Origin: Geobacter sp. DSM 9736
Lineage (GTDB): Bacteria > Desulfobacterota > Desulfuromonadia > Geobacterales > Geobacteraceae
NCBI RefSeq assembly: GCF_900187405.1
Contig: NZ_LT896716.1
Coordinates: forward strand, 3,720,753 to 3,784,752
Direction of reading: 5' to 3'
DNA length: 64,000 nucleotides
The notes beneath the pieces were generated by a model. It made no database searches and had not been told where the DNA came from. It was given only the letters and a program-made list of their open reading frames with translations. Shown here one piece after another: positions 1-64,000 of the stretch. How positions within the stretch are numbered: position 1 is the first letter of the stretch; every line of letters starts with the position of its first letter. The position numbers and the translations under genes are program-made.

Positions 1-175
1 GTAAGGTATCCATTACGAGAGAAGTTGAAAGAACGTCTGTTGATCGTGCCCGTGAAAAAGCTCCAGTTCGATGCGCTTTGCCATTGGAATCCAAGATAGA
101 ATTTCCAGCTATTCTCGTGCAATGCTTACAGGTCTGAACGCCATAATCGCCACGGTGATGGTGCGGCTGAAAGAG
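1..175. other. Gene-free window edge
   Basis: No convincing gene is visible in these 175 bases. On the minus strand there is only a 23-codon frame, starting with ATG near position 92 and ending near 21, which I cannot support as a gene. The stretch lies downstream of the minus-strand glycosyltransferase that ends at 176. Confidence 0.5.
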
Positions 176-850
176 TCACAGAGAGTTTTGGTCGGACCGC
201 AGAGCTCGGAGGATAAATTCCCGCGTCATCCGCGCGCCGTTCCTCTCATCCAGCAGTTCCGGTCTCAGCAGGTCCTCAGCCGTGTCCAGGTCGTGCCACT
301 CGGGGAGAAGGGCGAATCGTATGCCGGCAGCGGTTGCCTTTTCGATGGTTTTTTTCAGAACTGAAGAACTGCTCCAGGCTATCCCGCAGAAGAGCTCCCG
401 ATGGAGCGTCTTCATTGCCAAAAGGTAATAGCCACCATCGGTGGCTGGTCCGAATACCGCGTCTACAGCATCGTCTTTGAGAAGCAGGAAGGCTTCCTCC
501 AGGTAGTGCCGGGGAAGATGGGGCGAATCGGTCCCTATGATGGCCGCTGCCATGCTTCCGCGATCGAAGATCTGACGGAATGCGTCCTCCATCCGCTCTC
601 CAAGGTCTTTTCCCCGTTGTGCCATGCGCTCCAGTTCCGGGGCTACTTCCTCAAAATACGAGCAGGCATCGATGTCAGGTTCGAAGAAGAGGACCGACTG
701 CCTACGCATAGGCTTGACGAGTTCCAGCGTGTCGAGCAGCATGCAGCGGTAGAGCTCCGCAGCTTCTTCCGGCAGTAGAGCGGGCGTGAGGCGTGTCTTC
801 ACTCTTCCGGGCCGGGGGTGCTTCGCGAAGATGATTAGGGACTCTTTCAA
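176..850 (-). CDS. DUF2064 (TIGR04282-type) glycosyltransferase
   Basis: Predicted 224-residue soluble GT-A-like nucleotidyl/glycosyl transferase of the DUF2064 family, often named 'arsenosugar biosynthesis glycosyltransferase' (TIGR04282). Visible family motifs, in order: FAKHPRPGRVKTRL near residue 8 (nucleotide-binding loop), GTDSPHLP near 105, GPATDGGYYLLA near 134, a WSSSSVL segment near 158, and HDLDTAEDL near 185. The start is a TTG codon preceded by GGAGG about 11 bases upstream; no better in-frame start exists. A TIGR04283-type GT2 enzyme, the family's usual companion, is found 27 kb away (28363-29457) instead of next to it, and no arsenosugar radical SAM gene is present, so the real sugar product is unknown. 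Confidence 0.85.
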   Translation of the reverse strand: MKESLIIFAKHPRPGRVKTRLTPALLPEEAAELYRCMLLDTLELVKPMRRQSVLFFEPDIDACSYFEEVAPELERMAQRGKDLGERMEDAFRQIFDRGSMAAAIIGTDSPHLPRHYLEEAFLLLKDDAVDAVFGPATDGGYYLLAMKTLHRELFCGIAWSSSSVLKKTIEKATAAGIRFALLPEWHDLDTAEDLLRPELLDERNGARMTREFILRALRSDQNSL

Positions 851-964
851 GAGCAGGTGCTCCTCCGGTTTTTCATCATGGCTGCCCGACCCGTGCGCGT
901 TTGGTAACGAACCGATGACAGAATCGGGAGGTGAAAAATGTAGTTTTTTCCACTTTTTATTGCT

Positions 965-985
965 TTATGCACAGGGTTATCCACA
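965..985 (+). promoter_or_regulatory. Tandem pair of consensus DnaA boxes
   Basis: TTATGCACA (965-973) and TTATCCACA (977-985) both match the DnaA-box consensus TTATNCACA exactly. They lie in the same orientation with 12 bases between their starts. The 25 bases just upstream are AT-rich (runs of T at about 942-965). The pair sits in the 202-base gap between two minus-strand genes. Role not known: a DnaA regulatory or titration site is most likely, an origin-like element is possible. Confidence 0.6.
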
Positions 986-1052
986 GAAAGGGGAGGTGAT
1001 GCCAAGGAGAAGCAGATGTAGTTCGGTTAGGTTTTGTTCATAAGGTGCCGGG

Positions 1053-1829
1053 TTATGAAGAGGCCTTGTCACGCTCGATGGACGCATAGGCCGAGTGCTT
1101 GTGGATAGACTCGTAATTCTCGGCCTCGACTGCGAACCAGGTGATATTGTCGCTCCCCATCAGCTTCTGGGTTGCTTCCCGTACGATGTCCTCGACGAAC
1201 TTGGGGTTCTCGAAAGCCTGCTCGGTCACGAACTTCTCGTCCTCTCTCTTCAGCAGAGAATAGACGGGGCTCGACCCGCACGATTCGATAAGCTCGATGA
1301 TATCCTCGATCCAGATGAACTCACGGTAGCGGACCCTCACGGTGATGGTGCTTCGCTGGTTGTGGGCGCCGTAGCGGGAGAGTTCCTTGCTGCACGGGCA
1401 GAGGGAGGTAACGGGAATCCTGATGCCGAGGATGAAGTCGAAGGTGTCGGCGAGGCTGGCGATGAACTCGCAGGTATACTCCATGAGGCTCTTTGCCTTC
1501 GAGACCGGTGCCTGCTTTTCCACGAAATAGGGGAATTCCATTTCCAGGTGAGCACGTGAAGCTCCGAGCTTTTCCTTCATGCGCTGGAGGATGACCTCGA
1601 GCTTGTCCAGTGCGATGTTCTCCCTGTAGTGGTTGAGTATCTCGATGAAGCGGCTCATGTGGGTCCCCTTGAAATGGTGGGGAAGGTCCACGTACATGTT
1701 TACACGCGCGACCGTGTGCTGGAGGGTCTTGTTCTTGTCCATCACTATGATCGGGTAGGAGATGTCCTTCACTCCCACCTTGTTGATGGGGATGTTCCGA
1801 GGGTCGCGGGTCTTCTGCATGTCGGGCAT
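1053..1829 (-). CDS. folE2: GTP cyclohydrolase IB (FolE2/MptA family)
   Basis: 258-residue GTP cyclohydrolase of the metal-dependent FolE2 type, which converts GTP to 7,8-dihydroneopterin triphosphate, the common precursor of folate and of the preQ0/queuosine pathway. Supporting motifs are the SLCPCSKELSRYGAHNQRS segment with the metal-ligand cysteine, and the conserved start MPDMQKTRDPRNIPI. I place the start at the ATG at 1829. An ATG at 1838 and a GTG at 1880 lie in the same frame, but the latter runs into an inverted-repeat element (1853-1963) and has no usable ribosome site. queC lies upstream on the same strand, so the two probably share the queuosine task. The gene ends 202 bases before the neighbouring glycosyltransferase start. 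Confidence 0.93.
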   Translation of the reverse strand: MPDMQKTRDPRNIPINKVGVKDISYPIIVMDKNKTLQHTVARVNMYVDLPHHFKGTHMSRFIEILNHYRENIALDKLEVILQRMKEKLGASRAHLEMEFPYFVEKQAPVSKAKSLMEYTCEFIASLADTFDFILGIRIPVTSLCPCSKELSRYGAHNQRSTITVRVRYREFIWIEDIIELIESCGSSPVYSLLKREDEKFVTEQAFENPKFVEDIVREATQKLMGSDNITWFAVEAENYESIHKHSAYASIERDKASS

Positions 1830-1852
1830 GAGGGTCATGGCAGTCTCTGGTG

Positions 1853-1963
1853 GGTTGTTGAAAAACAGCCATTTCGCCACTCTCCTCGTAAACCGCCGTG
1901 TGGCGTAGCGCTGCCTCCATGGGGCTTACTGCGGGTGCGACGTCTGTCTGTTTTTGAACAACC
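1853..1963. repeat. Inverted-repeat-bounded intergenic element (111 bp)
   Basis: The arms GGTTGTTGAAAAACAG (1853-1868) and CTGTTTTTGAACAACC (1948-1963) pair over 15 of 16 positions. The element fills the queC-folE2 gap. A further relative of the right arm (CAGGTTGCTCAAAAAC) is seen at about 2731, in the next gap upstream. This is the pattern of a small dispersed non-coding repeat, with no coding capacity. Confidence 0.7.
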
Positions 1964-1982
1964 TGAATTTTCAAATAACCTG

Positions 1983-2675
1983 CTAAGGGCGGTTCTTGTG
2001 GGCGGCATACCTGACGGGATCTTCCAGACCGGCTTCGGCAAAACCCTTGAGCCGCAGACGACACGAGTCGCATTCTCCACACGCGAACCCCTCTGGAGCA
2101 GGGTCGTAGCAGGAGTGTGTATGGCCGTAATCTACGCCGAGGGAGAGCCCTCGCTTGATGATCTCCCCTTTGCTGAGGCTGATCAGCGGTGCGTGAATCG
2201 TGAAACGTCCGCTTCCTTCCACCCCTGCCTTTGTGGCAAGGTTTGCCATTTTCTCGAATGCGGCGATATACTCCGGGCGGCAGTCCGGGTAACCGGAATA
2301 GTCGAGGGCATTGACTCCGATGAAGATGTCGAAGCAGCCCAGCACTTCCGCCCAGCCGAGAGCGAAGGAGAGGAAAATTGTGTTTCGTGCCGGTACGTAT
2401 GTGACGGGGATGTCGTTGCCGACGCCTTCCTTGGGGACGGCGATGTCTGAGGTCAGGGCGCTCCCGCCCATGCGCCGCAGATCGATTTCCACCAGCATGT
2501 GGTCCACGGCTCCGGCCTCCCGGGCGTACTTCCGGGCCACATCCAGCTCTGCCCCGTGCCGTTGCCCGTAAGCAAAGCTCATGGCGTACGTCTCGAAACC
2601 TTCAGCCCTGGCAATGGCAAGGCAGGTTGTGGAATCGAGCCCGCCGCTGTAGAGGACGACTGCTTTTCGTTTCAT
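1983..2675 (-). CDS. queC: 7-cyano-7-deazaguanine (preQ0) synthase QueC
   Basis: 230-residue ATP-dependent preQ0 synthase, which makes 7-cyano-7-deazaguanine from 7-carboxy-7-deazaguanine and ammonia. The N-terminal [11 protein letters not shown] is the ATP-pyrophosphatase (PP-loop) signature. The C-terminal C-x(9)-CGECDSC set of cysteines (around residues 189-206) is the zinc site of the family. Length is normal. The ATG at 2675 has an AAAGGTGAT ribosome site. It lies upstream of folE2 on the same strand, with a 153-base gap holding a repeat element. Both enzymes belong to the queuosine pathway; QueD and QueE are not in the window. Confidence 0.96.
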
Positions 2676-2760
2676 ATCACCTTTCCCGTCTCTTTGTCTC
2701 CCGCAGGGCCCCTGAATAACTCTTCCGAGCTCAGGTTGCTCAAAAACGGTCAGATCTCCG

Positions 2761-3843
2761 CTAAAACAGCGAAAAGTTCAGGTACCGTTTCGGGTGCTCC
2801 TTGATGTCCTTCACAAGGGCATCGACGCTATCTACCATATGGTTGAGGCGTTCATACGTTTCGTTATCGTTCAGGAGTTTTCCGGCAGTACCTTCACCGC
2901 GATTCAGGCGCCCCGCGATATCTTCGAAGCCTTTGACGGAGTTTTCGGCACGGTCGATGAGGGCAATCCCCCGGTCGTACAGATCCCGTTCCCCGAGCAG
3001 TTTTCCGATAGTGGAGTCGCTGGAGGTCAGCTTCCTGTTAAGCTCCCGAACATCCTCCGCCGCCTCGATGCTCTTGTCAGCCAGGGCGACGAGTTTGTCG
3101 TAGAGTTGCCGGTCCCTGACCAGCCGACCAAGGGTTCCGTCCGCAGACTGGATGTCCTTGATAGTCTCTTCGGTGCGGGTGAGGATGGAGATCAGCCGGT
3201 CGTAAGCCTCGCTGTTCCGGCTGAGCTGGCCCAGCGTTCCTTCTCCCCTGTTGGCCGACCGGGCAAAGACCTGCAGTTCACTGGTCAGGCTAACCAGGTT
3301 GTCGTAGAGCTGCGGGTCGCGGCTCACCCGGCCGAGGGACCCCTCTCCCCGCTCGATTCTGTCCACGATGCCGTTCAGACGGTCGAACGTGGTTCCCGCC
3401 TTTTGCATCACGTCGTCGAGTTTTACGGTAGGAGCGCCCACAATGGTCGTTTCGGGTGTTTCCTGGACCGTCCGGCTGGGGGTAATATCGACATATTTTT
3501 CCCCCAGAAGGCCCCGGGTCTTGATGGTGATCCTGGAGTCCCGGCCGATTTTCCTGAGTGCGTCCTTGTCGATTTCGAGGCTGACCTGAACCTCGTTGCT
3601 TTTTTCGGGGGAGGTGAACCCGATGCTCCGGACAATGCCCACGTCCACTCCGGCGAGCCAGACCGGAGCACCGGTCTTAAGACCCGACGCATCGGTCATG
3701 GTGACGGTGAGCTTCCCCTTCGGCATGAAAAACTTGGTCTTCTGCCCCATCATGAGCACCCCCGCCGCGAAAAAGAGAAGGGCTGTGACGATGAAGATGC
3801 CGACCTTGACCTGGGACCATGCGATATCGTTGCTTCGTTTCAT
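2761..3843 (-). CDS. mlaD: MCE-family lipid-binding protein, MlaD-like
   Basis: 360-residue substrate-binding subunit of a phospholipid ABC transporter. Residues about 11-33 form one N-terminal membrane anchor. The MCE domain follows at about 38-120 ([20 protein letters not shown] and [14 protein letters not shown]). The remainder is a long helical tail with five degenerate units of 40-50 residues, each with a G-[TS]-[LIA]-G core ([40 protein letters not shown]) followed by LYD or YERL. The tail is longer than in E. coli MlaD (about 183 residues). The ATG overlaps the mlaF stop by 4 bases, so the genes are translationally coupled. Confidence 0.9.
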
Positions 3844-4634
3844 CGTTCCGGTTCTCCTCGTTCTTCATTGGTCCCGTTGCCGGGGGTAAAGAGCGAGCTG
3901 TCGCTGGGATGAAAGAATTCCTGCATCTCCGGCAGTCCGGCTGCCGTAATTTCTTCCCGTGTTCCCTCGAAGAGGAGGCGTGCCCTGTGGAGAAACGAGA
4001 ACCGGTCGGAGACGGCAAAGGCCGTTTCCATATCGTGCGTAACCATTAGCGTTGTCTTTCCTGCACGCTGCAGGCTCAGCATGAGATGGCGGATGTTGTA
4101 GACTCCTATGGGATCGAGCCCCGTGGTGGGCTCATCAAAAAAGATGTAATCCGGATCTGCCGCCAGTGCCCGTGCGATGGCCACGCGTTTCTTCATCCCC
4201 CCCGACAGTTCGGCCGGATAGAGGTCTATTGCCTGCTCAAGCCCGACGAACCGCAGCTTTTCACGGACAACTTCCTCTATTTCAGGCTCGGTCACCTGCC
4301 GTTCTTCTATGAGGCGGTAACCGACATTCTCGCCGACGGTCATGGAGTCGAATAAGGCGCCTCCCTGAAAGACGATGGCTATTTTGCTGCGAACCCTGGT
4401 CAGCTCGCTTTCGGGGATGCCCTCGATGCACCTTCCGTCTATGAAGACCTTTCCCTCATCGGGGCGCAGAAGCCCCAGCAGCAGCTTAAGGATGGTCGTC
4501 TTCCCGGCACCGCTTACACCGAGGATCGTTCGGTTGATTCCCGGTTCCAGCAGAAGATCGAACTTTTCGAGGATAGTACGTCCGCCGACGGAATAGGAGA
4601 CCTGTTCCATGCGGATCCCCTTTTCCGTGCTCAC
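3840..4634 (-). CDS. mlaF: Phospholipid ABC transporter ATPase, MlaF-like
   Basis: 264-residue cytoplasmic ATPase that powers lipid movement by the MlaE permease. Visible are Walker A (GVSGAGKTT, about 39-47), a Q-loop (VFQGG), the ABC signature LSGGMKKR (about 143-150), Walker B (DYIFFDEPTTGLDP) and the H-loop (VTHDM). It follows mlaE after 7 bases and overlaps mlaD by 4. In-frame ATG at 4634. Confidence 0.94.
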   Translation of the reverse strand: MSTEKGIRMEQVSYSVGGRTILEKFDLLLEPGINRTILGVSGAGKTTILKLLLGLLRPDEGKVFIDGRCIEGIPESELTRVRSKIAIVFQGGALFDSMTVGENVGYRLIEERQVTEPEIEEVVREKLRFVGLEQAIDLYPAELSGGMKKRVAIARALAADPDYIFFDEPTTGLDPIGVYNIRHLMLSLQRAGKTTLMVTHDMETAFAVSDRFSFLHRARLLFEGTREEITAAGLPEMQEFFHPSDSSLFTPGNGTNEERGEPER

Positions 4635-4641
4635 CGTTGCC

Positions 4642-5415
4642 TCACGTCCTGAAGACGATGAAAATCTTCGTCAGAAAGAAATCGGAAACCAGCACCAGGG
4701 AGGAGGCAAGTACGACCGTACGCTTTGCCGCGGCACCCACCCCTTCCGCTCCCCCGGTAGTGCTCAGTCCGACGTAGCAGCCTACCATCGAGATTATGAA
4801 GCCGAAGAAAGCAGGCTTCAGCACCCCCTCGATCAGGTCCTGGAACACCATGAACTGTGGGAGAGAGTTCCAGTACATCACGGGGTTTATATCATACCCC
4901 GCGGCAATAATATACCCTCCAAGGAGCGCCACCGTATCGGTAATGATTGCCAGAAGCGGCATCGCGAGAACCGTTGCCTTGAGGCGGGGAGTGACGAGGC
5001 GCTTCACAACGTCGGTCCCTTCCACCCGCATTGCGTCCACCTGTTCGGTCACTACCATGGTTCCCAACTCGGCGGTGATGGCGGAGCCGACCCTGCCGGC
5101 AATCATGAGGGAGGAGAGCACCGGCCCCAGTTCCTTCACCATCGTTACCGCCACCATGCCCCCCACGTAGCTTGTCGCGGCGAACGGCCGCAACTGGATG
5201 AGCGCCTGGAGCGCCATTACCATGCCGGTGAATATCCCGGTGAGGAACACGATGAAAAGCGAATCCACACCGATCTTGTCCAGCTGGATGACGAATTCCC
5301 GGTAATAGAACGGACGCTGGAAAATCCTCGCGATAGCCCTGCCTGTCAGAAAGAAAAATTCCTGGATTTCGTGAAAAAAGGATTTAAGCAGATTCTCGAC
5401 GATGTTGTTTTTCAT
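4642..5415 (-). CDS. mlaE: Phospholipid ABC transporter permease, MlaE-like
   Basis: 257-residue inner-membrane permease of the MlaE/YrbE family, with about five hydrophobic spans. The family core is GRVGSAITAELGTM (about 107-120), followed by EQVDAMRVEGTDVVKRLVTPR, the segment that contacts the ATPase. I chose the ATG at 5415. A TTG two codons upstream (5421) sits at a better distance from GGAAG, so the start is uncertain by two residues. It lies 44 bases downstream of lon on the same strand and heads the mlaE-mlaF-mlaD set. Confidence 0.93.
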   Translation of the reverse strand: MKNNIVENLLKSFFHEIQEFFFLTGRAIARIFQRPFYYREFVIQLDKIGVDSLFIVFLTGIFTGMVMALQALIQLRPFAATSYVGGMVAVTMVKELGPVLSSLMIAGRVGSAITAELGTMVVTEQVDAMRVEGTDVVKRLVTPRLKATVLAMPLLAIITDTVALLGGYIIAAGYDINPVMYWNSLPQFMVFQDLIEGVLKPAFFGFIISMVGCYVGLSTTGGAEGVGAAAKRTVVLASSLVLVSDFFLTKIFIVFRT

Positions 5416-5459
5416 CAGCAAACGAGACTTCCATAATAAGGTGTCGGCGGTCAGGCAGC

Positions 5460-7775
5460 CTATTGCAGGGCAGCTGAAACCGCGTCACGGACATCGTCGA
5501 CGTAGACGAATTCAAGTTCCTGCTTCACGTTCTCGGGAATATCTTCCATTGCTTCCTTGTTGCGGGCGGGAATTATCAGCTTGTTGACTCCGGCACGACG
5601 GGCAGCGAGAACTTTTTCCTTGAGTCCTCCAATGGCCAGGACGCGGCCGGTGAGGCTTATTTCACCGGTCATTGCCACGTCGCGACGGGCGTGACGGCCG
5701 GTAAACAGGGATATGATGGCGGTGACCATGGTAATGCCCGCTGAGGGACCGTCCTTCGGGATGCTCCCCGCAGGGACATGGATATGAATGTTGGTGTCGT
5801 TGAAGCTTTCCTCCTTGATGCCCCACTCGCTGCAGTTGGCCTGCACGAAGGAGAGAGCGGCACGGGCGGATTCTTTCATCACCTCTCCCAGCGAGCCAGT
5901 GAGGATCAGGTCGTTCTTGCCCCGCATCCGCGTTGCTTCGACGAAGATGATATCCCCTCCCGTCTCGGTCCATGCCAGCCCGGTGACCACGCCTATGCGG
6001 TCTTTTTCTGCAGCCACCTCATTGAAGAATTTCCGCGGCCCGAGAAGCTCATCCACCATCTCCGGAGTTATCTTTTTGCGCAGGGGCTTGTTCTGGGTGA
6101 TCTCCTTGGCCACCTTGCGGAATATGGAGGCGATATTCCGCTGCAGGTTTCGCACGCCGGCTTCGCGGGTGTAGTTGGTGATCACCTTCACCACCGCCTT
6201 CTCTTCGAATTCAGGCGGAGTATTGGCCAGGCCGTTTTCTTCCAGCTCCCGCGGTATAAGATATTTGAATGCGATGCTGGTCTTTTCCTCTTCAGTGTAC
6301 CCGGAGAGGTTGATTACCTCCATCCGGTCCTTGAGGGCTGCGGGAATCGGGTCGAGCAGGTTCGCCGTGGTTATGAAGATGACGTGGGACAGGTCGAACG
6401 GAACATCCAGGTAATGGTCGGTGAAGGTGAAGTTCTGTTCCGGATCGAGTACCTCCAGAAGCGCACTGGCAGGATCGCCGCGGAAATCGAGCCCGATCTT
6501 GTCAACCTCATCAAGCATGAAGACGGGGTTGTTGCTTCCGCACCGGTAGATGTCCTGGATGATGCGTCCGGGGAGTGCGCCTATGTACGTCCGGCGATGG
6601 CCGCGGATCTCCGCCTCGTCTCGCATCCCCCCCAGGGAGACCCTGATGAACTTGCGCCCGAGAGCCCGTGCGATGGAGCGCCCCAGGCTCGTCTTCCCGA
6701 CCCCGGGGGGGCCGACGAAACAGAGGATGGGGCCTTTCATCTTTTCCTTGAGGGAGCGCACCGCCAGATATTCGAGGATCCGCTCCTTTACCTTTTTCAG
6801 GTCGTAATGGTCCTCGTCCAGCACCGCCTCGGCCTGCACTATGTCACGGTTGTCCGTGGTCGATACCTTCCACGGCATTCCGGTGAGATAGTCGAGGTAG
6901 GTGCGGGAGACGGTATATTCGGGGGAGGAGGAGTTTATCCGCTCAAGCCGCTTCAGTTCCTTCTCCGCGACTTTCCGGACTTCATCGGGCATTCCGGCGG
7001 TCTCTATCTTCTTCTTGAGGTCTACCACTTCGGACCCGCGGGAATCCTCGTCTCCCAGCTCTTCCTGAATCTGCTTTAGCTGCTCCCGCAGCAGGTATTC
7101 CTTCTGGGTCTTTCCGACTCTCTTGGTGACTTCCGCCTGCACCTCTCCCTTCACCTGCAGGCGCTGGATCTCGTTGTTCAGGTATGTGTACACCTTCTTC
7201 AGGCGGTCCAGGGGGTCGAGTGTTTCCAGCAGCGTCTGGAGTTCGTCGGGGGGAAGATTGACATAGAGCGCCACTAGGTCCGAAAGACGAGCCGGGTTAT
7301 CGATGTAGTCGATCATCTTCATGACGTCGTCCGGCAGCGGCTTGCCGTACGACAGCGCGATCTTGAGCAGGGCGTTGAGGCTGCTCACCAGCGCTTCCGA
7401 GACCACCGACCTTTCCACAAATTCCCGGATCAGTTCGACCTGGGACAGAAGAAAGGGGGATTCCTGCGTGAGCCCGAGCATCCTGAGACGCGCAACTCCT
7501 TCGAGAACTACTTTTCCGCCCCCTTCGGCAAAACGCAGGAGATGGTTGATCTTGCACAGTGTGCCGATGTCGTGGAATCGCTCGGGTTGGCGCGGATGCT
7601 GCTCTCCCCGCACTTTCACCACCCCAAGCATGTTGTTCTGGTTTACCGCTTCTTCGAAGACGGCGAATTCTTCGTTTTTGAGGAACAGCGTGAAGATCAT
7701 GTGGGGGAATGCAACCATGTCCCGCACTGGGTAGACAGGTATGATGTCGGGAATGGCAACGGTCTGTTCGTGCAT
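5460..7775 (-). CDS. lon: ATP-dependent protease Lon
   Basis: 771-residue LonA-type protease, close to the usual length (E. coli 784), which degrades damaged and regulatory proteins in the cytoplasm. Domains: N-terminal substrate-binding domain (about 1-200), coiled region, AAA+ module with Walker A GPPGVGKTS (about 353-361) and Walker B VFMLDEVDK, then the C-terminal peptidase with PKDGPSAG (catalytic Ser near 678) and the GGLKEK lysine near 720. The ATG at 7775 follows an AAGAAGGGG ribosome site. A sigma-70-like promoter lies 43-71 bases upstream. A second, different Lon-type enzyme is at 25830-28295. Confidence 0.97.
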   Translation of the reverse strand: MHEQTVAIPDIIPVYPVRDMVAFPHMIFTLFLKNEEFAVFEEAVNQNNMLGVVKVRGEQHPRQPERFHDIGTLCKINHLLRFAEGGGKVVLEGVARLRMLGLTQESPFLLSQVELIREFVERSVVSEALVSSLNALLKIALSYGKPLPDDVMKMIDYIDNPARLSDLVALYVNLPPDELQTLLETLDPLDRLKKVYTYLNNEIQRLQVKGEVQAEVTKRVGKTQKEYLLREQLKQIQEELGDEDSRGSEVVDLKKKIETAGMPDEVRKVAEKELKRLERINSSSPEYTVSRTYLDYLTGMPWKVSTTDNRDIVQAEAVLDEDHYDLKKVKERILEYLAVRSLKEKMKGPILCFVGPPGVGKTSLGRSIARALGRKFIRVSLGGMRDEAEIRGHRRTYIGALPGRIIQDIYRCGSNNPVFMLDEVDKIGLDFRGDPASALLEVLDPEQNFTFTDHYLDVPFDLSHVIFITTANLLDPIPAALKDRMEVINLSGYTEEEKTSIAFKYLIPRELEENGLANTPPEFEEKAVVKVITNYTREAGVRNLQRNIASIFRKVAKEITQNKPLRKKITPEMVDELLGPRKFFNEVAAEKDRIGVVTGLAWTETGGDIIFVEATRMRGKNDLILTGSLGEVMKESARAALSFVQANCSEWGIKEESFNDTNIHIHVPAGSIPKDGPSAGITMVTAIISLFTGRHARRDVAMTGEISLTGRVLAIGGLKEKVLAARRAGVNKLIIPARNKEAMEDIPENVKQELEFVYVDDVRDAVSAALQ

Positions 7776-7817
7776 TCGAACCCCTTCTTCTATAAGGATT
7801 AGTGAAACTCCATTGAA

Positions 7818-7846
7818 AGAGTAACCAGTTCAGCGGGCCATGTCAA
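7818..7846 (-). promoter_or_regulatory. Candidate sigma-70 promoter for lon
   Basis: Minus-strand TTGACA (7841-7846) and TACTCT (7818-7823) are separated by 17 bases. The -35 is perfect, the -10 is weak (TAnnnT kept). No heat-shock CIRCE repeat was seen in the 135-base gap. Confidence 0.45.
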
Positions 7847-7910
7847 TGACCGGCTGGCAAGGGATGGCGTCAAGGATGCTGAGGCTGGAGACGTTACTGG
7901 ACGCTCCTGC

Positions 7911-9833
7911 TCATTGCAGCTCCTCCCACTTGCGGTAGAGCTCCGAGATTCTGGACGTAAGCCCGGCATGCTCTTCTCCGCACCGGCGTGCCGCTTCATG
8001 ATCCCGGAACAGCTCGGGGTCGGACATGCGTTCGTCAAGCAGTGCCAGCTGACGTTCGTGTGTTTCTATCTCCTCTTCCACCGCGAAGATGAGTTTCTGA
8101 CGGCGCTTCTCTTCCCGCTGTCGCTCCTTTTCTTCTTCCCGGATGCGGAGCCGCTCTTCACGGGAAGCCGGAGCCTGCAGCGGAGGGAGCGAATCCGACG
8201 GCGCAGCGGAGTGGTTGCCCGCGGGCGTTTCCAAACCTTGCTTCTTGGACAGATAGTACTCGTAATCACCGATGAAGGAGGTGATGGCGCCCCCTTCAAC
8301 CTCTACGACCCTGGTGGAGAGCCCATCTATGAAGTGGCGGTCATGGGATACGAAGACGACGGTTCCGGCAAAGGAGCGCAATGCATCCAGGAGGACTTCC
8401 TTGCTGAAGAGGTCGAGGTGGTTTGTCGGCTCGTCCATGAGGAGAAGGTTCGCCGGCCTGAGCAGCATTTTTGCAAGGGCGAGCCGGTTTCTTTCTCCCC
8501 CCGAGAGGACTGACACAGGCTTGTTGATATCGTCGCCGGAGAAGAGGAATGCACCGAGTATGTCCCGCAACTGCGGAACCATGGCGAAGGGAGCGTCTGC
8601 CAGTATCTCCTCGTAGACCGTGCGCGATCCTTCCAGTACCTGGGCCTGATCCTGCGCGAAATAGTCGAGAACGACATTGTGTCCCGGGAGCCGCTCTCCT
8701 TCCTGAAATTCCCCCCCCGCCAGCACCCGCATCAGGGTCGATTTTCCCGCACCGTTGTGTCCGACCAGGGCTATCCGTTCACCCTTTTCAATTGTAATGT
8801 CGACGGCATCCAGGACCCTGTTGGAGCCGTAAGCCCTGGTGAGCTGTTTCAGCTCCATCACGACCCGCCCGCTTTTCGGCGGCTCCGGAAATTTGAATCT
8901 GATCTTCTTTCGCTCCGGGGGCAGGGTGATCCGCTCGATCTTCTCCAGCTGCTTCATCCGTGACTGGACGAGGGCGGCCTTGTCGGCCTTGTAGCGGAAG
9001 CGGGAGATGAAATCCTCCATCTTCTCCACTTCTTCGTCCTGCCGGCGCTTAGCTTCGCGCAGCGCGGCCACCCGTGCTTCCCGCTCGGTCAGGTATTTGC
9101 TGTAATTGCCGTAATAGTCGGTAAGGGTGTGGTTCCATACTTCCACCATTCTGCTGCAGACCCGGTCGAGAAAGAACCTGTCGTGGGAGACGAGCATTAC
9201 CGACCAGGAATGTTCGCAGAGATATTCTTCAAGCCAGTTGCGAGCCTCGATGTCGAGATGGTTCGTAGGTTCGTCGAGGAGAAGGACGTTCGGCTTCTGC
9301 AAAAGTAGCTTCGCCAGGGCGATACGCATCTGCCATCCACCTGAGAATTCGCCGCAGTCGCGCTCCCAGTCGCTGGGTCCAAAGCCGAGGCCCCGCAGCA
9401 CGTTGCCGACCTCCGCTTCCATGGAATACCCGCCCTTCAGCCGAAACTCCTCCTGGAGATGCCCGAATCGTTCCAGGAGTGGCTGGTAAGCAGGATCGTC
9501 ATGCCGGATTTCTTCGAGGCGTCGGGTTGCCTCGGTGAGTTCCCGTTCCAGTTCCCGAAGATAAACCAGTGCGCTGAGGGCCTCGTCGAAAAGCGTTCGT
9601 CCGCGGCTCACGATGCCGTCCTGGGGCAGGTAGCCGACGGTGGCAGAGCGGGCAAGCTGTATTTCACCCTCCGAGGCTTCCACCTGTCCCGCTACTATAC
9701 GCATCAGCGTAGATTTGCCCGCTCCGTTTTCACCGACCAGCCCCACACGCTCACCCTTCTTGAGGTGCCATGTGATATTGCTGAAGAGGGGTTTCCCTGC
9801 GAAGTCCTTGCTGAGATTCTTGAGTTGCAGCAT
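7911..9833 (-). CDS. ABC-F family ATP-binding protein (Uup/YheS-like)
   Basis: 640-residue soluble protein with two ABC ATPase domains and no membrane part, the ABC-F architecture linked to ribosome function. The first domain has GENGAGKST (about 36-44) and FSGGWQMRIALAKLL; the second has GHNGAGKST (about 353) and LSGGERNRLALAKMLL; both have DEPTNHLD. The basic linker between them (about 225-300, rich in R, K, E) fits the P-site interaction motif of the family. The C-terminal 80 residues are a charged coiled coil (REERLRIREEEKERQREE). The ATG at 9833 is preferred; an upstream TTG frame start (9884) would run into the promoter. The substrate or partner cannot be told from sequence. Confidence 0.92.
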   Translation of the reverse strand: MLQLKNLSKDFAGKPLFSNITWHLKKGERVGLVGENGAGKSTLMRIVAGQVEASEGEIQLARSATVGYLPQDGIVSRGRTLFDEALSALVYLRELERELTEATRRLEEIRHDDPAYQPLLERFGHLQEEFRLKGGYSMEAEVGNVLRGLGFGPSDWERDCGEFSGGWQMRIALAKLLLQKPNVLLLDEPTNHLDIEARNWLEEYLCEHSWSVMLVSHDRFFLDRVCSRMVEVWNHTLTDYYGNYSKYLTEREARVAALREAKRRQDEEVEKMEDFISRFRYKADKAALVQSRMKQLEKIERITLPPERKKIRFKFPEPPKSGRVVMELKQLTRAYGSNRVLDAVDITIEKGERIALVGHNGAGKSTLMRVLAGGEFQEGERLPGHNVVLDYFAQDQAQVLEGSRTVYEEILADAPFAMVPQLRDILGAFLFSGDDINKPVSVLSGGERNRLALAKMLLRPANLLLMDEPTNHLDLFSKEVLLDALRSFAGTVVFVSHDRHFIDGLSTRVVEVEGGAITSFIGDYEYYLSKKQGLETPAGNHSAAPSDSLPPLQAPASREERLRIREEEKERQREEKRRQKLIFAVEEEIETHERQLALLDERMSDPELFRDHEAARRCGEEHAGLTSRISELYRKWEELQ

Positions 9834-9890
9834 ATCCTTTTGATCCGTTCTAACGATCCAGTAACTTATTTGGGTTCCGAACAAGGGGAC

Positions 9891-9920
9891 ATTCTAGTGA
9901 GTCATTTGCAGCTTTGTCAA
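9891..9920 (-). promoter_or_regulatory. Candidate promoter for the ABC-F gene
   Basis: Minus-strand TTGACA (9915-9920) and TAGAAT (9891-9896) are separated by 18 bases, 58 bases upstream of the ATG at 9833. The perfect -35 and near-consensus -10 make this plausible. Confidence 0.5.
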
Positions 9921-9970
9921 TTATTTGCCGGTTTTTCGGCAGTTTTTTCATGTTCATGGCCGATATTCTT

Positions 9971-9979
9971 TGCTATAGT
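9971..9979 (+). promoter_or_regulatory. Extended -10 promoter upstream of the RNase E/G gene
   Basis: TGCTATAGT gives an extended -10 (TGn plus TATAGT, 9974-9979) in the AT-rich divergent gap, about 98 bases before the ATG at 10077. No good -35 is seen, which is normal for extended -10 promoters. Confidence 0.4.
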
Positions 9980-10076
9980 TTTAAATTCGATAATTAAAAC
10001 AACAGTCGATGTTTCATCGTCTGCTTAATACCATGCGGAGGCGCACCATGTGCTTCCGCCGAAGGACTGCGTACAG

Positions 10077-12461
10077 ATGGCAAGAAAAATGTTGATCAAT
10101 GTAATGCACCCTGAAGAAGCCAGGGTTGCTATCGTCGAGGACGGTCGCCTGGTGGAGCTGGACATAGAGATCGCGGGAAGCGAGCAGACCCGCGGCAATG
10201 TCTACAAAGGGGTGGTTGTGCGTGTCGAGCCGGGGCTGCAGGCGGCCTTCATCGATATCGGCCTCAAGAAGCTCGGCTTTCTCCAGATGGGGGAGTTACA
10301 CCCCGACTGCTGGCAATGGCGGGACGACATACCTGAGGAGCAGCGCAAGCGCCGTCCCCGAATCCAGGAGGTGCTGCGCCGAGGCCAGGAGCTGATCGTC
10401 CAGGTGGAGAAGGGGGAACGTGACAACAAGGGAGCCGCTCTCACGACGTACTTGTCTTTGCCGGGGCGCTACATGGTCATCATGCCCGGAAGCGATTCCG
10501 CCGGAATATCGCGTAAAGTGGAGAGCGAGAGCGAGCGGAAGAAGCTGAAGTCCATGGCGGCAGAGATGGAGATACCGGAGGGGATCGGTTACATCATCCG
10601 CACCGAGGCTCTCGGCCGCAAGAAAACCGAGATGATGAAGGACCTGGGCTACCTGATGAAGCTGTACGAGTCAATCCAGGACAAGGGAGCGGTCGCCAAG
10701 GCCCCCTCACTCATCTACCAGGAATCAGGACTGGTGATCCGAACGATCCGGGACTACTTTACCGCAGAGATCGACGAGGTCCTTGTTGACAGCAAAGAGG
10801 TATACAAGCAGGCCCGGGCCTTTTTCAAGGCCACCATGCCCAAGTACGAGAAGATCGTCAAGATGCATCAGGAAAAGCGTCCGATCTTCTCAAGGTATCA
10901 GCTGGAAGAACAGATCGACCTGATCTACGAGAAGAAGGTGCCGCTGAGGTCGGGCGGTTCCATCTTCATCGAGCCTACCGAAGCCCTCGTCAGCATCGAT
11001 GTCAATTCAGGTAAAAGTACCGGGGAGAAAGGGGTGGAGGACACCGCTTTCAAGACCAACCTGGAAGCGGCAGAGGAGGCTGCGCGACAGCTGAGGCTCC
11101 GTGACCTTGGGGGGCTCATCGTCATAGACTTCATCGACATGCGAGACCGCAAACACAACGCGGAGGTCGAGAAGACGCTGAAGAACGCCCTCAAGGCGGA
11201 CAAGGCACGGGTGACGGTAGGCAAAATATCCCAGTTCGGCCTGCTGGAGATGTCTCGGCAGCGGATCAAGCCGACCCTTGAGCAGGGAATTCATCTGGAA
11301 TGCCCCCATTGCAGCGGGCGGGGGAAAGTAAAGTCGACCGAGGCCATGGCGCTCTCCTTCCTGCGCAAGGTCCACGGAGCAGCTGCCAAGGGAACGGTGG
11401 GAGAGGTACGTGGAGCCCTTCCGCTCGACGTCACGTACTTCCTCCTCAACCGGAAGAAGCGCGATCTTGCCCAGATAGAGGACGAGTACGAAATAGAGGT
11501 TACCGTCAAAGGGAAACCGTCCTTCCTTATGAATCAGCTTGAACTGGAGCTGGTCAAGAGGGAGAAGCCTCTTTCGATGGAGGTATCCGAAACCCCGCTG
11601 GAGCCTGTGCAGTATGTTGCGGAGGAGGGGGAGGAAGATGAGGAAACCGCAGTCGCCGAAACTGCGGCTCCGGAGGGGGAGGGGAAAAAGAAAAAGCGCA
11701 GGAGGGGGAAGAAGAAGCCTCGGCATGAAGCTGACATCGCCTCGGAACTGCCTCAGGACCATGTGAAAGGGGAGGTGGCTGCGCCAGCTGTGGACGAAGC
11801 CCCCGTCGAGCTTGCCGCTGTTCCTGGCGCAGCCGCTGAGGCGCCTGCCGGCGAACCCGGCCTGGAAGAGATGAAGAAGAAGCGCCGGCGGAGGAAGCGC
11901 CGGAGCAAACATGCTCAGGAAGCCGCAGTTGCACCGGTGGAAATGCAGCCCCAGACTCCTGTGGAGCAGGAACCGACTGCGGCTCCCAGCGCCGGGGAAG
12001 AGGAGACTCACGAAGAGGTACGCAAGAAGCGGCGCCGGAAGCGCCGTCGTGGGAAGCGTCCTACCGAGGAAGGCGCACAGGTGGAAAGGCCCGATCAGGC
12101 CTCAAATGATCGTGTGCCGTTTGCACCAGTACCGGAGCAGCCGGTAGCTGCGGAGGTCGCTGTTACCTCCCCGGCACAGATTACATCTGTCCCGACAGTG
12201 GAAGCGGTTGCGCCACCCTCCCGGACAAGACGTCCGCGGAAGAAGGGTGCGGAGTCGCCGGAAGCGTCCACGGCGGACGTGGCGCCCGAGCCGGCGACGG
12301 CTCCGGAGGTTCCTGCGACTCGTCCCTCACGGCGAAAGAAGACCGCTGCTCCCGTTGCGGGTGAGGAGTCGCAGGCCCCCGCCGAGAAGGCGCCTGCACG
12401 CAAGCGTACTCCGCGCAAGAAGAAATCGGAGGAGGTTTCGCAGCCTGAGCAGGGGGAATAG
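10077..12461 (+). CDS. rng: Ribonuclease E/G family endoribonuclease with basic C-terminal tail
   Basis: 794-residue RNase G/E. It cleaves single-stranded AU-rich RNA and takes part in rRNA processing and mRNA decay. The S1 RNA-binding domain spans about 35-125. The catalytic core carries ALVSIDVNSGK (Asp near 305) and IVIDFIDMRD (Asp near 349). The zinc-link CPHC lies near residue 407. After about residue 500 the sequence becomes low-complexity Ala/Pro/Glu with five basic patches (KKKKRRRGKKKP, KKKRRRRKRRSK, RKKRRRKRRRGKRP, RTRRPRKKG, then RKRTPRKKKS). The tail is the size of an RNase E scaffold. The ATG at 10077 matches the family start (MARKMLINV). A GTG nine codons upstream is less likely. 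Confidence 0.92.
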   Translation: MARKMLINVMHPEEARVAIVEDGRLVELDIEIAGSEQTRGNVYKGVVVRVEPGLQAAFIDIGLKKLGFLQMGELHPDCWQWRDDIPEEQRKRRPRIQEVLRRGQELIVQVEKGERDNKGAALTTYLSLPGRYMVIMPGSDSAGISRKVESESERKKLKSMAAEMEIPEGIGYIIRTEALGRKKTEMMKDLGYLMKLYESIQDKGAVAKAPSLIYQESGLVIRTIRDYFTAEIDEVLVDSKEVYKQARAFFKATMPKYEKIVKMHQEKRPIFSRYQLEEQIDLIYEKKVPLRSGGSIFIEPTEALVSIDVNSGKSTGEKGVEDTAFKTNLEAAEEAARQLRLRDLGGLIVIDFIDMRDRKHNAEVEKTLKNALKADKARVTVGKISQFGLLEMSRQRIKPTLEQGIHLECPHCSGRGKVKSTEAMALSFLRKVHGAAAKGTVGEVRGALPLDVTYFLLNRKKRDLAQIEDEYEIEVTVKGKPSFLMNQLELELVKREKPLSMEVSETPLEPVQYVAEEGEEDEETAVAETAAPEGEGKKKKRRRGKKKPRHEADIASELPQDHVKGEVAAPAVDEAPVELAAVPGAAAEAPAGEPGLEEMKKKRRRRKRRSKHAQEAAVAPVEMQPQTPVEQEPTAAPSAGEEETHEEVRKKRRRKRRRGKRPTEEGAQVERPDQASNDRVPFAPVPEQPVAAEVAVTSPAQITSVPTVEAVAPPSRTRRPRKKGAESPEASTADVAPEPATAPEVPATRPSRRKKTAAPVAGEESQAPAEKAPARKRTPRKKKSEEVSQPEQGE

Positions 12462-12535
12462 CAGGCTTATCGGTCTCAGGAGCAGAAAGGATCATATTGC
12501 CGCAGCTTCGGAAATCGGGGCGGCCGGAGAAATGA

Positions 12536-12910
12536 ATGGCGGTAGCCGTTTCCATAGCATTGCTGGGCGCTCTCGGCTGCCTCGCAAGATTTTACTTTTC
12601 AGGATGGGTCTACGGGGTCGCCGGCAGGACCTTCCCCTATGGTACCCTTGCCGTGAATCTCGTCGGCGCTTTCTGTATCGGGTTCATCATGGAGTCCTCC
12701 ACCCGGAGCGACATTCTTCCGCCAATGCTGAGAACGGGCCTCGCTGTCGGCTTTCTCGGGGGGCTCACCACTTTCTCGACATTCAGCTACGAGACCTTCC
12801 GCCTTCTTGAGGACGGGGAATTTTGGCGGGCGGCGACGAATGTGTTGGTGAGCGTCCTTGCCTGCCTTCTATTCACCTGGCTGGGAATAACGGCGGCAAA
12901 AGCCCTGTAA
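12536..12910 (+). CDS. crcB: Fluoride exporter CrcB/FluC
   Basis: 124-residue inner-membrane fluoride channel subunit with four hydrophobic spans. Family motifs: GALGCLARFYFSG near residue 10, GTLAVNLVGAFCIGF (38-52), and GFLGGLTTFSTFSYE (74-88) with the paired Phe residues of the fluoride path. The ATG at 12536 has GGAG six bases upstream. It is followed after 11 bases by a DUF190 gene, a common pairing. I see no fluoride riboswitch in the 74 bases between the RNase gene and this start. Confidence 0.95.
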   Translation: MAVAVSIALLGALGCLARFYFSGWVYGVAGRTFPYGTLAVNLVGAFCIGFIMESSTRSDILPPMLRTGLAVGFLGGLTTFSTFSYETFRLLEDGEFWRAATNVLVSVLACLLFTWLGITAAKAL

Positions 12911-12921
12911 GAGAGGGAGTT

Positions 12922-13266
12922 ATGGCAAAGGTTCGTGAAAAACGCGTTCTGATGCGGATATTTATCGGCGAAAGCGAGAAGTTTAATCACACACCACTCT
13001 ACGAAGCCCTGCTGGAACTTTTCCGCCGCGAGGGGGTTGCCGGAGCCACCGTCCTGCGCGGGGTGGCAGGATTCGGAGCCCGCGGCATTATTCATACCCA
13101 CAAGCTGCTCGAACTTTCCACAGACCTTCCTCTCGTGATCGAAGTGATCGAGGAGCAGGGGAAGCTGGATTCCCTGATGCCGCAGATCGATTCGATGATG
13201 ACGGGGGGAACCATCACCACCGAGAACGTAGTCGTTACCCGCTACGGAACATCTTCCTCTGAATAG
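12922..13266 (+). CDS. DUF190 (PII-like) protein
   Basis: 114-residue small soluble DUF190 protein (PF02641), a ferredoxin-like/PII-like fold. Motifs: RIFIGESEKFNHTPLYEALLELF near residue 12 and GATVLRGVAGFGARGIIHT near 39. The ATG at 12922 has GAGAGGGAG just upstream. It is coupled to crcB, so a role in sensing or tuning fluoride export is reasonable inference; no biochemical function can be read from the sequence. Confidence 0.9.
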   Translation: MAKVREKRVLMRIFIGESEKFNHTPLYEALLELFRREGVAGATVLRGVAGFGARGIIHTHKLLELSTDLPLVIEVIEEQGKLDSLMPQIDSMMTGGTITTENVVVTRYGTSSSE

Positions 13267-13287
13267 CCCGATTTTTCTAGGCTAATC

Positions 13288-13315
13288 TTGTTTAACCCGC
13301 TTGCTGTGGTAAAGT
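13288..13315 (+). promoter_or_regulatory. Candidate promoter for the ferredoxin-like gene
   Basis: TTGTTT (13288-13293) and TAAAGT (13310-13315), with a 16-base spacer, lie 37 bases before the ATG at 13352. Confidence 0.35.
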
Positions 13316-13351
13316 TTCCGACGATGAGTGACTGTTGCCCGGAGGTACGTC

Positions 13352-13711
13352 ATGATGCGTCACCCTGTTCCTTCCGAGGAACTGCCATGGTATCCCGAGA
13401 TCTCCTGGGAGAAGTGCAAGGGGTGCAGGACCTGTTTCCGTTTCTGTCCGGCTGCGGCTCTCGTATTTAACAGGACGCGCCGAAAAGTCAGGCTCAAATA
13501 CCCGACGAGGTGTCGGGTGGAATGCCGCATCTGCGCCAGGTTCTGTCCCGCCCGTGCCATTAGTTTCCCCGACCAGACTAGATTCGTCAGCCGCCATCTG
13601 GCAATGCATGAGCCGGCGCCTCTCCCATCAGCGCACCCTGCGCCTCCTCCCGTCCGTCCACGGTTGCGACCCCTCGGCACTCCTTCCCGTTTCATCCCCC
13701 TTGGCGGATGA
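13352..13711 (+). CDS. Small 2x[4Fe-4S] ferredoxin-like protein
   Basis: 119-residue protein with two cluster-binding motifs: KCKGCRTCFRFCP (about 21-33) and CRVECRICARFCP (about 54-66). Both follow the bacterial ferredoxin spacing, although the second has an extra Cys. The last 50 residues are Pro/Arg-rich (PAPPPVRPRLRP) and probably disordered. GGAGG lies six bases before the ATG-ATG pair at 13352. No oxidoreductase partner is adjacent, so the electron-transfer partner is unknown. Confidence 0.8.
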   Translation: MMRHPVPSEELPWYPEISWEKCKGCRTCFRFCPAAALVFNRTRRKVRLKYPTRCRVECRICARFCPARAISFPDQTRFVSRHLAMHEPAPLPSAHPAPPPVRPRLRPLGTPSRFIPLGG

Positions 13712-13723
13712 CCAAGCAGTCCT

Positions 13724-13784
13724 TTGAATCATGAGGTCTCTCTGCTATACTCTTTTCGTTCGCTCATGACCACCAGTTCATGAG
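13724..13784 (+). promoter_or_regulatory. sucA promoter with three TCATGA sites
   Basis: TTGAAT (13724-13729) and TGC-TATACT (-10 at 13746-13751), with a 16-base spacer, form a strong sigma-70 promoter. TCATGAG (13729-13735) touches the -35, and CTCATGA (13763-13769) and TCATGAG (13778-13784) form a perfect 7-bp inverted repeat just downstream of the start point. The placement fits an operator for a repressor of the oxoglutarate dehydrogenase operon. Confidence 0.6.
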
Positions 13785-13832
13785 TCCCACAGGTCGCAGT
13801 TTCACCCTTACATCGAACATCAGGGTTACCGC

Positions 13833-16502
13833 ATGGGGTTCTTCGGCAATACCAGCCCTCAGTGGCTGGAAGCTCAGTATCTCCTCTGGCTGCAGGACCC
13901 GAGCCTTGTCACGAGGGATCTGCGGATATTTTTCGACGGATTCGGTCTTTGCGGCGATTCTATCCATCCGGAAGAGCAGGGGCCTCGACAGTCCCTGAAA
14001 TCGTCGGGTGTCCAGTCCCTTATCTACCGGTACAGAGACATCGGGCACCTTCTGGCGTGTACCGACCCGCTTTCCCCGTGCAAGACGCACCACCCGCTAC
14101 TTGACCTCTCCCAGTTCGAACTGGATTCTTCAGACCTCGACCATACTTTTCACACCCGGCGCTTCATGTCCGAATCGGCTACGCTCAGAGACATTCTCGG
14201 TGTGATGCAGGAAACCTATTGCCGATCCATCGGCGTTGAGTTCATGCACATCCAGGCTCCGGCGGAACGTCAATGGCTCATCGATCGGATGGAGCCGAAC
14301 CGCAACAGGCCCGCTCTCTCTTTTCAGGAGCGCCTGGCGATCCTCGGGCGGCTTGTGGCCGCTAATCAGTTCGAGGCATTTCTGCAGCGCAAGTTCATCG
14401 GTCAGACGCGGTTTTCCCTGGAGGGTGGGGAGACCCTCGTTCCCGTTCTTGAAGAGGTCGTTTCACGCTCGGCTCGTGCGGGCGTTTTCGATATTGTCAT
14501 CGGTATGCCTCACCGGGGAAGGCTGACGGTACTCTCTTTATTGCTCGGCATGCCGCCGGAGAACATCTTCGCCGAATTCCGGGACGGTCCGGGCCATGGC
14601 GTGGGGGCAGGGGACGTCAAGTATCACCTCGGTTTTTCCGCCGACCTGGACCGGGACGGGCGCCGACTGCACGTAACCCTTGCTGCCAACCCCAGCCACC
14701 TGGAAGCTATCGACGCGGTTGTCGAGGGAAAGTGCCGGGCGCGGCAGGACCTTTTCGGCATGGGTGGAGCACGAGGGGTTCTTCCACTCCTTATTCATGG
14801 CGACGCAGCTTTCTCCGGGCAGGGGGTAGTTGCGGAGACCTTCAACCTCTCCCAGTTGCGAGGTTTCTCGACCGGAGGAACCTTTCACATCGTGGTCAAC
14901 AACCAGATAGGATTTACGACCCGCCCCGCCGATGCCCGGTCAACCTGCTATGCAACCGACATGGCAAAAGCCGTCTCAGCCCCGATATTCCATGTCCATG
15001 GGGAGGACCCGGAAGCTGCCGTGCATGCAGCACGTCTTGCTCTCGACTACCGGCAGGAGTTCGGCCGCGACGTGGTGCTTGAGCTTATCTGTTACAGGCG
15101 CTACGGCCACAACGAAGGAGACGAGCCGGCGTTCACGCAGCCCCTCATGTACCGCCACATCTCCAGTCGCCCGACGGTGCCTGAGATCTACGCGGCACGG
15201 CTGCGACAGGATGGGATGGACCCACCTCTGAGGGAACTGACGGAGGGGGAAGTCGCCCGCCTGGAGCGCGCGTTCGCTGCTCCCTCTGTCGACGCCGATC
15301 GCGGGTTCGGCGGAAGTTGGAGCCGTGTCGCGCGGGAGTACGACGCGGCCCCGGTGGATACGCGGGTGAGCCGAAAGGAACTGGAGGAACTTGCGGATGC
15401 CGTTAACGCCATTCCCGAGGGTTTCTCTCCCCATCCGAAGGTACGCGCTCTCTTCGACAGGCGACGAGAGGCCCTCCGTTCCGGTGAAGGTGTCGATTGG
15501 GGTAACGCCGAGGCCCTTGCATTCGGCAGCCTCCTCAGGGAAGGTACCTCAATACGGCTGTCGGGACAGGACGCGGGGAGGGGAACCTTCAGCCATCGGC
15601 ATGGCATCGTCTACGATCAGGAGACGGAGCGTGCGTTCACGCCTCTTGATCAGGCGTCAAGTAGCGGCGCACGTTTCGAACTGTACGACAGTATGCTGTC
15701 GGAATACGCCGTCCTCGGTTTCGAATACGGATATTCCATCGAGTCTCCCGATGTCCTGACGCTGTGGGAGGCTCAGTATGGGGATTTCGCCAACGGAGCC
15801 CAGGTGATAATCGACCAGTTCATCGCCGCTGCAGAGACTAAATGGCAGCGGGTGAGCGGCCTGACGATGCTCCTTCCTCACGGATACGAAGGGCAGGGGC
15901 CTGAACATTCCAGCGCCCGGATCGAACGTTTTCTGGAGTTGTGTGCGGGCAACAACATCATTGTCGCCAACCCCACGACACCCGCACAATATTTCCACCT
16001 GCTGCGCCGTCAGGCGAGGCAATCCTTCCGGAAGCCCCTCGTGGTTTTCACTCCGAAGAGCCTTCTGCGCAGCAATCGCTGCGTATCTTCGGTTGCGGAA
16101 CTGGCGGGAGAAGGGTTCAGGGAAGTTCTCGTGACGGCGGAAAATAGGGGTCCGTGCCGAGCGGTTCTAATCTGCTCTGGTAAACTGTTCTACGAATTAT
16201 CGGACCGCAGGGAACGCGACAAGCGTGACGATGTTGCCATTGTGCGGGTAGAGCAGCTTTATCCGCTGCGCACCGATCTCCTGAGGGAGGCATTCGGACG
16301 GTTTCCGGAGGCAACGTTCAGCTGGGTTCAGGAGGAACCGGCGAACATGGGACCATGGCCGAGGCTTCGTTACTGGCTGAGCGAGATATTAGGCAAGGAG
16401 CCCCGCTACGTCGGGCGCGAGGAGGACGCTTCTCCGGCGGCTGGGTACCGGTCGGTGCACCTGAAAGAACAGGAGAAGCTGGTAGCGGAGGCATTCGCCT
16501 GA
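13833..16502 (+). CDS. sucA: 2-oxoglutarate dehydrogenase E1 component
   Basis: 889-residue thiamine-diphosphate enzyme that decarboxylates 2-oxoglutarate and passes the succinyl group to E2. The N-terminal E1-E2 contact segment is present (SPQWLEAQYLLWLQDPSLV, near residue 8). The active-site region GMPHRGRLTVL lies near residue 224. The thiamine-diphosphate motif runs from GDAAFSGQG (about 324) to NNQIGFTT (about 355). The C-terminal PHGYEGQGPEHSS is the transketolase-type signature. Length is close to E. coli SucA (933). Start at the ATG at 13833; the ribosome site is weak (CAGGG). First gene of the carbon block and 26 bases before sucB. Confidence 0.95.
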   Translation: MGFFGNTSPQWLEAQYLLWLQDPSLVTRDLRIFFDGFGLCGDSIHPEEQGPRQSLKSSGVQSLIYRYRDIGHLLACTDPLSPCKTHHPLLDLSQFELDSSDLDHTFHTRRFMSESATLRDILGVMQETYCRSIGVEFMHIQAPAERQWLIDRMEPNRNRPALSFQERLAILGRLVAANQFEAFLQRKFIGQTRFSLEGGETLVPVLEEVVSRSARAGVFDIVIGMPHRGRLTVLSLLLGMPPENIFAEFRDGPGHGVGAGDVKYHLGFSADLDRDGRRLHVTLAANPSHLEAIDAVVEGKCRARQDLFGMGGARGVLPLLIHGDAAFSGQGVVAETFNLSQLRGFSTGGTFHIVVNNQIGFTTRPADARSTCYATDMAKAVSAPIFHVHGEDPEAAVHAARLALDYRQEFGRDVVLELICYRRYGHNEGDEPAFTQPLMYRHISSRPTVPEIYAARLRQDGMDPPLRELTEGEVARLERAFAAPSVDADRGFGGSWSRVAREYDAAPVDTRVSRKELEELADAVNAIPEGFSPHPKVRALFDRRREALRSGEGVDWGNAEALAFGSLLREGTSIRLSGQDAGRGTFSHRHGIVYDQETERAFTPLDQASSSGARFELYDSMLSEYAVLGFEYGYSIESPDVLTLWEAQYGDFANGAQVIIDQFIAAAETKWQRVSGLTMLLPHGYEGQGPEHSSARIERFLELCAGNNIIVANPTTPAQYFHLLRRQARQSFRKPLVVFTPKSLLRSNRCVSSVAELAGEGFREVLVTAENRGPCRAVLICSGKLFYELSDRRERDKRDDVAIVRVEQLYPLRTDLLREAFGRFPEATFSWVQEEPANMGPWPRLRYWLSEILGKEPRYVGREEDASPAAGYRSVHLKEQEKLVAEAFA

Positions 16503-16528
16503 TCGGCGAATATAGAACCGGAGTGTCC

Positions 16529-17731
16529 ATGGAAATAAAAGTTCCAGCAGTGGGGGAATCTGTAACCGAAGCACTGATCGGCCGCTGGATCAGGCATGAC
16601 GGAGAGCGTGTCGCAAAAAACGACCCGGTCTGCGAGATAGAAACGGACAAGATCACGTTCGAGGTCGCTGCCGAGGCGGATGGCGTACTGTCGGTCAAGG
16701 TGCCGGAGGGGGAGACGGTGCCGATCGGAGCGGTGATAGCCGTCATCGAAGAGGGATCGCCAGCCGTTCAACAGGCGCCGCCGCCGATGCCCGCTGCGGA
16801 GGGGGAGCAGGATTCCGCGCCACCCCCCCTGTCCCCTGCTGCTCGGAAGCTGGTGAAGGAAAAGGGGATCCATCCCGGGGATATCAGAGGGAGCGGCCGC
16901 GGGGGAAGGATCACGGTCGAGGACCTTCTCGTGGAACAGAAGGAGGCAGAGGCGGAAAAACAGCACGAGGTTCCTGCGGAGGCAGAGAGAACCTCAGGAT
17001 ATGAAGCTTCAACCCCGTCATCGTCTTCCGGAGCAGAGAGGGAGACACGTCGGAAGATGACGCCGATCCGCAAGCGGATCGCGGAACATCTACTTGCTGC
17101 CCGTCAGCAGACGGCGATGCTCACGACCTTCAACGAAGCCGACATGTCCAGGGTGGTGGCCCTGAGAAAGCGGCACAAGGAAGACTTCCGGAGGAAGCAC
17201 GGAGTTTCCCTGGGATTCCTTCCCTTCTTCATCAAGGCCTGTGCGGAGGCCCTCCGCGACTTCCCCGCGCTGAACGGACGGATCGATGGAGAGGAGATCG
17301 TCTACCACAATTTTTACGATATCGGCATCGCCGTCAGCGGAGAAAAAGGACTCGTAGTGCCGGTGCTCCGGAACGTCGATCGGCTTTCATTTGCCCAAAT
17401 GGAACAGGGGATAGCGGCGTTCGTGGAGCGGATCGCGAATAATCAGCTGACTCTCGCCGAACTCGAGGGAGGAACCTTTACCATTACCAATGGCGGGGTA
17501 TACGGCTCGCTGCTCAGCACTCCGATCCTGAATCCACCCCAGAGCGGGGTTCTTGGCCTGCATGCCGTTCAGGAGCGGCCGGTGGCACGTGAGGGTAGGA
17601 TCGAGATCCGGCCGATGATGTATCTGGCCCTCTCTTACGACCACCGGATCGTGGACGGACGTGAGGCGGTGCAGTTTCTGAAGAAAGTGAAGGAACTGGT
17701 GGAGGAGCCGGAGGAGATGCTCATCGAGTAA
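16529..17731 (+). CDS. sucB: Dihydrolipoamide succinyltransferase (OGDH E2)
   Basis: 400-residue E2 core enzyme. One lipoyl domain (1-75) has the lipoyl Lys in ETDKITFEV. After a short Ala/Pro linker comes the E1/E3-binding domain (about 110-140, AARKLVKEKGIHPGDIRGSG). The catalytic acyltransferase domain ends with YDHRIVDGREAV (His-Asp pair). The hydrophilic first half and the FTITNGGVYGS motif fit succinyl- rather than acetyltransferase. The ATG at 16529 is chosen because the upstream frame only overlaps sucA. Confidence 0.95.
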   Translation: MEIKVPAVGESVTEALIGRWIRHDGERVAKNDPVCEIETDKITFEVAAEADGVLSVKVPEGETVPIGAVIAVIEEGSPAVQQAPPPMPAAEGEQDSAPPPLSPAARKLVKEKGIHPGDIRGSGRGGRITVEDLLVEQKEAEAEKQHEVPAEAERTSGYEASTPSSSSGAERETRRKMTPIRKRIAEHLLAARQQTAMLTTFNEADMSRVVALRKRHKEDFRRKHGVSLGFLPFFIKACAEALRDFPALNGRIDGEEIVYHNFYDIGIAVSGEKGLVVPVLRNVDRLSFAQMEQGIAAFVERIANNQLTLAELEGGTFTITNGGVYGSLLSTPILNPPQSGVLGLHAVQERPVAREGRIEIRPMMYLALSYDHRIVDGREAVQFLKKVKELVEEPEEMLIE

Positions 17732-17770
17732 TAACGCTGAAGCAGAGCCCGCCTGCGGCGTTGACTGCCC

Positions 17771-17785
17771 CCTTCCTCAGGAAGG
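17771..17785. other. Short hairpin between sucB and lpd
   Basis: CCTTCC (17771-17776) and GGAAGG (17780-17785) form a 6-bp stem with a 3-base loop in the 139-base gap. A T-rich stretch follows 26 bases later, so this could be a weak attenuator; a strong terminator is not present. Confidence 0.3.
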
Positions 17786-17870
17786 AGGCCCTGGGTCCGG
17801 ATCTTTTATTTTAGGCTTAGTGAGCACAAATAGATCATTACAGATGATGGAAAGTTGGAGGGAATAGTTG

Positions 17871-19298
17871 ATGCCGAAAGAGACGTACGACCTGATTGTC
17901 GTCGGTGCGGGGCCGGGAGGCTATGTGGCCGCAATCCGTGCCGCTCAGCTCGGAATGAAGGTGGCGGTTGTGGAGAAGCGGGAGCGGCTGGGTGGGGTAT
18001 GCCTCAACGAGGGGTGCATTCCCAGCAAGGCGCTCCTCGATTCGAGCGAACTCTATGCCCTCGCGCGGGGAAAATTCGCCGGGCACGGGATCAGGATCGA
18101 GAACGTTACGCTCGACCTGCAGGCGATGATGGCGCGCAAGGACGATGTGGTAAAGAAGCTTACAGACGGCATCGCTTATCTTTTCAAGAAACACAATATC
18201 CAGTGGCGGCGCGGCTCTGCCAAGCTCGCCGGACGGCGCAGCGACGGCCTGCAGGTGGTCGCCGTCACCCCGGCGGATTCTCCGGGAGAGCCCCAGCTCC
18301 TGAGCGGGCGGCGGGTGCTTCTGGCGACGGGGAGCGTGCCCGTTCCCATTCCTTCCGTTCCCTATGACGGGGAGCTGGTGGTGGACGCCCGCGGGGCACT
18401 CTCCTTCGATACGGTGCCGGAGCATCTGATCGTGGTCGGAGCCGGTTACATCGGCCTGGAGCTGGGCTCGGTTTGGCGGCGGCTCGGCAGCCAGGTCACG
18501 GTGGTGGAGCTGCTCCCGAAGGCGCTTCTCCACACGGACCGCCAGGTGGCGGACACCCTGATCCGTTCCCTGAAGAAACAGGGCATCACCTTCCGGATGG
18601 AGACGAGCGTTGTCGGAATCCGGAGGCTGGAGGATGGCCGGGCGGTTGTCCGGCTGGCTGCGGGGGACCAGAAGGATGAGCTGCAGTGCGACCGGATACT
18701 GGTGGCGGCGGGTCGCCGTCCGAACACGGCGGATCTGGATCTGGAGCGGATGGGGATAACACTCGACAGCAGCGGCCGTGTCGTGGTCAACGGGGAGTAC
18801 GAGACCACCTCCGCCGGCATTTATGCCATCGGCGACCTTATACACGGGCCTATGCTGGCCCACAAGGCAATGGAGGAGGGGACGGTGTTCGCCGAACGGC
18901 TGGCGGGGCAGGCGTCGCAGGTCGATTACGATTACGTCCCCGGAATCGTCTATACCTGGCCCGAAGCTGCTTCCGTCGGAAAGACGGAGGAGGAGCTTCA
19001 GCGGGATGAGGTGCCGTACGCAGCGGGCAGGTTCAACTTCATGGCTAATGGGCGGGCCAGGTGCATGGACGAGACGGAAGGGTTCGTGAAGGTCCTGTCC
19101 CACCGCAGGACCGGCCGGGTCCTGGGCATACACATTATCGGCCCACGGGCCTCCGAAATGATCGCAGAGGCGGTGACGGTGATGACCTATGGCGGCAGTG
19201 CCGAAGACATCGCCCTTACCTTCCATGCCCATCCGACCCTCTCGGAGGCGATGAAGGAGGCGGCGCTGGATACGCAAAAAAGAGCGATCCACGCCTGA
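17871..19298 (+). CDS. lpd: Dihydrolipoamide dehydrogenase (E3)
   Basis: 475-residue FAD flavoprotein that reoxidises the lipoyl groups of the E2 enzymes with NAD+. Features: FAD-binding GAGPGGYVAA at 12, redox disulfide GGVCLNEGCIPSK (Cys pair at about 43 and 48), second nucleotide-binding GAGYIGLELGS near 188, and the C-terminal HAHPTLSEA with the active-site His. The ATG at 17871 has GGAGG nine bases upstream; a TTG one codon earlier is unlikely. It can serve both the oxoglutarate and the pyruvate complexes in this block. Confidence 0.97.
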   Translation: MPKETYDLIVVGAGPGGYVAAIRAAQLGMKVAVVEKRERLGGVCLNEGCIPSKALLDSSELYALARGKFAGHGIRIENVTLDLQAMMARKDDVVKKLTDGIAYLFKKHNIQWRRGSAKLAGRRSDGLQVVAVTPADSPGEPQLLSGRRVLLATGSVPVPIPSVPYDGELVVDARGALSFDTVPEHLIVVGAGYIGLELGSVWRRLGSQVTVVELLPKALLHTDRQVADTLIRSLKKQGITFRMETSVVGIRRLEDGRAVVRLAAGDQKDELQCDRILVAAGRRPNTADLDLERMGITLDSSGRVVVNGEYETTSAGIYAIGDLIHGPMLAHKAMEEGTVFAERLAGQASQVDYDYVPGIVYTWPEAASVGKTEEELQRDEVPYAAGRFNFMANGRARCMDETEGFVKVLSHRRTGRVLGIHIIGPRASEMIAEAVTVMTYGGSAEDIALTFHAHPTLSEAMKEAALDTQKRAIHA

Positions 19299-19312
19299 CA
19301 GGGAGCAAGACG

Positions 19313-19387
19313 CCACGGAGGCGCAGAGGAAACATAGTCGCTGCCGGGAACTATGATGGTGGTATGTCATCTCCGTGTCTCAGTGGC
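19313..19387. repeat. Imperfect inverted repeat in lpd-aconitase gap
   Basis: The left arm CCACGGAGGCGCAGAG (from 19313) is related to the reverse complement of CTCCGTGTCTCAGTGG (19370-19385), with 12 of 16 matches. It is of the same CCACNGAGACAC type as the element at 22620-22793. No coding capacity. Confidence 0.5.
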
Positions 19388-19409
19388 AGAGATTGAAAGG
19401 AAGGTTACA

Positions 19410-21344
19410 ATGGCGAAAAACCTCGCAACCAAGATACTCGAAGCGCATCTAGTGGAAGGGGAGCTTGTGCCGGGGAAGGAGATCGGTATCAAGATTGACC
19501 ATACCCTCCTCCAGGATGCCACCGGCACCATGGCGATACTCGAGTTCATGGCAATGGATGTGCCGCGGGTCAAGGTGGAGCATGCGGCCCAGTACATCGA
19601 CCATAACCTGCTCCAGACCGACAACAAGAACGCCGACGACCACATATTCCTGATGACGGCCGCGCAGAAATTCGGGGTTCATGTTTCAAAACCGGGCAAC
19701 GGCGTTTCCCATCAGGTGAACCTGGAGCGTTTCGGAGTTCCGGGGAAGGTGCTGCTTGGAGCCGATTCCCATACCCCTTCGGCGGCTGGGCTCTCCATGA
19801 TCGCCATCGGCGCCGGCGGGCTCGACGTGGCGATGGCGATGGCCGGCCACCCTTTCCATCTCCGATGCCCGAAGATATGGGGGATAAAGCTGACGGGACA
19901 GCTTCGGCCATGGGTTTCCGCAAAGGACGTCATTCTCGAAATGCTCCGGCGCCATTCGGTCAAGGGGGGCGTCGGTAAGATCATCGAGTACTATGGGCCC
20001 GGCGTAGCTACCCTTTCGGCCACCGATCGGGCGATCATCGGAAACATGGGCGCGGAGCTCGGCGCGACAACCTCGATCTTCCCTTCCGATGAACGTACCC
20101 GCGAGTTCCTCGAAGCCCAGGAGCGGGGATCTGTCTGGGCGCCGTTATCCGCCGATCCCGATGCCGCCTACGATGAATATGACGAGATAGATCTTTCCAC
20201 GGTGGTGCCGCTTATCGCCATGCCATCTTCTCCCGACAATATCGTGAAGGTATCTGATTTGGAAGGGCTCAAGGTGGATCAGGTGATCGTGGGAAGCTCC
20301 GCAAACTCCGCTTTCCGTGACCTCATGACCGTCTGCCGCATCCTCGACGGGCGCCACGTCGCTCCTTTCGTTTCCTTCCATATCAATCCGGGCAGCCGGC
20401 AGGTGATCGAGAACGTTGCTGCCCAGGGAGGGTTCATGATGCTTCTGCTTGCCGGCGCCCAGGTGCATCAGCCGGGTTGCCTCGGATGCATCGGAATGGG
20501 GCAGGCGCCGGGGACCGATCAGGTCAGCCTGCGGACATTCCCCCGCAACTTCCCCGGCCGCAGCGGGACCAAAAACGACCGCGTCTATCTCTGCTCCCCC
20601 GAAACGGCTGCCGCCGCAGGCCTTTTCGGTGTAGTCACCGACCCCCGGAAGCTCGGGGATCTGATGGCGTGGCCCGACGTGAAGAACCCGGAAAAGTACG
20701 TCATCGACGATTCGAGCATCATCCCTCCGGTCGAGGATACGAGTGCAGTGGAAATAATCACGGGGCCGAACATTGTGCCCTTCCCCGATTTCGACGAGCT
20801 CCCCGAGGATCTGTCTGCCGAAGTGATCCTCAAGGTTGGGGACAACATCTCAACCGACACGATCATGCCCGCCGGGAACAAGGTGCTTCCGTTCCGCAGC
20901 AACGTTCCCGCCATCAGTAAATTCGTGTTCGAGCAGCTAGACCCGGGTTTTCCGGCACGGGCACAGGAAAAGGGGAACGGTGTGGTGGTCGGAGGGGAAA
21001 ACTACGGGCAGGGGTCCTCAAGGGAACACGCGGCGCTTGCACCCCGTTACCTTGGCATCCGCGCCAAGATCGCCAAGAGCTTCGCCCGCATCCACAAGGC
21101 CAACCTCATCAACTTCGGCATCCTGCCCCTTACCTTCAAGGACCCGGCCGATTACGACCGTCTCCAGCAGGGAAGCACGCTGGTGTTCAAGGGGGTGCGG
21201 CGGCATGTTGCGGAAGGGGCGACGGAGATACCGGTAACTGTCGAGGGGCGCGAGATAGTGACACTCCTCGAAGTCTCGGAGCGGGAGCGGCAGGAGCTTG
21301 TAGCAGGTGGGACGCTAAATTTTGTAAAGAAGACCTCGAAATAG
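19410..21344 (+). CDS. Aconitate hydratase, short Aquifex-type
   Basis: 644-residue aconitase of the short type (TIGR01342-like), which interconverts citrate and isocitrate with a [4Fe-4S] cluster. The N-terminal core has GKEIGIKIDHTLLQDATG and the H-T-P loop GADSHTPSAAGLSM. The cluster cysteines are in PGCLGCIGMG (about 355-364) plus an upstream Cys near 310. The swivel domain ends with GGENYGQGSSREHAAL. It is shorter than AcnA or AcnB of E. coli (about 890 and 865). The ATG at 19410 follows GAAAGGAAGG. Its position between the oxoglutarate and pyruvate complexes fits a TCA-cycle role. Confidence 0.9.
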   Translation: MAKNLATKILEAHLVEGELVPGKEIGIKIDHTLLQDATGTMAILEFMAMDVPRVKVEHAAQYIDHNLLQTDNKNADDHIFLMTAAQKFGVHVSKPGNGVSHQVNLERFGVPGKVLLGADSHTPSAAGLSMIAIGAGGLDVAMAMAGHPFHLRCPKIWGIKLTGQLRPWVSAKDVILEMLRRHSVKGGVGKIIEYYGPGVATLSATDRAIIGNMGAELGATTSIFPSDERTREFLEAQERGSVWAPLSADPDAAYDEYDEIDLSTVVPLIAMPSSPDNIVKVSDLEGLKVDQVIVGSSANSAFRDLMTVCRILDGRHVAPFVSFHINPGSRQVIENVAAQGGFMMLLLAGAQVHQPGCLGCIGMGQAPGTDQVSLRTFPRNFPGRSGTKNDRVYLCSPETAAAAGLFGVVTDPRKLGDLMAWPDVKNPEKYVIDDSSIIPPVEDTSAVEIITGPNIVPFPDFDELPEDLSAEVILKVGDNISTDTIMPAGNKVLPFRSNVPAISKFVFEQLDPGFPARAQEKGNGVVVGGENYGQGSSREHAALAPRYLGIRAKIAKSFARIHKANLINFGILPLTFKDPADYDRLQQGSTLVFKGVRRHVAEGATEIPVTVEGREIVTLLEVSERERQELVAGGTLNFVKKTSK

Positions 21345-21351
21345 GAGAGTA

Positions 21352-21519
21352 TGAATCCGTGAGGCATGGGAACTCGCCTCCGCCGGAAGGCCTGCTTTCC
21401 GGCTCACTGGCAGGGAGAGAGCAGAGGTTACCGCAGGCGCCGACAACGATTGAAGCGCCGCGGCGGCGGTGGACGCAGGCATTTCCGCTTCCACCTAGCC
21501 CCCATGCCTCACGGATTCA
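21352..21519. repeat. 168-bp element with perfect 19-bp terminal inverted repeats
   Basis: TGAATCCGTGAGGCATGGG (21352-21370) is exactly complementary to 21501-21519. Inside are further stems: GCCGGAA/TTCCGGC around 21382-21403, and GGTGGA/TCCACC around 21470-21495. It sits in the 287-base gap between the aconitase and pdhA genes and has no open frame. It has the form of a MITE or a structured RNA; no target-site duplication is obvious. Confidence 0.75.
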
Positions 21520-21631
21520 GTGCAGTAGTTTTAGAAGAAAGATTTTGGAGTGTCCAAGGGCAGCGCCACGCCGCCTGCAATGAGGAGGGCGGCGAGATGG
21601 TGGGAAGATCGTCTCTATATAAGGAGTGGCC

Positions 21632-22609
21632 ATGGATTCGAAGCTGAGAGCTGTTCTCCCTGACCACGACCTCCTAAAGCTCTACCGCCAGATGCTTCTC
21701 TGCCGGGAGTTCGAGGAGGCATGCGCCGAACAGTACACCAAGGGAAACATAACCGGCTTCCTCCACCTATACAGCGGACAGGAGGCGGTGGGGGTGGGGG
21801 CGTCCCATGCGCTTTACAAGGATGACTATGTTGTAAGCGCCTACCGGGAACATGCCCAGGCTCTCGTGCGGGGGGCAGATCCCCGGCGTGTGATGGCGGA
21901 GCTTTTCGGCAGGGCAACCGGCATGTGCAAGGGCAAGGGGGGCTCCATGCACCTGTTCGACCCGGAGCTTGCCTTCATGGGAGGGTACGCCATCGTGGGG
22001 GGGCAGTTTCCCATAGCGGCGGGGCTAGCCTTCGCGGCCAAGTACCGGAAGGAGGAGAAGATAGCGGCCTGCTTTTTCGGGGATGGCGCCGTCAACCAGG
22101 GGAACTTCCACGAGGGGCTCAATTGGGCGAGGATCTGGGAGCTCCCCGTCCTCTTCATTTGCGAGAACAACTTCTACGGCATCGGGACGGCGGTAAATCG
22201 GGCATCCGCGCTCGTGGACATCCACAAGCGCACCTGCGGCTACGATACACCTTCCTCCGAAGTGGACGGCATGGATGTGATAGCCGTTTATGAGGCGGTT
22301 AAGCGTGGGGCGGAATGGGTGCGGGAGCATAAGCGGCCGTTCCTCATAGAGGCGCTCACATACCGTTTTCGCGGCCATTCCATGTCCGATCCCGGGAAAT
22401 ACCGGAGTCAGGCCGAACTGGAGCTGTGGAGGGAGCGGGATCCGATTCCCAACTACACCCGCCGGCTCTTATCCGAAAGGATCGCTGACCAGGAGGAACT
22501 CGACGAAATCCGTCTCCAGGTGGCGGAGGTTGTGAAGGAGGCGGTGAAGTTCGCAGAAGAGTCGCCGTGGCCGGAGGATAGCGAGGTCTTTACTGATATT
22601 TACGTATAG
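21632..22609 (+). CDS. pdhA: Pyruvate dehydrogenase E1 alpha subunit
   Basis: 325-residue alpha chain of the two-subunit E1. Together with PdhB it decarboxylates pyruvate using thiamine diphosphate. The cofactor motif runs from FFGDGAVNQGNFHEGLN (about 148-164) to CENNFYGIG. The regulatory-loop segment RFRGHSMSDPGKYR is near 248. AAGGAG lies five bases before the ATG at 21632. The next gene, pdhB, is separated from it by a 200-base gap that holds an inverted-repeat element, so E1 alpha and beta are not strictly coupled. Confidence 0.93.
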   Translation: MDSKLRAVLPDHDLLKLYRQMLLCREFEEACAEQYTKGNITGFLHLYSGQEAVGVGASHALYKDDYVVSAYREHAQALVRGADPRRVMAELFGRATGMCKGKGGSMHLFDPELAFMGGYAIVGGQFPIAAGLAFAAKYRKEEKIAACFFGDGAVNQGNFHEGLNWARIWELPVLFICENNFYGIGTAVNRASALVDIHKRTCGYDTPSSEVDGMDVIAVYEAVKRGAEWVREHKRPFLIEALTYRFRGHSMSDPGKYRSQAELELWRERDPIPNYTRRLLSERIADQEELDEIRLQVAEVVKEAVKFAEESPWPEDSEVFTDIYV

Positions 22610-22619
22610 ACGCCGAATC

Positions 22620-22793
22620 TGCCACAGAGACACAGATGCACGGAGAATTCGATGCGGTGGCAGCTCGAAGGTCTTAAGCGATCGGGGAAGCAGATTTCGG
22701 AAGGGCGAGGCCCAGGTGAGGACGGAACAGCGGATGCAATTTCAAAGGATGCAGGAGCCACTAGATCTCTGTGTCTCTGTGTCTCCGTGACAG
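22620..22793. repeat. Inverted-repeat element between pdhA and pdhB
   Basis: The left arm GCCACAGAGACACAGATG (from 22620), continuing to GCACGGAG, pairs with the right arm ending CTGTGTCTCCGTGAC (ending about 22793). Of about 25 positions, roughly five mismatch. The core between them is about 120 bases with no open frame. The right arm lies about 15 bases before the pdhB start. The arms resemble those at 19313-19387. Confidence 0.65.
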
Positions 22794-22809
22794 GTCTCAG
22801 GAGGGCAAG

Positions 22810-23796
22810 ATGCCTGAAATGACATACCGTGACGCCATCAACACGGCTTTGAGGGAGGAGATGCGAAACGATCCTTCGGTGGTGATCTGGGGGGAGGACG
22901 TCGCTCTCTACGAAGGATCGTTCAAGGTGACCCGAAAGCTTCTTGCAGAATTCGGCGAGGAGCGTGTCAGGGATACTCCCATCTCCGAAAATACCATAGT
23001 CGGTGTCGCAATCGGCGCTGCGATGGGGGGGCTGCGGCCCGTGGCGGAGCTGATGACGGTCAATTTCGCGCTCCTCGCCATGGATCAGATCATCAACCAC
23101 ATGAGCAAGATCCGCTACATGTTCGGGGGGCAGGTAACGGTACCTATGGTAATCAGGGCTCCTGGGGGTGGCGGAAGTCAGCTGGGCGCCCAGCATTCCC
23201 AGTCGCTGGAGACCTATTTCATGCATGCTCCGGGAATTTACGTGGCGGTGCCGGCTACTCCTGCCGACGCGAAAGGGCTCCTCAAGACCGCAATCCGCGA
23301 TGACAACCCGGTGATGTTTCTGGAGCACGAGCTCCTTTACAACAGCAAGGGAGAGGTGCCGGAGGATTCGGAGTTTCTGATTCCATTCGGAAAAGCCGAG
23401 ATCAAGCGGGAAGGCACAGACGTAACCATCGTGGCTTACTCGAGGATGACGCTTCTGTCTCTCCTGGCGGCGGCGGAGCTGGAGAAGGAGGGGGTGTCGT
23501 GCGAAGTGGTTGATCTGCGGACGCTTACTCCCCTCGATTCGGAAACTTTCGTCGAGTCCGTACGCCGCAATGGCAGGGCAGTCGTCGTTGAGGAATCGTG
23601 GCGTACCTGCGGAGTCGGAGCCGAAATCGCTTCTCGAATTTACGATGGTTGCTTCGATTCCCTTCTGGCGCCGGTTCGGCGGGTTTCGGGACTCGACGTT
23701 CCGACCCCCTATTCGCGAAAGCTGGAGGCGCTCTGCATCCCCAAAGTGGATGATATCGTAAAGGCGGTGAAGGAGACGCTGAGCGGGAGCTACTGA
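22810..23796 (+). CDS. pdhB: Pyruvate dehydrogenase E1 beta subunit
   Basis: 328-residue beta chain of E1, with the transketolase-type pyrimidine-binding domain. Motifs: WGEDVALYEGSFKVTRKL near residue 20, ERVRDTPISENTIVG (about 47-61) with the cofactor-activating Glu, and VPATPADAKGLLKTAI near 148. The C-terminal half binds E2. The ATG at 22810 has AGGAGGGC a few bases upstream. It lies 31 bases before pdhC. Confidence 0.93.
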   Translation: MPEMTYRDAINTALREEMRNDPSVVIWGEDVALYEGSFKVTRKLLAEFGEERVRDTPISENTIVGVAIGAAMGGLRPVAELMTVNFALLAMDQIINHMSKIRYMFGGQVTVPMVIRAPGGGGSQLGAQHSQSLETYFMHAPGIYVAVPATPADAKGLLKTAIRDDNPVMFLEHELLYNSKGEVPEDSEFLIPFGKAEIKREGTDVTIVAYSRMTLLSLLAAAELEKEGVSCEVVDLRTLTPLDSETFVESVRRNGRAVVVEESWRTCGVGAEIASRIYDGCFDSLLAPVRRVSGLDVPTPYSRKLEALCIPKVDDIVKAVKETLSGSY

Positions 23797-23827
23797 AAGC
23801 TCCCCTACTGTGACGCGAGGAGTCGAT

Positions 23828-25156
23828 ATGGCAACAGAAATAACGATGCCGAAGCTGTCGGACACGATGACGGAGGGGCGCCTCATCTCTTGGAAGAAGA
23901 GTGTCGGCGACAGGTTGGAGCGCGGCGATATTCTTGCGGAGGTAGAGACCGACAAGGCCACAATGGAGCTGGAGTCCTTCAGTGCGGGTGTTCTTCTGGA
24001 AACCCGGGCAAAGGCAGGCGACATGGTAGCGGTCGGAGCGGTGATCGGTGTCGTAGGAGAGGCCGGGGAAAAGGTGGCTGCCGTACCGGGCGCCGTGCAG
24101 CCGGAAGCGGCGGAAGCCAAGGAGCCGGCGATTTCTCTCCCGAAGGAAGAGCCCCCCAAACCGGAGCCTAAGGAGCCCCCCTCCCCGGTGAAAGAGGAAA
24201 CTTCCGCGGCCGGAGTGGAGCCGTTGGATTCCGCTGAAGAGCATGAAGGCGCGGAGAAGGCCGACGTGGGACAGCGCGAACCTGAGCCGCAAGGGAGAGA
24301 CGCGGAGCGGGCGTCACCGATCGTGCGGCGTCTGGCGCGTGAGAGCGGGGTGGATCTTAGAGAGGTCCGCGGCAGCGGTCCCGGTGGAAGGATCCTCCGT
24401 GAGGACCTTGACCGGGTGCTCGGGGAGCGGCAAAGGGAAAAACCGGAAGTAACCACCCCCAAACCCTCTGCGGGTCCGACCCCTGGCAGCACCCTTCCCC
24501 TCACGCGGATGCGTTCCGCCATTGCCCGTCTCGTGACTGAGGCGTGGCATACGATTCCTCATTTTGCGGTGACGGTGAGAATCGACATGGGGGAGGCGGA
24601 GGTGTTGATTCGCGGCCTCAGGGAGAGCGGCAAGCGCCTCTCCGTAAACGATCTAGTAATCAAGGGATGTGCAGCCGCTCTCGTCCGGCATCCCGGGGTA
24701 AATGCCACCTTCGGGGAGGAATCTATCGTCGTTCATCCCGAGGTGAACATCGGCATTGCTGTGAGCCTTCCGGACGGACTGATGGTGCCGGTGATAAAAG
24801 GATGCCAGGATCTCTCACTTCTGGATATCGCCGAGCGGAGCAGGGAAGCTGTAGCCCGGGCGCGTGAAGGGAAGGGAACGGAAAGCGACTTCACCGGCGG
24901 CACCTTTTCGATCTCCAATCTCGGCATGTATGGAGTCGAAGAGTTCATGGCCATCATTCATCCCCCCCAGGGGGCAATTCTGGCGATAGGAGCAATCGAC
25001 GACGAGGCTGGAGTCAGAGAGGGGCAGATCGTGGCGCAGCGGGTGATGAGAGCGACCCTCTCGGCCGACCACCGTCTTATCGACGGCGCTTATGCGGCCA
25101 AATTCATGGGCGAGCTGAAAAAAGTGCTGGAGAATCCGGTCGTGCTGCTGGTTTGA
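23828..25156 (+). CDS. pdhC: Dihydrolipoamide acetyltransferase (PDH E2)
   Basis: 442-residue E2 core. One lipoyl domain (about 1-80, lipoyl Lys in ETDKATMELES). A long Ala/Pro/Glu linker follows, with repeats of PKEEPPKPEPKEPP. The E1/E3-binding domain is at about 160-195 (SPIVRRLARESGVDLREVRG), then comes the catalytic domain, ending SADHRLIDGAYAAKF with the active-site His. The start ATG at 23828 has GGAG about six bases before. The stop is one base before the lipB start, so the two are coupled. Confidence 0.94.
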   Translation: MATEITMPKLSDTMTEGRLISWKKSVGDRLERGDILAEVETDKATMELESFSAGVLLETRAKAGDMVAVGAVIGVVGEAGEKVAAVPGAVQPEAAEAKEPAISLPKEEPPKPEPKEPPSPVKEETSAAGVEPLDSAEEHEGAEKADVGQREPEPQGRDAERASPIVRRLARESGVDLREVRGSGPGGRILREDLDRVLGERQREKPEVTTPKPSAGPTPGSTLPLTRMRSAIARLVTEAWHTIPHFAVTVRIDMGEAEVLIRGLRESGKRLSVNDLVIKGCAAALVRHPGVNATFGEESIVVHPEVNIGIAVSLPDGLMVPVIKGCQDLSLLDIAERSREAVARAREGKGTESDFTGGTFSISNLGMYGVEEFMAIIHPPQGAILAIGAIDDEAGVREGQIVAQRVMRATLSADHRLIDGAYAAKFMGELKKVLENPVVLLV

Positions 25157-25157
25157 G

Positions 25158-25829
25158 ATGAAAGTTGCGGATCTCGGACTCGTCGATTTTTCCAGGGCCT
25201 GTGCCGTCCAGGATCGTCTCGTTGCCGAACTGCGAGCCGGATCTTCCGGAGAAGTCCTGCTTCTTCTCGAACACTTCCCGGTTTACACCATCGGCAGCGG
25301 CGGTAGAGTGGAGAACATCCTCGCGGAGGGAATAGTTCCGCACCGGATCAACAGGGGCGGTGATGTTACGTGGCACGGCCCCGGCCAGCTTGTCGGCTAT
25401 CCGATACTCGATCTAGGCAGGCGGGGCAGAGATCTGCACCGCTATCTCCGCTTTATCGAGGAGGTCCTGATACGGCTCTGCGGGAATCTCGGCGTTGATG
25501 CCGGCAGGGTCCCCGGGCTCACGGGGATATGGACGGCACGAGGCAAGCTTGCATCGATCGGGGTCGGTGTCAGGAGGTGGGTTACGATGCACGGGTTCGC
25601 CCTCAATGTTTCCCCCGACCTCGGCGCCTTCGCCCTGATCAACCCGTGTGGTATGGCTGATTGTCCCGTTACCTCTCTTGAGAGGGAACAAACGCAACCT
25701 GCACCGATACCCGAAGTCAAGGAGCGTATAGCCGTCATTTTCCCCCAGTTGCTGGCTGAGCTGCTGCCGCAGGAATCTCCTGTTGCGAACGTTGAAATCA
25801 TTCCGGATACTTTAATGAAGGAGGCTTAG
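25158..25829 (+). CDS. lipB: Octanoyl-ACP:protein octanoyltransferase LipB
   Basis: 223-residue enzyme that transfers octanoyl from acyl carrier protein to the lipoyl domain, the first step of lipoyl-cofactor synthesis. Motifs: INRGGDVTWHGPGQLVGYPI near 68-87, ASIGVGVRRWVTMHGFALNV near 133-152, and NPCGMADCPVTSLER with the catalytic Cys near 164-170. It follows pdhC by one base, which makes sense because it serves that E2. It overlaps no gene and abuts the next ATG directly. Confidence 0.96.
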   Translation: MKVADLGLVDFSRACAVQDRLVAELRAGSSGEVLLLLEHFPVYTIGSGGRVENILAEGIVPHRINRGGDVTWHGPGQLVGYPILDLGRRGRDLHRYLRFIEEVLIRLCGNLGVDAGRVPGLTGIWTARGKLASIGVGVRRWVTMHGFALNVSPDLGAFALINPCGMADCPVTSLEREQTQPAPIPEVKERIAVIFPQLLAELLPQESPVANVEIIPDTLMKEA

Positions 25830-28295
25830 ATGATTGCGGATGAATTGAAGGTACCCGTCGAGAGGCTGAGGTGGGAATGTGATCCTGCCCATTTCGACTT
25901 CCAAACAACGGATGACCTGCCCGAACTGGAGGGGACGATCGGCCAGAAGAGAGCCATCAAATCAATAGAGTTCGGTCTCGACATCGAGGACAACGGGTAC
26001 AACATCTACATCGCCGGGGAAGCGGGTACTGGCCGGACATCGAGCATCAAGAACATCCTCAAGAAGCGGGCAAAGAACGAGGCGCGTCCCTCTGACTGGT
26101 GCTACGTGCATAATTTCAGGGTACCCGACAACCCGTTGGCGCTGACCCTCCCTCCCGGCAGAGGACGGGAGCTGGAAACCGGAATGAAGGACCTCCTGGA
26201 AAGCATCCGCAACGACATCCCGAAAGCCCTGGACAGCAAAGAATATGAGATGAACAAGGCGCACATCATAGAGAAGTACCAGGAGAAGAACGGGGAGCTT
26301 TTCGGTGCGCTGGAGGCTGAAGCGGCCGCTCAGGGCTTTGCCTTGCAGCGGACCGTATCCGGTCTGGTGATGGTGCCCCAGAAGGAGGGGCATAACTTTA
26401 CACAGGAGGAGTATGAAGCACTGTCGAAGGAGGAGCAGGATCGGCTCGAACAGCAGGGTAAGGAACTGACAGAGAAGCTGAACGACGTACTGCGCCAGGT
26501 GCGGGAGAACGAAAAGGCGACGAAGGACGAGCTGGCTCAACTGGACAGGGATCTCGGCCTCTCCGCTGTCGGCCACCACATTGAGCCGCTCCAGGAGAAG
26601 TTCGCCGAGTTCGAGAAAGTGGTGAAGTACCTGGAGGCGGTGAAGGAGGATATTCTCCGCAACCTTGAGGACTTCAAGCCGCAGCAGCCTGCGCCGCAGA
26701 TCGCGGGCATCCGGCTTCCCCGGCAGGAGCCTTCCTTCGAGCGGTATGAAGTGAACGTCTTCGTGGACAACCGCGAAATAAAGGGTGCCCCTGTCATCTT
26801 CGAGACGAATCCGACCTACAACAACCTGTTCGGCCGTATCGAGCACGTCATGCAGATGGGGGGTACCGCGACGACCAACTTCACGCTCATAAAACCGGGT
26901 GCGCTCCATCGGGCAAACGGCGGATACCTGATCGTAGACGCCCGGGAGGTGCTCATCAATCCCTTTGCATGGGACGCCCTCAAGCGCTGCATACGCAACG
27001 GCGAGATCAGGATCGAGGACGTCCTCGAACAGTACCGTTTCATGACCGTCGTATCGCTGAAGCCGGAGCCGATCCCCCTGCAGGCGAAGGTTATCATGAT
27101 CGGGACTCCTTACATCTACTACCTTCTTTACTACCTGGAGCCCGACTACCGGAAGTTCTTCAAGGTGAAGGCCGATTTCGACAGCCGCATCGTCCGCACC
27201 CCCGAGATCGTGAAGGACTACGCCCTCTTCGTAGCAACCCATTGCAGGGGGGAAAAGCTCCTCCCCTTCGACCGGAGCGGCGTGGCCACGCTCCTTCAGT
27301 ACTCTGCCCGTCTCGTCGAGGATCAGGAGAAGCTTTCGTCCCAGTTCATGGAGCTGTCCGACCTGATAAGGGAAGCGAGCTACTGGGCGAGTAAGGAGAA
27401 CAGCCCCATAGTGAACAGCGGCTATGTCAAGCGCGCCATTGACGAGAAGACCTACCGCACGAACAGGGTCGAGGAGCGGATGCAGGAGCTCTTCGAGGAG
27501 GGAACCATATACGTCGATACCGCAGGCGCGGAGGTGGGGCAAATCAACGGCCTCTCCGTAATGACGGTGGCGGAACACATGTTTGGAAGGCCGTCACGTG
27601 TAACCGCACGCATCTACATGGGGCGCGCCGGGATGGTGAACATAGAGCGGGAGGTGAAGCTTTCCGGGCCGATACACGACAAGGGGGTAATGATTCTCAT
27701 CGGTTACCTCGGGGGCAGGTATGCCGGCGACAAGCCCCTTTCCTTTTCCGCGTCTATCTGTTTCGAGCAGTCGTACGAGGGGGTCGAGGGGGACAGTGCC
27801 TCATCCACCGAGCTTTACGCCCTGCTGTCGGCCCTCTCCGGGGTCCCCATACGACAGGGCATCGCAGTTACCGGCAGCGTAAACCAGCTCGGGAAGGTGC
27901 AGCCTATCGGCGGAGTCAACTACAAGGTCGAGGGCTTTTACCAGGTTTGCAAGGCTAAGGGGCTCACGGGGGATCAGGGGGTGATGATCCCGAAGAGCAA
28001 CGAGCGTCACCTGATGCTGAATGACGAGGTGGTCGATGCGATCAGGGAGGGGAAGTTTCACGTCTGGAGCGTGGAGACCATTGACCAGGGGATCGAGCTG
28101 CTGACGGGGGTTCCGGCCGGCGAGCGGCAGGCCGATGGCTCCTACCCGGAGGGAAGCATCAACTATCTTGTGGACAGGCGCCTGCGGGACCTTGTGGAGA
28201 AGATGAACAAACTTTCCGGTCCTCCGGAAAAGGAGGAAAAGAAAGAGGGGGAGGGTGAAAAGCCGGTGCGCGTCCGTTCAGGGAAAAAGAAATGA
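25830..28295 (+). CDS. LonB-like ATP-dependent protease (AAA_32)
   Basis: 821-residue Lon-type protease of the AAA_32 class, distinct from the LonA gene at 5460-7775. Walker A is GEAGTGRTS (about 63-71). A long helical insertion (about 130-290) carries E/K/Q-rich coiled-coil sequence. The C-terminal peptidase has the catalytic Ser in GDSASST (about 653-659) and the Lys in NYKVEG (about 697). The ATG at 25830 immediately follows the lipB stop and has AAGGAGG upstream. No membrane span is seen. The target proteins are unknown; the position says only that it is co-expressed with lipB. Confidence 0.9.
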   Translation: MIADELKVPVERLRWECDPAHFDFQTTDDLPELEGTIGQKRAIKSIEFGLDIEDNGYNIYIAGEAGTGRTSSIKNILKKRAKNEARPSDWCYVHNFRVPDNPLALTLPPGRGRELETGMKDLLESIRNDIPKALDSKEYEMNKAHIIEKYQEKNGELFGALEAEAAAQGFALQRTVSGLVMVPQKEGHNFTQEEYEALSKEEQDRLEQQGKELTEKLNDVLRQVRENEKATKDELAQLDRDLGLSAVGHHIEPLQEKFAEFEKVVKYLEAVKEDILRNLEDFKPQQPAPQIAGIRLPRQEPSFERYEVNVFVDNREIKGAPVIFETNPTYNNLFGRIEHVMQMGGTATTNFTLIKPGALHRANGGYLIVDAREVLINPFAWDALKRCIRNGEIRIEDVLEQYRFMTVVSLKPEPIPLQAKVIMIGTPYIYYLLYYLEPDYRKFFKVKADFDSRIVRTPEIVKDYALFVATHCRGEKLLPFDRSGVATLLQYSARLVEDQEKLSSQFMELSDLIREASYWASKENSPIVNSGYVKRAIDEKTYRTNRVEERMQELFEEGTIYVDTAGAEVGQINGLSVMTVAEHMFGRPSRVTARIYMGRAGMVNIEREVKLSGPIHDKGVMILIGYLGGRYAGDKPLSFSASICFEQSYEGVEGDSASSTELYALLSALSGVPIRQGIAVTGSVNQLGKVQPIGGVNYKVEGFYQVCKAKGLTGDQGVMIPKSNERHLMLNDEVVDAIREGKFHVWSVETIDQGIELLTGVPAGERQADGSYPEGSINYLVDRRLRDLVEKMNKLSGPPEKEEKKEGEGEKPVRVRSGKKK

Positions 28296-28362
28296 TCAAC
28301 TAGGGAAGAGGCCGGGAGAAGGGATGAGATATCTGCAGATACGGGATTCTTCATCTCCGCTT

Positions 28363-29457
28363 TCAAGGTAGGTGCGGGTTCCGCCGGCCCCTGAGTAGGC
28401 GGGTGCACGAGAGATGGGACCAGCACCATACAAGAGACAAGGAAATGATGTTGCTAAGGGGGTTGTCTGCCAGGCGGTCAATGCGCCGGTCGTAGGTGTC
28501 GAGGATCGGCGTCATTCCTGACCCGGGAGGAATGCCGCGCCGCCGGTTCCGCCACGCATCGCATGCAAAGGCCAGCTGCCATGCGTTACGGCGTACGTAC
28601 GAACCTGTGGCATACCAGATGGTGAGCCGCTCTCGAAGGGGAAGCTCTCCTAGCATGCGGTGGACCTCCCGAAGCAGGAGGGGGACCTTCAACTGCCGAG
28701 CTTCGTGCTGTGCCGGGTAGAGGTCCGGAAGGCGGCGGAAGAAGAGGTGCAGTTTAATAGCGGCGAAGTTCATGATGAGGGCGTTTACAGTCTGGCGTTG
28801 ACGCAACCCCTCGACCTCGAAGCGGCGGGCGGAGGTGATTATTTCCCCCGGCAGCAGGATCAGTCTTCCGGCATCGAGCACCCTGTCCGCCAGGCGTGTC
28901 TCGGCGAGCATGGAGAATAACTGGTCGAACGGCCCCACTTCATCGAAGAAAGAGCGCGGGAGCAAAAGCCCCTGGTCTCCGTGGCTGCATTCCCTGCGCA
29001 GCAGTCTTGCCTTGCTTTCGTAAAAGTAGTAGCCGAACTGTTGGTCCTGCTCCGTGCGGTGGAAGCGAAGCCTGAACTTCCCGGCTACCCGGCTGCTACC
29101 CTTGGCGAGGGATTCTTCACTGATCGCGCTCAATCCGTCACGCAATGCGTTCGGGTCGGAGAAAGTGGAGTCGGCATGAAGGAAAAGAAGATATTTTGCG
29201 CGAGCTCTCGCCGCTCCACGATTCAGCTGCCCTCCACGCCCCGGCGGCCCCTCCACCACATCCACTTCCAGCGACAGCTCCTCTCCTAGTTTCCGGGCAC
29301 GAGCGGGAGTCCCGTCTCCTGAACCTCCGTCGCTGAATATCACCTCCATCCTGGCATCCTTCTGGCGGGCAAGGCCCTCCATCAGTGGGCGAAGATTTTC
29401 CGCCTCGTTCAGGATGGGGATCACGATTGAAACTTCAGGATCTGCGAGAGGCATCAT
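28363..29457 (-). CDS. GT2 glycosyltransferase, TIGR04283-type
   Basis: 364-residue family-2 glycosyltransferase. GT-A motifs: EVSIVIPILNEAENL (8-22), FSDGGSGDGTPARAR (about 42-56), RGGQLNRGA, and LFLHADSTF with the DXD-like Asp. The closing 130 residues are an extension seen in this family (type TIGR04283, 'arsenosugar biosynthesis'), ending with a hydrophobic ISLSLVWCW segment. The ATG at 29457 is followed by a second ATG. It faces away from the chrA genes. It is the usual partner of the DUF2064 enzyme at 176-850 but is not next to it here. Confidence 0.85.
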   Translation of the reverse strand: MMPLADPEVSIVIPILNEAENLRPLMEGLARQKDARMEVIFSDGGSGDGTPARARKLGEELSLEVDVVEGPPGRGGQLNRGAARARAKYLLFLHADSTFSDPNALRDGLSAISEESLAKGSSRVAGKFRLRFHRTEQDQQFGYYFYESKARLLRRECSHGDQGLLLPRSFFDEVGPFDQLFSMLAETRLADRVLDAGRLILLPGEIITSARRFEVEGLRQRQTVNALIMNFAAIKLHLFFRRLPDLYPAQHEARQLKVPLLLREVHRMLGELPLRERLTIWYATGSYVRRNAWQLAFACDAWRNRRRGIPPGSGMTPILDTYDRRIDRLADNPLSNIISLSLVWCWSHLSCTRLLRGRRNPHLP

Positions 29458-29575
29458 GTTTCACCTTGGCTCAGCATGCGTCCGGATACTACCCGAGAAG
29501 CGTCTGCCGGACAAAGGAAATTGTACCTTCCCTCCTCCGGTCGCGAAAGGCCTTGACGGATTGTCTGCAGGCTCC

Positions 29576-29604
29576 TTGCCCGGTGCCGGTCTTCCTGCTA
29601 TATA
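29576..29604 (+). promoter_or_regulatory. Candidate promoter of the chrA pair
   Basis: TTGCCC (29576-29581) and TATATA (29599-29604) are separated by 17 bases. The expected start point falls on or next to the ATG at 29611, and no Shine-Dalgarno site is present in that space, which suggests a leaderless transcript. Confidence 0.45.
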
Positions 29605-29610
29605 CCTGTT

Positions 29611-30165
29611 ATGCACATGAAAAAGCAGGTCAGCCTGAAGGAGATCTTTCGTGTCTTCTTCATCATCGGCGCCACCGGGTTCGGCGGCGGCATGGCCATC
29701 GTTTCGCTGACGGAGCGGGCATGCGTTCATGAAAAGGAGTGGCTGAGCCATGAGGAATTCATGCACGGCCTTGCTTTCGGACAGCTACTGGGGCCTTTTT
29801 CCCTCAATGTCGCCACCTTCGTCGGCTATTTCCTTCGCGGTGTGGCCGGGGGCATAGCCGCTGCTACAGGTTTCATCCTGCCGTCATTCTGCCTGATTAC
29901 GCTCCTTTCGGTCTTCTATTTCAGGTACCAGAAATTGCCGCAGCTCCAATCGGCTCTCAATGGAACCAATCCCGTCATTATAGCCCTGATTGTAGTGGCG
30001 GCACTGGGCATGGCGAAGAACCACATCAGGGACAGGAAGTCATGGGCAATGTCGGTCACGGCGTTTTTTGCCGCTGCGTTTCTGCATGTGAGCGGGCTGA
30101 CGATACTCGTGGCTGCCCTCCTCTGGACGCTGATAAGCGAGTATGCGAGAAGGGAGCATGTCTAG
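29611..30165 (+). CDS. chrA: Chromate transporter, N-terminal half (short ChrA)
   Basis: 184-residue membrane protein, one half of a split ChrA/CHR transporter. Motifs near the start: GATGFGGGMAIVSLTERACV and WLSHEEFMHGLAFGQLLGPFSLNVATFVGY. About five hydrophobic spans follow. Full-length ChrA is about 400 residues, so this gene and the next form the short-chain pair. The ATG at 29611 has no ribosome site; ATG at 29617 is an alternative. Confidence 0.88.
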   Translation: MHMKKQVSLKEIFRVFFIIGATGFGGGMAIVSLTERACVHEKEWLSHEEFMHGLAFGQLLGPFSLNVATFVGYFLRGVAGGIAAATGFILPSFCLITLLSVFYFRYQKLPQLQSALNGTNPVIIALIVVAALGMAKNHIRDRKSWAMSVTAFFAAAFLHVSGLTILVAALLWTLISEYARREHV

Positions 30166-30686
30166 TGGCAGGGCTCGCGGGAATCGCATGGACTTTTCTC
30201 AAGATCGGCATGATCTTCTTCGGCGGGGGTTACGTCCTGGTGCCGCTGCTGCACCGCCTCATGGTGGACGAGTATGGCTGGCTTTCCCTCAAGGAGTTTC
30301 TGGACGGCGTCGCCCTTTCCCAGCTCACTCCCGGTCCTCTCGCCATGCTGGCTACCTTTTCCGGCTTCCGCGCCGGAGGCTTCGCCGGTGGGCTTGTCGC
30401 CACCATCGCTATCTTTCTCCCCTGCACCCTCCTCATGCTCGCTATCTCCAGCCGCTATGAGAAATTCCGCTCCATGGAGCTCATCCGGAAATGCCTTGAT
30501 GGAATTCTGCCTGCTGTGGTGGGGCTCGTGGCTGCCGCGGCCTTCAATCTGGGAATGACTTCACTCTCGGCCCCGCCAGATTTCCTGCTCCTCTTCGCTG
30601 GAATGGCTCTTCTCCAGTTCACGAGAATCAGCCCCATGGTCGTCATCCTGGGGGCAGGGGCTATCGGTTACCTCTTCAGTTTCTGA
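30165..30686 (+). CDS. chrA: Chromate transporter, C-terminal half (short ChrA)
   Basis: 173-residue second half of the split transporter. Motifs: FLKIGMIFFGGGYVLVPLLH (about 10-29) and WLSLKEFLDGVALSQLTPGPLAMLATFSGF. These parallel the first half and reflect the internal duplication of the family. The start is a GTG whose G overlaps the last base of the previous stop codon; AAGGGAG lies eight bases before. The two halves probably assemble as a dimer. Transport of chromate is family knowledge; substrate and direction are not proven here. Confidence 0.88.
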   Translation: MAGLAGIAWTFLKIGMIFFGGGYVLVPLLHRLMVDEYGWLSLKEFLDGVALSQLTPGPLAMLATFSGFRAGGFAGGLVATIAIFLPCTLLMLAISSRYEKFRSMELIRKCLDGILPAVVGLVAAAAFNLGMTSLSAPPDFLLLFAGMALLQFTRISPMVVILGAGAIGYLFSF

Positions 30687-30752
30687 CCCCCGGCGCTTCT
30701 CCTCCAGACGGCCCCGGTTTCACCCCTTCCAGCGCTCTCCCGTCATACTCCC

Positions 30753-30780
30753 GAGGTTGCGCGCTTTATCCATAAACCTC
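30753..30780. promoter_or_regulatory. Inverted repeat upstream of the prkA promoter
   Basis: GAGGTT (30753-30758) and AACCTC (30775-30780) form a 6-bp inverted repeat with a 16-base spacer, 25 bases upstream of the -24 box. This is closer than usual for a sigma-54 enhancer site; it may bind another regulator. Confidence 0.25.
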
Positions 30781-30804
30781 AATAAAAATAAACACATTGG
30801 TGAG

Positions 30805-30820
30805 TGGTATCTGTTTTGCA
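30805..30820 (+). promoter_or_regulatory. Sigma-54 type promoter of the prkA operon
   Basis: TGGTATCTGTTTTGCA keeps the invariant GG (30806-30807) and GC (30818-30819) exactly 10 bases apart, with the TTGCA -12 box and TGG -24 box. Relative to the TGGCAC-N5-TTGCA consensus, two bases differ in the -24 part. It is 123 bases before the prkA start in a gap with no competing sigma-70 promoter. In E. coli the homologous yeaGH operon is reported to depend on sigma-54 and NtrC, which makes this more likely. Confidence 0.65.
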
Positions 30821-30942
30821 AAGGCAGGTCTTTTATGCCTTGCATATTCGAAAAGAAGATGTCTAGAATGAATTACCTGAGCTGTGGCTGAATCTAATTA
30901 TCAGTGGCCGATCCTATTTCGAATAGACGGGAGAAGACGAGT

Positions 30943-33000
30943 ATGACACAGAAAATTTGGACGCTGCATGACCATCTGTCGGCAGTAAAGGAAGGGACCC
31001 GGAGGTTCGAGAACGCTTTCCAGGGGGTCGCACGGATGATCCTTGAGGATGAAATCGAGAAGGTCGTGGTGAATGGAAAAACGACCTATGATTTCCGGAT
31101 TTTCCGCACCGGGAGGAAGCACACCATCGGGATGTACGACGAGATCAACAGCTTCGTCTCCTTCGTGAAGGATGCGGCGGAAGGGGGCTCCTCCAAAGAG
31201 ATGGCATACGTTCTCGTCGGCGAGCCGGGGAACGGGAAGACCTTCTTCGTCGAGCTTCTCTGCGCCAAGTACCGCAGCTTCCTCAGCCAGGATGCGAATC
31301 GCCGTTATACCTTCCGTTTCGTGAACATGGATCGGCTAGGGCACTACGGCAAGATCGCTTCCATCGAGTCACAGACCTACGAGGACCCGATGATTCTTGC
31401 CATGAACCTGTACGAGGACCGGGAGGAAAGCATACGTTTTCTGACGGAGAAAGCCGGCTTCAGCGACAAGGATGTCGAAAACGCTCTCGAAAACTACCGC
31501 CCCATGGGCGCCTGCAGCGGCTACATCTGGAACGACATCCGGGTCCATGCCGACGGCGATCCGGAGGAGATGCTCAAGTATGTCGAGATAATTCCGGTAC
31601 CGATGAGCGAAAGCCTCGGCACCGTGACCGGAAAATACCCGGCGAAGGACAAGATAACGTCGTCGGCGGTGGACCTCCTGGGGGAGGAATCGATCCAGCG
31701 CCTGCTTCACATCACCGACACCAATAATCCGTATCGTTTCGACCTGCGGCGAGGCGCGCTCGCCCGCGTTGCCGGTGGCGGGATCCACTTCAGCGACGAG
31801 ATCTTCAAGAACAAGAAGGACCTGGTCCAGGTCTACCTGGGCGTTATCCAGAACCGCGCCATCGAGATTGACGGCTTCAAGTGGCCAATCGACACGCTAA
31901 TCATAGCCACCAGCAACAACTCCGAGTTCAACCGCTTCCTGGCCGAGCGGGAGGAGGCTCCCATAGTGGATCGCTGCCGCATCTGCTACGTCTCCCACAA
32001 CACCAATTACCGGATGCAGGAGGGGCTTACCGCCTATGCCATCGGGAGCGAGTCGAAGACGACTCTCCTCAAGGAGTCGCTCCACCAGGACCCGAACCTC
32101 AACTATGCGGCATCCACCGCTGTGGTTCTTACCCGCCTCCCCCGCTCCGAAAAGCTCACCGCCATCGAAATGATGAAACTCGCAGCCGGGGAGGTGGCCG
32201 GGGAGAAGAGCATCAAGACACTCGCCGAGGTAATCGACACCCTGAGCCAGGACCCGGACATCACGAAGCGCTTCGGGCAGAAGGGGCTTGGGCACCGCAA
32301 CCTCGGCCGGGCGATCCAGCTCCTGGTGGAGAACTCGGAAACAAATGAGGGGCGCTGCATGATCGCCTACGACGTCTTCAGGACAATGGAGCGGGTCATC
32401 CTCGACTATGTGGTCGACCAGAACGACCGGGCGAAATTCCTTGAGGATCTCAAGATCGCCCGCGGCCTCTACCGCGAGCGGATCATGACGGAGATGTTCA
32501 ATGCATACATGGACGAGCCGTACGCCATCCGCAAGGACGTGATGAACTACGTCAACATGATTATCGGGATTGACGCCGAGAACCTCGGCCCCGACCGGAT
32601 GTGGAAGTACAAGGACCCGCAGACCGGCGAGCTGCGGGCGCTCAAGATCGACGAGCGGTACGTGAAGAGCGTAGAAGAGCGGATCGGCCTCAAGACAGAG
32701 GAGCAGCGGGAATCGTTCCGTACCTCCATCCGGAAGATCTACGGGCAGAAGATCTCGATGGATCCCAATTACGACTTCATGGACAACCTCGAACTCGTCA
32801 AGGCTGTCACCGACGTCCGTCTCAAGTCCGACATTGCCGGGGCGGGGAGCCTCATCGGGGCGCTGGCGAACCGCACCAACGAGGAGAACCAGAAGCTGTA
32901 TGACCGGATGATCAGCACCATGCTCGGTAAACTCGGCTACTGCCGCACGTGTGCGCAGAAGACGATCGAGTACTTCTGCACCCAGGTAGACGAAGGGTAG
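30943..33000 (+). CDS. prkA: PrkA-family AAA+ serine protein kinase (YeaG-like)
   Basis: 685-residue protein with the PrkA AAA+ domain and C-terminal PrkA domain. Walker A is GEPGNGKT (93-100) and the AAA core includes GGGIHFSDEIFKNKKDL and IIATSNNSEF. YeaG and B. subtilis PrkA are reported Ser kinases; the enzyme probably acts in stress or nutrient limitation, together with the next genes. The ATG at 30943 has GGGAGAAG upstream. An upstream in-frame GTG at 30904 is less likely because it is preceded by no ribosome site. It is 60 bases before the DUF444 gene. Confidence 0.93.
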   Translation: MTQKIWTLHDHLSAVKEGTRRFENAFQGVARMILEDEIEKVVVNGKTTYDFRIFRTGRKHTIGMYDEINSFVSFVKDAAEGGSSKEMAYVLVGEPGNGKTFFVELLCAKYRSFLSQDANRRYTFRFVNMDRLGHYGKIASIESQTYEDPMILAMNLYEDREESIRFLTEKAGFSDKDVENALENYRPMGACSGYIWNDIRVHADGDPEEMLKYVEIIPVPMSESLGTVTGKYPAKDKITSSAVDLLGEESIQRLLHITDTNNPYRFDLRRGALARVAGGGIHFSDEIFKNKKDLVQVYLGVIQNRAIEIDGFKWPIDTLIIATSNNSEFNRFLAEREEAPIVDRCRICYVSHNTNYRMQEGLTAYAIGSESKTTLLKESLHQDPNLNYAASTAVVLTRLPRSEKLTAIEMMKLAAGEVAGEKSIKTLAEVIDTLSQDPDITKRFGQKGLGHRNLGRAIQLLVENSETNEGRCMIAYDVFRTMERVILDYVVDQNDRAKFLEDLKIARGLYRERIMTEMFNAYMDEPYAIRKDVMNYVNMIIGIDAENLGPDRMWKYKDPQTGELRALKIDERYVKSVEERIGLKTEEQRESFRTSIRKIYGQKISMDPNYDFMDNLELVKAVTDVRLKSDIAGAGSLIGALANRTNEENQKLYDRMISTMLGKLGYCRTCAQKTIEYFCTQVDEG

Positions 33001-33060
33001 CGCGGGGACTGCAACGTTAGGTGTAGTTGATCAGGGCGGAACCCGGTTTGGAAAGAGCTA

Positions 33061-34437
33061 ATGGCAGATAGAATGAACAGACAGAATGAATTGTACGCCC
33101 GGCTGAAGGAGCGGGGGCTCGATCCGGAGCGGGAGAAGAGGATTCTCGCCGAGTTCCACGACGGGCGCAGCCACGACCTCCCGCCGGAATCCGGGGGGGG
33201 CGGCTTCAACCCAAGTCCCGGCTCCTTTTACGAGCAGGACGACCTGAAGGTGCTTCAGGACCTGTCACCTTACGCAAGCTACACCGCCTGCCTCAAGTCA
33301 CTGGACGAGCTGATGGAACGTGACCGGATGCGGGAGGAGGATGGCTTCCCCCGCAAGATCCGCATAGGCCGGCTGGTGAAGCCGGGCAAAGCGGGGAAGG
33401 AGAAGGTCGTGATCGTTCCCTCCACTGTGGAGGAGAAGTTCTATCACGACAAGGTGAAGCCGGCGACGGAGGAGGAAAGCGCTTCGGGAGGCAGCGGGGA
33501 AGGCCGGGAAGGGGAAGTCATCGGCGAACAGCCGGTGCGTCCTCAACAGGGTCAGGGAAGCGGCGGCGCGGGCCAGGGGGGTGAGGAATCCCACGATATC
33601 GAATCAAGCGCCTACGATCTGGGAAAGATACTCACCGAGAAATTCCAACTCCCCAACCTGAAGGACAAGGGGAAGAAACGCTCCCTTACCAGATATAACT
33701 ACGACCTCACCGACAAGCACCGCGGCTTCGGGCAGGTTCTCGACAAGAAAGCGACGCTCCGCAAGATCATCGAGAGCAATATCAGCCTGGGGAACCTTCG
33801 CGATCCTGATGATATCGATCCCTCCGGATTTCTCGTGGCTCCCAACGATCGGGTCTACCGGATTCTTTCCCGGGAGAAGGACTATGAGTCGCAGGCAGTG
33901 GTCTTCTTCCTGCGTGACTATTCCGGCTCCATGGAAGGTAAGGTTACCGATCTTGTAGTCACCCAGCATGTCATGATCTACAGCTGGCTCCTTTTCCAGT
34001 ATGCGAAGCAGGTGGAAACCCGCTTCATCGTCCATGACACGGAGGCGAAGGAGGTCCCCGATTTCTACACCTACTACAATTCACGTGTGGCGGGGGGGAC
34101 TCAGGTATCGACAGCTTACAAGCTCGTGAACGATATCGTGGCAAAGGAGAATCTGGCTGCCGACTATAACATCTACATCTTTCACGGCACCGACGGCGAC
34201 GACTGGGACAGCGAAGGTGATGCCTCGATCCCGGAGCTGAAGCAGATGCTCAACTACGCCAACCGGGTAGGCATCACAATCGCAGAGCACAGCTACAGCC
34301 GCAATACCGAAGTGGAGCGGTACCTGAAGGGCTCGGGGCTTCTCAAGGAGAAGCCGAATCTGCTCCGCCTCGACGTATTGGGAGAGGATTCCGAAGAGCC
34401 CCGCCTCATCGAGGGGATCAGGAAGCTGATGTCATAA
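33061..34437 (+). CDS. yeaH: DUF444 protein with VWA-like metal site (YeaH-like)
   Basis: 458-residue cytoplasmic protein of the DUF444/UPF0229 family. The second half holds a von Willebrand A-like domain: DYSGSM (about 285-290), a Thr in GGTQVST and an Asp in HGTDGDD are the expected metal-site residues. The middle (about 140-190) is low complexity, rich in Gly, Glu and Gln. The VWA domain suggests a partner-binding scaffold for PrkA and SpoVR, as reported for the E. coli YeaG-YeaH-YcgB set. ATG at 33061 with GGAAAGAG before it. Confidence 0.92.
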   Translation: MADRMNRQNELYARLKERGLDPEREKRILAEFHDGRSHDLPPESGGGGFNPSPGSFYEQDDLKVLQDLSPYASYTACLKSLDELMERDRMREEDGFPRKIRIGRLVKPGKAGKEKVVIVPSTVEEKFYHDKVKPATEEESASGGSGEGREGEVIGEQPVRPQQGQGSGGAGQGGEESHDIESSAYDLGKILTEKFQLPNLKDKGKKRSLTRYNYDLTDKHRGFGQVLDKKATLRKIIESNISLGNLRDPDDIDPSGFLVAPNDRVYRILSREKDYESQAVVFFLRDYSGSMEGKVTDLVVTQHVMIYSWLLFQYAKQVETRFIVHDTEAKEVPDFYTYYNSRVAGGTQVSTAYKLVNDIVAKENLAADYNIYIFHGTDGDDWDSEGDASIPELKQMLNYANRVGITIAEHSYSRNTEVERYLKGSGLLKEKPNLLRLDVLGEDSEEPRLIEGIRKLMS

Positions 34438-34468
34438 TAGGCTAAGGGTTTCGTTCGCTGCGCTCACA

Positions 34469-34515
34469 GGTTGAGGTCGAGGAATGAAGCCTCAACCTTA
34501 ACCTCAACCTTAACC
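34469..34515. repeat. Inverted and tandem repeat before spoVR
   Basis: GGTTGAGG (34469-34476) pairs perfectly with CCTCAACC (34490-34497). A tandem pair of CTCAACCTTAAC follows (about 34491 and 34503). The whole lies in the 88-base gap between the DUF444 and spoVR genes. Confidence 0.6.
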
Positions 34516-34525
34516 TGGACAGATT

Positions 34526-36169
34526 ATGGAACTTATCAACCAGCATACGAAAAGGATCATGGAGGGGTGCAAGGAGCGGGCTCGCAAGGCGGGACTCCGT
34601 TTTCAGGACGAGACCCTCGAATATATCGTTACAAACCGGGACATGATCGAGCTTTCACCGAAAGTGATGATCCCGACCCTCTACGACTACTGGGTCCACG
34701 ACGTGGAGATCCTGAAGGAAAAGGGGATGTACGAGCTCTATCCCCATAACCCCTACGAGACGGTCATCAACACCCGTCCACCGATCTCCTTCTATAACGA
34801 CAACAACCCGGACTGGCTCAACGTGATGATCTTCTATCACGTTCTCGCCCACATAGACTTCTTCCAGAACAACCTGTTCTTCCGGCATACATGGGATTAC
34901 GACTTCACCGGGCAGGCCCTCTCGGACAAGCGGCTCATCGCCAAGCTCCGCGGGGAGCACGGCCGCTGGGTCGATTACGTCATCGAGTTCGCACGCGGTA
35001 TCGACAACCTTGTCGGCTACCACCACGAGCTGTCCGAGCTGCACCGCCCTGAGGGGAAAGGGGTAGCAAAGAAGCTGGACTACTACTTCGACGTCTTTCT
35101 CCAATCGGTGAGACGGGTGCCGGTGACGGAATACATCAAGGAGATCAACCGCTACAACGACTGCGTCAAGCAGTTCGGCAAGCTCGGGGAGAAGACCTTC
35201 TTCGCCGACGCGGAACGGAAATACCCGGAGCTGGAGGCGCTCTACCTCAAGAATCTGGATGAAAAGCCGGTTCAGCGGAAGGACCTGCTCCAGTTCCTCA
35301 TGGACCACTCGGAATTCCTCAACCGGGATGCAAACAAGTGGATGAAGTCAGTCATAGAGGTCGTCCGCAAAACCTCCATTTTCTTCCAGCCGCAGATCAG
35401 GACGAAGATCATGAACGAGGGGTGGGCCAGTTACTGGCACGACACCCTTTTCCTGGCGGACGAGCGGATTCTGGGTCATGAGGTAGATTACGCCCGGATC
35501 AACGCCGGCGTGACGGCGATGCCGCGTGTAGGCCTCAACCCGTATGCTCTTGGTATGCGGCTCTTCAACTATGTCGAAGAGGCGGCGGAGAAGGGACGGT
35601 ACTCCTTCGACTTCCAGCGTCTGGCGAACCGGGAAGCGAGGAAGCAGTTCGATTCGGGAGCCGGGGGCGGAAAGGAGTACATCCACCGGGTCCGGGAGAA
35701 CATGTGCGACTTTACCTTCATCAGAACCTTCATCGACCAGGATTTCGTCGACCGCCACAAGCTCTTCGTGGCAGGCAAGCGCCTGAACCAGCAGCGGATG
35801 GTGTGGGAGTATTACGTGAAGAGCCGGAAGGCGGAGGACTACAGGCAGATGGTGCTCGATTCTCTCTACCATCCCCCTTTCATCGAAGTGGATCCGCGGA
35901 GAAACATCGCGGGGAACCTCTACCTGGTGCATCACTTCGAGGGGAAGCCGCTCGTCAAGGACTACATAGCCGCCACCATGCGGGGAATCGAGTTCTTCTG
36001 GGGAGGCCCCGTCATTCTGGAAACCAGTGAAATCGTCCCGCCACCACAAAAGGAACGGGGGGACGCGGCCGAGGGTAAAGAGCCTGAAATCCACTGGCAG
36101 CGGGTACGGTATACTATGAAGGACCGGAAACTGGAGCATGAGGCAGCACACGAATCGAGGAGCCGGTAG
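34526..36169 (+). CDS. spoVR: SpoVR family protein (YcgB-like)
   Basis: 547-residue soluble SpoVR/YcgB protein. Family features: the WDYDFTGQALSDKRLIAKLR segment, the block HMGW-like MNEGWASYWHDTLFL near residue 293-307, and GLNPYALGMRLF. SpoVR takes part in cortex formation in Bacillus; in non-spore-formers it travels with PrkA and DUF444, as here. Length is normal (about 510-550). The ATG at 34526 has a weak GGA site. It ends 16 bases before the second PrkA-type gene. Confidence 0.93.
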   Translation: MELINQHTKRIMEGCKERARKAGLRFQDETLEYIVTNRDMIELSPKVMIPTLYDYWVHDVEILKEKGMYELYPHNPYETVINTRPPISFYNDNNPDWLNVMIFYHVLAHIDFFQNNLFFRHTWDYDFTGQALSDKRLIAKLRGEHGRWVDYVIEFARGIDNLVGYHHELSELHRPEGKGVAKKLDYYFDVFLQSVRRVPVTEYIKEINRYNDCVKQFGKLGEKTFFADAERKYPELEALYLKNLDEKPVQRKDLLQFLMDHSEFLNRDANKWMKSVIEVVRKTSIFFQPQIRTKIMNEGWASYWHDTLFLADERILGHEVDYARINAGVTAMPRVGLNPYALGMRLFNYVEEAAEKGRYSFDFQRLANREARKQFDSGAGGGKEYIHRVRENMCDFTFIRTFIDQDFVDRHKLFVAGKRLNQQRMVWEYYVKSRKAEDYRQMVLDSLYHPPFIEVDPRRNIAGNLYLVHHFEGKPLVKDYIAATMRGIEFFWGGPVILETSEIVPPPQKERGDAAEGKEPEIHWQRVRYTMKDRKLEHEAAHESRSR

Positions 36170-36185
36170 AGAGGCTATCTCTGCG

Positions 36186-38489
36186 ATGGAACCGACAATG
36201 TCCAATATCGATAAAGCACTTCAGCATCTGAGCCGGGTCATTTCCGAACAGGAGCATGTCTCTCCCATCACCTACGACGGATTCCTCGCGGAGCTGACGG
36301 CGAAGCCGCAGATGACTATCCGCAACGTCTTCCAGCTCTTCTACGATATGATCAAGAACTATGTCGGCGAAGGGATGGACGAGTATCCCGACGACCCGGA
36401 AACCATCAATTACGTCAACTATGACACCCGGCGACTCTTTGTCGAAAACTCGGACCAGCCGTTTTTCGCGGACCGTCTTTTCGCAAACCGCCTCGTGAAT
36501 CACGTGGAGGCGATGCGGCGCGGCAAGCAGCAGAACAAGATATACATCTTCGAGGGGCCAGCAGGGTCGGGTAAGAGCACCTTTCTAAACAACCTGCTAA
36601 TGAAGTTCGAAGAGTACTCCAACACTGAGCAGGGACTAACCTATGAGACGGTCTGGCGGCTCGACAGGAAAATCCTTGGGAAGTTCGCGGAGCACGAGGT
36701 GTCGAACTTTCTCGACAAGCTGGCCAGCCTCCTTGACCAGTACGAGCTGAGCCAGCAGCAGATCATAGAGGCGAGGGAAACGCTCGTCGGCACACAGGAC
36801 TTCGTCGAGGTCCCCTGTCCGAGCCACGACCACCCCGTCCTGATGATTCCGAAGCATCATCGGCGCGCCTTCTTCGACGACCTCTTCCGAAACGACGAGT
36901 TCAAATGGAAGCTCTTCACGGACAAGGAATTCGACTGGGTCTTCCGTAACAACCCGTGCACGATCTGCAGCTCCCTCTATCATGCGCTTCTGGACCGGGT
37001 ACAGAACCCCGTGGAGGTCTTCTCCATGATCTATGCACGCCCGTTACGCTACAACCGGCGGCTCGGCGAGGGGATCAGCGTCTACAACCCGGGCGACAAG
37101 CCGATGCGGCAGAACGTGCTGACCAACGAGCAGCTCCAGAAGAGGATCAACGAGCTTCTGCGGGACAGCAACCAGGTGAGGTACATCTACTCCCAGTTCG
37201 CCAAGACCAACAACGGCATCTACGCCCTCATGGACATCAAGTCTCACAATGCGGAACGCCTCATAGAGCTGCACAACATCATCAGCGAAGGGCTTCACAA
37301 GGTCGAGGACATCGAGGAGAATGTAAATTCCCTCTTTCTCGCCCTGATGAATCCCGAGGACGAGGTGGCCATCCAGGAGTTCCCATCCTTCTCCGACCGG
37401 ATCGAGTTCATCAACATTCCGTACATCATGGACCTGAACACCGAGGTGGAGATATACCGCAACATCTTCGGGCGTCACATCGACGACAGCTTCCTCCCGA
37501 GGGTGCTACACAATTTCGCCCGGGTCATCATATCCACCCGCCTCAACACCAAGTCGGACGCGCTTCTGGAGTGGATCGTCGATCCAGAGAAATACCAGCT
37601 CTACTGTGACCAGAACCTGCAGATCCTGAAAATGGAGATTTACACCGGGTTCATTCCGAAGTGGCTTGCAGAGGAGGACCGTAAACGGCTTACGGCGAAA
37701 CGCCGGCGAAAGATCATTTCAGAATCGGAGATGGAAGGGGATCACGGTTTTTCCGGACGTGATTCAATCAAGATATTCAACGACTTCTACTCCGCCTACG
37801 CCAACAAGGGGAAGCTCGTCAACATGTCGATCCTGTGCAACTTCTTCACCAAATGGCGCAAGGATCTAACTCCGGCCATCCCCGAGGGCTTCATAGATTC
37901 TCTCCAGCGAAACTACGATTACACGGTTCTGCAGGAGGTGAAGGAGTCGCTCTACTACTACAACGAGGAGCAGATCTCACGCGATATCCTGAACTACATG
38001 TTCGCGGTCAATTTCGAACATGGGACCGTCGAGACCTGCAAGTACACCGGGGAGAAGCTGGAGATAACCCACGAGTTCCTCATAAACCTGGAAAACCACC
38101 TGCTCGGGATGGTGGTGCCCATCGAGAGGCGCCTCGCCTTCCGGAAAGAGACCCAGAAGGAATACACTACGAAGACTTTGACGCAGGAAATGATGGTGGA
38201 AGGCCGCAGCGCGACGGAAACTGGCCTGTATCAGTCTCTCCTGGAGCGCTACGTTTACAATATCAAGGAGAAGGTGCTGGATCCATTCCTGGAGAACACG
38301 AACTTCAGGAGAGCGATAAAGGATTTTGATACCGATGCGTTCAAGACCTACGACAAACGCATCCGGAGCGACGTGACCTTCCTCATCAACAATCTCGGGA
38401 ACAAGTACCGTTACACCAAGCAGGGGGCGAAGGAGGTCTGCATCTACGTCATAGACAACGACCTCGCCAAGAAGTTCGCAAACTCCTAG
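36186..38489 (+). CDS. Second, divergent PrkA-type AAA+ protein
   Basis: 767-residue protein, 82 longer than the PrkA at 30943. Walker A is GPAGSGKS (124-131). A PrkA-like C-terminal region follows, with FSGRDSIKIFNDFYSAYANKGKL near 520-542 and a short conserved end. It is clearly a different gene from prkA, with little visible identity outside the AAA core, so it may be a kinase, a regulator of PrkA, or an adaptor. Start: ATG at 36186 (GAGAGG upstream) or ATG at 36198 (GGA closer); an ATG at 36138 would overlap the spoVR end. It is followed by a hairpin and a bidirectional terminator. Confidence 0.85.
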   Translation: MEPTMSNIDKALQHLSRVISEQEHVSPITYDGFLAELTAKPQMTIRNVFQLFYDMIKNYVGEGMDEYPDDPETINYVNYDTRRLFVENSDQPFFADRLFANRLVNHVEAMRRGKQQNKIYIFEGPAGSGKSTFLNNLLMKFEEYSNTEQGLTYETVWRLDRKILGKFAEHEVSNFLDKLASLLDQYELSQQQIIEARETLVGTQDFVEVPCPSHDHPVLMIPKHHRRAFFDDLFRNDEFKWKLFTDKEFDWVFRNNPCTICSSLYHALLDRVQNPVEVFSMIYARPLRYNRRLGEGISVYNPGDKPMRQNVLTNEQLQKRINELLRDSNQVRYIYSQFAKTNNGIYALMDIKSHNAERLIELHNIISEGLHKVEDIEENVNSLFLALMNPEDEVAIQEFPSFSDRIEFINIPYIMDLNTEVEIYRNIFGRHIDDSFLPRVLHNFARVIISTRLNTKSDALLEWIVDPEKYQLYCDQNLQILKMEIYTGFIPKWLAEEDRKRLTAKRRRKIISESEMEGDHGFSGRDSIKIFNDFYSAYANKGKLVNMSILCNFFTKWRKDLTPAIPEGFIDSLQRNYDYTVLQEVKESLYYYNEEQISRDILNYMFAVNFEHGTVETCKYTGEKLEITHEFLINLENHLLGMVVPIERRLAFRKETQKEYTTKTLTQEMMVEGRSATETGLYQSLLERYVYNIKEKVLDPFLENTNFRRAIKDFDTDAFKTYDKRIRSDVTFLINNLGNKYRYTKQGAKEVCIYVIDNDLAKKFANS

Positions 38490-38507
38490 GTTATTGAAAA
38501 ATAACCT
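38488..38507. other. GAAA-loop hairpin at the end of the prkA operon
   Basis: AGGTTATT and AATAACCT form a perfect 8-bp stem closed by a GAAA tetraloop, starting at the stop codon. No T run follows, so it is more likely a 3' end stabiliser than a terminator. Confidence 0.5.
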
Positions 38508-38534
38508 GCTAGGTCGGGAGTATGTGTAGATGAA

Positions 38535-38574
38535 CGCAAAAAGGCCGCACCGTGAGGATGTGGCCTTTTTTGCG
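38535..38574. terminator. Bidirectional rho-independent terminator
   Basis: CGCAAAAAGGCC and GGCCTTTTTTGCG arms form a stem of about 12 bp closed by a short G+C-rich extension (GCACC...GATGT). With A and T tracts on both sides, it can end transcription of the prkA operon (plus) and of the small-protein gene at 38599 (minus). Confidence 0.85.
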
Positions 38575-38598
38575 TCTTGCTGTTTTCTCGTAGCTTCG

Positions 38599-38841
38599 TC
38601 AGATGTTGGACTTCACTCGGGCCTGCTTTTCCCGTGCTGACGCCGCCGTGCTCTTTATCATGCCCACGAGGGTGATGATGGCCGGGATCAGCTGGGCCAC
38701 AACGACCAGGGCACAGAAGCCGAGGAAGACAAGGACCAGGATGCCGCTCGAGTAGACCTTGGTGGTGGAAGCGGCGAATGCCGGGGTAGCTGCCGTCAGT
38801 GCAAGAGCGAGGGTGGTGATAACAGTGCGCAGGGTTTCCAT
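38599..38841 (-). CDS. Small secreted/membrane protein, copy 1
   Basis: 80-residue protein with a signal peptide (about 1-23, ending AFA-AS) and one long hydrophobic segment (about 33-61: ILVLVFLGFCALVVVAQL). The tail is short and basic. I do not recognise the family. It is a close paralogue of the next gene upstream: both share L-GF-AL----QL-P-----V-M-K in the hydrophobic segment. The ribosome site AAAGGAGG is nearly perfect. The strong site and signal peptide argue that this is expressed. Confidence 0.7.
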   Translation of the reverse strand: METLRTVITTLALALTAATPAFAASTTKVYSSGILVLVFLGFCALVVVAQLIPAIITLVGMIKSTAASAREKQARVKSNI

Positions 38842-38888
38842 GATGTACCTCCTTTAGCCGATTGGCTGCGATATGGATGTTGTACTTC

Positions 38889-39131
38889 TCAACGGTTTCG
38901 GTTGCTGGCGGCCTGTGCCTGTGCAGGCTCCCCTTTGCTGAAAGCGCCTTTCAGCATCGACACGAACAGCAAAACGCCGGGGAAGAGCTGCAGGGTGATT
39001 ATCAGGGCGCCGAACCCCAGGAACAGAATGGTCAGCAACCCCATGCCGTCGTTCTCTGCACCGCTGGCGGCGAATGCAGTTGTGGCCGATCCTATTGTTG
39101 CCGCTGTCGTCAATCTTCCGATGGCTTTCAT
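38889..39131 (-). CDS. Small secreted/membrane protein, copy 2
   Basis: 80-residue paralogue of copy 1, with the same order: signal peptide (ending AFA-AS at about 22), hydrophobic segment (about 32-61: LLTILFLGFGALIITLQL), short polar tail rich in Ala, Gln and Asn. The ATG at 39131 is preceded by AAGGAGGGTGAT; an upstream start frame reaches 39209 but has no such site. A tandem duplication produced the pair. The function is unknown; the size and topology fit a small membrane subunit or a secreted peptide. Confidence 0.7.
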   Translation of the reverse strand: MKAIGRLTTAATIGSATTAFAASGAENDGMGLLTILFLGFGALIITLQLFPGVLLFVSMLKGAFSKGEPAQAQAASNRNR

Positions 39132-39453
39132 GATCACCCTCCTTGCTGGTTTGTTGCCGACCTTGCCCTTTATTGTGCATCGGCTGTGCCGAGAGTAGAA
39201 AACATTCATAAATAAATCATAAATAATTGATTTTAGTGATTAATCAGGGTTACGCGCCACTAGCCCTGCCTGGATGGATGAAGCGCAAAAGTATAGGAAA
39301 ACGATACTAAATTTGATGCGAGCGGTAGGGATTGAGGGGCGATCCGGAAGTTTGCATCAGTGATTTCGGGGGGTTATGAGGAGTATGGTATGTATGTGCC
39401 ACACATACATCTGTACAACTGGGTGGTGCATCAAAATATACACGCTGTTGCTG
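39132..39453. other. 322-base gene-free region
   Basis: The longest gene-free stretch in the window. It contains an AT-rich segment (about 39205-39245), a TCGGC-TGT-GCCGA mini-hairpin (39180-39192) and a perfect inverted repeat at 39390-39410. It lies upstream of the small-protein genes and downstream of the deacetylase gene (all minus strand). No conserved riboswitch or tRNA pattern is recognised. Confidence 0.6.
39390..39410. promoter_or_regulatory. Perfect 9-bp inverted repeat
   Basis: ATGTATGTG and CACATACAT, with a 3-base spacer, form a perfect dyad. No T run follows on either strand. It may be a transcription-factor site; its distance from the small-protein start is 259 bases. Confidence 0.45.
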
Positions 39454-40275
39454 TTACTGAAGCGCTACATCGGAGAGGCGTACAAAACGGAAACCGCGGC
39501 GTTTCAGTTCGGGGACCGCATCCATGACTCCGTCCGCAGTGCCGCTTCCTGGGTGGTTCATGTGCAGGATCACGATATCACCAGGCTTTGCCGCGAGCAG
39601 CGCACGGCGCACCTGTTCCCGCGAGAAGGTCGCGCCGGCGTCTCCCAGGAGCGAGAACCCGACCACTTCCATTCCGAGGTCCGCTGCAATCTTTACCGCG
39701 ACCTCGTCGTAATATGCCGTTCCGGAGCGGAAGTAACGTGGGCCATGCCCGGTTACTTCTGAAAGCTTCCGGTTGTTCAGCTCGATCTCATCCACCAGTT
39801 CCGAGATGTTCCGGGTTCCGGCGATCCCGTACGCCTGCCTGCCGTTGACCGAAGCCGGACGGTGGTGCAATCCGTGGTTGGCTATTTCGAAGAGGGGGTT
39901 TGCGGCCAGCCGCTGCAAGGTGCTCCGGTTAGGGCCGACCCACCTTGCATTGATGAAGAGGGTTGCGGGAACCTGCTCTTGCTCCAGGAATTCGACGAGG
40001 CGCTGGTCAATGCCGATCCCCCTGGCGCTGCCACAGGCGTCGAGGGTGAGAGCGATGAGTTTGTCAGTGCCGCTGATGCGGGTTTTCACGCCGGGTACAA
40101 CCTCTCCCCACAGCTTGGGTGAAATATTCCCATAACGTTCGGTAAGCATCTTCTTTGCCGGCTGGAACGGGTCTGTGGACACCGAAATGTCTGTATTGGA
40201 GAGAGCTGCCGATATGGGCGGAGCGACGGCTGTAATTGCGGCCAACGTAAGGACGCCGAGATACTTCCTGTACAT
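39454..40275 (-). CDS. Divergent polysaccharide deacetylase (NodB-type)
   Basis: 273-residue exported protein with a signal peptide (about 1-24). A NodB-like fold is indicated by LTLDACGS (about 75-82), where the usual TFDDG motif is altered to LDACG, and the metal-binding pair in NHGLHHRP (about 133-140). The C-terminal GDIVILHMNHPGSGT is the usual motif 5. It is likely to deacetylate or hydrolyse an extracellular polysaccharide; catalytic activity is uncertain because motif 1 is changed. The ATG at 40275 has a GGAAAGGA site. Nothing nearby defines the substrate. Confidence 0.82.
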   Translation of the reverse strand: MYRKYLGVLTLAAITAVAPPISAALSNTDISVSTDPFQPAKKMLTERYGNISPKLWGEVVPGVKTRISGTDKLIALTLDACGSARGIGIDQRLVEFLEQEQVPATLFINARWVGPNRSTLQRLAANPLFEIANHGLHHRPASVNGRQAYGIAGTRNISELVDEIELNNRKLSEVTGHGPRYFRSGTAYYDEVAVKIAADLGMEVVGFSLLGDAGATFSREQVRRALLAAKPGDIVILHMNHPGSGTADGVMDAVPELKRRGFRFVRLSDVALQ

Positions 40276-40328
40276 GATTCCTTTCCTGCACTACGGGTTT
40301 GCGGGCTGCGGGTGGATCAACGGGTGAG

Positions 40329-40349
40329 AAGCCGCATAGCATGCGGCTT
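40329..40349. terminator. Hairpin between radical SAM gene and deacetylase
   Basis: AAGCCGCAT and ATGCGGCTT, a perfect 9-bp stem with a 3-base AGC loop, in the gap downstream of the radical SAM gene (minus strand). Only a short T-rich tail follows, so termination is moderate. Confidence 0.45.
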
Positions 40350-40375
40350 TGCGGCGAGCAGTTGCTCGGGCGGAC

Positions 40376-42082
40376 TCATAACTGCAAGAGGCGTACCTCC
40401 ATTTTTTTCCCGGGGGCGGAGACGTAAAGGAACAGCAGGGTTACCGGGGTTTCCAAAGGCGGCAGTTCCCGGTAATCCCTTGTGAACCGGGCCGCGAGGG
40501 TGCGCACCCTGCTCTCAGAGGTGATGGAGAGTTCTTCCGTCATCCCGTTTATCTGCGTTCTGGAGGGCTTCTCTGCCAGCATGTCCCGGGGGAAGAAGGA
40601 TGGGAAGCGGACAGGGTACTCGGCCATGCAGTAATCGAATGACAGCGCTTCACCCAGTTCGTTGCGCCGGGGTATCGGATAGCGCCCGAAGAACCGCCAC
40701 AGCAGGTCGAAGAGTGTGTGCAGCGGAAGGCTTCCCGCTATATCTTCCTCCTCCCAGAAACTCGCAAGATCCGCGAAGAATTTGACGAGGGGTGTCAAGG
40801 AAGCAAGCGTAGCGAGTGTGGCGGCGAACCTACCACTGTTGTAATATAGGTCGAGGAGACGCGAGACAGTTTCGATGCGGGTAACGTCCGAGAAGGAGAG
40901 CCACGGCGTTTCCAGTATCTTGTATGGCGGGTAATCCGAGAAGCGGTACTCCTCGTCGGCCGCGATGCGCCGCATGGGGGAACCTTTCAGCACCTTGAGG
41001 GGTTCCACCTGGATGTGGTGGGGCGAGAGTTCCAGAAGGCTTCCAAGGGAGCCGAGGAAACCCTCAAGGTCCTCGTGCGGAAGCCCCGCTACCAGGTCGA
41101 GGTGCAGCGTGACCTGCGTTTCGCGGCGCAGGCGGTGAACGTTCGAGAAGAGGCGTTTCAGATCCGATTTCCGCCCCACCCGGGTCAGCGTTGCTTCGTT
41201 CTCCGACTGAACTCCGATCTCGAACCTGAACATTCCCGCTGGGACCCGCCGCAGCAGCCGCAGGTTGTCGTCCGTCAGGAGGTCCGCGGCGATCTCGAAG
41301 TGGAAGGAGCTGCAGCGGTTGTGTTGCAGGATGTAACTCCAGATGTGGCTGGCGCGCCGGGGGTCGTAGTTGAAGGTGCGGTCCACCAGTTTGACGGTGC
41401 CCACCTGCCGCTGCATGAGGATCGACAGGTCCCGCTCTATCCGCTGCCGGGAGAAGGAGCGTACCCCCTGTTCCACCGAGGAAAGGCAGAAAGCGCAGGA
41501 AAAAGGACAGCCCCGTGAAGTCTCGTAGTAGACGAGCGGTTTCTTTATGTCGACCAGTTCCATGGCGAAGGGGGAGGGAATGGTGTCCAGGTCTGCCAGG
41601 GGGGGGCGTTCCGGGAGGGCCACCAGATCTTCCCCGCTGCGGAAGGTGAGCCCTTCCGTCACCCTTTCCAGTGCCTGGCTCGGCGTCCCCGCTAACGATA
41701 GCGCCTTTACAAGGTCTAGGAGAGTGCCTTCTCCCTCTCCCCTGATGATGCAGTCGATGAAAGAATTCCGTTCGAGGAGTTCGAAAGCGCCGTAGCTAAC
41801 CTCGGGGCCTCCCAGGATGATGAACGTCCGGGGACGGATTTTTTTCAGATCCCCTGCGAGCCGCAAAACCGCTTCCACGTTCCAGATGTAGGTGGAAAAC
41901 GCGACAACATCGGCTTCCGCCGCCGCCAGGGACCTCAACGTCCGCTCGTGCGCCTCCTTGAGCGAATACTCCCTGATCTCTATCTCCATTCCGGCAACAT
42001 CCCGGCAGGCCGCGGCAAGACAGGGGAGCGCGAGGGAAGCATGCACGAACTTGGCATGGAGGGTGGTCAGGAGGAGTTTCAT
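40376..42082 (-). CDS. B12-binding radical SAM protein (DUF4080 type)
   Basis: 568-residue protein with an N-terminal cobalamin-binding domain (about 1-140: VVAFSTYIWNVE and ILGGPEVSYGA) and a radical SAM core with the cluster motif CPFSCAFC (about 190-197), followed by a DUF4080-like C-terminal domain. It probably carries out a radical methylation or rearrangement; the substrate is unknown. The ATG at 42082 has GAGGAG-like sequence around it. The next gene upstream, mtfA-like, is on the same strand. Confidence 0.88.
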   Translation of the reverse strand: MKLLLTTLHAKFVHASLALPCLAAACRDVAGMEIEIREYSLKEAHERTLRSLAAAEADVVAFSTYIWNVEAVLRLAGDLKKIRPRTFIILGGPEVSYGAFELLERNSFIDCIIRGEGEGTLLDLVKALSLAGTPSQALERVTEGLTFRSGEDLVALPERPPLADLDTIPSPFAMELVDIKKPLVYYETSRGCPFSCAFCLSSVEQGVRSFSRQRIERDLSILMQRQVGTVKLVDRTFNYDPRRASHIWSYILQHNRCSSFHFEIAADLLTDDNLRLLRRVPAGMFRFEIGVQSENEATLTRVGRKSDLKRLFSNVHRLRRETQVTLHLDLVAGLPHEDLEGFLGSLGSLLELSPHHIQVEPLKVLKGSPMRRIAADEEYRFSDYPPYKILETPWLSFSDVTRIETVSRLLDLYYNSGRFAATLATLASLTPLVKFFADLASFWEEEDIAGSLPLHTLFDLLWRFFGRYPIPRRNELGEALSFDYCMAEYPVRFPSFFPRDMLAEKPSRTQINGMTEELSITSESRVRTLAARFTRDYRELPPLETPVTLLFLYVSAPGKKMEVRLLQL

Positions 42083-42130
42083 GATAGGGGATTGTAGCGG
42101 ATGGATGATGCTTCTTCCAGTGAAACTTCC

Positions 42131-42895
42131 TTAACTGCCGGGGGGGGATGTGCAACTATCGCCCCATTGGGCCGGATCCTGCCGGTAGTACTCCGATAGG
42201 GCCCGATAGAGCTCCGTGTGTCCCGCCCGCAACGACAACGGCTCCTGGAAGAAGCATTCCGTAGCGACGGCGAAGAACTCGGCGGGATTTTCCGCCCCAT
42301 ATTCATCGAGAGCGGTGGGCCTGCCGAGGCGGACCGATCGTTTCAGCTGAAGATAATTACGCCGGAGGATTTCGGCGAATCCTCCCGTTCCCGCCGTGAT
42401 GCCGTCTTCAGCATCCAGTTCGTGGGCGAATTCATGCAGGACGACGTTGTATGCGCTGTGCACGTCGAGTCCCTCGGCGACCACGTCCTCCCATGACAGG
42501 ACAAGAGCGCCTTCGGGTGAAAACTCGCCGGAGCGCCTGTCGATCCCTTCGGTGACCACCCCGCACTCGTCCACCTCCGTGAGCGGCGCAAGGTACTCTT
42601 CCTCGTATACGATGATCGACGACACCCTCGGGTAGTATGTGGGCTCGCGGTGCAGCAGGAGCACGCACGCCTGGGCCGCGATGATCAGCCTCATCCGTTC
42701 AGTTACGGCGAATCCGCCGCCACCTTCGAAAGCTTTTTCGGCGAGGAGAACCTGCACATGCCCGTGCAGTTCGTCGCGGTCCTCTCCGTGCAATCTCCGG
42801 TAGAGTGGAACTTCCTGTTCCAGGACCTGGAGCCATCCCTGCGGGAGGGGCTCGTTTCTGAGGCGCCGCCGTCGCCGTCGTGTGAAAAATAGCAT
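42131..42895 (-). CDS. mtfA: MtfA-type zinc peptidase (M90)
   Basis: 254-residue protein of the MtfA/M90 family. The zinc motif VLHEFAHELD (HExxH) is at about 143-152, and the third-ligand Glu is in NPAEFFAVATECFF near 195. In E. coli MtfA is reported to bind the Mlc repressor and to cleave peptides. The start ATG at 42895 (MLFFTRRRRRRLRN) gives a basic N-terminus; an upstream frame overlaps the promoter of the opposite gene, so it is rejected. Confidence 0.86.
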   Translation of the reverse strand: MLFFTRRRRRRLRNEPLPQGWLQVLEQEVPLYRRLHGEDRDELHGHVQVLLAEKAFEGGGGFAVTERMRLIIAAQACVLLLHREPTYYPRVSSIIVYEEEYLAPLTEVDECGVVTEGIDRRSGEFSPEGALVLSWEDVVAEGLDVHSAYNVVLHEFAHELDAEDGITAGTGGFAEILRRNYLQLKRSVRLGRPTALDEYGAENPAEFFAVATECFFQEPLSLRAGHTELYRALSEYYRQDPAQWGDSCTSPPGS

Positions 42896-42953
42896 GGGCG
42901 GATTATACTGAAACAGGCTGCAATAGCAATGGAGAGATGCCGGGAGGCAACCG

Positions 42954-42982
42954 TTGGCAGGGAGCCCTTTCTGTGGTAGATT
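42954..42982 (+). promoter_or_regulatory. Candidate promoter for the second radical SAM gene
   Basis: TTGGCA (42954-42959) and TAGATT (42977-42982), with a 17-base spacer, end 7 bases before the ATG at 42990. Start of transcription would fall on the ATG and no Shine-Dalgarno site is present, as for chrA (29611). Confidence 0.4.
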
Positions 42983-42989
42983 GCTCGCC

Positions 42990-44321
42990 ATGAAGCGTCT
43001 TTCTCCAAAGCTCCTCTACGCCGACGAGCGCGGCAATATCTTCGATCATCCCTATCTCTGCATGGCCGGCATGAACGGGGACGACCCGGTCCTGCCGGAG
43101 GGGGTCGAGCTGATACCCCTCCCTGAGGACAGCCGGCTCTTCACCATACCCGATACGCCCCCCATCGCCTGGGACCGGAAAGCAGGAAAGTTCGTAACCG
43201 TAGAGCAGGTGCGGGAGGGGAGGCGGAGCGTGCGGGTCCAGGCCGTTTCCGCGTTTATGGCTCCAGGTTATGTGCGGACCTTGCTCCCTGCGTGCGACTA
43301 TCGGCGAAAGAAGGTCCACCTGCCTCTCTGGTCCTATACTGCCGTAGGCTGGGATGAAGAGCAGGAGAGGTTTGTCGTGGCAGCCTCCAGGGTTGACACC
43401 AATGAAAACTGGCTCCCCCGAAACTACGATGACCGGCTCCTGGACCCGCTCGTAAGGAAGCTGTCGGCAGAGTTTCCCGACAACCGGCTGCTGGTGCAGC
43501 TTGCCCGCTGCGCCGTAGATTACCACTGCTTCGCCGCCAAGAATCTTTTCTTCCGCCGTTGGGAGGCTCCTATTCCGACCTCTCCGGCTTGCAACTCGCG
43601 CTGTCTCGGCTGTATCAGCCTCCAGCCTTCCGACTGCTGTCCGTCGAACCACGAGCGGATCGGGTTCGTTCCGACTCCGGAGGAGATCGTCGAGCTGATG
43701 CTTCCTCACCTGGAGCAGGCCCCGGACCCGATCGTATCCTACGGCCAGGGGTGCGAAGGCGACCCCATCCTGCAGGCGGACACCATCGCCGAGGCGACGA
43801 GGCTGCTCAAGAAGGCATCCTCACGGGGAACGGTCAACTTCAACTCCAACGGGTCGATGCCGGAGAGGGTGCGCATGCTCTGCGATGCCGGGATGGACTC
43901 CATGCGCTTTTCCATGAACTCCGTGCAGGAGGATCTCTATAACCGCTACTACAGGCCCGTCGGCTACGTCTTCGCCGACGTGGAGCAGTCGGTGCGTATA
44001 GCACGGGAGCGGGGGCTCTTCACGATGATCAACTACCTTGTTTCTCCCGGAGTGACCGACAGTGAGGCAGAGGTGGAGGCGCTGCTCCGTTTCATAGATC
44101 GCACCGGGGTGCATATGATCCAGATGCGGAACCTTTCCATAGATCCCGATTTCTACAATCGAAGGATGCAGGTGACAGGGCGGGGCGTGGGCATGTACCG
44201 GATGCTTCAGCGGATAAAGAGGGAATATCCACGTATCCAGTTCGGCTACTTCAATCGCACCCGGGAAAATTTCTTTCCTCCCGATCTGGAGCGGAGCTGG
44301 CCGATTGCGGATGTCATGTGA
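42990..44321 (+). CDS. Radical SAM protein with long N-terminal domain
   Basis: 443-residue protein. The cluster motif is CNSRCLGC (about 209-216), placed after an N-terminal region of about 200 residues that I do not recognise. The region after the core has YGQGCEGDPIL and FNSNGSMPERVR, typical of the radical SAM barrel. It could modify a peptide, a protein or a cofactor; there is no neighbour that tells which. ATG at 42990, divergent from the M90 peptidase gene, whose start is 94 bases away. Confidence 0.84.
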   Translation: MKRLSPKLLYADERGNIFDHPYLCMAGMNGDDPVLPEGVELIPLPEDSRLFTIPDTPPIAWDRKAGKFVTVEQVREGRRSVRVQAVSAFMAPGYVRTLLPACDYRRKKVHLPLWSYTAVGWDEEQERFVVAASRVDTNENWLPRNYDDRLLDPLVRKLSAEFPDNRLLVQLARCAVDYHCFAAKNLFFRRWEAPIPTSPACNSRCLGCISLQPSDCCPSNHERIGFVPTPEEIVELMLPHLEQAPDPIVSYGQGCEGDPILQADTIAEATRLLKKASSRGTVNFNSNGSMPERVRMLCDAGMDSMRFSMNSVQEDLYNRYYRPVGYVFADVEQSVRIARERGLFTMINYLVSPGVTDSEAEVEALLRFIDRTGVHMIQMRNLSIDPDFYNRRMQVTGRGVGMYRMLQRIKREYPRIQFGYFNRTRENFFPPDLERSWPIADVM

Positions 44322-44333
44322 GAGTCCAGCTAG

Positions 44334-44371
44334 GGGGATTCCTGGTGGCTCGTGCCGCCGGCGGAATCCCC
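44334..44371. terminator. Hairpin after the radical SAM gene
   Basis: GGGGATTCC (44334-44342) and GGAATCCCC (44363-44371) form a perfect 9-bp stem with a 20-base loop, 12 bases after the stop. No T run follows; it may help separate this gene from the opposite DUF1540 gene. Confidence 0.45.
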
Positions 44372-44420
44372 GGCTGGGTGAACAGCGGGAAGTCCGTATG
44401 TGGGGTAAAAGGGACCTGAG

Positions 44421-44717
44421 TTACCTGGGCCTGAAGGTTGCACAGTCGGGGTGACCGCTGTGCCGGGTGACGTTGATGCTCTGGGCGGAGCATTCAAGTG
44501 AGTCATTGTAGGAGCAGCTTTGTACCCGGCAAGCTCCGACGCCCCCCTGAATATCGGGAATTCCTCCCTGCTGCGCCATATTGGCAAAGGTGTCGCACAT
44601 GGGGCACGCATCGCCGGGGCCTCCTACCGTTATGGCCAATGTATGACAGGAATTGTGTTTGTTGTACGAACAGTCGGTTACTTCGCATGATGTAATGGTG
44701 GACATGTTTTTGACCAT
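44421..44717 (-). CDS. Two-domain DUF1540 Cys-rich protein
   Basis: 98-residue protein made of two copies of the DUF1540 module. Copy 1 is CEVTDCSYNKHNSC and then a DAC-PMC pair. Copy 2 is CRVQSCSYNDSLEC and then PDC. The spacing C-x4-C-x7-C suggests metal binding. DUF1540 is better known from Gram-positive bacteria. AAGGAGAACTGC precedes the ATG at 44717. The function is unknown. Confidence 0.85.
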   Translation of the reverse strand: MVKNMSTITSCEVTDCSYNKHNSCHTLAITVGGPGDACPMCDTFANMAQQGGIPDIQGGVGACRVQSCSYNDSLECSAQSINVTRHSGHPDCATFRPR

Positions 44718-44830
44718 GCAGTTCTCCTTGTCGTCCTTCCCGCTTCAGGAAAAATTGTGGCAGCTCTGCCTGCAAAGTCAAGGAGTGGTGATCGAGGACC
44801 CGGAACAGGCATGATAGGCGGAGCGTGAAC

Positions 44831-44866
44831 AAAAAAAAACGGCCCCTCCGGAAGGAGAGGCCGTTT
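44831..44866 (-). terminator. Rho-independent terminator of the OB-fold gene
   Basis: On the minus strand a stem of AACGGCC and GGCCGTT, with an inner CTCC/GGAG stem and TTCC loop, is followed by eight or more T residues. It ends transcription of the gene at 44897-45673. Confidence 0.85.
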
Positions 44867-44896
44867 CTCTTGAGAATCAGGGGACGACCCTGTGGG

Positions 44897-45673
44897 TTAC
44901 TCCACCACGATTTCGGCTTTTTCCATGATTACACCATATTTATACCCGCCGCCGAAATCCTTGTCTTTGTAGAGAATCCCTGTCGCCGTCACTACCTCGC
45001 CGACAACCGGAACCGATTGCGATGTAACGACAAGGTTGTTGTTCCCCTTCTTGGAGGTGCCGCTGCCGTCCTGCAGGTGTATCCAGTTCTTGCTCATGAT
45101 GTTGGATGAGACCTTAATCACTTTGCCCCGGACGCTGATCTTCTTCTTGTCCAGTTTTCCTTTCAGCTTGTACACGTCCGCAATGCGGTAACCGTCGGCC
45201 CCGGCTGCCTTTTCAACGACTATTTTCTCGTCGGCCTTGGCCGAAGCGCCTTTGCTCCCCGGTGACTTCCTGTTCTCCTTGCTTTCCTTGCCGCTGCCCT
45301 TGGCAGGGGTGACGGGCCCCTCCGAGAAGATGATCTTGTCGAAGGTACGTTTGAGACTCTTGCTTTCGAATCCGGCCATTTCCATCCCGGGACGGAACGT
45401 CATCTCCTGGCCTACCATGATCTGGGTCTGCGGAACCGCCAGCCAGACTTTCTGGCCATCCTCCTTTTTCAGGAGGACATAAGTGTAGCCTCCGCTTTCG
45501 AGGGTCTGCAAAACTTTCCCCTTGATGGGTGAAGCTTCCTTGGCGCCGGGCGCCGGTGCGGCTTTTGCCGAGGTGAATGCTTGCATTGCCATGCCGGGGT
45601 TTGCCGAAGCGTCGAGGCCGGTTCCGGCAATTACCCCACAAACTGCGGCGGCGGTTAAAAGGTGTCGGTGCAT
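44897..45673 (-). CDS. Secreted protein with two OB-like domains
   Basis: 258-residue exported protein with a signal peptide (about 1-24). After an Ala/Pro-rich linker it has two small beta domains: KGKVLQTLESGGYTYVLLKK (about 51-70) and VRGKVIKVSSNIMSKNWIHLQDG (about 183-205). The second is a typical OB-fold (nucleic-acid-binding or adhesin-like). Between them lies a Lys/Ser-rich stretch (about 125-150). AAAGGAG precedes the ATG at 45673. The role is not known; OB-folds in the periplasm may bind oligosaccharides or DNA. Confidence 0.75.
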   Translation of the reverse strand: MHRHLLTAAAVCGVIAGTGLDASANPGMAMQAFTSAKAAPAPGAKEASPIKGKVLQTLESGGYTYVLLKKEDGQKVWLAVPQTQIMVGQEMTFRPGMEMAGFESKSLKRTFDKIIFSEGPVTPAKGSGKESKENRKSPGSKGASAKADEKIVVEKAAGADGYRIADVYKLKGKLDKKKISVRGKVIKVSSNIMSKNWIHLQDGSGTSKKGNNNLVVTSQSVPVVGEVVTATGILYKDKDFGGGYKYGVIMEKAEIVVE

Positions 45674-45809
45674 CGTGTTTCTCCTTTCGCGTAAAGCTAT
45701 GGTTGCGGCTTCTGCGCACCTTCGTTTATAGAGAAGTGGCCGGAAGTTGTCAAGCCGGCGTCCGCCCCGTAACCGGCGGCCGTGGTACAATACAAGCAGG
45801 AGGCGTCAC

Positions 45810-46829
45810 ATGACCCCGCAGTTTCACCCGTTCCTCGTCAACGACCCCCTGGGGGACCCTGCTCTTTATGTCGATTTTCTTCACGAGCGCCGCGCAGTTC
45901 TTTTCGACCTGGGGGAGATCGCCTCGCTTGCACCGCGGAAAATCCTCAGGATCAGCCACGTCTTCATATCCCATACACACATCGATCACTTCATCGGGTT
46001 CGATCACCTGGTGCGCATATGTCTCGGAAGGGACAAGACCATTTCTTTCTACGGTCCACCCGGATTTGTGGATCAGGTGGGGCACCGCCTTGCCGCCTAC
46101 ACCTGGAACCTGGTGGAGAACTACCCTACGGATTTCACTGTCATCGCCCACGAGCTGGGGCCTGACGGAACGGTTTCATCGGCTGAGTTCCACTGCGTTC
46201 GCCGGTTCGTGCGGGAAGGGGAGCGGCGGGTTTCCATAACCGGGGGCGTGTTGCTCGATGACCGTCGCTTCCGGGTCAGATCGGTCTTTCTCGACCACAA
46301 GACCCCCTCCCTAGCGTTCGCTCTCGAAGAGAAACAGCACGTCGGTATAATGAAGAACAAGCTCGATGAGCTCGGCCTGCCGGTCGGCCCCTGGCTTGCC
46401 GATTTCAAGGATGCTGTGTTGCGGGGTGACCCGTCGGATCGCCCGTTCCTGCTGCCCGCCCCCGGAGTCAACGCTCTCCCCTCCCAGATTCCGCTCGGGG
46501 TCCTAAGAGAGCAGATCGCCCGTGTTGTACCCGGGCAGAAGATCGCGTATGTCACCGACGCCGTTTTCAGCCCTTCCAATGTGGAGCGGATACTCTCTCT
46601 CGCGACGGGGGCCGATTATCTCTTCATAGAATCAACCTTCCTGCACGAAGAAGCGGAGCGTGCCGCTGAAAAGTGCCACCTTACCGCACGGCAGGCCGGA
46701 ACCCTCGCCCGCGAGGCCGCTGTTGCCCGCGTCGTCCCCTTTCATTTTTCCGCAAAGTACAAGGGAGTGGAGGATCAGCTGCGGCAGGAACTTTTGGTTG
46801 CATTTTCAGCCTCCCTCGACGCGCCGTAG
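45810..46829 (+). CDS. RNase Z-like metallo-beta-lactamase
   Basis: 339-residue enzyme with the zinc site HTHIDHF (about 54-60, HxHxDH), plus a second Asp (VTDAVFSP, about 251) and a His in PFHFSAKYKG near 312-321. It resembles RNase Z (tRNA 3'-end processing) and its relatives; the inserted region (about 110-210) differs from classical RNase Z. AGGAGGC is 7 bases before the ATG at 45810. No tRNA gene is near. Confidence 0.8.
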   Translation: MTPQFHPFLVNDPLGDPALYVDFLHERRAVLFDLGEIASLAPRKILRISHVFISHTHIDHFIGFDHLVRICLGRDKTISFYGPPGFVDQVGHRLAAYTWNLVENYPTDFTVIAHELGPDGTVSSAEFHCVRRFVREGERRVSITGGVLLDDRRFRVRSVFLDHKTPSLAFALEEKQHVGIMKNKLDELGLPVGPWLADFKDAVLRGDPSDRPFLLPAPGVNALPSQIPLGVLREQIARVVPGQKIAYVTDAVFSPSNVERILSLATGADYLFIESTFLHEEAERAAEKCHLTARQAGTLAREAAVARVVPFHFSAKYKGVEDQLRQELLVAFSASLDAP

Positions 46830-46938
46830 CATCGCCCGCTCATCATACTTCTTCCTCCAAGTTACGACTCCCTTCCTCCTTGCATTGACCGTTGTACCCC
46901 CGACCATTAAATTTTTATGAAAAATAACTAATAATGCC

Positions 46939-46966
46939 TTGACTATGCATCCAGTCGGGCTATATT
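46939..46966 (+). promoter_or_regulatory. Strong promoter for the lipoprotein gene
   Basis: TTGACT (46939-46944) and TATATT (46961-46966), with a 16-base spacer, lie in an AT-rich stretch 60 bases before the start at 47026. Confidence 0.65.
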
Positions 46967-47025
46967 TATTAGAAATTAATTAATGTCTGGTGTTGCGCCT
47001 GTCAAATTATCTGAAGGAGGGGGAA

Positions 47026-48198
47026 ATGAAGAAAGTAGTTTTAGCTATGGCGATGTTGCTGGCGAGCACGATGTTCCTTGGAGGATGCGGCAGCAGCGGC
47101 GGTGGAGGAGGAGCCGCGGCACCCTCGGACAAGGCCACGATCTCAACTCAGGAGGACGGAGCTACCAAAGCCGTTGTCGTGCTTGCTTCGGCCAATGCGA
47201 CCGCGGCCATCCCTGAGGGGACGGTGCTGGCGGATGAGGCAGGACAACCGGTCAGCGGGACGATCTTCGCCTCAATGCAGTACTCCAGCCAGCTTTCGGA
47301 CCTGGAAGAGAAAGCGAGGGTAATGCCCGGTGGCCAGGGCCTCGTATCTTTCCTCGACATCACCATGAGTACCGGGACGAGAAACGTGAAGTACCTGAGC
47401 AAGCAGATGACGGTCAACCTGAAGGCTCCCGGCACCCAACCCGGCGCCGTTTTGAGCCATTACAGCTTCGATGGCCAGTCGTGGATTCCGGAGGAGGAAA
47501 CGACCGTCAAATCCGACGGCACCGCCGACATCAAGGTAAGCCACTTCTCCTACCACGCACTTTGCGCACCAGCTCTTCCATCGGTGGTTTTCAGAAACCC
47601 GGCAGACGGCGCCCCCGACATTCCGGGGAACACGAAGATTCTTGCGGTCTTCAGCGAGCCGATGGACGCTTCGACCATAACCGCCGCCACCTTCACGGTC
47701 AATACTGAGTCTGGTACCCCGATAAACGGAATCGTCTCCTACGACGGCGATACCAACTCGGCGCTCTTCAAGCCCGTTTCCACTTTGCCCCCGAACACTA
47801 AATTCATCGCGAAGATCAGCTCGGATGTCAAAGACAAGTCCGGAAACGGCTTGGCTGCTGACGTAACGTGGAGCTTCGTGAAGAAATGGTTCCTTGATCA
47901 GGCCAGGCCGCTGGTGATCAGAACCGAAGTCTCGAATACAAAGCTCATCATCTACTTCAACGAACAGATGGATCCTTCAACGGTAAAGCAGCAGCTCGTA
48001 TCCGGTGTTGCAGGGACCATGTCTTACGACCCGGTCGCCAATATCGCAACTTTCACCTTCGCAACTCCTCTCGGTGCGGGTAGTTCATACACGATAACCA
48101 TTGGTGACAGTGCCAAGGACCTGGCCGGAAACTCGCTGGTTCCCGAAACCATCACCAAGGTCATTCCCACAGGGTCAACGGGTACGTCGGGTTTCTGA
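47026..48198 (+). CDS. Lipoprotein with two Big_5 Ig-like domains
   Basis: 390-residue predicted lipoprotein. The signal is followed by lipobox LGGC (Cys about 21) and a Gly/Ser linker. After an N-terminal domain (about 35-185) it has two Big_5-type Ig-like repeats: RNPADGAPDIPGNTKILAVF (about 193-212) and a second around 300-380. Both end with the D-x-[SA]-GN motif (KDKSGNGL, KDLAGNSL). It is probably attached to the outer membrane and surface-exposed. Ribosome site GAAGGAGGGGG before ATG at 47026. Own strong promoter and terminator, so monocistronic. Confidence 0.85.
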   Translation: MKKVVLAMAMLLASTMFLGGCGSSGGGGGAAAPSDKATISTQEDGATKAVVVLASANATAAIPEGTVLADEAGQPVSGTIFASMQYSSQLSDLEEKARVMPGGQGLVSFLDITMSTGTRNVKYLSKQMTVNLKAPGTQPGAVLSHYSFDGQSWIPEEETTVKSDGTADIKVSHFSYHALCAPALPSVVFRNPADGAPDIPGNTKILAVFSEPMDASTITAATFTVNTESGTPINGIVSYDGDTNSALFKPVSTLPPNTKFIAKISSDVKDKSGNGLAADVTWSFVKKWFLDQARPLVIRTEVSNTKLIIYFNEQMDPSTVKQQLVSGVAGTMSYDPVANIATFTFATPLGAGSSYTITIGDSAKDLAGNSLVPETITKVIPTGSTGTSGF

Positions 48199-48226
48199 GT
48201 ACCCGCGCAGAGCCGCAGGCAACCGG

Positions 48227-48261
48227 AAAAGGTCCCCCCACTCAGGGCGGGACCTTTTTTT
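48227..48261 (+). terminator. Rho-independent terminator after lipoprotein gene
   Basis: AAAAGGTCCC (48227-48236) pairs with GGGACCTTTT (48249-48258), followed by T residues to 48261. It lies 28 bases after the stop. Confidence 0.85.
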
Positions 48262-48390
48262 GTGCGGGGATAATCACGAAAACCTGTCAGCAGCGGGAGC
48301 CGAGCCAGGCGCCTTCGCCGGGAGTGTGGAGGATGGGGCGGCGATACTGAAAAGGGGGAGTATTACGGAAGGGGAGGTCACTGAGTGAAG

Positions 48391-49572
48391 TTACGGCAGA
48401 CGTGTACTGCATGCGGCTCGCGTTGAACAGATTCCCGCTGATACTCCGATCCTTCCAGACGCCAGTTGGTAAAAAAGTTCTTCGTACCCGTCGGCGACTT
48501 TCTCCCATGTATACTCGGAAGCGATCCGCCTGACAGCCTTAGACCTGAAGCGCGGCAGCTCATCGTGATGGTCCAGGCTCCATTGCATGTGTGCGGCGAG
48601 ATCTTCCGCATCCTTCCTGAAATATATCCCGCCATCCTGCAGCACATCCCGGCTGAAGGGTACATCTATGGCGATGGTGAAGCAGCCGCTGGCCATGGTC
48701 TGGAGGAGGGCAGGGTTCGTTCCTCCCACCTCGTTTCCGTGCACATATGCATGGCAGTTGCACCACAATGCATTCAGCAGGGCCTTGTCGTAGATGAACC
48801 CGGGGAGAACAACTCCGGGGCATGCCGCCGCTTCGGCAGCCAGTGCCCGGGAGTAGTCGCTCTGGTAGGGGACGCCACCCACCAGTACAAGTTTCTTGTC
48901 GGTGGAGAGCTTCTTGTAGGCCTGAATGGTAAGCAGCGGATTGTTCTCGGGTTCGAATCTGGTTATCTGCAGGAAGTAGCCGGATGGCTGCAAACCGATC
49001 CTGTCGAGCAGCTCCGGGTCACCGGCCGTCACGATTTCAGCACCATAGGCGATGTTGCTGCTCTCCGCGCCGTACGATTCCCGGTAGTAGTCCTGAATCC
49101 CCCTGGAGTCCGCCACGATGCGATCCGCCAGCTTGGTGGACAGCCATTCCGCGAACTTGTAGTAACGGCGTCCGAGGAGCCCCCACTTCCCTCTCTTCCA
49201 TTCCAGTCCGTCGGTGTTGATGGCTATCTTTTTTCCGAAGAGGCGCGGAAGGAGGAGGGCCGGGCTGTTTGCAGCATTGAAGACCATGAGGACGTCGTAT
49301 GGATGCCGCAGCGCGTGAAGGGTGGAGAGGAACGTATGCGAGAGCGTGTCCAGCGACTTCTTCCGCAGATTCGGGAGGTAAACCAGCTTCATCCCCAGAT
49401 GGTCTGCCTGACGGGTTTCGTAATAGCTTTTCCGGCAGTAGACAATGACTTCGTGCCCCCGTTCCACAAGCCTGCGCCCCAGCTCTTCCGCACAGGTCTC
49501 GAAGCCTCCGTAGCTGGCGGGGACTCCTCGTGTACCGATAAGGGCGATCTTCAATCTGGGATGTGACGGCAT
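48391..49572 (-). CDS. GT4 glycosyltransferase (DUF1972/rhamnosyl type)
   Basis: 393-residue glycosyltransferase with an N-terminal DUF1972 domain (GTRGVPASYGGFETCAEELG, about 13-32) and a C-terminal GT4 donor-binding domain. NEVGGTNPALLQTMASG (about 293-309) holds the Glu-containing donor loop. It is the last gene of the exopolysaccharide cluster and faces the lipoprotein gene. ATG at 49572. Confidence 0.88.
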   Translation of the reverse strand: MPSHPRLKIALIGTRGVPASYGGFETCAEELGRRLVERGHEVIVYCRKSYYETRQADHLGMKLVYLPNLRKKSLDTLSHTFLSTLHALRHPYDVLMVFNAANSPALLLPRLFGKKIAINTDGLEWKRGKWGLLGRRYYKFAEWLSTKLADRIVADSRGIQDYYRESYGAESSNIAYGAEIVTAGDPELLDRIGLQPSGYFLQITRFEPENNPLLTIQAYKKLSTDKKLVLVGGVPYQSDYSRALAAEAAACPGVVLPGFIYDKALLNALWCNCHAYVHGNEVGGTNPALLQTMASGCFTIAIDVPFSRDVLQDGGIYFRKDAEDLAAHMQWSLDHHDELPRFRSKAVRRIASEYTWEKVADGYEELFYQLASGRIGVSAGICSTRAACSTRLP

Positions 49573-49625
49573 GCAGTATATACCTCATGTACGGTGTTGG
49601 TCTGCGCTGCCGGATGCCGTTGTTT

Positions 49626-51038
49626 TCAGCAGGAGCCTTCCCGTGCGAAGACCACCTTGAATGTCCTGGCCAGCAGGCGAATGTCGAGGGAGAGGCTCCA
49701 TCGTTCGATATAGTCCAGGTCGAGCCTGACCACCTCGTCGAAGTCCCGGATCTCGTTGCGTCCGCTTACCTGCCACAGACCCGTGATGCCGGGTTTGATG
49801 CAGATGCGCTTCCGTTGCCAGTTCTCGTACTTCTCCACTTCGTCCGGGGTCGGGGGGCGCGTCCCGACGAGACTCATCTCCCCCCGCAGCACGTTCCAGA
49901 ACTGGGGCAGCTCGTCCAGGCTCGTCTTTCGGAGAAAGTGTCCGACACGGGTGATGCGGGGATCATTCCTTATCTTGAAGATCGCTCCCTTCATCTCATT
50001 CAGCTGCATCAGTTCCTTCTTGCGGGCTTCGGCATCGATATACATCGAGCGGAACTTCCAGCAGGAGAAGGTGCGCCCGTTCTCCCCCACTCGTGTCTGG
50101 GAAAAGAGGAGCGGCCCCGGGGAGTCGAGCTTTATCGCCAGGGCTATGAAGGGGAGCAGCAGAGCGGTTATGGAAAGCCCGACGCATGCACCGATGATAT
50201 CGAGGCAGCGCTTGAGGAAGAGCTGGCCGGCGTCGAAGGTGGTGGGATAGAAGGTGAGCAGAGGAACTTCGCTATGGAACAGGCTGAGGTCCTTGCGGGT
50301 ATTGAACCTGTAGTAGAGGTTGAGAACCATCCTGACGGTGACTCCCATCTCCTCCAGGTCCTCCACGTACTCCTCCACATTGAACTTGAACTCCTCCTTG
50401 CTGCTGCAGAAAATGACCTCGTCGACAGGGTGCTTCTTGCAGATGTCGATGAGGCTGCTCAACGTGCCCAGCAAGGGGTAGCCGTGCTTTTTATCCGGGT
50501 AGGGGCCGTCCTGGGGCTGCACGAGGCCCAGTATGCAGATGCCCCAATCGTGGTGGGCCTCCATGAGCTTGATGAAATGCTGTGCCCCCTGCTGGGTCCC
50601 CACCAGGACGATGTTGCGGAAGTTGTATCCGCGGCGGCGTATGAATTTCAGGCTGATGCGGGTGGCGAGTTGCACCCCTCCGAGGATCAGGTAGGAGAAG
50701 AGTATCGTGAGGCCGAAGAGACTCCTGCTGAAGTCGCGCGGTTGCAGCAGGAAAATAAGAGAGGAGGTGATCACCGCACCTGCGGCATGCACCTTCCCCA
50801 GATCCAGGAGAAGCCGTGGCATGGTCGACATGCGCTGAGAGCTGAAAAAGCCGAAGTAGTGAAGCAGTACGAGCCAGACGGGCAGAATGACCAGCAGCAC
50901 CCAGAGGTAATCGTACACGTCGAGCACCCCACTCTGCAGCGAGCGCAGCCGGTATGCGAGGAAGAACGCGCACACGAGGGAGCAGAGGTTGACGACCACA
51001 TGGAGACTATTTATCAGCTTCTCTTGCTCTTTCAGCAT
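49626..51038 (-). CDS. Polyprenyl glycosylphosphotransferase (initiating enzyme)
   Basis: 470-residue membrane protein that loads the first sugar phosphate onto undecaprenyl phosphate. It has about four N-terminal spans (about 12-120), a CoA-binding-3-like domain (FRNIVLVGTQQGAQHFI near 147) and the bacterial sugar-transferase domain from about 268. The motif FIALAIKLDSPGPLLFSQTR and the KFRSMYIDAEARK, SLDELPQFWNVLRGEMSLVG and PGITGLWQVSGRN blocks are present. ATG at 51038 with GGAGGGAAGAAAAG. This is the initiating step of the whole cluster. Confidence 0.94.
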   Translation of the reverse strand: MLKEQEKLINSLHVVVNLCSLVCAFFLAYRLRSLQSGVLDVYDYLWVLLVILPVWLVLLHYFGFFSSQRMSTMPRLLLDLGKVHAAGAVITSSLIFLLQPRDFSRSLFGLTILFSYLILGGVQLATRISLKFIRRRGYNFRNIVLVGTQQGAQHFIKLMEAHHDWGICILGLVQPQDGPYPDKKHGYPLLGTLSSLIDICKKHPVDEVIFCSSKEEFKFNVEEYVEDLEEMGVTVRMVLNLYYRFNTRKDLSLFHSEVPLLTFYPTTFDAGQLFLKRCLDIIGACVGLSITALLLPFIALAIKLDSPGPLLFSQTRVGENGRTFSCWKFRSMYIDAEARKKELMQLNEMKGAIFKIRNDPRITRVGHFLRKTSLDELPQFWNVLRGEMSLVGTRPPTPDEVEKYENWQRKRICIKPGITGLWQVSGRNEIRDFDEVVRLDLDYIERWSLSLDIRLLARTFKVVFAREGSC

Positions 51039-51107
51039 CTTTTCTTCCCTCCAGCCATTACACACCAGATCAAAAGACGTGCGCTGATTTCGCCGCGGGA
51101 GTCTCTG

Positions 51108-52220
51108 CTAGCCTGCCAGCGCCATTTCGTAGCCTTCCAGAGTTCGTTCGACGGCTTTATCCCACACCAGATTGCGGGAAATGTGGTTCATCAGTCCGCT
51201 GCAGGCCGGAGCCTCATAGGCGGCCTTTATTGCGGCGCTAATGGAATCAACCGAATCGGGTTCGCAGTAGAATGCGCGGTCGCCGAAATATTCCCGCGTG
51301 TCCCCCTTGTCGGTAATGACGAGATTGCAGCCCATTGCGCCCGCTTCCAGCGAGGAAAGTCCGGTCGTCTCCATCCAGCTAGGCAGGACATGCACCCGTG
51401 CCGCCCGGTAGAACCGGGGCAGGCGGCTGTGCTCCACCTCCCCCAGGATATGGACGTTCGCTCCCGCCTCTTTCCTGACCTGCTCCACGTAATACGCATG
51501 GTTGGGGGCCGGCTTGCCGATAAGGACCAGCTGCCACGGCAGCTGCTTCATCGCCCGCACCAGGTTCAGCTGGTTCTTCAACTCCTCTATTCTCGCCACG
51601 CATAGAACGCATCCCCGGTACTTCACCATGTCGGCGGGAACCAGCGTTGCCGGCCCTGGAGCGAATAGTTCCCTGTCCACTGCGTTCGGCACGATGATAT
51701 GCTTCTTGGCCGATGCTGCCGGAAAATCCTCGATCACTCGGGCTCTTTCCGAGGATGAGTTGGGGAGGAGGACGTCGGTCATGGCCAGTATCTGCCGCTG
51801 CAGCGACCGGTAGCCCCGCAGGAGAAGCGTAGCCGTCCCCTTGTTCATCTCGCCGTTCCTTACCGCGCGGGCGGCAACTTTCAGGTATTCCATCTGCCCC
51901 GGTGCAAGCACCTTCATCAGCAGACCTCCAAGTCCCCGTCGCGCCTTCTTTTCGTACTCGGCGTACGAGACGTAGATGGTGGAGAGCACCGCTTTCTTCC
52001 CCTGCCTTTTTGCGTTGAGCGCCTGGAGGTAGACCTCCTGGGGGCGGGTGAGATTGAACAGGTGTACGACGTCGTATCGGGAGACATCGGGCTCCAGCTC
52101 CGTGGAAATGTCCACCCCGACTCCCGAACGCTCAAGGTATTCCCGCGTCTTCAGGATCTGGATGGTATCCCCTCCGGGTACGGAGAAAAGCGTCTTGCGT
52201 GACTGGAACAGTACCTTCAT
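51108..52220 (-). CDS. GT4 glycosyltransferase
   Basis: 370-residue glycosyltransferase of the GT-B fold. N-terminal domain: VLFQSRKTLFSVPGGDTIQI. The donor-site region is ETTGLSSLEAGAMGCNLVIT near 287-306, with the GT4 Glu. It sits 22 bases after the next upstream glycosyltransferase. Donor and acceptor are unknown. Start: ATG at 52220; an upstream frame reaches 52304 but overlaps the neighbour. Confidence 0.88.
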   Translation of the reverse strand: MKVLFQSRKTLFSVPGGDTIQILKTREYLERSGVGVDISTELEPDVSRYDVVHLFNLTRPQEVYLQALNAKRQGKKAVLSTIYVSYAEYEKKARRGLGGLLMKVLAPGQMEYLKVAARAVRNGEMNKGTATLLLRGYRSLQRQILAMTDVLLPNSSSERARVIEDFPAASAKKHIIVPNAVDRELFAPGPATLVPADMVKYRGCVLCVARIEELKNQLNLVRAMKQLPWQLVLIGKPAPNHAYYVEQVRKEAGANVHILGEVEHSRLPRFYRAARVHVLPSWMETTGLSSLEAGAMGCNLVITDKGDTREYFGDRAFYCEPDSVDSISAAIKAAYEAPACSGLMNHISRNLVWDKAVERTLEGYEMALAG

Positions 52221-52242
52221 GGCTGCACCCCGTTTAGTGGTT

Positions 52243-53418
52243 CTACCAGCAGGCCGCCTGCCGGATTTCGGCGGAAAGAATTTCCGCGAAGAGAACGCCG
52301 ACATCCAGGGCCCAGGAATCCCAGTTCAGGCGTCTTTCGAAGAGGTCGCGGCTCGACCGGCGAAGGGCTTCGTACCGATCGCGGCTGCCGTACAGGTCCA
52401 TGATCGCGTCTGCATACCTGTCTCCTCGGGCTGTGAAGGGGAGCATGACGCCATTTTTGTTATTGCAGACAAGGCTGGAAATGCCGCCGGTGTCGGTTGT
52501 GACCACCGGCACGCCGAAGCCGTTCGCTTCGCAGATGACTACGGGGGTACAGTCGTACCGGGTCGGCAGCAGGAGAAAGTCGGTTTCACGGAAGAGATCG
52601 ACCAGCGCTTTCATCTGCTCCGGGTCATCTTTGCTCAGGAAGGGAATCACCCTCATCCTGTCGTGAGAGACTCCGGCCGGAGGGGTGCAGCCACAAACCG
52701 TGAGCTCGGCATCGACCCCCCGCTCGACTAGACGCGCCACCGTTTCCAGTGCGATCTCCCCCCCTTTCCTGTGCCAGTCCACCGCCAGGAAGAGCAGGCG
52801 TAACCTGTCGGATCTCCCGCGATTCTGGAGATCGTCTCGTGGCGGGATCGACTCCAGGTTGGCGCCGAATGGAACCACTCTGACCTTTTCCCGAGGGATT
52901 CCGTAATCTTCCACCGCTGACCGCGCCGCCCACTCGGAGGAGAAGAGCGCCATGCGGGAGCGGTGCAGCGCCGCCTGCTCGATCGCGTTCCCCTGCCGGG
53001 CCGACACGCCCAGGAGCCCGGAGAATTCCGGGTAATAATTGCGGAGCAGGGCGAAGGTCGCATCGGAGGCGTAGACGATGGGGATGCGGGTGTCGAGAAA
53101 GGCCAGTGCGGAGGATGCCGCCGGCGCGAAGATCAGGTCGAAGTCCTTCCCCTGGAGGCGGCTCTCGAAGAACCGGGCGCACCTTCTCGCATAGGCTTCG
53201 ACGTGGGAATAGTCGTAGCGCTTCCCGATGACCCGGACGGCGCGGTTCAGAAGCTTTCCTCCCAACTGCCCGACCTTCGCGGGCCCCAGGGGGGTCACGC
53301 TCCCGCAATGTTCCCGGAGCGCGCGGTACATGGAATACGTCGTTCCCGACCATGTCTTCTTGCTCAGCGGGTCCTGGGGTGAGAGAAACGCTATCCTGAG
53401 TCGATCCATGCCGATCAT
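52243..53418 (-). CDS. GT4 glycosyltransferase
   Basis: 391-residue GT-B glycosyltransferase. The N-terminal LRIAFLSPQDPLSKKTWSG near 7 and the C-terminal RYDCTPVVICEANGFGVPVVT, with the donor-site Glu near 304, show the fold. ATG at 53418 has GGAGAAGA upstream; ATG at 53409 is an alternative. It ends 22 bases before the next gene. Confidence 0.87.
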   Translation of the reverse strand: MIGMDRLRIAFLSPQDPLSKKTWSGTTYSMYRALREHCGSVTPLGPAKVGQLGGKLLNRAVRVIGKRYDYSHVEAYARRCARFFESRLQGKDFDLIFAPAASSALAFLDTRIPIVYASDATFALLRNYYPEFSGLLGVSARQGNAIEQAALHRSRMALFSSEWAARSAVEDYGIPREKVRVVPFGANLESIPPRDDLQNRGRSDRLRLLFLAVDWHRKGGEIALETVARLVERGVDAELTVCGCTPPAGVSHDRMRVIPFLSKDDPEQMKALVDLFRETDFLLLPTRYDCTPVVICEANGFGVPVVTTDTGGISSLVCNNKNGVMLPFTARGDRYADAIMDLYGSRDRYEALRRSSRDLFERRLNWDSWALDVGVLFAEILSAEIRQAACW

Positions 53419-53433
53419 GTTCTTCTCCGAACG

Positions 53434-54186
53434 CTATCCTGAAAATGTTGCAAGGAGGGACATTACGCCCCGCTTGACGCGGCGGGGCAATGCCGTGAGC
53501 GCGGGGTGGAAAGGCGCGGAGCTTTGCTCCTTGGCGAGGAGGTACTGCTTCGGGTGTACCAGGGAGAGCTGGTTGTTTCTCGTCAGTTCCAGCTTCCGGC
53601 GCAGGCCGGGGTACCGGTCGAGGAGGTCGCGCCGGACGAACATCAGGATGTTCTGGGCGTACCACCATTCCACCCTGTCGTTATGCCAGACCTCGCTTCT
53701 GATGCAGTCAATGACCGCATATCCCCTTTCTGCGAAGAAGGCTGTCCAGTATTCGGGCCACTGCTCGTTCACGTGATGCGTGCCCCCCTGCCCCGGAATG
53801 GCCGCGGAGAAGAGAACCACAGGTCCCAGCGCGGCGAGGGCATCCACGAACGCACCGGCCCGCTCGGAGGGGATATGCTCCGCGACTTCCAGCGACATGA
53901 CCAGATCGAATTCCCTGCCGGCAGGAAGGGGCCTGCCGAGGTCGGCCGAAGTGAAACGCTCGGCCGGGATGAGCAGCATGTCCCGGTCTACCCACGGTCC
54001 GTCCACACCATGTATATCTTCTATGGAGTGATCCCGGAAAACCGACAGCCACGCTCCGGTCCCGCAGCCGACATCTATCACGCTTTTCGGTCCGACCAGG
54101 TCGATGACCAGCGGAACGATTTCCCGTGCCGACATCCGGGACCTTTCCCGCTGGTGAACGTAAAATCGACGGTTATAGCGATTCAT
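53434..54186 (-). CDS. SAM-dependent methyltransferase
   Basis: 250-residue class I methyltransferase. Motif I is VIDVGCGTGAWLSVF (about 36-50), with the acidic motif II at HGVDGPWVD and motif IV in DLVMSLEVAEHI. It is likely to methylate a sugar of the exopolysaccharide. The start overlaps the previous GT2 stop by 4 bases (ATGA). Confidence 0.87.
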   Translation of the reverse strand: MNRYNRRFYVHQRERSRMSAREIVPLVIDLVGPKSVIDVGCGTGAWLSVFRDHSIEDIHGVDGPWVDRDMLLIPAERFTSADLGRPLPAGREFDLVMSLEVAEHIPSERAGAFVDALAALGPVVLFSAAIPGQGGTHHVNEQWPEYWTAFFAERGYAVIDCIRSEVWHNDRVEWWYAQNILMFVRRDLLDRYPGLRRKLELTRNNQLSLVHPKQYLLAKEQSSAPFHPALTALPRRVKRGVMSLLATFSG

Positions 54187-55316
54187 GTAAACCTCACTGC
54201 CGCCGAGGCGGCGGTTGGTGGAATCCGGCGGGGTTTGCCGGTGGGAATGAACGATCCCAGGGCTGCTGCCGCCAGGCGGCGCGCCTGCTGCCAGTAAGCG
54301 GCTTCCGGGGAGCTTGCTGCGTTACCCCGCCTGGCAAAGACGCTGGATAAACCGATCCACCCGATTGCGAAACAGGAGCGCAGAAGGTATGCCGCCGCAA
54401 CGGTGGCCAGACCCGCGGGGGAGAAGTGCTTCCGGTAATAGGTGAACTGGCTTTCCAGGTGGTAGGCCTTCATGGGGGTGGAGGTTTTGCCGACGCTGCC
54501 GCCGAAGGCATGCACCACTTCCGCCTGCGGCACATAGTAGCGGTCCCAGCCGCGAACCTTCATCCTCAGGCACCAGTCCGTCTCCTCCATGTAGAGGAAG
54601 TACCGCTCGTCGAGCATGCCTACCTCCGCCACCGCTTCCGTACGCACCATCAGGCAGGCTCCGGAAGGCCAGTCGACCTGCAGTGGCTCCCGTATCTTCC
54701 TGTCGGGTACGACGTTGGAGCGTTTCACCCCCTTCAGCCACTTTGACGGAAGTAGCCGGTACAGCGGAAAGAGGGCTGCCAGCGTGCGTGGAACAGCGGG
54801 GAAGTGCCCGTAAGACTGCTGCGGGTCGCCGCCGGGGTAGAGCAGCCTGCCGCCGCATGCGCCGGCACGGGGCGTTCGTTCCATGAATTCGATCATCGCC
54901 GGGAGAGCGTCCGGTGAGCTGATGAAGGCATCATTGTTCAGGAGGAGGATGTACTTGGCGCCCCATGCGCGTGCGTACCTGATACCGATGTTGTTTCCCC
55001 CTGCGAAACCGAGGTTCGCCCCCGTCTCGATCACTGCAAGGCTTCCCGTGCCGGCGGCGTTCAATGCTCGTTCCCCCAGGGGTGAGCCCCCCTGCTCGGC
55101 AGTCTCCCTGTCGTATGAAACGAGAGTGACTGGTGCCGTCTTCCGCCCGGGTGCAGCCCATTCCCGTATCCGCGTCACCGAATCGTTCCGTGAGCCGTTG
55201 TCGACGACGATAGTCCGGCAGCAGGGGATGGGTACCCGCAAGATCGATTCGAGGCAGGTGAGAGTATCTTCCCACCCGTTCCAGTTCACTATGACGATAG
55301 CCACTCTGGGATTCAT
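54183..55316 (-). CDS. GT2 glycosyltransferase
   Basis: 377-residue GT-A enzyme, rhamnosyl-type by look. AIVIVNWNGWEDTLTCLESIL (6-26), VVDNGSRNDSV, LLLNNDAF (DXD-like, about 124-131), GACLMVRTEAVAEVGMLDE and FLYMEETDWCLRMKVRG (acceptor/base region) are all family motifs. It is coupled by a 4-base overlap to the methyltransferase gene. Confidence 0.9.
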   Translation of the reverse strand: MNPRVAIVIVNWNGWEDTLTCLESILRVPIPCCRTIVVDNGSRNDSVTRIREWAAPGRKTAPVTLVSYDRETAEQGGSPLGERALNAAGTGSLAVIETGANLGFAGGNNIGIRYARAWGAKYILLLNNDAFISSPDALPAMIEFMERTPRAGACGGRLLYPGGDPQQSYGHFPAVPRTLAALFPLYRLLPSKWLKGVKRSNVVPDRKIREPLQVDWPSGACLMVRTEAVAEVGMLDERYFLYMEETDWCLRMKVRGWDRYYVPQAEVVHAFGGSVGKTSTPMKAYHLESQFTYYRKHFSPAGLATVAAAYLLRSCFAIGWIGLSSVFARRGNAASSPEAAYWQQARRLAAAALGSFIPTGKPRRIPPTAASAAVRFT

Positions 55317-55384
55317 AGGTGTACCGCACTATTTATTAAATTTTGTAAATTAGAATACCACCGGCAGGAGGGTTTGCAAGGCGA

Positions 55385-55404
55385 TAATGAAATTTTTTTC
55401 ATTA
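55385..55404 (-). terminator. A/T-rich hairpin after the polymerase/ligase gene
   Basis: TAATGAAA (55385-55392) and TTTCATTA (55397-55404), a perfect 8-bp stem with a 4-base loop, lie 34 bases after the stop of the gene at 55439. The stem is A/T-rich, so any termination is weak. It separates the locus into an upstream (wza to wzy) and a downstream (glycosyltransferase) half. Confidence 0.5.
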
Positions 55405-55438
55405 CGCAGGTGTGAGGGTGCAGTGGGATTGTGGAGTT

Positions 55439-56749
55439 TCAGTTCGCCCGGAGAACCGATCCCTTTTCGTGCAGCAGCGACTCCGCATGCCCCAGAAGCA
55501 TCCCCAGGAGAAGGGTGCCGGGGAATATCCATCCCTTGTTGAAGAGCCCCGAGATGACGAGGGTCGCCTGCAGCATGAAGAGCGTGAGCGCAATGATGAG
55601 GTAGCCGCATGCCCGTGCCTGCCGCGGTTGAAGGCGCAGGATGGCCGCACCCCGCCGGATTGAGAGGAACATGTAGGCAAGGTAGGCGGCTACGCCTGCC
55701 AAACCGGCCTTGACCAGCAGGTAGAGGTAACCGTTGTGGAGGATCGGAATGGAATCGAATTCCTCCTCCATCAGGACCATGGTGAGCCCCAGGTCGATAC
55801 CGGTCCCGAAACCTTTGCCGACCAGATGCGTCCACGCACCCCCCTCCGCATACGTCTGGAGCGCCCTGTAGCTTTCGAATCCGCGCCAGTTCCGGTGTAT
55901 GTCCGAGTCATCCTCGTAGTCGGCTACCCGAAGCTCGGCCAGCGAGTTCGTGATTTTTTCGGAGAAGGTCGCTTCGCTGCCGGGCTCGGCCCTCTCATCG
56001 CTCAGGGGGGAGGCCATTAGGGCTATGAGTATCGCCCCTGCGACAGCCGCTGCTTTCATCATCTGCTTCAGATACGACAGCCCGACGAGCACAAGCAGGA
56101 ACGTAAGGAGAGCGATCCAGAGGGTTCTGGAAAAGGCGAGGGTGACCGAGGCGAGGCAGAGCCCACCGCAGAGCCACGATGGAATCCTGTTCTGCACTAG
56201 GCCCAGGCCGTAGCGCCAATCGGCAAGCAGAACTCCGAGTCCGAGAGCCGGGAGCAGGTAGCCTACGCCTGCCTCAGTCCGTATTTCGATTACCGAACTG
56301 CTGAGGAGCATCGGGTCGACGGCGAACCGGCAAAGATGGATGAAGGCGACGACGACGCCAGCGGCAAGAAATATGCGGAGGATGCCGGTGAGGCCCTCCA
56401 TCTTCCGCGCCGCGAGAAAGGCAACCCACAGGGTCATGGCGGCGTTCCCCACGTACCAGAGGTCCTTCGCCACGTCGCGGGCCGCATTCCCCGGAGCGTC
56501 CAGCAGGCCCGCCAGCAGGAGGAGCAGGAACGGCATCATTCCCGGAAAACGATGTAGTTCTCCCTCTCCGAAGGGGTCTGCGATCAGGAGGAGGAAGAGA
56601 AGGAGCATTACGGCGGAGATGATCTCCGCAGGCAGAAAGCAGGAGCCGATCAGGAGCGACAGCAGGAGTAGCTCCGGCATCCGGGTGGGGACGACCCTGC
56701 AGCACTGCACGGGCTCCAGCGCCGGTTGCGTTCCGGTGGCCGGTGTCAT
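55439..56749 (-). CDS. O-antigen ligase/polymerase (Wzy_C family)
   Basis: 436-residue membrane protein with about 11 hydrophobic spans and the large periplasmic loop of the Wzy/WaaL family (DIHRNWRGFESYRALQTYAE, about 293-312, then GKGFGTGIDLG and the ILHNGYLYLLVKAG core). It probably polymerises repeat units or ligates the polymer. It overlaps the methyltransferase gene by 4 bases. Which of the two activities applies cannot be told from sequence. Confidence 0.85.
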   Translation of the reverse strand: MTPATGTQPALEPVQCCRVVPTRMPELLLLSLLIGSCFLPAEIISAVMLLLFLLLIADPFGEGELHRFPGMMPFLLLLLAGLLDAPGNAARDVAKDLWYVGNAAMTLWVAFLAARKMEGLTGILRIFLAAGVVVAFIHLCRFAVDPMLLSSSVIEIRTEAGVGYLLPALGLGVLLADWRYGLGLVQNRIPSWLCGGLCLASVTLAFSRTLWIALLTFLLVLVGLSYLKQMMKAAAVAGAILIALMASPLSDERAEPGSEATFSEKITNSLAELRVADYEDDSDIHRNWRGFESYRALQTYAEGGAWTHLVGKGFGTGIDLGLTMVLMEEEFDSIPILHNGYLYLLVKAGLAGVAAYLAYMFLSIRRGAAILRLQPRQARACGYLIIALTLFMLQATLVISGLFNKGWIFPGTLLLGMLLGHAESLLHEKGSVLRAN

Positions 56750-57408
56750 CGCCGCTCCGGTTTCCGGGCGACCATCAGATACTCCCCTTCCAGGAACTCG
56801 GAGAGCGCACCGAGAGTCAGCCTGTTCAGCAGCACCCGCTTCCCTTTCCCGAGAAGCTCCAGATTCGATATCGTCCGAAGCACATCCAGGCCGTTTTGCT
56901 CGAACAGGTCGAGCATGTCCCGCTTGCAGAAGAACCGGAGGTGGGTCCTGTCCATGATCCCCGCACTGTCGTATCGGAAGTTACCCTTCAGAACGATCTT
57001 CAGGACCGTCTTTATCTCCCGCACGTTGGGAATGCTCGCGATGAGGCAACCTCCGGGCTTCAGCCAGGCCGCGAGCCTGCGGACCATCCTCCACGGGTCT
57101 ACCAGGTGTTCCAGCACATCACCGCAAAGGATCACGTCGAAGTAATCCTCCCGGAAGGGGAGATCCAGCCTCTCCACATCGCCGATGATGAACTGGTCCA
57201 TGTCCGGGTGGCGCTGGCAGCTCTTCTCCAGGGGAACCAGCTCCACCCCCACTATCTCGTCCGCAAGCCCAAGCGCCTTTGCCTGAAGAAGGGTTACGCC
57301 TGTCCCTGCGCCGATTTCCAGGATCTTCTTCTTGTCTCCGGGAGGGATAACCCCCAGCATGTCCATCCGGCAGTGGGTAAAGTAATCCTCTTTTTTCATG
57401 TCATACAT
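56746..57408 (-). CDS. SAM-dependent methyltransferase
   Basis: 220-residue class I methyltransferase. Motif I is ILEIGAGTGVTLL (about 29-41), motif II VGVELVP, motif IV FDVILCGDVLEHLVDP, and GGCLIASIPNVR follows. The ATG at 57408 has GAGGTGG six bases upstream and overlaps the end of the flippase gene by 8 bases; the ATG at 57399 is possible. A sugar-modifying role in the cluster is inferred. Confidence 0.87.
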   Translation of the reverse strand: MYDMKKEDYFTHCRMDMLGVIPPGDKKKILEIGAGTGVTLLQAKALGLADEIVGVELVPLEKSCQRHPDMDQFIIGDVERLDLPFREDYFDVILCGDVLEHLVDPWRMVRRLAAWLKPGGCLIASIPNVREIKTVLKIVLKGNFRYDSAGIMDRTHLRFFCKRDMLDLFEQNGLDVLRTISNLELLGKGKRVLLNRLTLGALSEFLEGEYLMVARKPERR

Positions 57409-58951
57409 GGGAAACCACCTCGTTTGCCCGGCATTCGGTCTCAATGTTTCCAGGTTCGTTGCCCGGGTCCTTCCCGGAGCTGAGTCGCGGAATTAGGCGG
57501 ATGCAAAGCAGGGCATGGATTGAACAACAACATGCCAGGAGCACGAATTTGGGCAGGAGGCCATTAAGCATGCCTGCTCCGGCCCAGGCCGAAAGGAGGA
57601 AGAGAGCGCACCATACTGCGAGATTGGCGATGGAAGCGGCATGGACTGCATGGCCTGGAAGGATGCGCCTGCAGATCTGCAGTAGAATGATTGTGTCGGC
57701 GGCTGCACGGATCAGCCACGCCAGGGCGGCTCCCGTAATGCCCAGGTATGTCACGCTGCCCCAGAGGAGGATGAGGTAGAAGGGAAGCTCCGCCAGATGC
57801 AGTTTAGCGGTGATGTCGGGTCGCCCCCATGCCTGTATCGCCGCATATGGAGCCTGGGCCACTCCGTTCAGCAGGATGCCGAGTGCGAGCAGCTGCACCG
57901 CGGCGGTGCTTTTCGCTGCGAATTCCCCCCCGAGCCAGAAATCAAGGGCCGGCTCGGCGAAGAGCAGCAGCATGATCGCCGGGGGAGTCATGATCGCTAT
58001 CAGATACGCCACCGAGCGCTGGTAAAGGTGGGCGAACCTCCGGTGATCAACGGCGGCATAACCTGCCAGGCTCGGAAAGATGACTCCCAGAAGGCTCGCC
58101 GGCAGTATCAGCTGTTTCGTCACCACATCGTAGGGTGTGGAGTAGTAGGCAACGGCACTCATGGTAAGCAGGCCGCCCACGATGAAACGGTCCAGGTAGG
58201 TCATCAGGGGTCCCACGACAGAGGAGACGGTGAGCCAGCTTCCGTAGCCGGCCAGCTGAACGAAGGAGCGAGCCTGAGGCCTGGTGGGCCGTCCCATTGC
58301 CGGCAGTGCCCACCGGCATGCAAGGAACGTCGCCATCAGGTCAAGGGCTCGCATGAGTAGCAGGGCCGCTGCAATGTGCGCGAGGCTGTGGGAGAACTTG
58401 AGGACGACGACGGGAGCTACGATGGTTCCCACACCGACGGGTATCTTGATGGCGTTCATGATGCCGAAGCGCCGGTGCGCCTCCAGGATTCCACGGGCGC
58501 CGGTGGAGGCGAGGAGAAGAGGGATCGACAGGGCGAGTATGTTGAAAGCGGCAACGGTTTCCCCCCGCAGTGGGAGGGGGATATGAAGGAGGTGTTCCAC
58601 GAGGGCCGGGTTGAGGAGGGCCAGGGCACCCCCCCCCAGCAGGCCGAAGGAGGTGAGGGTGGCCAGGGAGGTCCAGGCCGTTACCCGCAACTGCTCCGTT
58701 TCCCGCTGAGCAAGCTGCTCCGCGACCAGTTTAGTGGTTGCCCGGCCTATGCCCAGGTCGAACAGCCCGAAATACCCGATAACTATCCAGATGAGGGAGA
58801 GCACGCCGAAACGTTCGGTCCCCAGCTCCCTGATCAGGTGCGGCACCGCCACTACAGCGGCCATCAGGGGCAGAATGCTGCCGAGGAGATTCAGGAGCGT
58901 GTTCCGTGCCAGCATCGGGGAGCGATATTTTTCGGCAGATTTCGATTCCAT
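57401..58951 (-). CDS. wzx: Polysaccharide flippase (Wzx-like)
   Basis: 516-residue integral membrane protein of the polysaccharide-biosynthesis/MATE-like superfamily, about 12-14 spans. N-terminal features: RNTLLNLLGSILPLMAAVVAVP (about 16-37) and GLFDLGIGRATTKLVAEQ (about 62-79), a typical Wzx motif. It exports the lipid-linked repeat unit to the periplasmic side. The C-terminal 25 residues are hydrophilic. ATG at 58951, 21 bases after the chain-length gene. Confidence 0.92.
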   Translation of the reverse strand: MESKSAEKYRSPMLARNTLLNLLGSILPLMAAVVAVPHLIRELGTERFGVLSLIWIVIGYFGLFDLGIGRATTKLVAEQLAQRETEQLRVTAWTSLATLTSFGLLGGGALALLNPALVEHLLHIPLPLRGETVAAFNILALSIPLLLASTGARGILEAHRRFGIMNAIKIPVGVGTIVAPVVVLKFSHSLAHIAAALLLMRALDLMATFLACRWALPAMGRPTRPQARSFVQLAGYGSWLTVSSVVGPLMTYLDRFIVGGLLTMSAVAYYSTPYDVVTKQLILPASLLGVIFPSLAGYAAVDHRRFAHLYQRSVAYLIAIMTPPAIMLLLFAEPALDFWLGGEFAAKSTAAVQLLALGILLNGVAQAPYAAIQAWGRPDITAKLHLAELPFYLILLWGSVTYLGITGAALAWLIRAAADTIILLQICRRILPGHAVHAASIANLAVWCALFLLSAWAGAGMLNGLLPKFVLLACCCSIHALLCIRLIPRLSSGKDPGNEPGNIETECRANEVVSHV

Positions 58952-58972
58952 GGTGGTCCGATTGAGTCAGTT

Positions 58973-60160
58973 TTAGTTCGTGATGGTCTCGCGCCGCCGA
59001 AATGTCGCATACCGCTTCAGCGTCTCCAGCCGTGCGCGGGCTGCAGGATCTTTCACCATGCGCTCACGCGATTCCATGAGAAAGCTGGCCAGGATGCCGG
59101 CGAATGCGCCGGCAAGTGCCGCGGCGGCAACGGTCTTTGCTCTTTTGGGTCGGGCTCTCTTTTCGGGCTCAAGTGCCTTGTCGATTACCTGTATGGGTGC
59201 GCCCGACCTGGACTCGTCCATCTTCGCCACCTCGTACTGCTTGGCGAGAAGCTCGAATAGGGTCTCGGAGTATTTCAGGTCCCGCATCTTCCTGATGTAG
59301 CCCGTTCCCGCAGCCGGCACGTTTCCCGAGGAGAGGAGCACCGCATGGTTTCCACCCGCCTTCCCCTCCAGCCTTCCCAGTTGTTCCTTCATCCCCCTGA
59401 GCTCTTCCTCGGTCTTCTGCAGGTCGGGGTTCTGGGGCATCGAGTATGTTTTGAGCACCTTCAGCTGGACCTGCTTCGAGGCGATTTCCGCCCGCAGCTT
59501 TGCGACGGCCTCGATGATCGCCTTCGCCTGTTCCTTCATCTCGATGGCGCCGGTCTGTTCCTGAAAGCCCTTCATGGCTTCTTCCGACCTGACCATCGCC
59601 TCCTTGGCATCCTTCAGTTTCTCCTCGAAGAAGAGCCGCCGCTGGGAAGCCTCGGTGAGTGCAAGCTCCTGGTTGAGATGTTTCAGCTCCTCCACGAAAG
59701 CGTTCGCCATGCGTGCAGCCCGTTTCGGGTCCCTGTCCTCCACGCCTATGGTGATTACGCCGCTCTTGCGTTCACCGGCCACCTGCAGCGAAGCCTGGAG
59801 CCGCTTGCGGGCGTCCTCCCGGTAAGCCACCTCGTAGACCTCAACCAACTGGAACCGGTCCACAATACGGTCCAGGACGGTGCGGCTCTGAAGCAGGCCC
59901 ACGTACAGGTCGTTCATGCTCTTTTTACCGAGAAGCGCGCCGGAGAGGGCTCCGCCCCCGAGCTGGCTCAGAAGCTGTGCCGATGCAGCCGAATTGTCGG
60001 TGTCGGGTGGAAGTATTCGCGTTTTCGCCACGTAAACGGGGGGCAATAGAAAGACCACCAGCGCGGCAGCGGCGGTAATGGAAAGGGCAACCCCTGCAAC
60101 GAGACGTTTCCATTTGAAGACGACAATCAGGTAGTCGAGCAGAGTAGGTTTTTCGGACAA
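58973..60160 (-). CDS. Chain-length determinant (Wzz-like)
   Basis: 395-residue inner-membrane protein with two terminal membrane spans (about 20-41 and about 350-372) and a long coiled-coil periplasmic region (about 100-300) rich in E, K and Q. LDYLIVVFKWKRLVAGVALS near 8 and the proline-rich LLPPVYVAKTRILPP are Wzz features. The start is a TTG at 60160, chosen because GGAGG lies 7 bases before it; no ATG or GTG is near. No tyrosine-kinase domain is attached. Confidence 0.88.
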   Translation of the reverse strand: MSEKPTLLDYLIVVFKWKRLVAGVALSITAAAALVVFLLPPVYVAKTRILPPDTDNSAASAQLLSQLGGGALSGALLGKKSMNDLYVGLLQSRTVLDRIVDRFQLVEVYEVAYREDARKRLQASLQVAGERKSGVITIGVEDRDPKRAARMANAFVEELKHLNQELALTEASQRRLFFEEKLKDAKEAMVRSEEAMKGFQEQTGAIEMKEQAKAIIEAVAKLRAEIASKQVQLKVLKTYSMPQNPDLQKTEEELRGMKEQLGRLEGKAGGNHAVLLSSGNVPAAGTGYIRKMRDLKYSETLFELLAKQYEVAKMDESRSGAPIQVIDKALEPEKRARPKRAKTVAAAALAGAFAGILASFLMESRERMVKDPAARARLETLKRYATFRRRETITN

Positions 60161-60401
60161 GACAATCCTCCGTTTTTTTCTGCGGTTTCGCCCAGATCTA
60201 TATTTCAGGCGGTCTTTGAAAAATCTCGCGTAGCATGGGTTGCTCACACAGCCAGACCGTAGCAACGCACAGAGGTGGCGGCGCCAGATTCGCGATGATT
60301 CCGTCGTCGGCGACGAAGAAGGCCCGCAGGCGTAGCAGCGCTACGTCGAGGAGCCTGAGGAGAAGCCGGCGGCGGAAGGGCGCGAATACGGCGTCGCCTT
60401 G
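60161..60401. repeat. 241-base spacer with a structured, possibly dispersed repeat
   Basis: This gap between the export gene and the chain-length gene is unusually GC-rich and structured. CGTAGC-AGC-GCTACG (60331-60345) is a perfect 6-bp hairpin, and flanking sequence is palindromic in part (GACGAAGAAGGCC versus GGCTTCTCCTC). No gene or promoter is clear. Possibly a copy of a dispersed repeat; only one copy is seen in this window. Confidence 0.4.
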
Positions 60402-62522
60402 TCAAAAGAGCGCGATTACCACGCCTGTGGCCACCGCAATCTGAAACAGTATCTGGGTGATGTCCTTCACGTTGCGCATCCAGGCAACACGTTCGATCTT
60501 TTCCGGGACCACTATGGTGTCGCCGGAACCGACCCCGTTCCCCGGCCTGAAGAAGCTGCCGCACGCCTTGACCGCGGTGCCGTCGGCCTGCAGGATGTAG
60601 ACGTTGTCTTCGTCGGCATTGGGTGCATATCCTCCGGCAAGATCTATGTAGTGCCGATAGCCCTCAGCAGGGTCGTGAACGAAGGCGCTCTGGTTGAATA
60701 CCGAACCTATGACCTGTACGGTATTGGGATCTGCGGGAATGAAGATCGCGTCACCCTGTTCCAGTTCGATATCGTGGGAGGTTCCCCGGATGAGCGCCGG
60801 CTCCCTCATGTTCAGCGCGATCCTCCCCTTGGCCCTGGCAGACTTGAGCTGGTTCACAAAATGCCGCTTCTGCTCCATCTCGATCTGGACCATACGCGCC
60901 TCGTCCGGGGAGGAGGCGGTTGCGGCCTGTGCTGTCCCTGCCGAAATCAAGTCCCGCTCCAGTCGCTCGACCATTTCGTCTATCTGCTTCTGCTGAAGCT
61001 CCCGGACCTTCTCCCGGGTGAACACCGCTCCCCGCACATGGGCCCGCTCGGTGAATCCGCCGGCACGCTCCAGAACGGAGGAGAGCCGCTCCCCTTTCTT
61101 CAGTGTATAGGTCCCGGGGAACCTCACCTCGCCGCCTATGGTTACGGTGCGGTTGCCGCTCCATTCCGGGATCGGCCGCACGAAGAGCGTGTCGTCCCTC
61201 TGAAGGAGCAGGTTGCTCTCTTTCTCACCCTTGGCGGCCCGGTCCAGATCTATCACCAGAAGGTCCGTCCTTGGCCCATCCTGTGTTACCGTGACCCTCG
61301 CCAGCTCCGCCTGCTTGGAGGCGAAGTAGCGAAGTCCCCCGGCCAGTGCGATGACATCCTGGACCCTTGTCGTTTCAGGGTTCACCGCATATTCGCCCGG
61401 ATATGCCACCGCGCCGGAGACGTTGATGGTGTGCGGAGCGTCCACGACGGGGAAGATACGCGCCATGTCCCCGTCCTGCAGGAGGAAATTCTTCTCCCTG
61501 CTGGTCTCGATGTCGATGAGATCCCCTTCGAACAGGGTCCTGAACTGTCGATCCTGCACCCGCTGCATCTGGACGCGCCCCTTGAAAGCGTTTCCGGTGA
61601 GGCCTCCGGCCATCCGGATCAGATCGAGGAGCCTGGTTTCCCCCTTCAGCTCGTAGATAGCGGGCGTTTTCACATTGCCTGCGATGCCGACGAGGGGGCC
61701 GATGGGCGGGATGAAGATCACGTCCTCGGGCATGAGCCTGATGTCCCGGGTTTTGTCCCCGTTCAGCAGAAAGTCGTAGAGGTCGAAGGTGACGACCGTC
61801 TGACCGTTCCGCTTCACCTGGATGTTCCGCATGGAGCCGGTCCGGGAGGGGCCGCCCCCTTCCAGGAGGCCGTTGATGATGGTGGAGAGGGAAGAGACGG
61901 TGTAGGCGCCGGGGCGCTCGGCTTTGCCGACCAGATAGATCCGCATGCTCCGGAGCGATCCCATGCTCACGTTCATCTCGAAGCCGGTGTAGTACTTGGA
62001 GAACTTTTTGTGCAGGACCTCCTTCAGTTCCCTGAAGGTGAGGCCGGTAACACCGAAAACTCCCGCCTTCGGAAGGCTGATATTGCCGTCGTTATCCACC
62101 ACGACGTTCCAGCTCCCTTCGATCTTCCCCCATATCTCGATCTTGATGGCGTCGCCCGGACCGATCACATAGTCCGGCCCAACGGGTACATGCTGGCCTG
62201 GGGCGAAAGAAGAGGGTGCCTTGTCGAAGAGATCGTATCCGAACTGCTTCAGGGCGTCAGGCGCGGCTGACGGGGATTTCCTGTGGTCTTCGGCTGCCGG
62301 TTTTTCTTCTGCTCCGGGAGCTTGAACGGCGGCTGGTTTCATCTGGGGAGAAGCCGGCTGCTGGATCGAGGAGGGCAAGCGGTCCGGCCTGTGCTGAGAC
62401 GCCTCCGGCTGCTGCGCCGGTCCTCCAAACGGTAGAGGCGCTTCCTGCCCGCGGACGGGTATCGAGAAGGTTGCAAGGAGGACGAGGGATACGAGGAAAT
62501 ACCACAAGCACTTCTGTTTCAT
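60402..62522 (-). CDS. Polysaccharide export protein with SLBB repeats (Wza-like)
   Basis: 706-residue exported protein with a signal peptide (about 1-25), a Pro/Gln-rich linker (about 30-90), a poly-export domain (about 115-200: YVIGPGDAIKIEIWG) and several SLBB domains (for example VGKAERPGAYTVSSLSTIIN near 198, VGIAGNVKTPAIYELKGETR near 280, INVSGAVAYPGEYAVNPETT near 367, IGGEVRFPGTYTLKKGERL near 463, IGSVFNQSAFV). It probably forms the outer-membrane polymer channel. A C-terminal span (about 690-706) is visible. First gene of the locus; AAAGAGGTCAC before ATG at 62522. Confidence 0.92.
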   Translation of the reverse strand: MKQKCLWYFLVSLVLLATFSIPVRGQEAPLPFGGPAQQPEASQHRPDRLPSSIQQPASPQMKPAAVQAPGAEEKPAAEDHRKSPSAAPDALKQFGYDLFDKAPSSFAPGQHVPVGPDYVIGPGDAIKIEIWGKIEGSWNVVVDNDGNISLPKAGVFGVTGLTFRELKEVLHKKFSKYYTGFEMNVSMGSLRSMRIYLVGKAERPGAYTVSSLSTIINGLLEGGGPSRTGSMRNIQVKRNGQTVVTFDLYDFLLNGDKTRDIRLMPEDVIFIPPIGPLVGIAGNVKTPAIYELKGETRLLDLIRMAGGLTGNAFKGRVQMQRVQDRQFRTLFEGDLIDIETSREKNFLLQDGDMARIFPVVDAPHTINVSGAVAYPGEYAVNPETTRVQDVIALAGGLRYFASKQAELARVTVTQDGPRTDLLVIDLDRAAKGEKESNLLLQRDDTLFVRPIPEWSGNRTVTIGGEVRFPGTYTLKKGERLSSVLERAGGFTERAHVRGAVFTREKVRELQQKQIDEMVERLERDLISAGTAQAATASSPDEARMVQIEMEQKRHFVNQLKSARAKGRIALNMREPALIRGTSHDIELEQGDAIFIPADPNTVQVIGSVFNQSAFVHDPAEGYRHYIDLAGGYAPNADEDNVYILQADGTAVKACGSFFRPGNGVGSGDTIVVPEKIERVAWMRNVKDITQILFQIAVATGVVIALF

Positions 62523-62551
62523 GTGACCTCTTTCGACTACGATCCGTCCCC

Positions 62552-62567
62552 CCCCGGCTGACCGGGG
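62552..62567. other. 5'-leader hairpin of the export gene
   Basis: CCCCGG (62552-62557) and CCGGGG (62562-62567) form a 6-bp stem with a 4-base loop, 30 bases upstream of the export-gene start. It could affect translation start. Confidence 0.35.
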
Positions 62568-62640
62568 CCTCCATCGGACGGACCAGCACTGCAGTCAATT
62601 CATTAAATGTGAAGATAAACTATCGCCAGGTGGGTTTTAA

Positions 62641-62673
62641 CTATACTACGCTAATTATAAAAATCTAGTATAG
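62641..62673. promoter_or_regulatory. Dyad CTATACTA-N17-TAGTATAG at the exopolysaccharide promoter
   Basis: A perfect 8-bp inverted repeat with an AT-rich 17-base centre lies 119-151 bases upstream of the export gene. On the minus strand each arm contains a -10-like hexamer (TATACT and TATAGT). Likely promoter plus operator region of the exopolysaccharide locus. Confidence 0.55.
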
Positions 62674-62728
62674 CGCGAAAAATTTATCCAGGGAGGGGGG
62701 AAGGCTTGTAGCGGGTCAGGTTGGTGTT

Positions 62729-62758
62729 GGGCGGCTGCCCTGATCGAAGCAGCCGCCC
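62729..62758 (-). terminator. Hairpin after the HAF-repeat gene
   Basis: GGGCGGCTGC (62729-62738) and GCAGCCGCCC (62749-62758) form a perfect 10-bp stem with a 10-base loop, 15 bases after the stop. No T run follows, so termination may need a factor. Confidence 0.6.
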
Positions 62759-62773
62759 GGATGTATGTGAAGA

Positions 62774-63967
62774 TTAATTTACCAGCTTCCTAACGGGCAG
62801 ATCCCCTGGTATGCCGAAACCAGGTACTACCGCGGCACTAGTCATATTCCGGGGCGTCCAGAGTATGGCGATCTCCCCATTGGTACCGGCTACCTGTCCG
62901 GAGGCGTTTATGGCTGCTGCTGTTGTGCTCCCCCCGAAAAGGGATGGAAGATACGACATCGTTCCCTCTTTCCAGATGAAAGCACGCAAGGGCGCAGTCG
63001 TACGGGGAATGAAGAGATCGCCGACGATGGTGCCACTGTTGTTCATGTCCTCAGTTGTGCTGGCTGTATAATTGTCGAGGGTGCCGAGATAGGTCGTAAT
63101 ACCATTCTGCCATTGATATGCATATGGACCTCCCGGATCAGCGTAGTTGCCCGCGGTCTGCCCGAGTGCGTTAAATGCCGTGGGACAATTGGCGTCACCC
63201 CCTGGTCGGTCAGCAGCGTCGTAAGTGTCGATCCACAGGCCGTTTTTCAGCACGTAGCCGTGCCTCACGCGGGGGAAGGGTTGATGGCCGCATCCTGCGA
63301 CGTCTCCCTGCTCGTTGATTAAAACATCGATCCAGTATCCCCAAGCATCGGAGTTGAAGAAGTTGGGCACATAGCCCAGGTCGGTAATCCGATTGTTCTG
63401 CCAGAGGAAGATGCGGCTCCCGCCGGTGCTGGTGCTGGTGCTGATGCCTGCTATCCGGCCTGAGTTGTTGATGTCGTAGGCGCTGCTGACACTGTGTCCT
63501 GCGAGCGTGCCCAAGTCTGCCATTACTCCGTTCTTCCAGAGGAAAGCGTGTTTCACGCCGGCGGCAGTCTCACTCTCTCCGACCACTTCTCCCGAGTCGT
63601 TCAAGGCGCGGGCCGAAGCCGTGCGGCCGCCGAGTGTTCCCAGATCGGTCAATACGCCGTTGTCCCAGATATAGGAGCGCCCTTCCTGAGTACCGATTAC
63701 CTGGTCGGCGTTGTTTATCGCGACGATATCGAATATTCCCATGTCGGTCATCATGCCGTTCCTCCATAAGAATGCATGCATTTCCTCGGCTGCAGTGCCG
63801 CTCTGGCCTGCCACAGTACCGGCATCGTTCATGGCGACCGCTTCACTCCACGAGCCGCCGAGAGTGCCGAGGCCGGTAACGCTGAAGAGATCTGCGGTGT
63901 AGGCGTCCGGCGCCAACAACGAGGTAAAGAGGCATATCAATAGAGATAATCTCAACCGCTCCGCCAT
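62774..63967 (-). CDS. Secreted HAF-repeat protein
   Basis: 397-residue exported protein with a signal peptide (about 1-24) and about six degenerate repeats of 40-55 residues of the HAF type. Each has G-LGG...A-A-ND-G-VVG-S...HAFLW-NG...DLG (for example LGTLGGRTASARALNDSGEV, and HAFLWKNGVMADLGTLAG). This fold family is extracellular and of unknown function. The start ATG at 63967 has GGAGGTGGAG upstream; an in-frame ATG at the window edge is not needed. It reads toward the exopolysaccharide locus in the same direction, with a hairpin between. Confidence 0.85.
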   Translation of the reverse strand: MAERLRLSLLICLFTSLLAPDAYTADLFSVTGLGTLGGSWSEAVAMNDAGTVAGQSGTAAEEMHAFLWRNGMMTDMGIFDIVAINNADQVIGTQEGRSYIWDNGVLTDLGTLGGRTASARALNDSGEVVGESETAAGVKHAFLWKNGVMADLGTLAGHSVSSAYDINNSGRIAGISTSTSTGGSRIFLWQNNRITDLGYVPNFFNSDAWGYWIDVLINEQGDVAGCGHQPFPRVRHGYVLKNGLWIDTYDAADRPGGDANCPTAFNALGQTAGNYADPGGPYAYQWQNGITTYLGTLDNYTASTTEDMNNSGTIVGDLFIPRTTAPLRAFIWKEGTMSYLPSLFGGSTTAAAINASGQVAGTNGEIAILWTPRNMTSAAVVPGFGIPGDLPVRKLVN

Positions 63968-64000
63968 TGGCTCCACCTCCACGGAAGTTTTGACTCCCAT

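Follow-up and report, generated by a model that had tools for sequence, protein, structure and literature searches.

Two divergent PrkA-family AAA+ proteins linked to DUF444 and SpoVR in a four-gene operon of Geobacter sp. DSM 9736

Reports on the function of PrkA, DUF444 and SpoVR conflict, with kinase activity, protease activity and no activity all having been described. A 64,000-nucleotide stretch of contig NZ_LT896716.1 from Geobacter sp. DSM 9736 (the window) carries two PrkA-family genes with DUF444 and SpoVR. This raises the question of whether the second PrkA-family protein is a partner of the first, an antagonist or a second kinase, the three options offered by the original prediction.

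Gene content and borders of the operon

Gene calls and Pfam matches confirmed a set of genes on a single strand at 30943-38489, made up of prkA, DUF444, spoVR and another gene of the PrkA family (Table 1; the proteins are called A, D, S and B in gene order). A matched PF06798 with 136.8 bits and PF08298 with 51.1 bits, and B matched them with 183 and 33.9 bits (gathering cut-off 25). D matched the DUF444 model with 124.3 bits and S the SpoVR model with 208 bits, both above the curated cut-offs. The fourth gene was also correctly predicted to encode a 767-residue PrkA-related AAA+ protein, whose Walker A, GPAGSGKS, occupies residues 124-131. In a PF06798 search of the whole 3.96-Mb genome, A and B were the only PrkA genes; the Haloferax volcanii control gave matches. 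Against the canonical PrkA equivalog PRK15455 (NCBIfam, cut-off 576 bits), A scored 45.9 and B was absent from the matches. An alternative GTG start for A is possible at 30904. Rfam gave no match within 30000-39500.

Table 1. Operon features and their positions in the window.
Feature	Position	Strand	Description
Candidate sigma-54 promoter	30805..30820	+	TGGTATCTGTTTTGCA; -24/-12 spacing; 12.5/15, ad hoc consensus score
PrkA-A (A)	30943..33000	+	685 aa; AAA+, Walker B 'FSDE', C-terminal CxxC...C; PF06798 and PF08298
DUF444 protein (D)	33061..34437	+	458 aa; complete VWA MIDAS; PF04285
Inverted repeat and CCTCAACCTTAA tandem repeat	34468..34516	+	intergenic (D-S); dispersed genomic element
SpoVR protein (S)	34526..36169	+	547 aa; H105xxxH109 and E298; PF04293
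PrkA-B (B)	36186..38489	+	767 aa; AAA+, Asp at Walker-B Glu position; CPxH/CxxC cluster present, C-terminal CxxC lost
Bidirectional terminator-like inverted repeat	38534..38575	.	arms 38538-38549/38559-38570; outer arms A-rich and T-rich

Promoter scores came from an ad hoc scheme based on the sigma-54 consensus, with plain shuffles as background. A sigma-54 type promoter, as originally proposed, is plausible at the window operon. In most relatives the site is not conserved. A score of at least 12 was reached in 14 of 77 relatives, where shuffles expect 3.6 and the reverse strand gave 1; at a score of at least 10 there was no clear excess in relatives (49 versus 42.6 by shuffles, with 56 on the reverse strand). 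These counts do not support the promoter as a conserved property of the operon. The inverted repeat at 38538-38570, downstream of B, was not among the results of a consensus terminator scan that allowed loops of 3-8 only. It has A-rich and T-rich outer arms, so the label 'bidirectional' is fair.

Linkage of the four genes and relation to known systems

The loci compared are a sample, comprising the matches listed from a scan of genome contigs, and their phylum labels were taken from record titles, many of them of MAGs. Where a listed locus with B had 5 kb or more of upstream sequence, the order A-D-S-B was found in 75 of 76 cases, or in 74 of 75 with one duplicate removed (L071/L107). Two of the 75 are phage loci, on two phage contigs. 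The record labels among the listed loci, from MAGs and genomes, included Desulfobacterota, Bacteroidota, Riflebacteria, Aminicenantes and others. The fourth gene is thus not randomly placed, and the original prediction withstood the refutation test that it had set. In the survey of relatives, B went with A, D and S across several bacterial groups and in two phages; given this tie and the relatedness of B to PrkA, 'partner' is the best of the three options for B. The four-gene set is movable as a unit, as the phage copies show.

A and B were separated yet both present in two genomes, 40 kb apart in G300 and on different contigs in G446. G178, at first sight a broken operon, was not counted as evidence, as its B is cut at a contig end with a C-terminal piece elsewhere on the same contig (L090), and the assembly is doubtful. 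No fifth conserved operon gene emerged from the flanks, where no family held a constant place; the commonest occurred in 12 loci at scattered distances and the second-commonest in 6 loci, mostly of one related group. The plasmid collection gave no match to B or to B', its type III counterpart described below, and the named phage collection gave none to B, at E-value limits that distant copies could escape.

We refer to the single-PrkA form of the system as type I and to the two-motor PrkA-DUF444-SpoVR form as type II. The window operon belongs with PrkA-DUF444-SpoVR systems in that the three genes are linked, and it has the DUF444 MIDAS, the SpoVR His/His/Glu residues and the PrkA AAA+ core in common with type I (PrkA/YeaG - DUF444/YeaH/YhbH - SpoVR/YcgB). 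The three type I genes adjoin one another in L098-L101 and come close to doing so in Thermus phage YS40. Type I has a single PrkA with the Walker-B Glu, whereas the window operon has two PrkAs, A with Glu and B with Asp. YS40_058, which lies between SpoVR and PrkA in the Thermus phage, was considered as a second PrkA but rejected, since it did not significantly match any of the PrkA classes.

In 2011 a pair of PrkA-related genes, invariably accompanied by DUF444 and SpoVR, was described in haloarchaea (PMC3102087, excerpt), and calling the operon an undescribed system was therefore too strong. Compared by description only, the haloarchaeal cluster is like the window operon in gene content; its PrkA genes are adjacent, whereas in the window D and S separate A from B, as in 75 of the 76 listed loci with 5 kb or more upstream. 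For a two-PrkA operon in bacteria, a search of an open-access library yielded only this haloarchaeal statement and the listing of a Haloquadratum paper in which prkA2 is mentioned (PMC9684190).

Motifs and structural matches

Class counts cover ORFs of 500 aa or longer, from which duplicates were removed by comparing part of the C-terminus; the counts may still include near-identical or doubly entered records. G304 and G525 fell below the cut-off and were left unclassed, and the mis-called ORF L035_I was excluded from the tree and later counts. Among the listed sequences, the Walker-B catalytic position was occupied by Glu in 78/78 A and 27/27 type I proteins and by Asp in 108/108 B proteins. 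The Glu-to-Asp change in B may slow hydrolysis rather than abolish it, and the Walker-B Asp before the Glu is absent from single PrkAs themselves; both points count against the two-motor reading set out below. The remaining AAA+ residues were near-invariant. The Walker A Lys, sensor-1 Asn, Arg finger and sensor-2 Arg were each present in 78/78 A proteins, and the same residues were present in 108/108 B proteins except for the sensor-1 Asn (107/108 and one gap). The conservation of ATP-binding residues together with the Asp would suit a regulatory or inhibitory pseudo-ATPase, in which B would bind A or DUF444 and hold it back rather than serve as a motor subunit. We consider this rather unlikely, as the conserved Arg finger, sensor 1 and sensor 2 go beyond what a simple inhibitor would be expected to need.

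Both of two Cys clusters are present in most single PrkAs compared, and A and B each lack one of them, reciprocally. D285, E286 and Cys 667, 670 and 679 of A were invariant in 20/20 A proteins. A and B are divergent PrkA-family AAA+ proteins, with 15.3% identity over 609 aligned columns and no significant BLASTP match to each other; identity to E. coli YeaG is 20.3% for window A and 15.8% for window B. Across one set of 20 genomes, B had a mean column identity of 66% and A one of 81%. This divergence, the weaker conservation of B and the separation of the two genes in G300 and G446 would be consistent with A and B being independent PrkA motors with common DUF444/SpoVR partners and different clients or times of action. 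Although the strongest of the rivals, this reading is doubtful, because A and B co-occur almost strictly, keep their order and have lost motifs reciprocally, which suggests mutual dependence.

The same order and asymmetry recur in a type III operon (G068, G246, G269, G331 and G941), in which A'-D'-S'-B' follow one another (L082-L085, L226) and Glu is found in 4/4 A' and Asp in 4/4 B'. Type III is very distant, with its DUF444 scoring ~90 bits and its SpoVR ~76 bits against the window's proteins, and its B' has neither Cys cluster, whereas type II B keeps CPxH/CxxC. In the tree, computed with L035_I excluded, IIB joined IIIB at 84/61 only, and a constraint placing IIA and IIB together was not rejected (p-AU 0.143). 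The insertions common to IIB and IIIB, identified by eye, and their common Asp favour a single duplication origin, pointing that way without proving it.

The two-kinase arrangement of the original prediction would make A and B Ser/Thr kinases, each with its own target, on a VWA scaffold. PF06798 bears a kinase-domain name, YeaG has been reported to phosphorylate AceA in vitro (PMC8055822), and YeaG K426A, in which the lysine was mutated as a kinase residue, fails to complement (PMC4664914, excerpt). However, comparison with YeaG revealed Arg at the K426 position in 78/78 A proteins (Lys in 0/78); Lys occurred in just 55/108 B proteins and 17/27 of type I. The Arg four residues before it was conserved in 220/220 and fits AAA+ sensor 2. 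These counts speak for an AAA+ lid at the start of what is called the kinase domain. In addition, no kinase activity was detectable with purified PrkA of B. anthracis, which has no kinase P-loop (PMC13001217). The kinase view was rejected as the leading one after the K426 count, and two kinases are the least probable of the explanations weighed here.

The DUF444 MIDAS residues D286, S288, S290, T347 and D378 were invariant in 9/9 DUF444 proteins from all types compared. SpoVR H105, H109 and E298 were conserved in 10/10 proteins across types and in 40/40 of type II. This HxxxH with a distant Glu is gluzincin-like, has no HExxH glutamate and looks like a metal site. The SpoVR model gave no Foldseek match at E <= 0.001, and the first row of a second look was ACE2 (Z 7.2, 175 aligned, rmsd 4.7), the other rows being unrelated. 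The B model (pLDDT 85.9) superposes on AAA+ proteins; it likewise gave no Foldseek match at E <= 0.001, and its first row was ChlI of Mg chelatase (Z 10.4, rmsd 3.3, 192 aligned), and Lon and ClpC shared the top place, a resemblance to AAA+ proteins in general. Searching solved structures by sequence gave one PrkA match (9xip/9xiq/9xir, named 'Serine protein kinase'), chance-level matches only for SpoVR and none for DUF444. 9xip was missing from the fold-search rows for B, the library of which ends at 2026-04-08, and no paper on it was found in the open-access literature.

The B model matches Lon and ClpC (Z about 10), one phage operon carries a ClpP-like gene that separates A from D, and B. 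subtilis PrkA has been reported to act as a protease (as cited in PMC13001217, excerpt). These points would be compatible with A and/or B being unfoldases that feed a protease, or Lon-like proteases themselves. This reading is highly unlikely, given that the bacterial flanks of the listed loci hold no recurring protease gene and that cleanly purified B. anthracis PrkA was free of protease activity (PMC13001217).

A proposed two-motor machine acting on SpoVR

In MoxR AAA+/VWA pairs such as NorQ-NorD, which is required for metal insertion (PMC13036017 and PMC9976466, excerpts), an AAA+ motor gene adjoins a MIDAS-bearing VWA-type gene, as in the window operon. The operon differs from these pairs in having two different AAA+ subunits; no MoxR-specific Pfam model matched, and A was marginally above the cut-off for AAA_5 (22.7 bits, cut-off 22). 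Mg chelatase combines one active and one degenerate AAA+ subunit, BchI and BchD, with a VWA domain, which is fused to the degenerate AAA+ in BchD. This subunit pattern would resemble the one proposed for A/B, and ChlI headed the structural matches of B, albeit in a tie. Unlike BchD, window B had no VWA among its Pfam matches.

We propose, with a probability of about one half, that type II is a heteromeric AAA+ motor that pairs a hydrolysing subunit with an attenuated one and acts on SpoVR via the MIDAS-bearing DUF444. A and B would assemble into one heteromeric ring or stacked ring, within which A would hydrolyse ATP while B would bind ATP and supply Arg fingers, with slow or no hydrolysis of its own. 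The ring would work through DUF444 as a VWA adaptor with an intact MIDAS, and the two together would remodel SpoVR or load metal into it. Its physiological role would be that of a starvation or stress adaptation device, as reported for YeaG/YeaH. That A and B stay together across several bacterial groups and in two phages suggests one machine rather than two kinases.

This two-motor reading is based on linkage and co-occurrence, including the retention of both A and B where they lie apart, and on the catalytic position, with Glu in type I and a Glu/Asp asymmetry in types II and III. It further draws on the conserved ATP-binding, Arg-finger and sensor-1 residues of B, the reciprocal Cys-cluster loss, the intact MIDAS, the SpoVR His/His/Glu residues, the AAA+ superposition of B and the NorQ-NorD precedent. 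Co-occurrence of A and B is no proof of a complex. The in vitro kinase activity of YeaG and the protease activity of B. subtilis PrkA cited above speak against the two-motor reading, as do the lack of a confident fold match for the SpoVR model and the match of B to AAA+ proteins in general. Moreover, resistance to antimicrobial peptides involves, according to one source, yeaH and ycgB but not yeaG, the ycgB part being unpublished (PMC2375023, excerpt), which does not suit an obligatory motor; according to another source, yeaG and yeaH both matter (PMC4664914, excerpt).

A more specific and distinctly more tentative version is that A/B arose as an obligate heteromeric motor by duplication of a single PrkA and was fixed by reciprocal Cys-cluster loss and loss of the Walker-B Glu in one subunit. 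With DUF444 it might mature the metal site of SpoVR, and phages might carry the four-gene machine to control host dormancy or recovery. The splitting of the PrkA job over two proteins with complementary losses shows which features belong together. If the proposal is true, PrkA would be a metal-loading or remodelling AAA+ machine and not a kinase.

Gene order and linkage of the second PrkA gene

The predicted four-gene operon, comprising prkA (A), DUF444 (D), spoVR (S) and a second PrkA-family gene (B), was confirmed at its positions (see table), and a genome-wide PF06798 search detected no PrkA gene besides A and B. The two proteins resemble each other little: they share 15.3% identity over 609 aligned columns, with a BLASTP E value of 0.96, and profile comparison matched 242 columns with an E value of 6e-5 and a probability of 65. 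Both exceed the Pfam PrkA cut-offs, and an alignment-based AlphaFold2 model of B had a mean pLDDT of 85.9. D is separated from S by CCTCAACCTTAA repeats and an inverted repeat; the two ends of the 3.96-Mb contig carry related arrays of the hexamer AACCTT, as would be expected had a circular molecule been cut open within an array.

Coordinates of the operon, its repeats and the phage features
Feature	Sequence	Position	Strand	Content
Operon A-D-S-B	Window	30943-38489	+	
CCTCAACCTTAA repeats and inverted repeat	Window	34468-34516		
AACCTT arrays	NZ_LT896716.1	1-95; 3957589-3957683		
ClpP-like protease gene	Phage locus L164	4657-5223		Separates A from D
Single-PrkA set	Thermus phage YS40 (L200)	43648-57300		DUF444 YS40_056, SpoVR 057, unrelated 616-aa protein 058, PrkA 059

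A scan of named genomes gave at least 61 loci in Geobacteraceae, other Desulfobacterota and MAGs, the MAG labels among the matches listed being Aminicenantes, Chloroflexi, Fibrobacter, Krumholzibacteria, Bacteroidetes, Ignavibacteriales, Riflebacteria and Niyogibacteria. Among the B-holding loci listed (at least 96), the same-strand order was A-D-S-B in 75 and A-D-S-S-B in 2, where SpoVR was split over two ORFs; the shorter patterns (D-S-B, 9; S-B, 6; B alone, 4) mostly reached a contig end. The whole order was present in 75 of the 76 listed loci with at least 5 kb 5' of B. The exception, L161 in genome G446, has A, S and B spread over three contigs; in G300, A and D lie 40 kb away from B, and no S was located. 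Both A and B were retained in these two genomes though separated. At L132, the 1.6 kb preceding S yielded no D. On contig 1 of G178 (L088, L089, L090), B is truncated by the contig end and its C-terminal piece lies at ~1.34 Mb of the same contig; this apparent separation was discounted because the assembly is doubtful, the contig being a probable misassembly.

Linkage of the fourth gene holds for this two-PrkA form (type II): every type II A that could be traced downstream was accompanied by B, whereas genomes carrying one canonical PrkA (type I) lacked B. PrkA was found in 34 of 48 genomes of the window's family, and 32 of them had at least two matches, with A- and B-kind scores. The two with a single match, G004 (an A) and G043 (a B), are each ~70% complete; the G043 contig is 5.3 kb long and the G004 gene order runs past its contig end. 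Across the phylum sample, 56 of 395 genomes matched and were classed from score and length as type II (28), type I (23), a distant type III pair (4) or below cut-off (1). A and B were both found in 27 of the type II genomes, the exception (G280) being 78% complete with a contig that stops within D. Two of the type I genomes, G123 and G325, each carry two single-type PrkA genes on separate contigs.

The Bacteroidota sample gave matches in 7 of 296 genomes: five with the complete type II operon (G444 included), G619 with a single PrkA, DUF444 and SpoVR and no B, and one below cut-off. The phylum of G440 (59/297 matching) has chiefly single PrkAs, with clear type II pairs in G440 and G759 and type III in G941. 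In the phylum of G443 (15/39), seven matches were linked pairs whose lengths and spacing resemble those of A and B; the six besides G443 were classed from size and spacing only. G1040 has a type I gene and an A whose contig stops shortly past D. Orphan PrkA-like genes (725-992 aa) were observed at L224, L225, L229 and L230, and neither DUF444 nor SpoVR was detected in their vicinity; the last had its best score against the B profile.

The complete order A-D-S-B was also found on two phage contigs from IMG/VR, G447 (L163) and G448 (L164). The 56-kb contig encodes a major head protein and tail sheath, and the 41-kb contig a portal protein and virion structural protein; the ClpP-like gene is on the 41-kb contig. 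Phages with single-PrkA sets also exist: that of Thermus phage YS40 is given in the table, and PrkA and SpoVR genes have been reported for Ralstonia phage RsoM2USA (PMC8504454). The open-access literature searched held no mention of phage copies of the four-gene set.

Complementary features of A and B

The Walker-B catalytic position was Glu in type I (27/27) and A (78/78, as DE, the last three called by eye) and Asp in B (108/108); in a separate alignment including both phages, Met-Asp was found at this site in 38 of 38 B proteins. The Walker A Lys and DR-motif Arg are invariant in every PrkA class, as is the sensor-1 Asn save in one gapped row. An AAA-domain Cys cluster (CPxH and CxxC), scored by regular expression, was present in 22/27 type I, 107/108 B and 0/78 A proteins, and a C-terminal CxxC in 26/27, 0/108 and 77/78, respectively. 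We infer that A and B may act together, the strongest argument from sequence being that, of the features of a single PrkA, the half lost by one complements the half lost by the other. No mention of the A/B asymmetry was found in the open-access literature searched. Three PDB entries for PrkA (9xip, 9xiq and 9xir; 30 chains in total, 692 aa, named serine protein kinase) have the single-type Walker B and C-terminal CxxC in the alignment as printed; the same literature held no paper on them.

A very distant two-PrkA operon (type III), in the same order, was observed at L082, L083, L084, L085 and L226, with A' of about 740 aa and B' of about 832-863 aa. Its Walker-B position is likewise Glu in A' (4/4) and Asp in B' (4/4). 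A' has the C-terminal Cys cluster only (3/3) and B' neither (4/4), so the Cys-cluster reciprocity is limited to type II. In the tree, IIA, IIB, IIIA, IIIB and I were each confined to one side of a branch, and branches were long. Support for joining B with B' was 84/61, and holding IIA and IIB together was not rejected (AU-test p 0.143). Insertions common to IIB and IIIB, seen by eye, favour a single origin of B and B', as far as the alignment indicates.

Kinase residues and partner proteins

The original prediction spoke of two kinases, which the residue comparison does not bear out. K426A served as the kinase-dead mutant in the E. coli YeaG work (PMC4664914). Lys occupies this position in 17/27 type I, 0/78 A and 55/108 B proteins; all 78 A proteins have Arg there and type III has Asn (7/7). 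Four residues ahead, an Arg is present in 220 of 220 PrkA proteins, in a GxxxR-like context that we take to resemble AAA+ sensor 2. The B model superposes on Lon to about residue 564, beyond this Arg (R525 in B), and the first part of PF06798 is probably the AAA+ lid. Against a lid stands the report that YeaG phosphorylates AceA in vitro with malate (PMC8055822). For B. anthracis PrkA, neither kinase nor protease activity was reportedly detectable (PMC13001217).

DUF444 kept the complete set of MIDAS residues in 9/9 proteins, covering every type, and SpoVR kept H105, H109 and E298 in 10/10, including E. coli YcgB and phage YS40. The SpoVR model (pLDDT 76.7) gave no confident fold; its first match on a second look was the zinc peptidase ACE2 (Z 7.2), a hint only of likeness. 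NorQ-NorD, a pair of AAA+ and MIDAS-VWA proteins, is described as required for metal insertion into its target (PMC13036017; PMC9976466).

Regulation and standing of the system

A sigma-54-like site lies upstream of A. A starvation role for the operon would be a reasonable guess because in E. coli NtrC is reported to bind the yeaGH promoter and deletion of yeaG or yeaH to shorten the lag after nitrogen starvation (PMC4664914). The proposed mechanism of the two-PrkA system we would place at about even odds. The system had been put forward as a candidate for an undescribed one, and two PrkAs have haloarchaeal precedent; the window operon is real and widespread, a variant, sharply conserved, of a system already known.
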